The notes beneath the pieces were generated by a model. The model saw only the letters and a program-made list of their open reading frames with translations, was not told the origin of the DNA and did not search any database. DNA of 29,680 bases from Candidatus Sumerlaeota bacterium (GTDB lineage Bacteria; Sumerlaeota; Sumerlaeia; JADFCT01). Positions 1 to 29,680 of this stretch are shown one piece after another (position 1 is the first letter of the stretch; each line of letters opens with the position of its first letter). Where the stretch lies: NCBI GenBank assembly GCA_026398575.1, contig JAPLSP010000716.1, positions 1 to 29,680 of the forward strand. The letters run 5' to 3'. The translations under genes were made by a program, and so were the position numbers.

Positions 1-16
1 TCGGATCGAGCGGCCT

Positions 17-151
17 ACTGCGCATCGCGAAAGGCTTACGAAAATCTGGCTTGGCGGAGACCGACGGTTGGGATGATACTTCTACTTGTTGGATTCGTCT
101 GACCTTAAAAAGGGCGAGGTAGCTGAACTGCGCATCGCTAAAGGGTTACGA
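17..151 (+). repeat. 25-bp imperfect direct repeat pair
   Basis: A 25-base segment beginning actgcgcatcgc occurs at 17-41 and again at 127-151, with two mismatches and a period of 110 bases. The second copy ends about 23 bases before the start codon of the following gene and abuts its purine-rich ribosome-binding stretch. The two copies fall in different reading frames, so a repeated protein segment is unlikely. All three plus-strand frames are open at the left edge, so the end of an upstream gene (one frame runs to a stop at 120-122, another to 100-102) cannot be excluded or assigned. Confidence 0.6.
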
Positions 152-174
152 GGGAAAAGAAAGGACCCCTGACC

Positions 175-2100
175 ATGAACCTGATCGAAGGGCTTAAAGG
201 CGCCGGAAGCGTCCGACTCAGACTCATATTGCTGCTGGGGATAGTCCTGCTTGTGTCTCTGATCGGGTGCATCCTGACTGCTGTCATGATTAATGAGAAG
301 AGCCCGGGAGATAGAACAAGCCATACAACGTCTGAGACCCTTGGCTTGAGCGCCACATTCGAGCTTAATAAATCCACCTACAATATCGGCGAGCCGATCA
401 TTGCCACACTGACCATCCAGAATATCACCTCCCATGCTATTAAATTAAGCAAGGGTGGAGACTACCGCGCAGGACGGCGGGAACGGTGGGGATTTAGCGT
501 GACGGACGAAACTGGAAAGAGTGTTCCGGACCCGCTCCTGATATTTGTTTCTTCAAATATGAGCGGCGGGTTGGGCGGTTGGGACAATCTGGCGCCTGGC
601 GAAACCTATACCGTGAGCACGCTGTTGAACCTGTATGCGACTGCGCGCGCTTCGGGCCGTTACACCGTGGCGGGCGATTACCAAACCACGGATAATCCCG
701 TGGGGAATCCTCAGGAAGGGCTCGCGTGGAAGCCGGTCCGCTTCCGGGTGCGCAACTGGTCAAGCAGCATGAGCGAGAGGCAAGGGCTCGCCTTGTTTGC
801 CAAGCACAAGCTCGACGAAATTCATCCCTGCATTCTCTACGGCCTGCAAAATAGCACAGGGCGCATCCCGCAATTGATCGAGATGATAGAGCAATTCGCG
901 CCGCCCTCCGGGAAGATTCCGCCTTCGCTTGCCGAGCGGAATGCACATGTCGAGGCCATGAAGGCGCTTGTTTTGATGCCAGACAAATCGGCTGTTTATC
1001 GTGCGTTCGAAAAGCAGGTCGTTGCGCGCTGGCCAAAGCCGAGCGCGAATCATGACAATGATTATTTTAACCATCATCCCATCCATGAGCCTCTGGGCTA
1101 TATTTATCAATGCGCGATTACACCGGAAAGCGTGCCTATCATTGAGCGGTCGTTCGATCACCCCAACGCGTATGTCGCCGATCTGGCTTTTTGGACCGCG
1201 CTTTCGATGGGAAGCGGCAAGGCGTTGGAGCGCCTGCCGGCGGCGTTGCGCTCGGACAATGCCGGAACCAGCCGCGAGGCCCGGGAGCATGCGTTTAAGT
1301 ATCTGATTATGCTCCAAGCCTATGGCGCCCCTCCGCGGGACATTGCGCAGTATATGTCAATCGAACACGCCTCAGAGTATGGGGATGCCTTGATTGACGG
1401 ATTCAGGCAGGAAAAGGGAGGAAGAACCGAAAAGGCTGCCGAGGCTTGTCCCGAGCGCTGTTTGTTTTCCTACTTGCTGAATTTTCATTTTGCCGCCTGC
1501 CGTTTCTGGGACGCCATGGAGATCGCGGTGGAGAGCGATTCGCCGGCCAAGCATCTGGCGGCTTTGTATTACCTGTCCAGCTACAACCAGATGCCCGGCT
1601 TCGCTCTGACGAAAGAACAGATCGCCCAACTGACTCCTTTTGTCCGCCGGCAGATGCAAACGCATCCGGACGTTGGAGGGCGCGCCCGGGCGATGCGTTG
1701 CCTGGGACAGTGGGGCGATGCGGAATCCATCCCGGCGCTGGCGCAGGCTCTGGATGCTCCGGAAAAGCCGCTGCGTCTTGCCGCCGCCGGAGCGCTGATC
1801 CTACTGCGTCATAAGCCCCTGCTGGAAAAGAGCATCGAGCGGATTGTGGATGAAGACGAGGATCTTAAGCCGCGGCATGTGTTCTGGGTGGCGTCGCGTT
1901 TGGGTATGGAATATGCGGAGTTGCAGCGGCTGGAATTGCCGGCGTCGCCGACGGCGGCGCCTGTGCCCCGCACGACGGATACGTTTGCGGGTAATCCCAA
2001 TAATCCTGCTTCAGACGAACCTGCCTCGCGCACGATTCGCGAGATGCGCGATCGCCGAAAAGCCGCTCTGCGCCGCCTGAGCGGAGAAGCGGCGCCGTAG
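175..2100 (+). CDS. Membrane-anchored HEAT-repeat-like protein
   Basis: This 641-residue protein begins with a short basic stretch and a hydrophobic segment (about residues 14-40) that contains SLIGC, which fits a lipobox. It is therefore either a lipoprotein with Cys32 at its N-terminus or a single-pass membrane protein. Residues about 55-165 look like a beta-sandwich of the kind found in BsuPI/Ig-like domains (FELNKSTYNIGEPIIATLTI). The C-terminal third has alpha-helical repeat character; around residues 510-560 there is a recognisable HEAT-type unit (SIPALAQALDAPEKPLRLAA). The last 50 residues are Pro/Ala rich and charged. The ATG is preceded by aaaggac at a suitable distance. No catalytic motif was seen, so a binding or scaffold role at the cell envelope is the most that can be inferred. 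It stands alone, followed by a repeat-filled spacer. Confidence 0.75.
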   Translation: MNLIEGLKGAGSVRLRLILLLGIVLLVSLIGCILTAVMINEKSPGDRTSHTTSETLGLSATFELNKSTYNIGEPIIATLTIQNITSHAIKLSKGGDYRAGRRERWGFSVTDETGKSVPDPLLIFVSSNMSGGLGGWDNLAPGETYTVSTLLNLYATARASGRYTVAGDYQTTDNPVGNPQEGLAWKPVRFRVRNWSSSMSERQGLALFAKHKLDEIHPCILYGLQNSTGRIPQLIEMIEQFAPPSGKIPPSLAERNAHVEAMKALVLMPDKSAVYRAFEKQVVARWPKPSANHDNDYFNHHPIHEPLGYIYQCAITPESVPIIERSFDHPNAYVADLAFWTALSMGSGKALERLPAALRSDNAGTSREAREHAFKYLIMLQAYGAPPRDIAQYMSIEHASEYGDALIDGFRQEKGGRTEKAAEACPERCLFSYLLNFHFAACRFWDAMEIAVESDSPAKHLAALYYLSSYNQMPGFALTKEQIAQLTPFVRRQMQTHPDVGGRARAMRCLGQWGDAESIPALAQALDAPEKPLRLAAAGALILLRHKPLLEKSIERIVDEDEDLKPRHVFWVASRLGMEYAELQRLELPASPTAAPVPRTTDTFAGNPNNPASDEPASRTIREMRDRRKAALRRLSGEAAP

Positions 2101-2260
2101 GGGATTCTGTTCGGCATAATGCAGGGCAACGCGACCGTGGGTGTAGCGGAAAAAGGACTAACCGCCATGTGTATTCCAAAGCTGAAGCCGGAAGATACTG
2201 CTCATGCATTTGTCAGTGCATGAACAGCAGCATCCAGCCGCTGGCTTGGGATACGCCCTC

Positions 2261-2348
2261 TTCCTCCCGTCGTCTCTTCGTCTCTTCGTCTCTTCCTCCC
2301 GTCGTCTCTTCGTCTCTTCCTCCCGTCGTCTCTTCGTCTCTTCGTCTC
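2261..2348 (+). repeat. 24-bp minisatellite built from 8-bp units
   Basis: Three copies of a 24-base unit (first half ttcctcccgtcg, second half tctcttcgtctc) lie at 2261-2284, 2293-2316 and 2317-2340. An extra 8-base ttcgtctc unit follows the first and the third copies (2285-2292, 2341-2348). The array is pure pyrimidine apart from G and ends 48 bases before the symporter start codon. Frames through it are open but encode only Ser/Leu/Arg repeats, so it is not treated as coding. The rest of 2101-2260 holds only an 18-codon ORF (2167-2223) with a purine-rich leader, which I do not call as a gene. Confidence 0.9.
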
Positions 2349-2396
2349 CTTTGTGCCGGCATTTTCTCTTGAGCGCTCGATGCGCATCAGATTAAA

Positions 2397-4640
2397 ATGG
2401 CTATGGTAAGTAGCATCATGGAAGCCAAGGCACTAAAGACGGGAGACGTCGTGCATATTGTTGACTGGCTGATCATGATCGTGCCGCTGATCATCTGTGG
2501 CTACATCGCGATTTACTCGCGCAAATTCGTCAAAAGCGTGGCGGACTTCATGGCCGGCGGACGCAACGCCGGACGCTTCCTCATCAGCGCCGCCCGTAGC
2601 GAGCAAAACGGGGGCGCCGTGGTCTTCGTCGCCATTTTTCAGGCGTTCTATGCTTCCGGCTTTTGCATGAATTGGTGGTGGAATATTTCCGTTCCGGTCG
2701 CCCTGCTCGTCATGACTACCGGCTATGTCATCTATCGCTACCGCGAAACGCGCGCCATGACGCTCGGCCAGTTCTTTGAGATGCGCTACAGCCGCCGGTT
2801 CCGCCTCGTTACCGGCATTCTCGGATTTTTCGCCGGCATTGTCAACTTCGGCATCATTCCCGTCGTCGGCGCCAAGTGCATGGTCTATCTGCTGCAGCTT
2901 CCCGCGGAGTTTCAAGTTTTTTCCCTCACCGTCCCAACCCATCTGGTGCTGATGGCCATATTCCTCAGCCTGTGCGTCCTGACCACCACCACCGGCGGGC
3001 AAATCAGCGTCCTGCTGACCGACTGCGCCGAGGGCATGTTCTCGCAACTCTTCTACACCTTGATCGGCCTGGTGGCGCTGATCCGGTGCTTCGATTGGGG
3101 CGCCACCCAGGCGATGCTCCTGGATACCGCGCCCGGCAAATCGCTGGTGAATCCATTCGACGCCTTCGGGATCGCGGATTTCAACATCTGGTTTGTGATT
3201 ATGGCCACCATCAGCGGAAACTTCTATCGCACGATCGCCTGGCAAAACTCCCATGCCTTCAACTCCTCGGGCGCCTCGCCGCATGAATCGCGTATGGGCA
3301 ACGTCCTCGGCCTGTGGCGCGCCTTCGCCGTCACAACCATGGTCACGCTCCTCGCGGTTTGCGCCATGACTTACCTGCACAATCCCCAGGGCCACGCCGC
3401 CGTGCAAACCGTCCTCGACGGCATCAAGGACACCGCGACCCAGGACCAGATGCGAATGCCGACCGCCATTTCGCAGCTGCTGCCGATGGGCATCAACGGC
3501 ATGTTGCTGGCCGTCTGCCTCATGGGCATCATCTCCGGCGACGGCATCCACCTGCATTCCTGGGGCAGCATCCTGATTCAGGACGTCATCATGCCCTTCC
3601 GCCGCAAGCCGCTCACCCCGCGCCAGCATCTGCTCTTGCTGCGCCTCTCCATCGTCGGCGTCGCGCTGTGGGCCTTCGTCTTTGGCGCGCTCTTTCCCCA
3701 AACCAAATACGTGCAATTCTGGTGGGCCGTCACGGAAGCCATCTTCATCGGCGGGGCCGGCGTCGCCGTAGTCGGCGGCCTGTATTGGAGCCGCGGCGCC
3801 GTAGCCGGCGCTTGGACCGGCCTGTTCACAGGTTCCACTCTGGCGGTTACGGGAATCCTGGCCGACCTGTACTGCCGGTGCGGTCTGGAGGAAGGACAGG
3901 AATGGATAATGTGGGGCATGAAGTTGAGCGAGAAGAATGGATTCATCTTGAACGGCGTGCAGGTAAGCTTCTTTTCGGGAATGGTCGCGTGCCTCGCCTA
4001 CGGCGTCGTGTCCTGGCTGACGTGCAAACATCCGCACAACATGGACCGTCTGCTCCATCGCGGCCAATACGCCGTTGAAGGCTATGGGGCCCCTAGCGCC
4101 GCGCCCGCTGATACCGCATCGCTCGCCGCCACTGGACAAGAAACGCCTGCCGCCGCCCTAACGTTTGCCACCGCCACAACCTCCGCTAATACCCCATCCG
4201 CCACAGTCAAGCGCGCCCCCTGGCTTCATCGCCTCGTCGGCATCAACGATCAATTCAGCCGCATGGACCGCTGGACGACCCTGGGAATTTTCTGGTGGTC
4301 CATGTTGCTGTTCGCCGTATTTACCATCGGCAGCGTCGGCTACCTGTTGCTCCGCCAAAGCGGCCACGACAAAGACTACAACATCTATTGGGCCTACTAT
4401 TCCCTGATCGCCGGAATCTATCTCCCCCTGCTCATCGGCGCCGCTACAACCATCTGGTTCACCATCGGCTGCTGGCACGACATGCGCGTCTTCTTCAAGC
4501 GCCTGCGCGATGAAAAAGTGGACATCCGCGACGACGGCGCCGTCCGCGACGACCCCTCCGCCGCCGACCTGGCCGCCGCCGAGATAGCCGCCATGCAGGC
4601 CGCCGCCGCCGAGCCGGTTTCCGAATCAGCCAAACCATGA
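2397..4640 (+). CDS. Sodium:solute symporter family transporter
   Basis: This 747-residue polytopic membrane protein of the SSS (SLC5-like) family is predicted to couple Na+ entry to uptake of a sugar or another organic solute. The N-terminal helix is followed by DFMAGGRNAGRFLISAA, the usual first-loop region of the family, and about 13 hydrophobic segments follow. A Pro/Ala/Thr-rich linker (about residues 560-600) leads to two more membrane spans and a charged, Ala-rich cytoplasmic tail. That C-terminal extension makes it longer than classical 500-550-residue members and is common in planctomycete/lentisphaere-type homologues. The start is uncertain: ATGs occur at 2397 and at internal Met codons shortly after, and no strong Shine-Dalgarno is visible. 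The substrate cannot be told from the sequence. The 24-bp minisatellite sits immediately upstream. Confidence 0.9.
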   Translation: MAMVSSIMEAKALKTGDVVHIVDWLIMIVPLIICGYIAIYSRKFVKSVADFMAGGRNAGRFLISAARSEQNGGAVVFVAIFQAFYASGFCMNWWWNISVPVALLVMTTGYVIYRYRETRAMTLGQFFEMRYSRRFRLVTGILGFFAGIVNFGIIPVVGAKCMVYLLQLPAEFQVFSLTVPTHLVLMAIFLSLCVLTTTTGGQISVLLTDCAEGMFSQLFYTLIGLVALIRCFDWGATQAMLLDTAPGKSLVNPFDAFGIADFNIWFVIMATISGNFYRTIAWQNSHAFNSSGASPHESRMGNVLGLWRAFAVTTMVTLLAVCAMTYLHNPQGHAAVQTVLDGIKDTATQDQMRMPTAISQLLPMGINGMLLAVCLMGIISGDGIHLHSWGSILIQDVIMPFRRKPLTPRQHLLLLRLSIVGVALWAFVFGALFPQTKYVQFWWAVTEAIFIGGAGVAVVGGLYWSRGAVAGAWTGLFTGSTLAVTGILADLYCRCGLEEGQEWIMWGMKLSEKNGFILNGVQVSFFSGMVACLAYGVVSWLTCKHPHNMDRLLHRGQYAVEGYGAPSAAPADTASLAATGQETPAAALTFATATTSANTPSATVKRAPWLHRLVGINDQFSRMDRWTTLGIFWWSMLLFAVFTIGSVGYLLLRQSGHDKDYNIYWAYYSLIAGIYLPLLIGAATTIWFTIGCWHDMRVFFKRLRDEKVDIRDDGAVRDDPSAADLAAAEIAAMQAAAAEPVSESAKP

Positions 4641-4713
4641 GCCAGAATCGGAGATAAGTTGCATTAAATCACTTGAAATCAATCTCGACAACATCGTTGA
4701 CGAAATCTGATGC

Positions 4714-4837
4714 CATCCGGTCGGCGATAACTGAAATTTGCTCGACAGTGTCGAGCATTTCCCAGACAACGTCTGGGATTTTTCAGACGCCGTCTGAAAA
4801 ATCCATCGCCGACTAAATCGCCAAAACACGCCGGATG
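4714..4837. repeat. Triple hairpin enclosed by long-range stem
   Basis: Three perfect hairpins follow one another: 4740-4756 (7-bp stem, loop agt), 4761-4777 (7-bp stem, loop aac) and 4778-4802 (11-bp stem, loop gcc). Each has a 3-nt loop closed by the same core GAC-NNN-GTC. They are flanked by complementary arms: 4714-4720 pairs with 4831-4837 (catccgg/ccggatg) and 4721-4728 pairs with 4805-4812 (tcggcgat/atcgccga), giving a cloverleaf-like fold. No U-tract follows the last stem on either strand, so a simple intrinsic terminator is not a full explanation. It could be a structured RNA, a REP-like or palindromic mobile element, or a recombination site. Confidence 0.7.
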
Positions 4838-4990
4838 CTAGAGGGACGGAAATAAGGAAGCCAAGTCCCATGGAATAAAAAGTGACTGCGCCCGCTCCCA
4901 TTCGTCCGCATCAGTTTAGCAGCCCGACCACCGCCAAACCAAGAGCCGAGTCAGCCAATCGCTGCTGCCATTCTGAATTGGACCGGGAAA

Positions 4991-5029
4991 TTTGGCGCCT
5001 GCCTTTGAAAATTAGAAGGCGCCGCCAAA
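4991..5029 (-). terminator. Possible hairpin terminator of ABC operon
   Basis: The 7-bp outer stem tttggcg/cgccaaa (4991-4997 with 5023-5029) and inner stem gcctt/aaggc (5001-5005 with 5016-5020) form a hairpin about 90 bases downstream of the operon's last stop codon. Only three T residues follow on the minus strand, so termination activity is a guess. Confidence 0.3.
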
Positions 5030-5120
5030 CCATAAACAGGTAAAGCAGCCCTTGCCCTGGCATTTGAACAGCCCCGCCTCCTTTAAGCCTCTCGGAGTGA
5101 AAGATTTCCAGAATTCTTAC

Positions 5121-5888
5121 TTACAGCGAATTTGCCCTAAGTAGTTGATGCAGCTTCTCTACGAAAGGAGCTGTCTCGACTGGCGTGATTTTTTGCCTGT
5201 CAGTCTTTGACCAATGGCTTGTTTCGATCACACCGATGACGTGTGCAGGGCGCTCTGAGAGCACGATAACTCGTTCACAAAGACGGACGGCTTCATGAAG
5301 ATCGTGAGTAACCATAAGCAGACTGATCCCATTCGATCCACAATTCTCCAGGATCAAATCCTGCAGCTTCATGCGGGCATAAACATCTAGCGCGCCAAAT
5401 GGCTCATCGAGAATCAACAGCTTCGGCTGAGTAATGAGCGCGCGGGCAAGTGCAACTCTTTGGCGCATTCCGCCTGACAGTTGAGCTGGGTAAAACTTCT
5501 CGAAACCTTGCAGCCCAAAGGCGTTGATCAGTTCAGCAACACTACTACAAATATCGGGCGCCGCTCGGTTACCACCTAAGGGAAAACGCACGTTTCCTTC
5601 TACGGTTCGCCATGGGAATAATGCTAAATGCTGAAATGCAAACGAAATGGGAATTGGATCATCGGACTCTTTTACATCCCATGAAACGGTTCCATTATCT
5701 GGAGTTTCTATGCCCGCTAGAATTCTCAAAAACGTCGTTTTCCCACAGCCAGAAGGACCGACAATCCCCACAAATTCCCCGTGTGCTACATCAAGTGTGA
5801 TAGGTTCGAGAACATGCAACCCTCCGGCACTTGCACGGAAGGTCTTTGTTATGGCGATCGCCTGCAATAATGGTTTCTTTTCGGTCAC
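5121..5888 (-). CDS. ABC transporter ATP-binding protein (SsuB/TauB type)
   Basis: This is the 255-residue nucleotide-binding subunit of an ABC importer of the nitrate/sulfonate/taurine class; it would energise the permease at the inner membrane. All core motifs are present: Walker A GPSGCGKTT (about 44-52), Q-loop FAFQ (83-86), signature LSGGMRQR (137-144), Walker B LLILDEP (157-163) and H-loop THD (194-196). I choose the GTG at 5888 because it overlaps the methyltransferase stop (GTGA) and has AAGGA about six bases upstream; an in-frame upstream start at 5939 would lie inside the previous gene. It is the last gene of the five-gene operon. Unusually, it is separated from its permease by two non-transporter genes. 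Confidence 0.92.
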   Translation of the reverse strand: MTEKKPLLQAIAITKTFRASAGGLHVLEPITLDVAHGEFVGIVGPSGCGKTTFLRILAGIETPDNGTVSWDVKESDDPIPISFAFQHLALFPWRTVEGNVRFPLGGNRAAPDICSSVAELINAFGLQGFEKFYPAQLSGGMRQRVALARALITQPKLLILDEPFGALDVYARMKLQDLILENCGSNGISLLMVTHDLHEAVRLCERVIVLSERPAHVIGVIETSHWSKTDRQKITPVETAPFVEKLHQLLRANSL

Positions 5889-6613
5889 GGAGATTCCTTT
5901 GTGTAAACCATGTAATGAACGCCGCCGAATCCGCAACAAGATGCCAATCTGCCAATTCTTGCCGTAGGAAACGCCAACTGAAGCTTGGGCTGAATATCGC
6001 TAAAACGATACCATCCAATCTTCTTGCGGTGAGCGACATCAACGGCTCTGTGTTGTCGCCATTCCTTGCTCGGATACTTCATACCCAGAATTGCTTTCCA
6101 GCCTCTTCGCCAGCCCAGAGTCTTCAAAACAGCAACCCATGTAATTAGCAGAGTGAGAGGAAAACCAAACAGGCTAAAGCATGCCGACTCACGGTCAATG
6201 TCTATGAGTATGAGTTTTCCACCTGACGGCAACAACGATTTATATTGAAGCAGAGAATCTATGGGGTCTCGAAAATGGTGTAAGGAGGTTCGGGCCAAAA
6301 TAGCATCAAAAATGCCTAGATGCTGTACCCAATTCATATCCTGAGCATCCCCCTCTAGAAACTGAGTATTCCCGCTATTGGATATGGAACCAGCTATTTC
6401 AACCGCCTTTTCTCGGATATCAATCCCAACTACAGATCCGAGTGGCACTACTTTGAGCATTTTCAAAACAAGTTTCCCATCACCGCAGCCGACATCTAGC
6501 ACTCTCCCCCCTGTACGAAGTTGACTTGCGATTAAGGGCTCCGTAAATGCATAGAACAGCTGGAGGCAGTCACCTAGGAAAAGCTCATCAGGAGCAAGGG
6601 GATCTTTTTTCAT
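5885..6613 (-). CDS. Class I SAM-dependent methyltransferase
   Basis: This 242-residue protein has the Rossmann-type methyltransferase fold. Motif I is VLDVGCGDGK (about 35-44), the acidic end of beta-2 is VVGIDIREKA (54-63), and ARTSLHHF carries the motif typical of Methyltransf_11/UbiE-like enzymes. A hydrophobic helix (SLFGFPLTLLITWVAVLKTL) follows the central strand, suggesting contact with a membrane or a hydrophobic substrate. The substrate is unknown. The ATG at 6613 overlaps the stop of the preceding gene by ATGA; the longer ORF starting at 6661 would run 51 bases into that gene and is less likely. The gene's own stop overlaps the ATPase GTG. It is the partner of the DAC-like gene in this operon, and whether it methylates a nucleotide product, a transported compound or a protein is open. 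Confidence 0.85.
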   Translation of the reverse strand: MKKDPLAPDELFLGDCLQLFYAFTEPLIASQLRTGGRVLDVGCGDGKLVLKMLKVVPLGSVVGIDIREKAVEIAGSISNSGNTQFLEGDAQDMNWVQHLGIFDAILARTSLHHFRDPIDSLLQYKSLLPSGGKLILIDIDRESACFSLFGFPLTLLITWVAVLKTLGWRRGWKAILGMKYPSKEWRQHRAVDVAHRKKIGWYRFSDIQPKLQLAFPTARIGRLASCCGFGGVHYMVYTKESP

Positions 6614-9315
6614 GAAATCACTTCGTCTGTCCATAGGAACCGTTGCCTGCATTTTGGGCATATTCGAATTTGATAGAGATTGACAGGTCCGTCTGCAGAG
6701 ATGCTACAGATAAGTGGACTACTATCGCCTATATTTTTTTTGCTCTCCAAATCGCAATCCCATAAACAACAAAGTTGAAATACGGAACGATGCTTCGCGC
6801 CCTTTGCGCCCATCTTGTTCTTCCACCCCTCCAGGTTCTCAAGAGCCTTTGCATGATGCGTTCCGTAAGTTTTCTCCGCCGCGCTAAGGTTTTTTATCCA
6901 TTGCTCTAAATAATCTTTCTGCAATCTTGTTGCCGTTAGTATAACGTCAGATTCGCCTAAACTTAAAGGCGCTGCGGCAACGTATCGCCTTGCGCATACC
7001 CAGTGCGTCTTGGATTTTGGATTCGAGGCTATATGAATCGCGCCATCCATCACTGCCAAACTTCTTAATACGCGTTGTTCTAATCCACTTAATCGTCTAT
7101 CTTGAGCCCACTCCATCTTAAAATCATCTGGAACCATGTCGCATAAAGATATATCCTTCCATGGCTCCCCTCCAATAATGAATAATGCGCCTTCGCCGGA
7201 GGTTTCGGAAATTGTACATATTGTAGATACAAGATCACGAACGCTAGCAGGAGCTCCTGATCCATCTTGAAAACTCATTGCCTTCCCTATCTCCGCAGTT
7301 AGTTTTCCGAGAGAGGATGATTCTTCAGTTCCAAATTCAAGGCCGAGCTTCCAGCGAGTCTTTTGATCGGGAGATGGATATTTTGTCCATGTCAGCAGTA
7401 GCTTTCCATTCACAAATATACGGAGGATACCGTCGCCTCCCGCAATTAAAGCAGCTGCGTTGCCTGTCTTCAGTTTGTCAAGTTTCCAAGTTAACCATCT
7501 AAGATTTCTAAATCTGTCGTCAACTACGATCTTGCCTTTGTCTCTCATCTCAGCTAAGTCTTCCTCAGGTGGAACTTTGACAATTACTATCTTGTTGACA
7601 GCAAGCTTGCCATAGAATTGATCAACATATGCACAGAATTCATCTTGCTGGAAAACCGAGTAATGTCCTCTGCAGGTAAGGCTAAACGCTTTCGCGATTT
7701 TATCAGGCTCATTGGAACTGATTCTTGATGTACCTACCGATTCATTCGAGACAACACGCTCAATATGCTTTAATACTTCAGGCGAACCATAAATAAATCG
7801 AAACGATGTGTCGCGCCCCTCATGCTTGTCTCCAGTGAGAATCTTACATGCATTTACTAAAGGCAAGAATTGCCTTTGAAATGGTTGTAGCGTACTAATT
7901 AGTTCCGATTCCTGATCTGTAGAAATCTCTTTATGGAGGTCTTCCAACGCATCTCGCAGCTCTTTTCCGAACAACTCCCGCTGGGCTATTTTGAGCGCTT
8001 CTCGCTGGCTTTTTTTAGATGTTCCTTGATTTTCTATATGGGTGTCATCATTTGCTGTTGCAGCAAATAGCCCCAAAACAATTGGCCTAATTCCATAAAG
8101 AAGTTGAGGATTAAAACCAATCTCTGAAGGAATTATGGTCCAACCAGATTTAAAACTTCCCGATACGTCAATAGCCGGAATTGTAATGACAGGTAAGGGT
8201 ATTTCATTTACAGTCGCCCAAGGGACCAAGCAAATGCTGCCTTGAATTAATGCCAAAAACTTCGATAATTTCTGTGCTGTTGATAAATCTTCTTCAGGAT
8301 AAAGCGTCATAATGTTGTGTGATAGATCTCCCGGACTTGCTAGCACTTCGGATTCAGCGCAGCTGCGAGCGGACCATAATCTTCGGGCTAAATCACGCGT
8401 TATCTGGTTAGTGGCCTCAGGTATCCAGTCCTTATGAATGCCATTGCCACCTTGACGCTCAACTGGAAAAGCTAGAGATGCATAACTGTTCCATGCTTGA
8501 TTGAAATAATCAATTGCGAGGTTCCCGTCCTTGTCATGAATAAGTGAGTACCATACTTTCTCGGAGACATCTATTGTAACTGATTCTATTTTGTCTCTAA
8601 TTTTGTATTCGGATATGGATAGAGCAGGAGTCCTTTTCTTAATATCATTTTTATGGTCCTTTGGCAAAAAAGCCAAACTAATAGTATCAGCTTTTCGCCA
8701 TTTCTTAGCGGAATCAAGTAACCGCTCATTAAGTGTATTGCCGCGCCCAAATATTGAGAAATAGAGATCAATGCTTTCTGTAAAAAATCTGCCTGCATGT
8801 TCCTCAAACACTGTTTCCGTAATAGCATCTTTATTCTCATCATTTAGAATTCTAAACGCGAGTTTAGTATCCATCCCATAAGATGATACCCTAGCGTTTG
8901 CAACACGTGAATCGCGAAAGTTCACTCCTACTGCTACGCATGGAGCATCGGCGTTAACAGGCAGGTTATTGGCATAAATACAATTATTGAAAAATCCTAT
9001 TGCTGAAGCTATTTCCCAGCCATCCTTCGTATATTTCACCATTTCTTCCTTAAATTGGGTGACCATTGCCGCAATTTGTATCTTTGTTTGTTCTGATTTT
9101 TCACTGCTCTGTAAACCATATTTCTCTCCATTATTCAACAATTGTGCAAGTAAGATGCGATGGATATAAACGACCCCTTGTTCATAAAGTCGCTGGTCAC
9201 GATGCTTTTGTAAATTAGCAACTTTGGTTAGAGCTACCGCAATTCCTTTCGCCTTAACAAGAAAATCATGGTATTGCGAAAAAAAGAAAGGATAATTCTG
9301 ATGGCTTTTCATCAT
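6610..9315 (-). CDS. Large protein with divergent DisA-like (DAC) domain
   Basis: This 901-residue soluble protein has a long N-terminal region (about 1-600) that I do not recognise. A segment with GGDGILRIFVNGK (about 626-638) follows, then a C-terminal region matching the diadenylate cyclase (DAC) fold in order: ALFIIGG strand (about 709-715), LSGLEQRVLRSLAVMDGA with the DGA motif at 757-759, a strand ending in AAAPLSL that resembles the LPLS of CdaA/DisA, GAKHRS at 839-844 in place of GTRHR, and SADG in place of SEETG. About 50 extra, charged, helical residues sit between DGA and GAKHRS. The chain ends with CPKC. Known DAC enzymes make cyclic di-AMP from ATP; conservation of DGA and the His-Arg pair suggests nucleotide binding, but activity is inference. 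The ATG at 9315 overlaps the permease stop (ATGA); the next codon is also ATG. It is followed by the methyltransferase, again by ATGA. Confidence 0.7.
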   Translation of the reverse strand: MMKSHQNYPFFFSQYHDFLVKAKGIAVALTKVANLQKHRDQRLYEQGVVYIHRILLAQLLNNGEKYGLQSSEKSEQTKIQIAAMVTQFKEEMVKYTKDGWEIASAIGFFNNCIYANNLPVNADAPCVAVGVNFRDSRVANARVSSYGMDTKLAFRILNDENKDAITETVFEEHAGRFFTESIDLYFSIFGRGNTLNERLLDSAKKWRKADTISLAFLPKDHKNDIKKRTPALSISEYKIRDKIESVTIDVSEKVWYSLIHDKDGNLAIDYFNQAWNSYASLAFPVERQGGNGIHKDWIPEATNQITRDLARRLWSARSCAESEVLASPGDLSHNIMTLYPEEDLSTAQKLSKFLALIQGSICLVPWATVNEIPLPVITIPAIDVSGSFKSGWTIIPSEIGFNPQLLYGIRPIVLGLFAATANDDTHIENQGTSKKSQREALKIAQRELFGKELRDALEDLHKEISTDQESELISTLQPFQRQFLPLVNACKILTGDKHEGRDTSFRFIYGSPEVLKHIERVVSNESVGTSRISSNEPDKIAKAFSLTCRGHYSVFQQDEFCAYVDQFYGKLAVNKIVIVKVPPEEDLAEMRDKGKIVVDDRFRNLRWLTWKLDKLKTGNAAALIAGGDGILRIFVNGKLLLTWTKYPSPDQKTRWKLGLEFGTEESSSLGKLTAEIGKAMSFQDGSGAPASVRDLVSTICTISETSGEGALFIIGGEPWKDISLCDMVPDDFKMEWAQDRRLSGLEQRVLRSLAVMDGAIHIASNPKSKTHWVCARRYVAAAPLSLGESDVILTATRLQKDYLEQWIKNLSAAEKTYGTHHAKALENLEGWKNKMGAKGAKHRSVFQLCCLWDCDLESKKNIGDSSPLICSISADGPVNLYQIRICPKCRQRFLWTDEVIS

Positions 9316-10100
9316 GCCGTCACCATGAATCCAACATTTTCTGAATCTCCGACCTTCCAACGTAATGCCCAAATTTCGAGCAGACTAACACCCAAATAGA
9401 GAATCACACCAATAGCCACAAGTACATGGATAGCCGCGAAGAGAAGCGCCGAATCAAAAGAAAGATCCCCTTGAATGATCAGGTATCCAAGGCCTTTGTC
9501 TGAGCCAACAAATTCGCCGACGATTGCTCCCACGACACTATAGATCGCGGCCATCTTAAGAGCGGCAAAAAAATACGGCAGGGCGAATGGCAACCGAATC
9601 TTGAAGATTGTGGACCATGGAGACATGCGCAGCGTGGCGGCGTAATCAAGGAATTCATTGTCCACAGCTCTCATTCCCCCCACCAGGTTAATATATATAG
9701 GAAAGAACGATATCAGGGCAGCAATCACAACCTTTGGCCCGAGGCCGTAGCCAAACCAGATCACGAAAAGCGGTGCGAGCGCGATCTTTGGAACCGATTG
9801 CATAATGACCATCAAGGGAGAAATCAGCGCTGCAAGTTTTTCTGATCGGATTGAGAGAACAGAAAAGATGAAGGCAAGAACCAGCCCGATCAATAATCCG
9901 CTTCCAAATGCCAGCGTCGTGATCCATGTGTGGTATAGGAATTGACCCGGCATCGATAGCAGTTTCTCAAGGACACTAAGCGGGTGAGGCAGGATGTAAG
10001 GAGCGGGATGAATGAGAATAACAGCGAGGAACCAAAATGCATAAATCAAGATCGCCCCTAAAAGGAATGGAAATATCGCCTTGAGCAGATATAGCTTCAT
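9312..10100 (-). CDS. ABC transporter permease (SsuC/TauC-like)
   Basis: This 262-residue inner-membrane permease of the BPD_transp_1 family has six hydrophobic segments. The cytoplasmic coupling (EAA) loop is visible around residues 165-190 (DYAATLRMSPWSTIFKIRLP), followed by PFALPYFFAALKMA. The start at 10100 is three bases after the stop of the substrate-binding protein, and the 3' end overlaps the DAC-like gene by ATGA, so the genes are probably co-translated. Family members pass sulfonates, taurine, nitrate, bicarbonate or thiamine precursors; nothing here fixes the substrate. Confidence 0.92.
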   Translation of the reverse strand: MKLYLLKAIFPFLLGAILIYAFWFLAVILIHPAPYILPHPLSVLEKLLSMPGQFLYHTWITTLAFGSGLLIGLVLAFIFSVLSIRSEKLAALISPLMVIMQSVPKIALAPLFVIWFGYGLGPKVVIAALISFFPIYINLVGGMRAVDNEFLDYAATLRMSPWSTIFKIRLPFALPYFFAALKMAAIYSVVGAIVGEFVGSDKGLGYLIIQGDLSFDSALLFAAIHVLVAIGVILYLGVSLLEIWALRWKVGDSENVGFMVTA

Positions 10101-10103
10101 GAT

Positions 10104-11108
10104 TCAGTTCATTCCCTGTTTGGGCAGGAACTTGTCTGTGAAAAACTCAGAAAGATTGACTTTGGCTGAGATGAGTTGCTGTGAGATCAGAAACTCCTGC
10201 GTTTTCTGCCACCCATCAAGAGACTGGGCGCCGATATGGCCTTGGGTTTCAAGGTTCTTTCTAAGAAACTCAGACAGTCTTTTCAATTTAAGACGCTCAA
10301 AATCTTTGTTCGCCGTTGGCACTGCTTCAAAAAACGCATTCAGCGATTCCGATTTGTCAGACAGCATTTCCGCAAACGCTTTGATGGCCGCCTTCAGAAA
10401 ACGCTGCGCTATGTCTGATTTCATGGTGTTCTTATTTCCAATAACGGCCATGCTGTAACAGTTCACTCCATAATCAGCGACAAATATTTCATTTACAGGA
10501 GTGCCAGCAAGTTCGCATTGGACTGGTTGAATATAGGTATATCCTCCAGAAGCATCTACGGAATCGGTCAGGATGTCATCAGCTTTTCCAGCGGTGGCCA
10601 CCACCTGGACTTTGCCTTTATCAATGCCAGCGAGCGAGCAGAAAGCCAAAAATTGATTATAGGTTGTACTTTTCATATACGCGCCGTATTTTCGTCCTTC
10701 GAGATCTTTAGGTTTGGTGATGTTTCGGTCCTTGCGAGAATAAACCACCGTCGGTGTTCGAGAATAGAGCACAGCAATAACCTGAACGGGCGCTCCCGCT
10801 GAAGCAGCGATAAGGGCCGTATCGCCACTGCATAGAGCATAGTCAATAGTTCCGTTGCCAACGAGCTTGGCGGAGGTAATTGATCCATCGCCAGGCTGAA
10901 TTTCGACATCGAGTCCCTCTTGCTTGAAATAGCCCTTTTTTTGAGCGAGGTAGATATAGGAATGCTCTGCCCCGACGGCCCAATCCAATCGAAAAGTCAA
11001 CTTTATTAATTGCTTCTTACTTTCGATTTTTTCCTTCTGACATGAAGAGGTCAATCCCATGAGCGAGAGAAAAAGCAGCATGAGTCCAGTAAATCTGAAG
11101 TTTTTCAT
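10104..11108 (-). CDS. NMT1/THI5-like substrate-binding lipoprotein
   Basis: This 334-residue periplasmic-face lipoprotein binds the ligand for the importer. The signal peptide MKNFRFTGLMLLFLSLMG ends in LTSSC, so Cys23 would be lipidated. The family signature follows: LTFRLDWAVGAEHSYIYLA (the usual phrase of NMT1/SsuA proteins), KKGYFKQEGLDVEI, then KPKDLEGRKYG. The family binds aliphatic sulfonates, nitrate, pyrimidine precursors of thiamine, riboflavin and similar small ligands. The ATG has AAAGGTGA about six bases upstream. It is the first gene of the operon, which makes it the likely entry point for ligand specificity. Confidence 0.92.
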   Translation of the reverse strand: MKNFRFTGLMLLFLSLMGLTSSCQKEKIESKKQLIKLTFRLDWAVGAEHSYIYLAQKKGYFKQEGLDVEIQPGDGSITSAKLVGNGTIDYALCSGDTALIAASAGAPVQVIAVLYSRTPTVVYSRKDRNITKPKDLEGRKYGAYMKSTTYNQFLAFCSLAGIDKGKVQVVATAGKADDILTDSVDASGGYTYIQPVQCELAGTPVNEIFVADYGVNCYSMAVIGNKNTMKSDIAQRFLKAAIKAFAEMLSDKSESLNAFFEAVPTANKDFERLKLKRLSEFLRKNLETQGHIGAQSLDGWQKTQEFLISQQLISAKVNLSEFFTDKFLPKQGMN

Positions 11109-11273
11109 CTTAGTTCACCTTTCGTAATGACCTTGGATAGATCCTAAAGGCAGGTCGCCAATCCCCACGTGTGATCATTCTTGGAAACCTAAATTCGCAG
11201 AAAAGTCCTATCTAGCTCGTTCTTTGCCTCGCCTCCCCTTGGCAGCCGATTTGCATCGAAAAAACACTTCCGT

Positions 11274-11302
11274 TTTTTATCACGAGACACAACTTGATGC
11301 AA
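11274..11302 (-). promoter_or_regulatory. Possible sigma-70-like promoter of ABC/DAC operon
   Basis: On the minus strand a -35-like TTGCAT (11302-11297) is followed after 17 bases by a -10-like TAAAAA (11279-11274). Spacing is ideal, but the -10 is poor. It lies about 165 bases before the first start codon. Confidence 0.3.
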
Positions 11303-11376
11303 TCTATTTTCGAGGCTATGGAGGAAGCTAACGCGCGGATAATTATCATTGCAAAAAGGCCCCTGTTGTCAAATCA

Positions 11377-11459
11377 TAATTTTCCTGTCTAATTTTCCTG
11401 TCTATATGGAGGGAGCTTGTAATTTCCGGGACATAATTTCCGGTAATTTCCGGGACAGG
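11377..11459 (+). repeat. 13/14-bp tandem repeats (taatttncc family)
   Basis: Two head-to-tail copies of taattttcctgtc (11377-11389, 11390-11402) are followed, after a 17-base gap, by taatttccgggaca (11420-11433), a shortened taatttccgg (11434-11443) and another full copy (11444-11457). The two units are related (taatttYcc + cctgtc/gggaca), and cctgtc and gacagg at the outer ends are complementary. Multiple short end repeats like these occur at the ends of some insertion sequences, so this may be an IS remnant, but no transposase gene accompanies it. Confidence 0.75.
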
Positions 11460-11464
11460 TTGCT

Positions 11465-12514
11465 TTATTCCTTCGAGATCGGAAGGTCGGGATTTAGCCT
11501 AGAAGTCTCGCCTTCCGCATTTTTCTTGCCCTCAAGGCGTTTGATCTCCCGGTCGAAGTCCGAGATGTATTCTGCATCCTGACGTTGGCGGTAAGCTTCG
11601 TATTCACCCTCGGCCTTAAGCCTCGCTTCCAGCGCGCTGACCTTGCCCTTGTCTTGGAGAATCGGATAGTTCGACAGTTCCAGGAAGCCATTCAGAAAAC
11701 CGACCCAATCTGACATCTTCATCAGGATGCCGCGCTCGGCCCGGTTCTCCGCCAGATCGAGGTAGGCTGAGACAATTCGGTTCAACTCCTTCACGTGCGC
11801 CTCGCTCAGGTAGTTCTTCGCTACCGTGACATCAGACTTCAGAATTTTGCCATGCGGCGCGCGCTTCCACGTCGTCAGGCCCATGTAAAGCTTGGTCGCA
11901 TCGGCGGAGGAATCAATCAGTTCCGCCGCCGTCTGTCCCGTGATTGCCCAGTGCAGTTTGTTCTGCACGGTGGCAAAGAACTCCTTCGTCAACGGCGCCT
12001 CCGCGCTGTAATCCACCGATAGCGCGTAGATGTCTGTGATCTTCTGGTAAAAGCGCCGCTCGCTGGCCCGGATTTCCCGGATGCGTTCCAGCAGTTCGTC
12101 GAAGTAATCCTTGCCGAAGACCTGCTTGCCCTGCTTCAGCCGTTCGTCATCCAGCACGAATCCCTTGATGATAAACTCCCGCAGCGTCTTCGTCGCCCAG
12201 ATGCGGAACTGCGTGGCCTGATAGCTATTCACCCGATAACCCACGGCGATGATGGCATCAAGATTGTAATAATTTGTTGAGTACGTCTTCCCGTCTTCGG
12301 CAGTATGTTCCAAAATGGAACACACTGAATCCTCGGCCAGCTCCCCCGATGAGAAAATATTCTGCAAATGCTTCGTGACAGCCGGGCGCTGAACGCCAAA
12401 CAACTCAGCCAGCGCCTTCTGCGTCAGCCAGACCGTCTCGTCTTTCAAGAAAACCTCGACCTTTACGGCGCCGTCGGGCGCGGTGTAGAGAAGAAACTGG
12501 TTTTCGTTGCTCAT
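11465..12514 (-). CDS. rhuM: RhuM family protein
   Basis: This 349-residue protein closely matches the RhuM family, first named from Salmonella pathogenicity island 3 and since found on many mobile and accessory regions. Function is not established. The N-terminus carries the helix-turn-helix-like phrase VWLTQKALAELFGVQRPAVT, then NYYNLDAIIAVGYRVNS and FRIWATKTLREFIIKGF, all family hallmarks of a KilA-N/Bro-like DNA-binding half. The C-terminal half is mostly helical with long charged helices. I choose the ATG at 12514 because of AGAGGTGAG just upstream; an ATG at 12535 precedes that site. Base composition is GC-richer than the ABC/DAC operon on its left. Its presence suggests an accessory or defence-type neighbourhood, though this gene alone does not prove it. 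Confidence 0.9.
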   Translation of the reverse strand: MSNENQFLLYTAPDGAVKVEVFLKDETVWLTQKALAELFGVQRPAVTKHLQNIFSSGELAEDSVCSILEHTAEDGKTYSTNYYNLDAIIAVGYRVNSYQATQFRIWATKTLREFIIKGFVLDDERLKQGKQVFGKDYFDELLERIREIRASERRFYQKITDIYALSVDYSAEAPLTKEFFATVQNKLHWAITGQTAAELIDSSADATKLYMGLTTWKRAPHGKILKSDVTVAKNYLSEAHVKELNRIVSAYLDLAENRAERGILMKMSDWVGFLNGFLELSNYPILQDKGKVSALEARLKAEGEYEAYRQRQDAEYISDFDREIKRLEGKKNAEGETSRLNPDLPISKE

Positions 12515-12551
12515 GGTCTCACCTCTCTCGTGCAAAATCCATGGCCTTATT

Positions 12552-12625
12552 CTTAGTGCTCTGAGTCGTAAATACGGCGCCGAGTTTTTGCCAAAGATGA
12601 AAGTAATGCGATCGGAAGCGGCGCC
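12552..12625 (+). repeat. Intergenic repeat, copy 1 of a ~75-bp family
   Basis: This 74-base segment aligns almost without gaps to 19306-19380. Shared blocks are ctctgagtc, taaat, a T-rich centre, gatgaa, aatgc and tcggaagcggcgcc. It lies between the RhuM start and the hairpin at 12620-12726, with which its GGCGCC end overlaps. Confidence 0.75.
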
Positions 12626-12726
12626 AGCTTTTGGAGTAAGGCTGCTTGCTGCCTTCTTCTTGGCGATTCAATGGCCTTGGCGCTAAAAAGAAGGCAGCAA
12701 GCAGCCTTACTCCAAAAGCTGGCGCC
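12620..12726. repeat. Perfect 39-bp inverted repeat, 29-nt loop
   Basis: The arms 12620-12658 and 12688-12726 are exact reverse complements (39 of 39), beginning ggcgccagcttttggag and separated by 29 bases. The right arm ends 7 bases from the stop codon of the sugar isomerase-like gene, so the hairpin may end transcription of that gene. The perfect arms also suggest a recent palindromic insertion of MITE type. Confidence 0.9.
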
Positions 12727-12733
12727 TTTCAAC

Positions 12734-13720
12734 TCATGCTATCGCGCGCAGCCACTGTACTTCTTTCTTGAGGACTTCGGGATGTTGCTCCTGGGGGAAA
12801 TGATGGAGGCACTCGTTCTCAAGACAAAGATCGCCTTGATAGCCGGCCTTGCGCAGGATGGCGGCTACTTTTTTATAATCAATGTCCCCATCGTAAAGCG
12901 CGGCGGAGTATTGGCTGTATTCCCATCCCATCGGACGCTGCGCGTTCTTTTTGTCATCGGGATATTTCAGGTTCTTGCAGTGGGTATGGAACGCACGGGG
13001 CGCCACGCGCTCGATGATGCCGTAGAGTTTGTCCAGCGGATGGCCCCACCAATAGAAATTCATGCAGTCCATGGTCAGCCCGAGTTTGGGAGAGCCCACG
13101 CCCGCGAATAGCTTGTCCAGGAAATCCGGATCGTTGGTGATCTTGCTGTGGTTCTCGACGCCAAAACGCACCGCGCCGCCTTCGGCGGTCTGGCAGAGTT
13201 TCTTGCACGCCTCGATGGCGAAAGGCAGGAACTGGTCGGCGGGAGTTTTGCCGGGGACGACGTCAATCCGGATGACGTCCACCTTCAGCGCCTGCGCGGC
13301 CTTGACCAGCTTGCGCGTCCATTCCACTTCCTGATCGAGACGCTGGTCGAGTTTGTTGTGCATGCAGAAGGAGGAAATCACTTTGCCGTGTTCGTGAAAT
13401 GATTCCTTGACCTGCTGGATGCCCGCGTCGGTTGCGAGCGTGTATTTTTCCTCAGGATGATAGAGACTGTAGCAGGCCAGTTCTTCGTTGACCTGAACCT
13501 CGGCGCCGTCCACCTCCAGGAATTTCATGGCCGCCCAGCAGTCCGTCTGCCCGGTCGCTTTCAGATGCTGATCGCGACAGGTAACCGGCCACTTGGGGGT
13601 ATCGGCGCCGGCTGCCGGAAGGCTGAGTTCCGATGTGGCGCCCGCGACGGCGGCGCCAACGGCAGCCGCGCCCGTGACTTCGAGAAAACTGCGGCGGGAA
13701 AGCGAGAAAGTTTTGTTCAT
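12734..13720 (-). CDS. Tat-exported sugar phosphate isomerase/epimerase-like protein
   Basis: This 328-residue protein has a twin-arginine signal (LSRRSFLEVTG, about residues 7-17) followed by an Ala-rich hydrophobic stretch, so export in folded, probably metal-loaded form is likely. The mature part is an AP-endonuclease-2/xylose-isomerase-like TIM barrel. Candidate metal ligands sit at the expected strand ends: Glu189 (RFGVENH), Asp218 (LTMDCMNF), His245/His247 (FHTHCKN) and Glu301 (LCLENE). Family members isomerise or epimerise sugars and inositols; the substrate here is unknown. The ATG follows AAAGGAG at good spacing. An insertion sequence lies within about 50 bases upstream and may have separated the gene from its original promoter. 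The product probably acts in the periplasm on carbohydrate breakdown products. Confidence 0.88.
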   Translation of the reverse strand: MNKTFSLSRRSFLEVTGAAAVGAAVAGATSELSLPAAGADTPKWPVTCRDQHLKATGQTDCWAAMKFLEVDGAEVQVNEELACYSLYHPEEKYTLATDAGIQQVKESFHEHGKVISSFCMHNKLDQRLDQEVEWTRKLVKAAQALKVDVIRIDVVPGKTPADQFLPFAIEACKKLCQTAEGGAVRFGVENHSKITNDPDFLDKLFAGVGSPKLGLTMDCMNFYWWGHPLDKLYGIIERVAPRAFHTHCKNLKYPDDKKNAQRPMGWEYSQYSAALYDGDIDYKKVAAILRKAGYQGDLCLENECLHHFPQEQHPEVLKKEVQWLRAIA

Positions 13721-13801
13721 GGCATTACTCCTTTGGGCTACTGGCCTTTCAATTTTGATTTGACGGGCGCCCCATCCCCGGAGGGGATGACTGGTGTTTG
13801 G

Positions 13802-15064
13802 CTATCCTTGCGCGTAGTACACAGCGGAATTTATGGGATATTTTAATTTTTGCGGCTTCATCTTGCCTTCCGCCGGTGAGGCGAAGCCACTTAAATTCTC
13901 CACGCCCAGCGCATCGCCCCAGACATCGGCCCGTAGCAGGTTGATCGCTTGCGCCGTGGTCAGGCGCTGGTCCGGCGCTAGCTTTCGCCACTTGGGCGCC
14001 GGAAGCCGTTCCCGACCCAACGCGCCGGCTTTCATGCTGCGATGCGCGGCCAGCAGCAAGGTGGCGTAGGCCGCCGCCAGGAACGCGGGGACCGTTTCGA
14101 CGGCCTTTGGCGTCCGGACTTGCGCTTGGCCGGCGCCGATCAGAGTTTTCTCATCGCGAAAGTTCATTTCGATTTCCCATCGCCATAAAAAGTATTGCAC
14201 GATCCATTGAGGATCGAGGTCCGGTTTGGTGCAGATCACATACGCCGCATCGCGGTACAGAACCGGCGATTTTTTTCTCAGTCGGTAGCCGACAGGTTTG
14301 ATGATGACCAGGCATAAGTTCCGTTTGCCGCCGGCGGTATTCCAGCGCACCGGCGCGACCACCTTGATCTTCATGGAACGGATTTGCCCGGCCGCCCACA
14401 CCTCGACCTCCCGCCACGGCACGGCCTCGTCGCGGCGCATCTGTTCGGGGGTGGCCAGCCGCGTCCCATAGCAGCGTGTGCGTCCCCGCCCGGCCTGCGC
14501 GTCGGGCAGCGCGAAAAGTTTGGCGTCTTTGCGGATGCGGCCCACGAAGACCGTGCGGGGCGGCAGGCCTTTCAGGACGGTGGAATTCGTATAGCCGCCG
14601 TCGCCCGAGAGGATCAACTCGCGTCCCCGGCCATCGTCATCCTCATCAAGCCCTTGGCGCAGGTCCTGCACGGCGGCGGCGGCGCGCACGGATAGACATT
14701 CTTGCTTGCGTTTTTCGGCATAGGCTTTCCATATCTCGGCCGCCGCGTTCTTGCGCGGCTTCGGGGGCGTGGGGCAATGCCGCCAATCAATGGGAATAGC
14801 GCGCGCCGAACACGGACCGGCGGCCGCCGACGGGAGCGCGGCGGAGATTTGCAGATGCCGCTGACTCCAAGCGAGATTGGTCTGGAATTTCGGCCCCAGC
14901 GGATCGCGCCGCCAGCCTGCGCCATGCACCTTCCTGCCCGCTTTGCGCAGCAGCGTGTCATCCATCATCGCTGCAACCGCCATCCCATGGGCGCGACGGT
15001 GGGAACGCTGCTGCGCAAAAGCCGAACGCATGGGCGCCCACAACGCGTTGAACTGGGCGATCAA
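13802..15064 (-). CDS. DDE transposase (frameshifted from upstream ORF)
   Basis: This reading frame encodes up to 420 residues of an IS4/IS701-type transposase that cuts and joins the element's ends. The catalytic triad is likely Asp in MDDTLLRK (about 33-40), Asp in LSGDGGYTN (about 148-156) and Glu in the WRWEIEMNFRDEKTLIG block (about 293-309), the IS4-family Y/W-R-E-K signature. The frame opens only with a TTG at 15064, inside what looks like conserved protein. The preceding ORF (from 15263) would continue into this one if one base of the A9 tract at 15076-15084 were skipped. The stop codon lies at the inner edge of the left inverted repeat. The element is therefore either expressed by frameshifting or slippage, or inactive, or the A-run was miscounted in assembly. 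Confidence 0.85.
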   Translation of the reverse strand: MIAQFNALWAPMRSAFAQQRSHRRAHGMAVAAMMDDTLLRKAGRKVHGAGWRRDPLGPKFQTNLAWSQRHLQISAALPSAAAGPCSARAIPIDWRHCPTPPKPRKNAAAEIWKAYAEKRKQECLSVRAAAAVQDLRQGLDEDDDGRGRELILSGDGGYTNSTVLKGLPPRTVFVGRIRKDAKLFALPDAQAGRGRTRCYGTRLATPEQMRRDEAVPWREVEVWAAGQIRSMKIKVVAPVRWNTAGGKRNLCLVIIKPVGYRLRKKSPVLYRDAAYVICTKPDLDPQWIVQYFLWRWEIEMNFRDEKTLIGAGQAQVRTPKAVETVPAFLAAAYATLLLAAHRSMKAGALGRERLPAPKWRKLAPDQRLTTAQAINLLRADVWGDALGVENLSGFASPAEGKMKPQKLKYPINSAVYYAQG

Positions 15065-15263
15065 GCCGCCGGAAGTTTTTTTTTCGTGCGCTGGGAGGCG
15101 TGTTCTGACGGCGCAAGAGTAGCTGGGATTTGTCCTCGATGGTCCATTCGACGGTTTCCCCTCGTTCGAATTCCATGGCGTGCGCGATGGCGGATGGGAA
15201 ATTGACGTACCACTGCTCGCTGGCCTTGCGTTTGATGAGTTGGACTTTGGTTGGATACCCCAT
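14958..15263 (-). CDS. AbrB/SpoVT-like small ORF of the insertion sequence
   Basis: The first about 62 residues (MGYPTKVQLIKRKASEQWYV at the start, then HAMEFERGETVEWTIED) look like a swapped-hairpin AbrB-type DNA-binding domain; the later residues are out of frame with the transposase and probably meaningless. The ATG has a strong GGAGGAGC ribosome-binding site. With a one-base shift in the A9 tract the frame joins the transposase to give one protein of about 486 residues, which I think is the ancestral form. The palindrome at 15282-15301, just upstream, would be a natural operator for such a domain. Confidence 0.7.
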   Translation of the reverse strand: MGYPTKVQLIKRKASEQWYVNFPSAIAHAMEFERGETVEWTIEDKSQLLLRRQNTPPSARKKNFRRLDRPVQRVVGAHAFGFCAAAFPPSRPWDGGCSDDG

Positions 15264-15281
15264 GAGCGCTCCTCCTTTTAG

Positions 15282-15301
15282 ATCTAGTCAAATAACTAGA
15301 T
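15282..15301. promoter_or_regulatory. Palindromic operator-like site
   Basis: The arms atctagt and actagat (15282-15288, 15295-15301) are perfect complements around a 6-base centre, 19 bases upstream of the AbrB-like ORF start. The sequence atctagtcaaa recurs at 15378-15388, beside the right inverted repeat of the element. Autoregulation by the AbrB-like domain is an inference. Confidence 0.5.
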
Positions 15302-15507
15302 AGCAAATTTCGGGGTTGCGGTCAAGGGGAAAACGCATAAAAATGAAGAAAGTTTTAGAAAAAAGAGGGAGAGGGAAATCTAGTCAAAAGGCCAAACACC
15401 AGTCATCCCCTTCGGGGATGGGATGTCCGTCAAGCCAGAGCTAAAGGGCCATTAAGATTCTCCGCCGAAAGTCGAAAGCAGCGGAATTTTGTCGGCATTG
15501 ATCATCC

Positions 15508-16512
15508 ATGTTTCATTCCCGTCCGGCAGCTTTTGCGCTTCGAGCGGCGCCTTTCGCGATATCGCTGGCGCTGGTGGCGTGGGCGGTTTATCTGTGCCGC
15601 GATTCGCTGGGACAGATGCCGCAGGCCTTGCGCGCCACGCATTTGGGATGGAGCGTCCTTGGGTTGCTCAGCATCTGGGCGGGGCTGGCGGTCGTGTCGT
15701 GGAGGCTGCAATTGGTTTTTGCGGCGGTGGGTATTGGCGGCGGACTGTGGCGATATACGCTTTACACGCTGGCGGGCTTGTTCGCCAGCAACTTCGTCCC
15801 TTCGACGGGCGGCGCCGATCTGGTCAAGGCGTTCTATATCGCTTATGACCGCAAGGCTTCGCGCCAGATATGCGTCGTGGCGAGTTTCGCCGACCGGGCG
15901 ATCGGCATGGTGATCATGCTGTTGCTGGCCGCGCTGACGATGCGTCTGACACTTCCCGATTCCAACTATACGCGGATCGCCACGAATGCGGCGCTGGCGA
16001 TAGTCGCGGCGGCAATCCTGATCGGCGCGATCGAGTCGCTATTGCCCTCCGGCAGTCCATGGCGCACAAAGACGATCCGCTTGTTCGAGCGGTTCCGCCT
16101 CCATCGCACAGCGGAGGCGGCGCAAATTCTGTTGCGTTCGCCGCGGATGCTCATCGCGACGGCGATCCTGTCGGTGGTTGTCTGTTTCTTTTTTTCGCTG
16201 GGCGCCTGGTGCCTGGGGCGAGGCGCGGCGATGCAGGCGCCCCCGCTGGTTTGGATCGCGCTCGTTAACGCGGTCTTCATCGCCATGCTGCTGCCGTCAG
16301 TGGGCGGACTGGGCGTGCGCGAAGTGCTGTTCATTCTTTTCCTGAAGCCCTACGCCCCGCGCGAACAGGCATTGATGCTGGCGCTGCTCTATTTTGCATT
16401 GTTTTTGCTGACCAGTCTCCTGGCCGGCGCGATTTTATCCTTTCACGGATGGAGGCGTTTTCCGGTATTCTCGGAAAGCGAGAGCGAAAACAGCCCTGGG
16501 AAGACGCTCTGA
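15508..16512 (+). CDS. Lysylphosphatidylglycerol-synthase-TM/flippase-like membrane protein
   Basis: This 334-residue polytopic inner-membrane protein of the LPG_synthase_TM (UPF0104/AglD-like) family has seven to eight hydrophobic segments. Family hallmarks are visible: SNFVPSTGGADLVKAFY (about 96-112) and LLPSVGGLGVREVLF (about 258-272). There is no catalytic lysyltransferase domain, so it corresponds to the stand-alone membrane part, which in other organisms is linked to flipping or handling of lipid-linked substrates. Upstream lies the insertion sequence and no clear ribosome-binding site is visible, so the start is uncertain. The next gene begins 110 bases downstream, after a hairpin repeat, and is also a membrane protein; a joint role in surface glycan or lipid modification is plausible but not shown. 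Confidence 0.87.
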   Translation: MFHSRPAAFALRAAPFAISLALVAWAVYLCRDSLGQMPQALRATHLGWSVLGLLSIWAGLAVVSWRLQLVFAAVGIGGGLWRYTLYTLAGLFASNFVPSTGGADLVKAFYIAYDRKASRQICVVASFADRAIGMVIMLLLAALTMRLTLPDSNYTRIATNAALAIVAAAILIGAIESLLPSGSPWRTKTIRLFERFRLHRTAEAAQILLRSPRMLIATAILSVVVCFFFSLGAWCLGRGAAMQAPPLVWIALVNAVFIAMLLPSVGGLGVREVLFILFLKPYAPREQALMLALLYFALFLLTSLLAGAILSFHGWRRFPVFSESESENSPGKTL

Positions 16513-16513
16513 T

Positions 16514-16613
16514 TTCAAACTAAAGTTTGAACTCAAACACAAACTGAAGTTTGAACTCCAGACACAAACTAAAGTTTGAACTCCAAACGAAACTCCAAAC
16601 GAAACTCCAAACG
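16514..16613 (+). repeat. Hairpin plus 12-bp tandem repeat (family A, locus 1)
   Basis: Three small hairpins with 2-base loops, 16514-16531 (8-bp stem), 16540-16553 and 16565-16578 (6-bp stems caaact/agtttg), are each followed by an aactcnna-type tail. The last is followed by tandem 12-mers, gaaactccaaac, up to 16613. A related array with different stem bases occurs at 28798-28872. The array begins immediately after the stop codon of the flippase-like gene. Confidence 0.85.
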
Positions 16614-16622
16614 GAAAGCATC

Positions 16623-19259
16623 ATGACACCGGAAGAAGCGCAATCTCTCAAGGAACAACAGTCGGAATTCGTCGCCGCCGGGCTTGGCTTGATGGCCACG
16701 ATCTGCCTGCTGTTTGCTGTGCTTTATGCATTGCACTGGTGGGTCAAAGACACTCCGGCAGACCCGCAAGAGATTGCGCGCATGTTTATCTGGAATTACT
16801 GGCATTTTAAGTCGGAGCCGCTAGAGAGGCTGCGCTACCTCTCGGCATTGATCTTGTCGCCTCTCTTTTTGTGGATGTTCTTCGCGATATTTCGCCGGTT
16901 CTTGCGCAAGCCTTTGGAAATCTCTTTCGTTCGTCACTCCATCTATGGCGCTTTGCTTGTGTTGCTTTTGATCGCGGCATCCTGGTTCCTTTATTTTGTC
17001 CTCAAAACGGTTCCATACTATATCAACGACAGCCTTCCGTGGCTTCATCCATTTTATTCCCTGCTATTCTTTTTGGGCGTCATTCAGCTGATCCTTATCT
17101 CGCGCAATCGGTCGGCAAACCGGATTGCCGGCTGGCTGGTCTGGCTTGCATATGTTTATCTGCTTGTCATCATCATCAAAACTTGCGTGTTCAATGAATA
17201 TTATATCTTTGTAGGAACCGGGGCTTTTGGGGCGCACTTCAATCCCGTTTTTCATTCTGTGGTTCAGGTGTGTCTTGGCAAAGCCGTCCTGGTGAACCTC
17301 CCATCGCAATATGGCCTTTATCCGCATTTCCTCGAGCCGCTTTTCAGGATCATCGGGCTTTCTGTTTACAGCTTCACGGTTACGATGGGGCTGCTTCTGG
17401 CGCTGTCGTTTCTATGCGTCCTGCTTGTCTTGCGCGACAACATCCGAAACAAAAGCCTCGAACTCATTGCGTTTGTCGCATTCATCTATATCGGCTTCTT
17501 TCTCGCGCGCATCCGCTTCCTCGCGCCGGAATCATACTTTCAGGTTTTCCCGATCCGCTTTTTGTTCCCCATGGCGATGACCTGGCTCGCGTGGATGTGG
17601 ATCAAGACTCGGTCCCGGCGCTATTATGCGCTCGGTTTTGCGGCAAGCGCGCTGGCGCCGTATTGGAATCTGGATACCGGACTTATTGTCTCGGTGGCCT
17701 GGTTGCTGCTTTTGCTTTATCATGAAATTCTCACGCCGCGCCCGCAATGGTTCAGGTCCTGCCTGCGGCATTTGGCGGTCTGGATTGGCGCGCATCTGTG
17801 CGCTCTAATTGCGCTCCATCTTTATTTTCTCGTCCGCTATGGCGCCGCGCCTGACTTGAAGGCTTTTGCCTCCTACCAGATGATTTTTTATCGGTCCGGC
17901 TTCTATATGCTGCCCATGCCGCTGGTTCATCCGTGGATGATCGTGGCGTTGATTTATCTGCTCGGCCTGTTGTTTGCCGCCGTGCGGCTGGTTCAGCGAA
18001 TCCCCTCCCCCTCGGCGGAATTGGTCTTTTTCATCTCCATCCTGGGCGCAGGAGTTTTCAGCTATTATCAAGGCCGCAGTCATGAAAACTTGCTGGCTTG
18101 CAGCTGGTATCCGGCGCCGCTGCTGGTGATTCTCTTTGCGGACCGCCTGTTGCGCTATTGGCAGGCGCGCTGGATCGCGCCGCATATCGCCGTCCTGTCG
18201 CTGGTCTTCCTTTATCTTCTGTCTTCCGCCGCCAGCACGCTTGCGTTCAATAGCGCGCGCGTCAACGCGATTCTTCAAAGCCGGCGCCAGGCATTGAGCA
18301 AGAAGCCGCCGACTTCGGTCACCCGCGATATGGAGTTTGTCCGCAAGCATGCGATCCCCGGGGAGGAAGCGCTGGTTCTATCGAAAATGTCCTCGGTATA
18401 TCATCTGGCGGGACGCATGGCTTCGCCGGTCAAAATTCCCAGCGTATCGGAATTGATCCTGAAAAAAGACTTTGAAACGTTGATGCAGTTCCTCCACGAG
18501 AATCACAAGTATCGCGTCTTTCTGGACAAGACTTCTCTCATCGAGGCGCCTCAATACAGCCAGCAGATATATCGGACACTTGCGGAAAAATATGATACTA
18601 TTGAAAAGAGCTCGGACGGCGATCTTTTTATTCTGCAGCCGCGCGACGCGGCCTCAACCCGTTCCGCGCCGGCCACGCCGCTGATTCCGCCCAAGACGGC
18701 TTCGGTGTTCGCCCATTTTCTTGTTTCCAATGGCTTCGCCATCTGCGATCTGAATGGCGCTTTTATCAATCTGCTCCCCGATACGATGCGGCCTGTTTTG
18801 CCCGGTCCGGCTCTGACCGTCGAGGTCGTCGTAAGACCGGCCGCCCGCCAGCCGCCGTACAGCCATATCATCGGCACGCATATATCCAGCAGATGCGAAG
18901 GATTTGCGATCCAGCAGGATGGCGCCAGCACAAATAGCTATGTCTTATTCTATGGCGATGGAACGACGCGCTGGCTGCGGCCACTGGCATTCAAGCTGGC
19001 GGCGAAGGAATGGAACTATCTAGCCGTCGTCATGGACGGCGCCACGGCCAAAGCATACATCAATGGCGCGCTCGTTCAATCCGGCGCTATGCCAACCCGG
19101 ATAGCGCCCAGTTCGACGCCGCTTTTTATCGGCGAATGGCAGGGCGGCGGGCGTGTGTTTATGGGGGATATTGCGGAGGCACGCGTCATGACAAGCGCGC
19201 TGAGCGACACCCAAATCGCCGCCACTTGGAATCAAATGCGCGGCAGGCTTCGTCCTTGA
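16623..19259 (+). CDS. Polytopic GT-C-like membrane protein with C-terminal LamG domain
   Basis: The first about 560 residues of this 878-residue protein hold a dozen or more hydrophobic segments in the pattern of GT-C glycosyltransferases, which use polyprenyl-phosphate sugars outside the membrane; I do not see a clear family signature, so this is tentative. A soluble segment follows (about 570-690). Residues about 700-875 form a concanavalin/LamG-like jelly roll (ALTVEVVVRPA, EGFAIQQDG, WNYLAVVMDG, AYINGALV, FIGEWQGGGR). The same domain ends the convergent neighbour. I choose the ATG at 16623, preceded by GGAAAG; an upstream ATG at 16551 lies inside the hairpin repeat and would add only repeat-encoded residues. 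The LamG tail may bind the glycan being built. The flippase-like gene just upstream could form an operon with it. Confidence 0.8.
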   Translation: MTPEEAQSLKEQQSEFVAAGLGLMATICLLFAVLYALHWWVKDTPADPQEIARMFIWNYWHFKSEPLERLRYLSALILSPLFLWMFFAIFRRFLRKPLEISFVRHSIYGALLVLLLIAASWFLYFVLKTVPYYINDSLPWLHPFYSLLFFLGVIQLILISRNRSANRIAGWLVWLAYVYLLVIIIKTCVFNEYYIFVGTGAFGAHFNPVFHSVVQVCLGKAVLVNLPSQYGLYPHFLEPLFRIIGLSVYSFTVTMGLLLALSFLCVLLVLRDNIRNKSLELIAFVAFIYIGFFLARIRFLAPESYFQVFPIRFLFPMAMTWLAWMWIKTRSRRYYALGFAASALAPYWNLDTGLIVSVAWLLLLLYHEILTPRPQWFRSCLRHLAVWIGAHLCALIALHLYFLVRYGAAPDLKAFASYQMIFYRSGFYMLPMPLVHPWMIVALIYLLGLLFAAVRLVQRIPSPSAELVFFISILGAGVFSYYQGRSHENLLACSWYPAPLLVILFADRLLRYWQARWIAPHIAVLSLVFLYLLSSAASTLAFNSARVNAILQSRRQALSKKPPTSVTRDMEFVRKHAIPGEEALVLSKMSSVYHLAGRMASPVKIPSVSELILKKDFETLMQFLHENHKYRVFLDKTSLIEAPQYSQQIYRTLAEKYDTIEKSSDGDLFILQPRDAASTRSAPATPLIPPKTASVFAHFLVSNGFAICDLNGAFINLLPDTMRPVLPGPALTVEVVVRPAARQPPYSHIIGTHISSRCEGFAIQQDGASTNSYVLFYGDGTTRWLRPLAFKLAAKEWNYLAVVMDGATAKAYINGALVQSGAMPTRIAPSSTPLFIGEWQGGGRVFMGDIAEARVMTSALSDTQIAATWNQMRGRLRP

Positions 19260-19305
19260 GCGGGCAATTCAAGTTTTTGTTTGAGCCCGTCGTTCAACCT
19301 CCATG

Positions 19306-19380
19306 CTAAGTTCTCTGAGTCATAAATTCAGTGACATATTTTTCACTGGGGATGAATGCAATGCAGTCGGAAGCGGCGCC
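19306..19380 (+). repeat. Intergenic repeat, copy 2 of a ~75-bp family
   Basis: Aligns along its whole length with 12552-12625, with one single-base gap; the last 14 bases, tcggaagcggcgcc, are identical. It lies between two convergent genes, 47 bases after one stop and 18 bases before the other. Beyond GGCGCC the two loci diverge: copy 1 runs into a perfect 39-bp inverted repeat, copy 2 does not. Confidence 0.75.
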
Positions 19381-19398
19381 GCTCCTATCCGCATGAAT

Positions 19399-21600
19399 CT
19401 ACTCTTCGTCGTCTTTCAATAAATCCTTCACCGCCAGCCAATTCTTAGCGATTTCATCCGGCGCCGGGCACACCGATGAAATCCTGACTTCACGAATCCA
19501 TCCATTATACATCCGGCCGCCTTGATACCAATCTCCAATCCACAGCGGCCGCCGGCTGTTTTCCATGCCCAACGTTTCGATTCGTTCCGCCGCTTGTACG
19601 CCATTAATATAGACTCGAATCGTCTTATCCCGAACCGTCACCGCCAGATAGCTCCATTGTTCCTCCGGCAACCGGAAGACAACACCCGGCGCCCAGCCTT
19701 TTCCATCACCATACATAAATTTATACTGATTGGTCTTGCCGCCGTCCTGCTGGATGACAAAGCCCTGGCATTCGCTGTTCAACCCCGGATGATTGCCAAG
19801 AATATCGCTGTAGGTCCGCTGTTGATCGGCGGGCTTCAGCAGCGCTTCCACGGCAAATGCGCCGGGCAGCGTGAGCGGGCTTTTGGTGACGCCTTTGGTA
19901 ATGGGCGCGCGCATCCGGATGTGCAGCATCTCATCGGCGCGCTTGGGCAGAAGCAATCCGGAAGCCTCCTGGCGCCGTTCATATATTCCGCAAGATACCC
20001 AGAGGATTGCGATCAATACCACCGCCGTTGCTGGCGCCAAGACCATCATGCGCCGGTTTTCCGGACGCAAGAGCCAGCGCGCGCAAATCTGCCAATAAGG
20101 GCGGAGTTTATCCCAGGCCAACGCGCCTGCTCCCGCGAAGGCCGGTCCCGCGAAAAGGCTCAACGCCGGAAATCCGGCCAGCGAATACCGCGATTCGACA
20201 TGGTTGATCGAATGAAAAGCGGTGATGTAAAGCGGAAAAAGCCAGACGCTCATAAAGGCAGCCAGTCGCCGTCGCGTCAATAGCGGCAAAGCAAGCAGCC
20301 ATCCGATCAGATATGGAAAAACCCAACGCCCCTTCGGGTCCGGATCGGCCCACATCTGCTTGCTGTGGTTCCACCAAAGCATCGGCACGCGCTCGATGCA
20401 AATCTGCACATATCGCCAGGGATGGCGCCGGATGCGCTCAAGGATCAGCGCCTTCAGTTCACTGTTGGCCGCCTGCAATTCCTTATAGTGGTTCGCGCGA
20501 AAATGAAATATCTGCTTGTCGAAGAGTTCCTGCACTTTCTTCATTTCATCCGGGCTGTTGAAAAATTCCTGCGGAAGGACTTTGGCAGGCCAGTTCTGCG
20601 GCGTCAGATAGGTGCCGATCATCAGCGTGCGCTGGAAGCTCCCCGTGCTAACGGGAACAAGGCCGCCGGTCACGAGATAGTTGCGGAACGTCCACGGGAC
20701 AATCACGCAGCCGATCATCACTAGAAATCCCGCCGCCCTCACGAGCCGCCCGCGCCACGGCCCTTCAAGAGCGAACATCAGCAAAGCAGCCATCACAAAG
20801 GGATAGAGCATGAACACCGGACGCGTTAAAATCGCCAGCGCCGCTGTCGCGCCCGACAGCGCCAGCCATCGGAAACGTCCCCTGGCGCATCCCGCGAGAT
20901 AAAAGCACAAGGCCACGCTCATCAAAAACGAAGCCTGCCAGTCGGTCAACAGGGCGCGCGCATAATGGATGTTATAGGGTGAAAGCGCGATCATCAGTCC
21001 GGCCAGAAACGCTCCGGAGCGGCGGCGGAACAGAAACCATGCCCCGAGAAAAACAAACACCGCCGAAAACGCGTCCACACACCCCTGCACAACGCGAACG
21101 AGATTCATCTCTTCGATGTGGAAAGTGAAAAGCAGCCATAGGAAGAAGGGGTAGCCCGGCGCCACGACGAAACAGGGCACGTAAGGCGGCGCGCTGTTCA
21201 TGCTGTAAACGCCATGATTGCGCAGATTCATCCCCAGCGGAAAATAGGCGTTCCAGCTGTCGCTGAAAGAGCCCCAGCCGCCTTGAATGGTTTCCGGTCG
21301 TGCGCCGATATATCCGAGCCGCGCCGTCACCGCCACCAGGAGGATAACGAGCAGCGGAACGATCAATCGCCGCGCTTCGTCGAGCCAGGATGAGCCGGGG
21401 ATGCCGCTGTCACTAATGCGGTCGCCTGAGTTCGTAGTGGGAGACGGCGCCTGCGGCGCATCACGGACGGTGGATTCGGATGATTCTGCCGGTTCGGCCT
21501 GACCTGTCTCTTCCATGGGCATGTGATCCATGGGTGGCAATTTATCCAGAACCGCACGGGCGGTCCATCTGAAAAGACAGGCTGCACTGACAAAGCGCAA
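19399..21600 (-). CDS. GT39-type glycosyltransferase with C-terminal LamG domain
   Basis: This ORF of up to 733 residues starts with an acidic, Pro/Ser-rich cytoplasmic segment, then a first membrane helix (RLIVPLLVILLVAVTARLG, about 84-102). The extracytoplasmic loop GGWGSFSDSWNAYFPLG contains the acidic residue expected for catalysis in the PMT/ArnT (GT39/GT83) fold. About ten more helices follow, with ARALLTDWQASFL and LAILTRPVF, both typical of this superfamily. Such enzymes transfer a sugar from a polyprenyl-phosphate donor on the outer face. Residues from about 590 on form a LamG-like domain similar in phrase order to that of the convergent gene (QGFVIQQDGGKTN, WSYLAVTV, VYINGV, PLWIGDW). 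The start is uncertain: Met codons at 21600, 21531 and 21522 are all possible. The acceptor is unknown. Confidence 0.87.
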   Translation of the reverse strand: MRFVSAACLFRWTARAVLDKLPPMDHMPMEETGQAEPAESSESTVRDAPQAPSPTTNSGDRISDSGIPGSSWLDEARRLIVPLLVILLVAVTARLGYIGARPETIQGGWGSFSDSWNAYFPLGMNLRNHGVYSMNSAPPYVPCFVVAPGYPFFLWLLFTFHIEEMNLVRVVQGCVDAFSAVFVFLGAWFLFRRRSGAFLAGLMIALSPYNIHYARALLTDWQASFLMSVALCFYLAGCARGRFRWLALSGATAALAILTRPVFMLYPFVMAALLMFALEGPWRGRLVRAAGFLVMIGCVIVPWTFRNYLVTGGLVPVSTGSFQRTLMIGTYLTPQNWPAKVLPQEFFNSPDEMKKVQELFDKQIFHFRANHYKELQAANSELKALILERIRRHPWRYVQICIERVPMLWWNHSKQMWADPDPKGRWVFPYLIGWLLALPLLTRRRLAAFMSVWLFPLYITAFHSINHVESRYSLAGFPALSLFAGPAFAGAGALAWDKLRPYWQICARWLLRPENRRMMVLAPATAVVLIAILWVSCGIYERRQEASGLLLPKRADEMLHIRMRAPITKGVTKSPLTLPGAFAVEALLKPADQQRTYSDILGNHPGLNSECQGFVIQQDGGKTNQYKFMYGDGKGWAPGVVFRLPEEQWSYLAVTVRDKTIRVYINGVQAAERIETLGMENSRRPLWIGDWYQGGRMYNGWIREVRISSVCPAPDEIAKNWLAVKDLLKDDEE

Positions 21601-21705
21601 ATTGGATTCTTGAGAGTTCGCGTTGCCGCTCTGGCTGCAAAAAGCTTTTATTCCCGCAACAGAGACATATAGGCATCAAGGCCGCCGAGGCAAAGCGGGC
21701 GCAGA

Positions 21706-23175
21706 TCAGAAGGCGAATGTTCCGCAGGCAATTCGGAATCCAATTCCGCGATTGGAATAGTCGGGATCTGGATGGCTCCGGGCTGCAGAGCGGCAATGAT
21801 AGTTGGGATTATACCAATAGCCACCGCATTCGACACGATTTGTGCCGCTCGTGGCGCCCAAGGGATCAGTCTGCGCGCCGGAGGAATAAGCGCCATAGAG
21901 ATCGTAGCACCATTGCCATATATTTCCGCTCATGTCATAGCAGCCCACCGGGCTTGGGCTATTCACCGTCTGAATATTCCCGTTTGGGCTGATATTCACT
22001 CCATTGAACCAGCCAACGGGAGAGGTGTTTGGAAAGCTCTGAAGCCCCAGCGGATTCACGCAACTGGGATTATAGTCGTAATAATTGCAGCGATTCTTCC
22101 CCGTCAGAGTATCGCTCATGAAGCTGTAAATCCAATGCTTGCTTCCATCCCATGCGGCGGCGCGCTCCCATTCGGCTTCGGTGGGAAGGCGATAGCCGTT
22201 GTTCCCCTGGATAAGGGTCCAACTTGTCAGATCATAGCAGGCTGTGAAACCATCCTTCTCACTCAGCCAATTGCAGAAAACCACGGCGCCATACCACGTT
22301 ACATCCGTTACAGGATGTGACTCTAGAGAGTAGGTCACGCCGCCGGCGCCAATCTGCGACTTCCAGGAAAAGCCGCCACTAGACGCTCCCAGATATTGAA
22401 CCGGGCAGTTGCTGTCAGTAATGGCAATCATCTTTTGTCCTGCCGCATAAGCGTCGCCGCTGCTATAGGGAGCGCCGCTCGCATCGCCTTTTACATAGCC
22501 TTTCCCAAGCGCCCAGTTCATCACAGCGCAATACTGTCCGTTCGTCACATGATATTTGCCTATCTGATATGCAGAAAGTGTGACCGTATGGGTAGGCGAT
22601 TCGTCTGACGCGCCATAAGTGGCGTCATCGCCTCTTTGGCTGTTGCCCATTATGAACGAACCCGCTGGAACCGAGACCATTTCAATAGAGATCGCGGGAT
22701 TATTGGGAGTGGCTTTCAAACGGAATAGAACGTTGACATTGGCTTTCCAATACTTTGTCTTCAGGGCGCCTGCGGGCATGTTTCGAACATCCCACGTCAG
22801 CAACCCCGAGCCGCTTGTGACATTTAGGCTTCCGGTGATATAGGACGTGATATCATCTAAAGCTGAATCGGGAGTCGTGGAAGTGGCCGCGCAGTCCTGC
22901 GATGTTTCCATCGCCAATACGGTGAGATCATATCCATTCGACGGCGCCGGATCGGCAGGCGTCAGCGTATAGATAATCTCGACTTTCTTGTCAGGTGTTT
23001 GAAGAACGGAAACAATTTGAATCATTTCCTGCGCTTGAGCTGTTTCGACGCTCATGAAAAGCGCTGCCACGCCGATCAATGCAGCTATAATTAATCGAAT
23101 CCCCCTGCCTCTTCCCTCACCTTCCCATACTTTTACCGCTATTTGCCTGCTCAAGACTCGCGTCTTCGCATTCAT
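21706..23175 (-). CDS. Exported protein with SUMF/FGE-sulfatase fold
   Basis: This 489-residue protein has a signal peptide (RLIIAALIGVAALFMSVETAQAQ, about residues 23-45). A beta-rich domain follows (about 46-150), of the kind that often precedes SUMF domains in these phyla (VEIIYTLTPAD, LTWDVRNMPAG). The C-terminal 340 residues form a formylglycine-generating-enzyme fold: MVSVPAGSFIMGN, HPVTDVTWYGAVVFCNWLS, YRLPTEAEWERAA, VGCYDMSGNIWQWCYD, ending in RSAARSHPDPDYSNRGIGFR. The active-site cysteine pair of true FGE does not line up, so it is probably a binding or structural variant and not a sulfatase activator. The ATG at 23175 follows AAAGGAG by eight bases; the longer ORF start at 23346 is rejected. 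Confidence 0.88.
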   Translation of the reverse strand: MNAKTRVLSRQIAVKVWEGEGRGRGIRLIIAALIGVAALFMSVETAQAQEMIQIVSVLQTPDKKVEIIYTLTPADPAPSNGYDLTVLAMETSQDCAATSTTPDSALDDITSYITGSLNVTSGSGLLTWDVRNMPAGALKTKYWKANVNVLFRLKATPNNPAISIEMVSVPAGSFIMGNSQRGDDATYGASDESPTHTVTLSAYQIGKYHVTNGQYCAVMNWALGKGYVKGDASGAPYSSGDAYAAGQKMIAITDSNCPVQYLGASSGGFSWKSQIGAGGVTYSLESHPVTDVTWYGAVVFCNWLSEKDGFTACYDLTSWTLIQGNNGYRLPTEAEWERAAAWDGSKHWIYSFMSDTLTGKNRCNYYDYNPSCVNPLGLQSFPNTSPVGWFNGVNISPNGNIQTVNSPSPVGCYDMSGNIWQWCYDLYGAYSSGAQTDPLGATSGTNRVECGGYWYNPNYHCRSAARSHPDPDYSNRGIGFRIACGTFAF

Positions 23176-23504
23176 GATTATTGCTCCTTTCATGGATTGA
23201 GGGAAACAATGCAAGGCTACAGACAGCAATGGAGCATGAATTTGCGCAAACGATCTTCTTTGGGATCTCCTTCGTCGAACGCTTTCCAGGAAAAACACGC
23301 ATTTGCAGGACGAGGATATCTTATTATGCCAAATGGCGTCGCTCAAGCATTATTTTCAGAGATTCTGGCCAAGCAGACGCCTTGAGGACAAATATCGGAA
23401 TTAGGTATTTTTCGTTCCTTCCATAGGCAAAGCATAAAAACGCTGGCGCCGGAGCCCGTCCGCAATACATGATTTGAGAATCAGCTGATTGCTGGGGGGA
23501 AGGC
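23176..23504. other. Divergent intergenic region
   Basis: This 329-base spacer lies between the divergent SUMF-fold and GHL10-like genes, so it should carry both promoters. I see no convincing -35/-10 pair. A perfect 12-base palindrome, aatcagctgatt, lies at 23479-23490, just upstream of the gggggaagg ribosome-binding site of the plus-strand gene, and could be an operator. Confidence 0.5.
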
Positions 23505-24920
23505 ATGGGCAAAGCGGAACATGCTTTGGAGCCGGAAGACTTGCGCGATTTGCCGCCGGTGTCGGAGACGCGGGCGGTGCGGTATGAGATTGCGCGCGAC
23601 GCTACAGCTGCCGTATTGGAGGAAGACCTGACGAAGATCGCGCAATGCGGCTTCAACACCGTCATTGTCAGCGCCTTCCGCCATGGCCATGCGTTTTTTC
23701 CGTCCGAATCCCTGAAAAAGTGGGGATTCGCGCCGATTCATCCGGCCTTTCGCAAACGCGATCCGCTGTCGGTCATCTTCCGCGTCGCCGACCGGCTGGG
23801 GTTGAATGTGCTGGGACACGCCGAGCTTCTGAACGTCGGATCGGACACGGACAAAAGCGGCGGCCACATTGTGCGGCGCAAGCCCGAATGGATGATTCTT
23901 CGGCGCGCCCTGCGCGGCGAAGGTCTGGACGAACACCGCCTGTTCCTGGATCCGGGCAATGAAAAGGCGCGCCGCCTGATTGGCGACGTGCTCTATGAGT
24001 TGGTGGAAAAATATCCGGTGTCCGGGATTTATCTCAACGACCTGCGCTATCCGCGCAGCCTGGCCAGGCCAGAGAACAACAAGTACGCCCGCGATCTGGA
24101 CGCCTTTCTTCAGCAGAGCAAAACCAAGGAGAAGCGCGACGCGCTGATCCAACCTGCCGGCGACGCCCCGCCGAGCGAACTGTTCCAGGAACTGCTCACC
24201 TGGCGGGCCGAGCGCCTGAGCGATTTCCTTCGCTACCTGCACTGCCGGCTGGAACGGGCCAACGCGCGCATCTGGATCGTCACGCAAGCCGTCGGGCCTT
24301 TTAACCCAAATGATATTTATCAGCGCTTCCAGGGAGATTGGGAGACGTGGGTATCGCAGCAGTACGTGGACGGCGCCGCGCCGGCCTATCGCAGCGCCTC
24401 GCCGGCGGACTTCCGCGCCGCCCTCAGCGCCGACATGATGTGGATGCCCGACGATCGCGCGCTCTACCCCCTGCTCGAGGCCGAGGATTTGCGCGACGGC
24501 GGCGAGCGCGTCGAAATTTGCCGGGAATCGTCGCTGGACGGCGTCATCTTTCATTCCTTCCGGCAACTGGAGCCGAAGGACTGGGAGACGCTCTCGAAAC
24601 TGTTCCGCCGGCCGGCGCGCCCGGCGGAGGAAAAGCCTTACCTGGGCGCGCGCTGGGCGCTGGGCGAATGCAAGCGATTGCTGAGCGGGCGGCCGGATAT
24701 CGCGGATTTCTTCGGCGACCTGCTCAAGGTCCTGCCGGCCGAGCCCGGGCCGCGCGCGCGCATCCTGGACCCGAAAATGGTCAGCAGCGTCATGGGCAAC
24801 CTCCTCAGCATTCAGCGCAAGATCGCCGAAGGCGCGATCCCCCTGGACGCCGAACAGCGGCAGACGCATTCCTGGATCGGAGTGGCGCGGCGACGGCTGG
24901 CTTTAGCGTTACGGCATTAG
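23505..24920 (+). CDS. GHL10-like (DUF187-type) TIM-barrel protein
   Basis: The phrase order of this 471-residue protein matches the glycosyl-hydrolase-like 10 family: TRAVRYEI near the start, LTKIAQCGFNTVIVSAFRHGHAFFPS, then GHAELLNVG, LFLDPGNEKARRLIGDVLYE, VSGIYLNDLRYP with an acidic residue at a barrel-strand end, WRAERLSDFLRYLHCRL and WETWVSQQYVDGAAP. Members are thought to act on polysaccharides or cell-wall glycans. Most homologues are exported, but no signal peptide is visible here; the chain begins MGKAEHALEPEDL. A strong gggggaagg ribosome-binding site supports the ATG at 23505. A helical C-terminal part of about 100 residues (from LGARWALGECKRLL) is not part of the usual barrel. The substrate is unknown. 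Confidence 0.8.
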   Translation: MGKAEHALEPEDLRDLPPVSETRAVRYEIARDATAAVLEEDLTKIAQCGFNTVIVSAFRHGHAFFPSESLKKWGFAPIHPAFRKRDPLSVIFRVADRLGLNVLGHAELLNVGSDTDKSGGHIVRRKPEWMILRRALRGEGLDEHRLFLDPGNEKARRLIGDVLYELVEKYPVSGIYLNDLRYPRSLARPENNKYARDLDAFLQQSKTKEKRDALIQPAGDAPPSELFQELLTWRAERLSDFLRYLHCRLERANARIWIVTQAVGPFNPNDIYQRFQGDWETWVSQQYVDGAAPAYRSASPADFRAALSADMMWMPDDRALYPLLEAEDLRDGGERVEICRESSLDGVIFHSFRQLEPKDWETLSKLFRRPARPAEEKPYLGARWALGECKRLLSGRPDIADFFGDLLKVLPAEPGPRARILDPKMVSSVMGNLLSIQRKIAEGAIPLDAEQRQTHSWIGVARRRLALALRH

Positions 24921-24946
24921 AATGTGGCAGCAGCATGAAAAAACTT

Positions 24947-25132
24947 AATGTAAAAAGAGAAATGTAAAATGAGAAATGTAAAAAGAAAATGCGCCGAGCA
25001 AAAATAATAGCGCCTTTATTATGAGAGCGCGTTCGGGATTCGATTTGCCATTTATTAGGGATGAAAATCTATCCGCCGCGGCGCGTGTTTCATTTTCAAT
25101 TTCTCATTTCTCATTTTACATTTTACATTAAA
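24947..25132. repeat. AT-rich short repeats in inverted orientation
   Basis: The 18-mer aatgtaaaatgagaaatg at 24961-24978 is exactly complementary to 25105-25122. Both arms sit in arrays of the same words (aatgtaaaa, gagaaatg on the left; tctcattt, ttttacatt on the right) that end in ttaatgt and acattaa. The inner 126 bases contain nothing recognisable. The arrays fill the spacer between the GHL10-like gene and ettA, which otherwise has no gene. Confidence 0.8.
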
Positions 25133-25168
25133 TCAAATTTTCCTCATTTCCTCTTGGAGTATCGCCTT

Positions 25169-26842
25169 ATGGCTCGTCAGTTTGTGTTTACGATGCTGCG
25201 CCTGAACAAGAGCTATGGCGCGAAGCAAGTGCTCAAGAACATCAACCTGTGTTTTTTCCCCGGCGCCAAGATCGGCGTGGTCGGCGATAACGGCTCGGGC
25301 AAATCCACCCTCCTGCGCATCATGGCAGGGACGGATAATGAATTCGAGGGCGAAGCGTTCCCCGAAAAAGGCGTGCGCGTCGGCATGGTGCCGCAGGAGC
25401 CACATCTCGATCCCGAACTGACCGTCCGCGAAATCGTCGAAGGGGCGTTCCAGGAGATCAAGGCGCTGCTGAAGGAATACGACGAGGTGACCGAGAAGAT
25501 GGCGGGCGACCTCAGCGAGGACGAGATGGAGAAGGCGATGGATCGCATGAGCAAGTTGCAGGACGCCATCGAAGCCGCCAACGGATGGGAACTCGACCGC
25601 GCCGTGGACGCTGCCGCCGACGCGCTCGTCTTGCCGCCCGACGATCAGAAGGCGCCGACGCTTTCCGGTGGGGAACGGCGGCGGGTGGCGCTGTGCCGCG
25701 CGCTGCTCGAAAAGCCCGACATCCTCCTCCTCGACGAGCCGACGAACCACCTCGACGCCGAAACAGTCCAATGGCTCGAAGAGCAGTTGCGCGAATACCC
25801 CGGCGCCGTGCTCATCGTCACGCACGACCGCTATTTCCTCGACAACATCACCAAGTGGATTCTGGAACTGGAAGGCGGACGCGGCATCCCGTTCGAGGGC
25901 AACTACACCTCGTGGCTCGAACAAAAGATCGCCGCGATGGCGCAGCAGGAGAAGAAGGAATCCGAACGCCGGCAGTCGCTCGAACGCGAATACAAGTGGA
26001 TCAAGATGTCGTCGCGCGACCGGCACGAGATGACCCACGCGCGCGTCAAGGAATACGAGCAACTGGTCGCGCGCGAGCGCGCCATCAATGAAAACGCCAC
26101 CGTCATCGAAATCCCGGCGGGACAGCGACTTGGCGATCACGTCCTCACATTCAACAACGTGACGAAAGGCTACGGCGGCAATACGCTCATCAAGGATTTG
26201 ACCTTCAATCTGCCGCGCGGCGCCGTTGTCGGCGTCGTCGGCCCGAACGGCGCGGGCAAGACCACACTCTTCCGCATGATCGTCGGCGAGGAAAAGCCCG
26301 ATGCGGGCGAAGTGTCGCTCGGCGAAACCGCGCAACTGGCTTACGTGGATCAGCATCGCGACGACCTCAACGGCGCCAATACCGTCTGGCAGGAAATCAG
26401 CGACGGCCAGGATGACATCATGCTCGGCGATAAAAAAGTCCCCTCGCGCAACTATGTCTCGCGCTTCAACTTCAAAGGCTCGGACCAGCAGAAGATGGTC
26501 GGCGATCTCTCCGGCGGCGAGCGCAACCGCGTCCACCTCGCCAAACTCATCCGCCGCGGCGGCAACGTCCTGCTGCTCGACGAGCCGACCAACGACCTCG
26601 ACGTCAACGCCCTGCGCATGCTCGAAGACGCCCTGAACGCCTACACCGGCTGCGCCATGGTCATCAGCCACGACCGCTTCTTTTTGGATCGCGTCTGCAC
26701 GAACCTCCTGGTCTTCGAGGGCGACGGCAAAGTCCAGTGGTTCGAAGGCAACTTCAAAGACTACGAAGACCGCCGCCGCGCCGCACTCGGCGACAAAGCC
26801 TTCGCCAATAGAAGGTCGAAGTATCGCAAACTGGCGCTGTAG
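25169..26842 (+). CDS. ettA: Energy-dependent translational throttle protein EttA (ABC-F)
   Basis: This 557-residue cytoplasmic ABC-F ATPase binds the ribosomal E site and gates the first elongation step according to the ATP/ADP ratio. It has two ABC domains in tandem: Walker A GDNGSGKST (about 39-47), signature LSGGERRRVALCRALL and Walker B ILLLDEPTNHLD in the first; GPNGAGKTT, LSGGERNRVHLAKLI and VLLLDEPTNDLD in the second. The arm insertion typical of EttA lies at about 92-140, and the linker is charged and helical. Length is close to that of the E. coli protein. The ATG at 25169 follows TTGGAG; an upstream ATG at 25061 would add 36 residues encoded partly by the AT-rich repeat and is rejected. 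It is the only housekeeping marker in the window. Confidence 0.96.
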   Translation: MARQFVFTMLRLNKSYGAKQVLKNINLCFFPGAKIGVVGDNGSGKSTLLRIMAGTDNEFEGEAFPEKGVRVGMVPQEPHLDPELTVREIVEGAFQEIKALLKEYDEVTEKMAGDLSEDEMEKAMDRMSKLQDAIEAANGWELDRAVDAAADALVLPPDDQKAPTLSGGERRRVALCRALLEKPDILLLDEPTNHLDAETVQWLEEQLREYPGAVLIVTHDRYFLDNITKWILELEGGRGIPFEGNYTSWLEQKIAAMAQQEKKESERRQSLEREYKWIKMSSRDRHEMTHARVKEYEQLVARERAINENATVIEIPAGQRLGDHVLTFNNVTKGYGGNTLIKDLTFNLPRGAVVGVVGPNGAGKTTLFRMIVGEEKPDAGEVSLGETAQLAYVDQHRDDLNGANTVWQEISDGQDDIMLGDKKVPSRNYVSRFNFKGSDQQKMVGDLSGGERNRVHLAKLIRRGGNVLLLDEPTNDLDVNALRMLEDALNAYTGCAMVISHDRFFLDRVCTNLLVFEGDGKVQWFEGNFKDYEDRRRAALGDKAFANRRSKYRKLAL

Positions 26843-26946
26843 TCTTGAATGTCCATTCGCTCCGCTTCGCTTTGCTTCATTTCTCTTACGAGGGTTTCTC
26901 AATGATTATGGCTTTCTGCTATGGGAAAACCGCCGGGAGAGCGACG

Positions 26947-28812
26947 ATGACACACAAAAAAGCAGATGTTTTTGGGGCAAGCGCGGTGATGCTTTTGGCT
27001 CTGATGATGAGCGCGCCGATGGATGCCGGGGAATCTCCCGAGCAATTCAAGATATGGGGCGCCCGGGCGAAGGCGCATCCTTATTTGGCGGATGCGGGGC
27101 TGGCGGCGGCGGGCGCGAAGCCTGGAAATAGCGCTGCAAAGCAGATCGAAGCTTCACCGGAGGAAAATGCGCGGGGGTTTGTTGTCTTTGGCAGGCCTGT
27201 TTCGGAGTTCATCGCGCCGGACTTTATTCCATCCAAGGCAGATCGCGTTTCGGCGCTCAGCGCGAAGGATTGCGCGGGGCAATATGGGGCGGTTTCGTTT
27301 GCGGTGATTGCGATCAAGGGTGGGGAATTTTCGGTTAAGGTGAGCGATTTGTCAGAGGGCTCGGGGCGGTCGGACGCGTCGGACCGGTCGGACGCGTCGG
27401 ACAGGTCCTTCTCAGCAACCGCCACTGCCACTGCTTCGGCTTCTTCTGCAAAAAATATTGGCGCTGAAAATTTTGATGTTCGGGTGGTACGGTTCATTAA
27501 AGCTAAGAATCAGGTGTTTCCCCTGCTGATTGAGGCGTTTCAGAAGATTGCGATTCAGGCGGGGCGGCTTCAGCAATTTTGGATCACTTATTATATTCCT
27601 GAGGGTACGCAGCCGGGAACATATAAGGGACAGGTTTCGATTCTGGTGAATGGAGAAGTGCGCGCTTCGATCCCGCTCGAACTGCGCGTCTATCCCTTCA
27701 AACTCGTCGAGCCGGAGACTTGTCTTTATATCTATGCGCAGGCGCCGCAAACGCCGGAGCTTTATGGTAAATATCTCGCCGACCAGCGCTGCCATGGGAT
27801 GAATGTGGGAATGCTGGAGCCGCCGGTCACGCGGGCGGGCGATTTGACGCGTGAGGCGCTGACGCCGTGGCTTGACGCATACGCGAACGCGCGCTTCGCG
27901 AAGCCCTATATCCACGTCGGTCTCTGGAACCGCATCACCTGCGAATGGCTGAATACGCCCGACCGCTCGATCCAGATGTACGCCGCCTGGTTCCGATATT
28001 ATCCCTTCTCCCAGCGCCTTGACGACCGTTACGTCGCGACGGTGAAGATGATCCGCGACGAGGCGCAGAAGCGGAATCTGAAGCTCGTGCTCGCGGTGGC
28101 CGATGAAGCGGGCAGCCACCCCTGGACAACCGAGGCGACGCAGCACTATAACCGGTTGATCAAAGAGCAAGTCCCCGATGTCATCCGCGAACTGACGGTC
28201 GGAGGCGGCTGGGCGATGAAGCGGCCGGAGCACGAATTATGGAAAGGCCTGATCAATATCTGGACGACCAACCGGTGGCTTCCCGAGCAATTCGCGCTCG
28301 TGCGGGCGAACGATCCGGAGGCGAAGTTCCAGCTCTATAACATGGGCGGCGCCGGCTCGCAAGCGGGCGGGTTGCAGTCGGTGAGGAACCTGTACGGCTT
28401 CTTCAACTGGAAGGCCAAAGCGCATGGCGTGGCGCAGTGGGTTTATTATCATAATGGAACGCCCGAGCATAACTATACATGGCCTGCGGAAGATGCGCTG
28501 GGAGGCGCGGCGCAAGGCAATGTCCCGACTCTGCGCTGGGAGGCCATGCGCGAAGGGGTGAAGGACCGGCGATATATTGCGACGCTGGAGGAGCGGATGG
28601 CGGGGATGAATGACCAGAGTGCTGCGAAGGCGGCCGTGGTTGCAGAGGCGCGGGAATATTTGAAGAAGATTGAGTCGCAGATCGAACTGCGGCATCTGGA
28701 TTATGATGCGATTAGCGGCGGGAGAATTCCGTCGCAGGCGGCGGCGGTTTATGAGCAGTGGAGAGAGAGGATTGCGGAGCTGATTGAGAGGCTGTCGCAA
28801 TCTAAAGATTGA
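26947..28812 (+). CDS. Exported DUF4091 (GH123-like) protein
   Basis: This 621-residue protein has a signal peptide (MTHKKADVFGASAVMLLALM, cleavage near MDAGES). The central part is beta-rich (QFWITYYIPEGTQPGTYKGQ). The C-terminal half is a TIM-barrel-like domain of the DUF4091/glycoside hydrolase 123 catalytic type: DRYVATVKMIRDEAQKRNL, LAVADEAG with a candidate catalytic acidic pair, WVYYHNGTPEHNYTWPAED and the closing PTLRWEAMREGVKDRRYIAT. GH123 enzymes release N-acetylgalactosamine; for this more distant member the activity is unproven. A low-complexity linker of Ser/Asp then Ala/Thr/Ser (about 138-162) is encoded by 9-base repeats. The ATG at 26947 follows GGGAGAG; the ORF start at 26845 would precede the signal peptide by 34 residues. 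The last codons and stop lie inside a hairpin repeat. Confidence 0.85.
   Translation: MTHKKADVFGASAVMLLALMMSAPMDAGESPEQFKIWGARAKAHPYLADAGLAAAGAKPGNSAAKQIEASPEENARGFVVFGRPVSEFIAPDFIPSKADRVSALSAKDCAGQYGAVSFAVIAIKGGEFSVKVSDLSEGSGRSDASDRSDASDRSFSATATATASASSAKNIGAENFDVRVVRFIKAKNQVFPLLIEAFQKIAIQAGRLQQFWITYYIPEGTQPGTYKGQVSILVNGEVRASIPLELRVYPFKLVEPETCLYIYAQAPQTPELYGKYLADQRCHGMNVGMLEPPVTRAGDLTREALTPWLDAYANARFAKPYIHVGLWNRITCEWLNTPDRSIQMYAAWFRYYPFSQRLDDRYVATVKMIRDEAQKRNLKLVLAVADEAGSHPWTTEATQHYNRLIKEQVPDVIRELTVGGGWAMKRPEHELWKGLINIWTTNRWLPEQFALVRANDPEAKFQLYNMGGAGSQAGGLQSVRNLYGFFNWKAKAHGVAQWVYYHNGTPEHNYTWPAEDALGGAAQGNVPTLRWEAMREGVKDRRYIATLEERMAGMNDQSAAKAAVVAEAREYLKKIESQIELRHLDYDAISGGRIPSQAAAVYEQWRERIAELIERLSQSKD
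27367..27402 (+). repeat. 9-bp tandem repeat inside the DUF4091 gene
   Basis: Four 9-mers alternate cggtcggac and gcgtcggac twice, which is also an 18-base unit repeated twice. It is in frame and encodes an Arg-Ser-Asp-Ala-Ser-Asp linker, followed by a Thr/Ala/Ser run. Confidence 0.9.
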
Positions 28813-28872
28813 ACTCCAAACACCATCTAAAGATGGAACTCCGAACGGAACTCCGAACGGAAGTCCAAACAG
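28798..28872 (+). repeat. Hairpin plus 12-bp tandem repeat (family A, locus 2)
   Basis: Two hairpins with aa loops, 28798-28811 (caatct/agattg) and 28823-28836 (ccatct/agatgg), are each followed by gaactcc. Tandem 12-mers (ggaactccgaac type) then run to about 28872. The architecture matches 16514-16613, but the stem bases differ in a compensated way. The first hairpin contains the last three sense codons and the stop of the DUF4091 gene. The array fills the whole spacer between that gene and the convergent partial gene. Confidence 0.85.
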
Positions 28873-28875
28873 TCA

Positions 28876-29680
28876 TCAGCGCTTGTCAGGCGGCGGTTTT
28901 GGGCCAGCGATGCGGAAGGCGGGCGAAAAGAGGAGACGCACCCGCTTCACGCCTTGTTCGTCTTGGGAAGATTCATAGAGCCGCCAGAGGATTCCGAACC
29001 GGCTCGACTTGGGCGTGGATTCGCCGCGCATGAGATACCATAAGACGTCCCAATGGCGCTCCTCGGGTTTGTGTTCGGAGTAATAAAAACGATAGAGCAG
29101 GCTGAAATAGCTTTCTTGATTTTTATTGTCCGAAGCGGTGGCATAGAGCGGGAAAAGCGCATTTTGGGTTAAATCCTGACGGATGTTTCCCGAGCTGTCC
29201 CGCGCATAGGCCTCGGCGCTGGTGAAGAAAAAGAATTGCCGTTCGATTCGCCGCAATTCTCCCGGCGTCTCCACCGACATGCCGTTGGCCGCGTCCAGGC
29301 GCCCGATGCGCCCTTTATCAATATGTACTTTGATCAACAGGGGCAGGATCAGAAGATCGCTGATTTCCCTGCGCGCATACTCGTTTTGAGAAGCGACGAC
29401 GCCCGTGCGCCAACGCCACGAAATCAGGGGCAGGACGCTTCGGGGCAGGAACGACCAGGAATATTCCCGCTCGCCTTCGCGCGTGATATTGATGAATGGC
29501 CAGAAATAGCGGGTCTCTGTGTGATAGGCATTATTCGAGTGATAATAGAACGGAAAGAAGATATATCGCCAATGGACATCGGTGGGATTGGCGATGGGGG
29601 ATTGCGGATTGCGGATTGCGGATTGCGGATTGGCGGTTGCGGATTGCGGATTGGCAGCCGGCGCTTTCGATTTGGCGATT
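28876..29680 (-). CDS. Aromatic-rich protein, N-terminus beyond window
   Basis: The minus-strand frame is open from the stop at 28876 to the window edge, giving 267 residues of the C-terminal part; the start lies outside. A TTG at 29337 could be mistaken for a start, but the similar sequence runs on upstream. The chain alternates aromatic and polar residues in short blocks (RYIFFPFYYHSN, RYFWPFINITREGER, ALFPLYATAS, SYFSLLYRFYYSEHK, WDVLWYLMRGES), a pattern compatible with beta strands of a surface or outer-membrane protein, but I recognise no family. Near the window edge, a heptad linker of the QSAIRNP type is encoded by the 7-base repeat at 29600-29655. Convergent with the DUF4091 gene. Confidence 0.65.
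   Translation of the reverse strand, partial: IAKSKAPAANPQSATANPQSAIRNPQSPIANPTDVHWRYIFFPFYYHSNNAYHTETRYFWPFINITREGEREYSWSFLPRSVLPLISWRWRTGVVASQNEYARREISDLLILPLLIKVHIDKGRIGRLDAANGMSVETPGELRRIERQFFFFTSAEAYARDSSGNIRQDLTQNALFPLYATASDNKNQESYFSLLYRFYYSEHKPEERHWDVLWYLMRGESTPKSSRFGILWRLYESSQDEQGVKRVRLLFSPAFRIAGPKPPPDKR
29600..29655 (-). repeat. 7-bp tandem repeat (gattgcg) in coding frame
   Basis: Four exact gattgcg units (29600-29627) are followed by variants gattggcg, gttgcg, gattgcg and gattggc. On the minus strand the 7-mer has no stop in any frame and yields the heptapeptide QSAIRNP, so the unit can expand or contract without stop codons, though changes that are not multiples of three units shift the downstream frame. 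Confidence 0.9.

What the first reader, a model, noticed from the sequence alone, without database searches (positions are those of the whole stretch)
5121..11108. Putative nucleotide-messenger synthase and methyltransferase embedded in an ABC importer operon
The operon reads substrate-binding lipoprotein, permease, DAC-like protein, methyltransferase, ATPase. The DAC-like, methyltransferase and ATPase genes each begin within the stop codon of the gene before (ATGA at 9315, ATGA at 6613, GTGA at 5888), so all five products are probably made together. A DAC-methyltransferase pair between the permease and its ATPase is not a standard SsuABC/ThiXYZ layout. One reading is a ligand-sensing importer wired to a cyclic-dinucleotide (or related) signal. 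Another is synthesis or modification of the transported compound. A third is a conflict/defence device that uses the importer as effector or sensor.
Basis: partly seen in the sequence, partly recalled or inferred. Interest (0 to 1): 0.88.

Follow-up and report, generated by a model that had tools for sequence, protein, structure and literature searches.

The report
Mobile importer operon with DAC enzyme
Five overlapping genes build a nutrient-type membrane importer together with an enzyme resembling those that make the signal molecule cyclic di-AMP and with a methyltransferase; the set looks like a mobile cassette, one copy sits among phage-defence genes inside a phage genome, and what it does is not yet known.

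The parts
10104..11108 (-). Substrate-binding protein, NMT1/THI5-like (closest solved relatives 4nmy and the pyrimidine-binding protein 3ix1)
   Evidence: Pfam PF09084 9e-48; PDB profile matches 4nmy 1.4e-33, 3ix1 9.2e-22; clade of 19 further relatives at 56-71% identity, then one at 45%, then 56 at 26-32%
9312..10100 (-). ABC permease, single transmembrane subunit
   Evidence: Pfam PF00528 8e-30; 73% identical to the L001 permease
6610..9315 (-). 901-aa protein: GAF-like region, motif-less DAC fold, C-terminal DAC domain
   Evidence: no Pfam/NCBIfam/PADLOC hit; 7 homologues at 31-52% identity; models and structure comparison; profile-profile
8026..9315 (-). N-terminal region, residues 1-430, GAF-like fold
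7336..7908 (-). Middle domain, residues 470-660: DAC fold without DGA or RHR (pseudo-DAC)
6613..7338 (-). C-terminal DAC domain, residues 660-901
7039..7047 (-). DGA motif (residues 757-759)
   Evidence: invariant in 8 of 8 aligned sequences
6787..6795 (-). KHR, counterpart of the RHR motif (residues 841-843)
   Evidence: RHR in 7 of 8 aligned sequences, KHR in the window
5885..6613 (-). Class I SAM-dependent methyltransferase, 242 aa
   Evidence: Pfam PF13847 6e-18; 63% identical to the L001 copy
5121..5888 (-). ABC importer ATPase, 255 aa, no extra regulatory domain found
   Evidence: Pfam PF00005 1.5e-32 over residues 27-164; no CBS domain among the families listed; 65% identical to the L001 copy

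Best explanation
A mobile five-gene module couples an ABC importer of the NMT1/THI5 type to a nucleotide-messenger enzyme. The 901-aa protein has a GAF-like sensor region, a DAC-fold domain that lost the catalytic motifs, and a C-terminal DAC domain that keeps them. It most likely joins ATP into a cyclic di-AMP-type (or related) nucleotide when triggered. Since no separate nuclease, pore or lipase effector was recognised in the operon, the importer, possibly with the methyltransferase, is the most likely output or the source of the trigger. Given its carriage among defence genes in a phage, the most likely use is conflict with other mobile elements. Shown here: gene content, conservation, DAC-like C-terminus, phage and defence-gene context of one copy. 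Inferred: catalysis, product, sensing, gating and biological role.
For: C-terminal DAC: profile-profile E 2.7e-6, and 3.8e-8 without the insert, with reversed and 8 column-shuffled controls at 1.2% or less; DAC structures fill the top 20 of 50 rows; DGA 8 of 8 and RHR 7 of 8, both motifs being essential in CdaS (PMC4568413, passages). Pseudo-DAC. Linkage: L001; contig-length pairs for 5 of 7 homologues, L001's locus among them; DAC and SBP distances agree, r 0.785, 2 of 720 permutations as high. Mobility: operon GC 42-49% and GC3 0.36-0.52 against GC3 about 0.72 in two genes on its SBP side; in the phage contig operon genes have GC 50-54% against 61-64% in the two end pieces. Conflict context: in the phage contig Vsr, histidine kinase and receiver-like genes, Dcm and a cold-shock/Shedu gene precede the operon, the portal follows. 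In the window the neighbour is a RhuM gene that PADLOC lists as candidate PDC-S05. Precedents: a DAC is needed for defence in system DS-2 (PMC13092281, passages), and c-di-AMP binds ABC importer ATPases BusAA and OpuCA (PMC10243994, passages).
Against: No activity or defence has been measured. Pfam DAC does not match at E up to 10 and Foldseek alone found no significant match. The window copy has KHR instead of RHR. The ATPase lacks the CBS domain through which c-di-AMP acts on BusA and OpuC. Of 19 cassette-type SBP relatives, 7 have longest contigs of 17-260 kb and 7 have contigs of 6.2 kb or less whose lengths match no DAC homologue, so the importer may exist without the enzyme. The defence context rests on one phage contig. 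Low GC is not unique to the operon: 16501-17500 and 22501-23500 are also at 48-49%. The N-terminal and middle-domain assignments rest on an eight-sequence model of mean pLDDT 69.5.
Confidence: 0.45

Rival explanations
1. Nutritional cargo: the cassette imports and processes a thiamine-precursor-like or other heterocyclic compound. The methyltransferase and the DAC-like enzyme act on that compound, and phages carry it to benefit the lysogen.
For: Closest solved SBP relatives are 4nmy, ThiY 3ix1 and THI5/THI13; the SBP is more conserved (56-79% among six pairs) than the DAC-like protein (28-47%), so ligand choice appears to be under strong constraint.
Against: No Rfam riboswitch in window or L001, no thiamine genes among the window and L001-contig proteins scanned. 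A sensor plus pseudo-DAC plus DAC protein is not a vitamin enzyme known to me, and the phage copy stands among restriction- and Shedu-type genes.
Confidence: 0.22
2. Homeostatic signalling: the DAC makes ordinary c-di-AMP that tunes this importer, as c-di-AMP tunes osmolyte importers, with no conflict role.
For: c-di-AMP control of ABC importers BusA and OpuC (PMC10243994, passages).
Against: The ATPase is 255 aa with no CBS domain found; the best solved SBP relatives are not osmolyte binders; the cassette was not found by pattern scans of the genome collection and looks horizontally acquired.
Confidence: 0.12
3. The 901-aa protein is a non-catalytic nucleotide-binding regulator or scaffold derived from DACs.
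For: Middle domain has no catalytic motifs; window copy has KHR for RHR; too divergent for a Pfam DAC match.
Against: DGA is invariant and RHR kept in 7 of 8 aligned sequences, and the C-terminal SISADGPV stretch is nearly invariant.
Confidence: 0.13
4. The genes are neighbours by accident.
Against: Same order and same overlap at the permease/DAC junction in a phage contig with 38-73% identity; four further contig-length pairs; agreeing distance matrices.
Confidence: 0.03

Closest known systems
DAC (diadenylate cyclase) enzymes: DisA, CdaA, CdaS, CdaM/DacM, DacZ
   Different: No Pfam DAC match; insert of about 47 residues before RHR; preceded by a motif-less DAC fold and a GAF-like region; KHR in the window copy; sits in an importer operon
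DS-2, a CBASS-type locus with phospholipase, cGAS-like enzyme and DAC (PMC13092281, passages read)
   Same: A DAC whose predicted catalytic residues are needed for defence
   Different: No CD-NTase and no phospholipase recognised here; an ABC importer and methyltransferase instead
ThiXYZ / SsuABC / TauABC importers (NMT1-type SBP)
   Same: SBP, permease and ATPase families
   Different: Two extra genes between permease and ATPase; SBP clade set apart from the other listed hits by a drop from 45% to 32% identity; scores far below the curated cut-offs of the Ssu, Tau and Sao models
c-di-AMP-controlled ABC importers BusA and OpuC
   Same: A DAC product acting on an ABC importer is the shared idea
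   Different: Those carry CBS domains on the ATPase (PMC10243994, passages) and their DAC is encoded elsewhere (recalled); neither holds here

Membership tests
DAC domain family | DAC fold | tested here: met
DAC domain family | Profile similarity to known DACs | tested here: met
   hhalign to 14 DACs 88.6% (E 2.7e-6), 95.0% (3.8e-8) with the insert left out, full-length alignment 74.6%; controls for the first two 1.2% or less
DAC domain family | Match to Pfam PF02457 above its cut-off | tested here: not met
   no match at E up to 10 in 8 of 8 aligned sequences; none in the L001 record, while 12 of 14 control genomes ring
DAC domain family | DGA motif | tested here: met
   8 of 8
DAC domain family | RHR motif | tested here: inconclusive
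   RHR in 7 of 8 aligned sequences, KHR in the window copy
DAC domain family | Synthesis of c-di-AMP from ATP | not testable with these tools
   needs enzyme assay
CBASS | CD-NTase (cGAS/DncV-like) in the operon | tested here: not met
   no PADLOC or Pfam match of that kind among the five proteins; a very divergent one cannot be excluded
CBASS | Dedicated effector (nuclease, phospholipase, pore) | tested here: not met
   none recognised among the five proteins by Pfam/PADLOC
ThiXYZ thiamine-precursor importer | SBP of the THI5/ThiY branch | tested here: met
   profile matches 4nmy, 3ix1, THI5/THI13 above taurine-binding protein
ThiXYZ thiamine-precursor importer | TPP riboswitch or thiamine genes nearby | tested here: not met
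   no Rfam match of that kind in window or L001; none among window proteins scanned
ThiXYZ thiamine-precursor importer | Binding of pyrimidine or thiamine | not testable with these tools
   needs binding assay
GAF domain | GAF fold in the N-terminal region | tested here: inconclusive

The most novel reading that the evidence does not exclude
The pairing of a motif-keeping DAC with a motif-less DAC in one chain makes a two-substrate synthase: the active half holds ATP, the altered half holds a different acceptor, such as the heterocycle brought in by the dedicated importer. The product, an adenylylated and perhaps methylated small molecule, would be a new kind of messenger or an antiviral antimetabolite, spread by phages as a defence cassette that turns a nutrient importer into an immune component.
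Probability: 0.15. Interest if true: 0.93.

Novelty: new variant of a known kind. Interest (0 to 1): 0.73.

Why it matters
DACs were shown only recently to matter in phage defence (DS-2, PMC13092281, passages). A DAC made as part of an importer operon, with a degenerate second DAC fold and a methyltransferase, would extend nucleotide immune or stress signalling to membrane transport, and would offer a defined system in which importer, trigger and messenger are encoded together. The DAC-like protein is missed by Pfam, NCBIfam and PADLOC models, so annotation pipelines built on them would overlook it.

Tried and rejected
Searches that gave nothing: tblastn of the 901-aa protein in plasmids and phages; genome contigs with the DAC alignment (44 pattern matches, none confirmed) and with the SBP alignment (35, none). 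Seven scans of viral contigs gave only one cassette contig: the single-sequence DAC scan gave nothing; some searches gave that contig, and one search also 15 methyltransferase loci at 23-36% identity in their best segment, which were not followed. The profile search with A1 returned only 3 proteins, fewer than the single-sequence search, because candidates were capped; it says nothing about more distant relatives. Foldseek found no significant match for the full model in PDB or BFVD, nor in PDB for the C-terminal model. PDB sequence search with the single protein gave nothing; with the alignment only a chance-level row, 9nyi, E 1.8. In one search the rows below rank 20 are unrelated. tblastn of a typed CdaA-like query found 22 phage records with ordinary CdaA-like matches; these were not followed.

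Considered and rejected: CBASS membership (no CD-NTase or effector recognised); TPP-riboswitch-controlled importer; the two Rfam miRNA rows (below gathering score, on a long inverted repeat). PADLOC does match the ATPase (mad3 1.4e-32, mad8, AriA) and the methyltransferase (mad2 1.5e-16); I read these as general ABC-ATPase and methyltransferase likeness, not as a MADS system, and did not test it further. Homology of the middle domain to DACs by sequence alone was not supported (hhalign 1.2%; a global run gave nothing useful); it rests on fold.

Weak points kept: contig-length pairing is indirect, since the contigs could not be fetched; it links 5 of the 7 other DAC homologues, while P0002 (contig 4,469) and P0004 (37,213) have no SBP partner of the same length. 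Of the 19 SBP relatives 5 pair, 7 on contigs of at least 17 kb and 7 on contigs of 6.2 kb or less do not. The distance-matrix test used 6 pairs. The hhalign DAC set was 14 sequences that I chose for diversity (6 of the 20 records, 8 of the 33), read as frame-1 fragments and trimmed at stops or at the gene end. One control ran higher than the rest: a 74-residue C-terminal piece gave 2.7% against reversed DACs and 48.5% against DACs.

Papers: PMC13092281, PMC4568413, PMC8646023 and PMC10243994 were seen as passages only; Galperin 2023 and Burroughs 2015 are not held and are known to me only from citation or recall; all other papers were seen as search listings. I saw no paper describing this cassette in the listings; this covers that library and those terms only.

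Full report
Observation. The five genes are present as described on the minus strand at 5121-11108. Junctions read directly from the sequence: permease/DAC-like ATGA at 9315, DAC-like/methyltransferase ATGA at 6613, methyltransferase/ATPase GTGA at 5888; SBP and permease are 3 bases apart. Pfam gives NMT1 for the SBP (9e-48), BPD_transp_1 for the permease (8e-30), Methyltransf_31 for the methyltransferase (6e-18), ABC_tran for the ATPase (1.5e-32) and nothing for the 901-aa protein. NCBIfam and PADLOC also give nothing for it, and none of its 8 aligned family members matches Pfam DAC at E up to 10.

The cassette travels as a unit. In IMG/VR one contig carries a homologue, and its locus L001 has SBP, permease, DAC-like, methyltransferase and ATPase in the same order, with the same ATGA junction between permease and DAC-like gene and an ATPase start overlapping the methyltransferase stop. 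Identities to the window are 62, 73, about 38-41, 63 and 65%. The SBP search (E up to 1e-20) listed 77 proteins: the window's own, 19 at 56-71%, one at 45%, and 56 at 26-32%. The exact length of the longest contig links SBP and DAC-like homologues in 5 of 7 cases: 6,341; 142,678 (the L001 locus: P0005 is contained in the L001 protein); 25,570; 13,298; 10,913. Two homologues (P0002, P0004) have no such partner. Of the 19 SBP relatives, 7 with longest contigs of 17-260 kb and 7 with contigs of 6.2 kb or less have no DAC-like partner of equal length. Since the DAC search was limited in candidates and these proteins diverge fast, this may be missed detection or real absence; I could not fetch the contigs. 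Over the six pairs (window included) DAC identity is 28-47% and SBP identity 56-79%; the two distance matrices agree with r 0.785, reached by 2 of 720 permutations. The DAC-like gene thus evolves faster than the importer it is linked to.

Mobility and context. The operon has GC 42-49% and GC3 0.36-0.52, while the two genes on its SBP side have GC3 about 0.72 and the window averages 54.5% GC; two other stretches of the window are nearly as low, 48-49%. Next to it is a RhuM-type gene, which PADLOC lists as candidate defence PDC-S05, and an IS701-type transposase lies at 13802-15064 (below its cut-off). In the phage contig the order is terminase large subunit (5438-7300), Vsr endonuclease, histidine kinase and receiver-like gene, Dcm-type methylase, further small genes, a cold-shock/Shedu-type gene, the five-gene operon (17590-23584), then portal, head maturation protease, scaffold and major head protein, tape measure and tail genes. 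There the operon genes have GC 50-54%, the two end pieces of the contig 61-64%. So one copy is cargo inside a phage structural region together with restriction- and Shedu-type genes. The same protein lies on a 142,678-base contig, which would fit an integrated prophage (inference). The family was not found by pattern scans in the collection of 84,980 species genomes (contigs under 3,000 bases are not held there), nor in plasmid or phage records; it probably belongs to lineages poorly covered so far. The window's host is unknown.

How it probably works. Inference: the GAF-like region and perhaps the pseudo-DAC sense a trigger, and the DAC half then makes a nucleotide product. No separate effector was recognised, so the importer or the methyltransferase must be part of the response or supply the trigger. 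The SBP belongs to the branch of thiamine-precursor and thiamine-type binders by best solved relatives (4nmy, 3ix1, THI5/THI13; that 4nmy was solved with thiamin is recalled), so an aromatic heterocycle is a reasonable guess for its ligand. There are precedents for each half: a DAC needed for phage defence in DS-2 (PMC13092281, passages), and c-di-AMP acting on ABC importer ATPases through CBS domains (PMC10243994, passages). But no CBS domain was found in this ATPase, so a direct copy of that mechanism is not expected.

Membership. The protein has a DAC-like C-terminal domain by fold, by profile comparison and by DGA, with RHR altered in the window copy; it is not a Pfam DAC member by score, and activity is untested. 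The operon is not a CBASS by gene content. The importer is of the NMT1 type but is not shown to be ThiXYZ: no riboswitch or thiamine genes were seen.

Verdict. New variant of a known kind (DAC-based nucleotide signalling), with an unusual importer partnership and an unusual tandem DAC architecture.

Noticed in passing
window 12620-12726: Near-perfect inverted repeat, 46-base arms 96% complementary with 15 bases between them, between the RhuM gene and a sugar-isomerase-like gene; Rfam's sub-threshold miRNA rows fall on it. Possibly a MITE-like element or terminator.
   Followed up: no
window 11465-12535: RhuM-type gene directly upstream of the operon, strong match to PADLOC candidate PDC-S05; may be part of the same mobile region although its GC3 (0.725) is like that of the next gene.
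   Followed up: partly
window 13802-15064: IS701-type transposase near the operon (NF049999 match below cut-off).
   Followed up: no
window 11419-11457: Two exact 15-base copies of GTAATTTCCGGGACA, starts 24 bases apart, between RhuM and the operon.
   Followed up: no
L001:6022-6996: Protein with an N-terminal cold-shock domain and a C-terminal Shedu SduA domain, in the phage cargo region.
   Followed up: partly
L001:21-3311: Histidine-kinase-like ATPase gene followed by a receiver-like gene and a Dcm-type methylase, between terminase and portal genes of a phage; no PADLOC match for the first two.
   Followed up: partly
window 6787-6795: The window copy alone of 8 aligned sequences has KHR instead of RHR in the DAC motif.
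   Followed up: partly
window 5121-6613: PADLOC matches ATPase and methyltransferase to MADS components mad3 and mad2; read as general family likeness.
   Followed up: no
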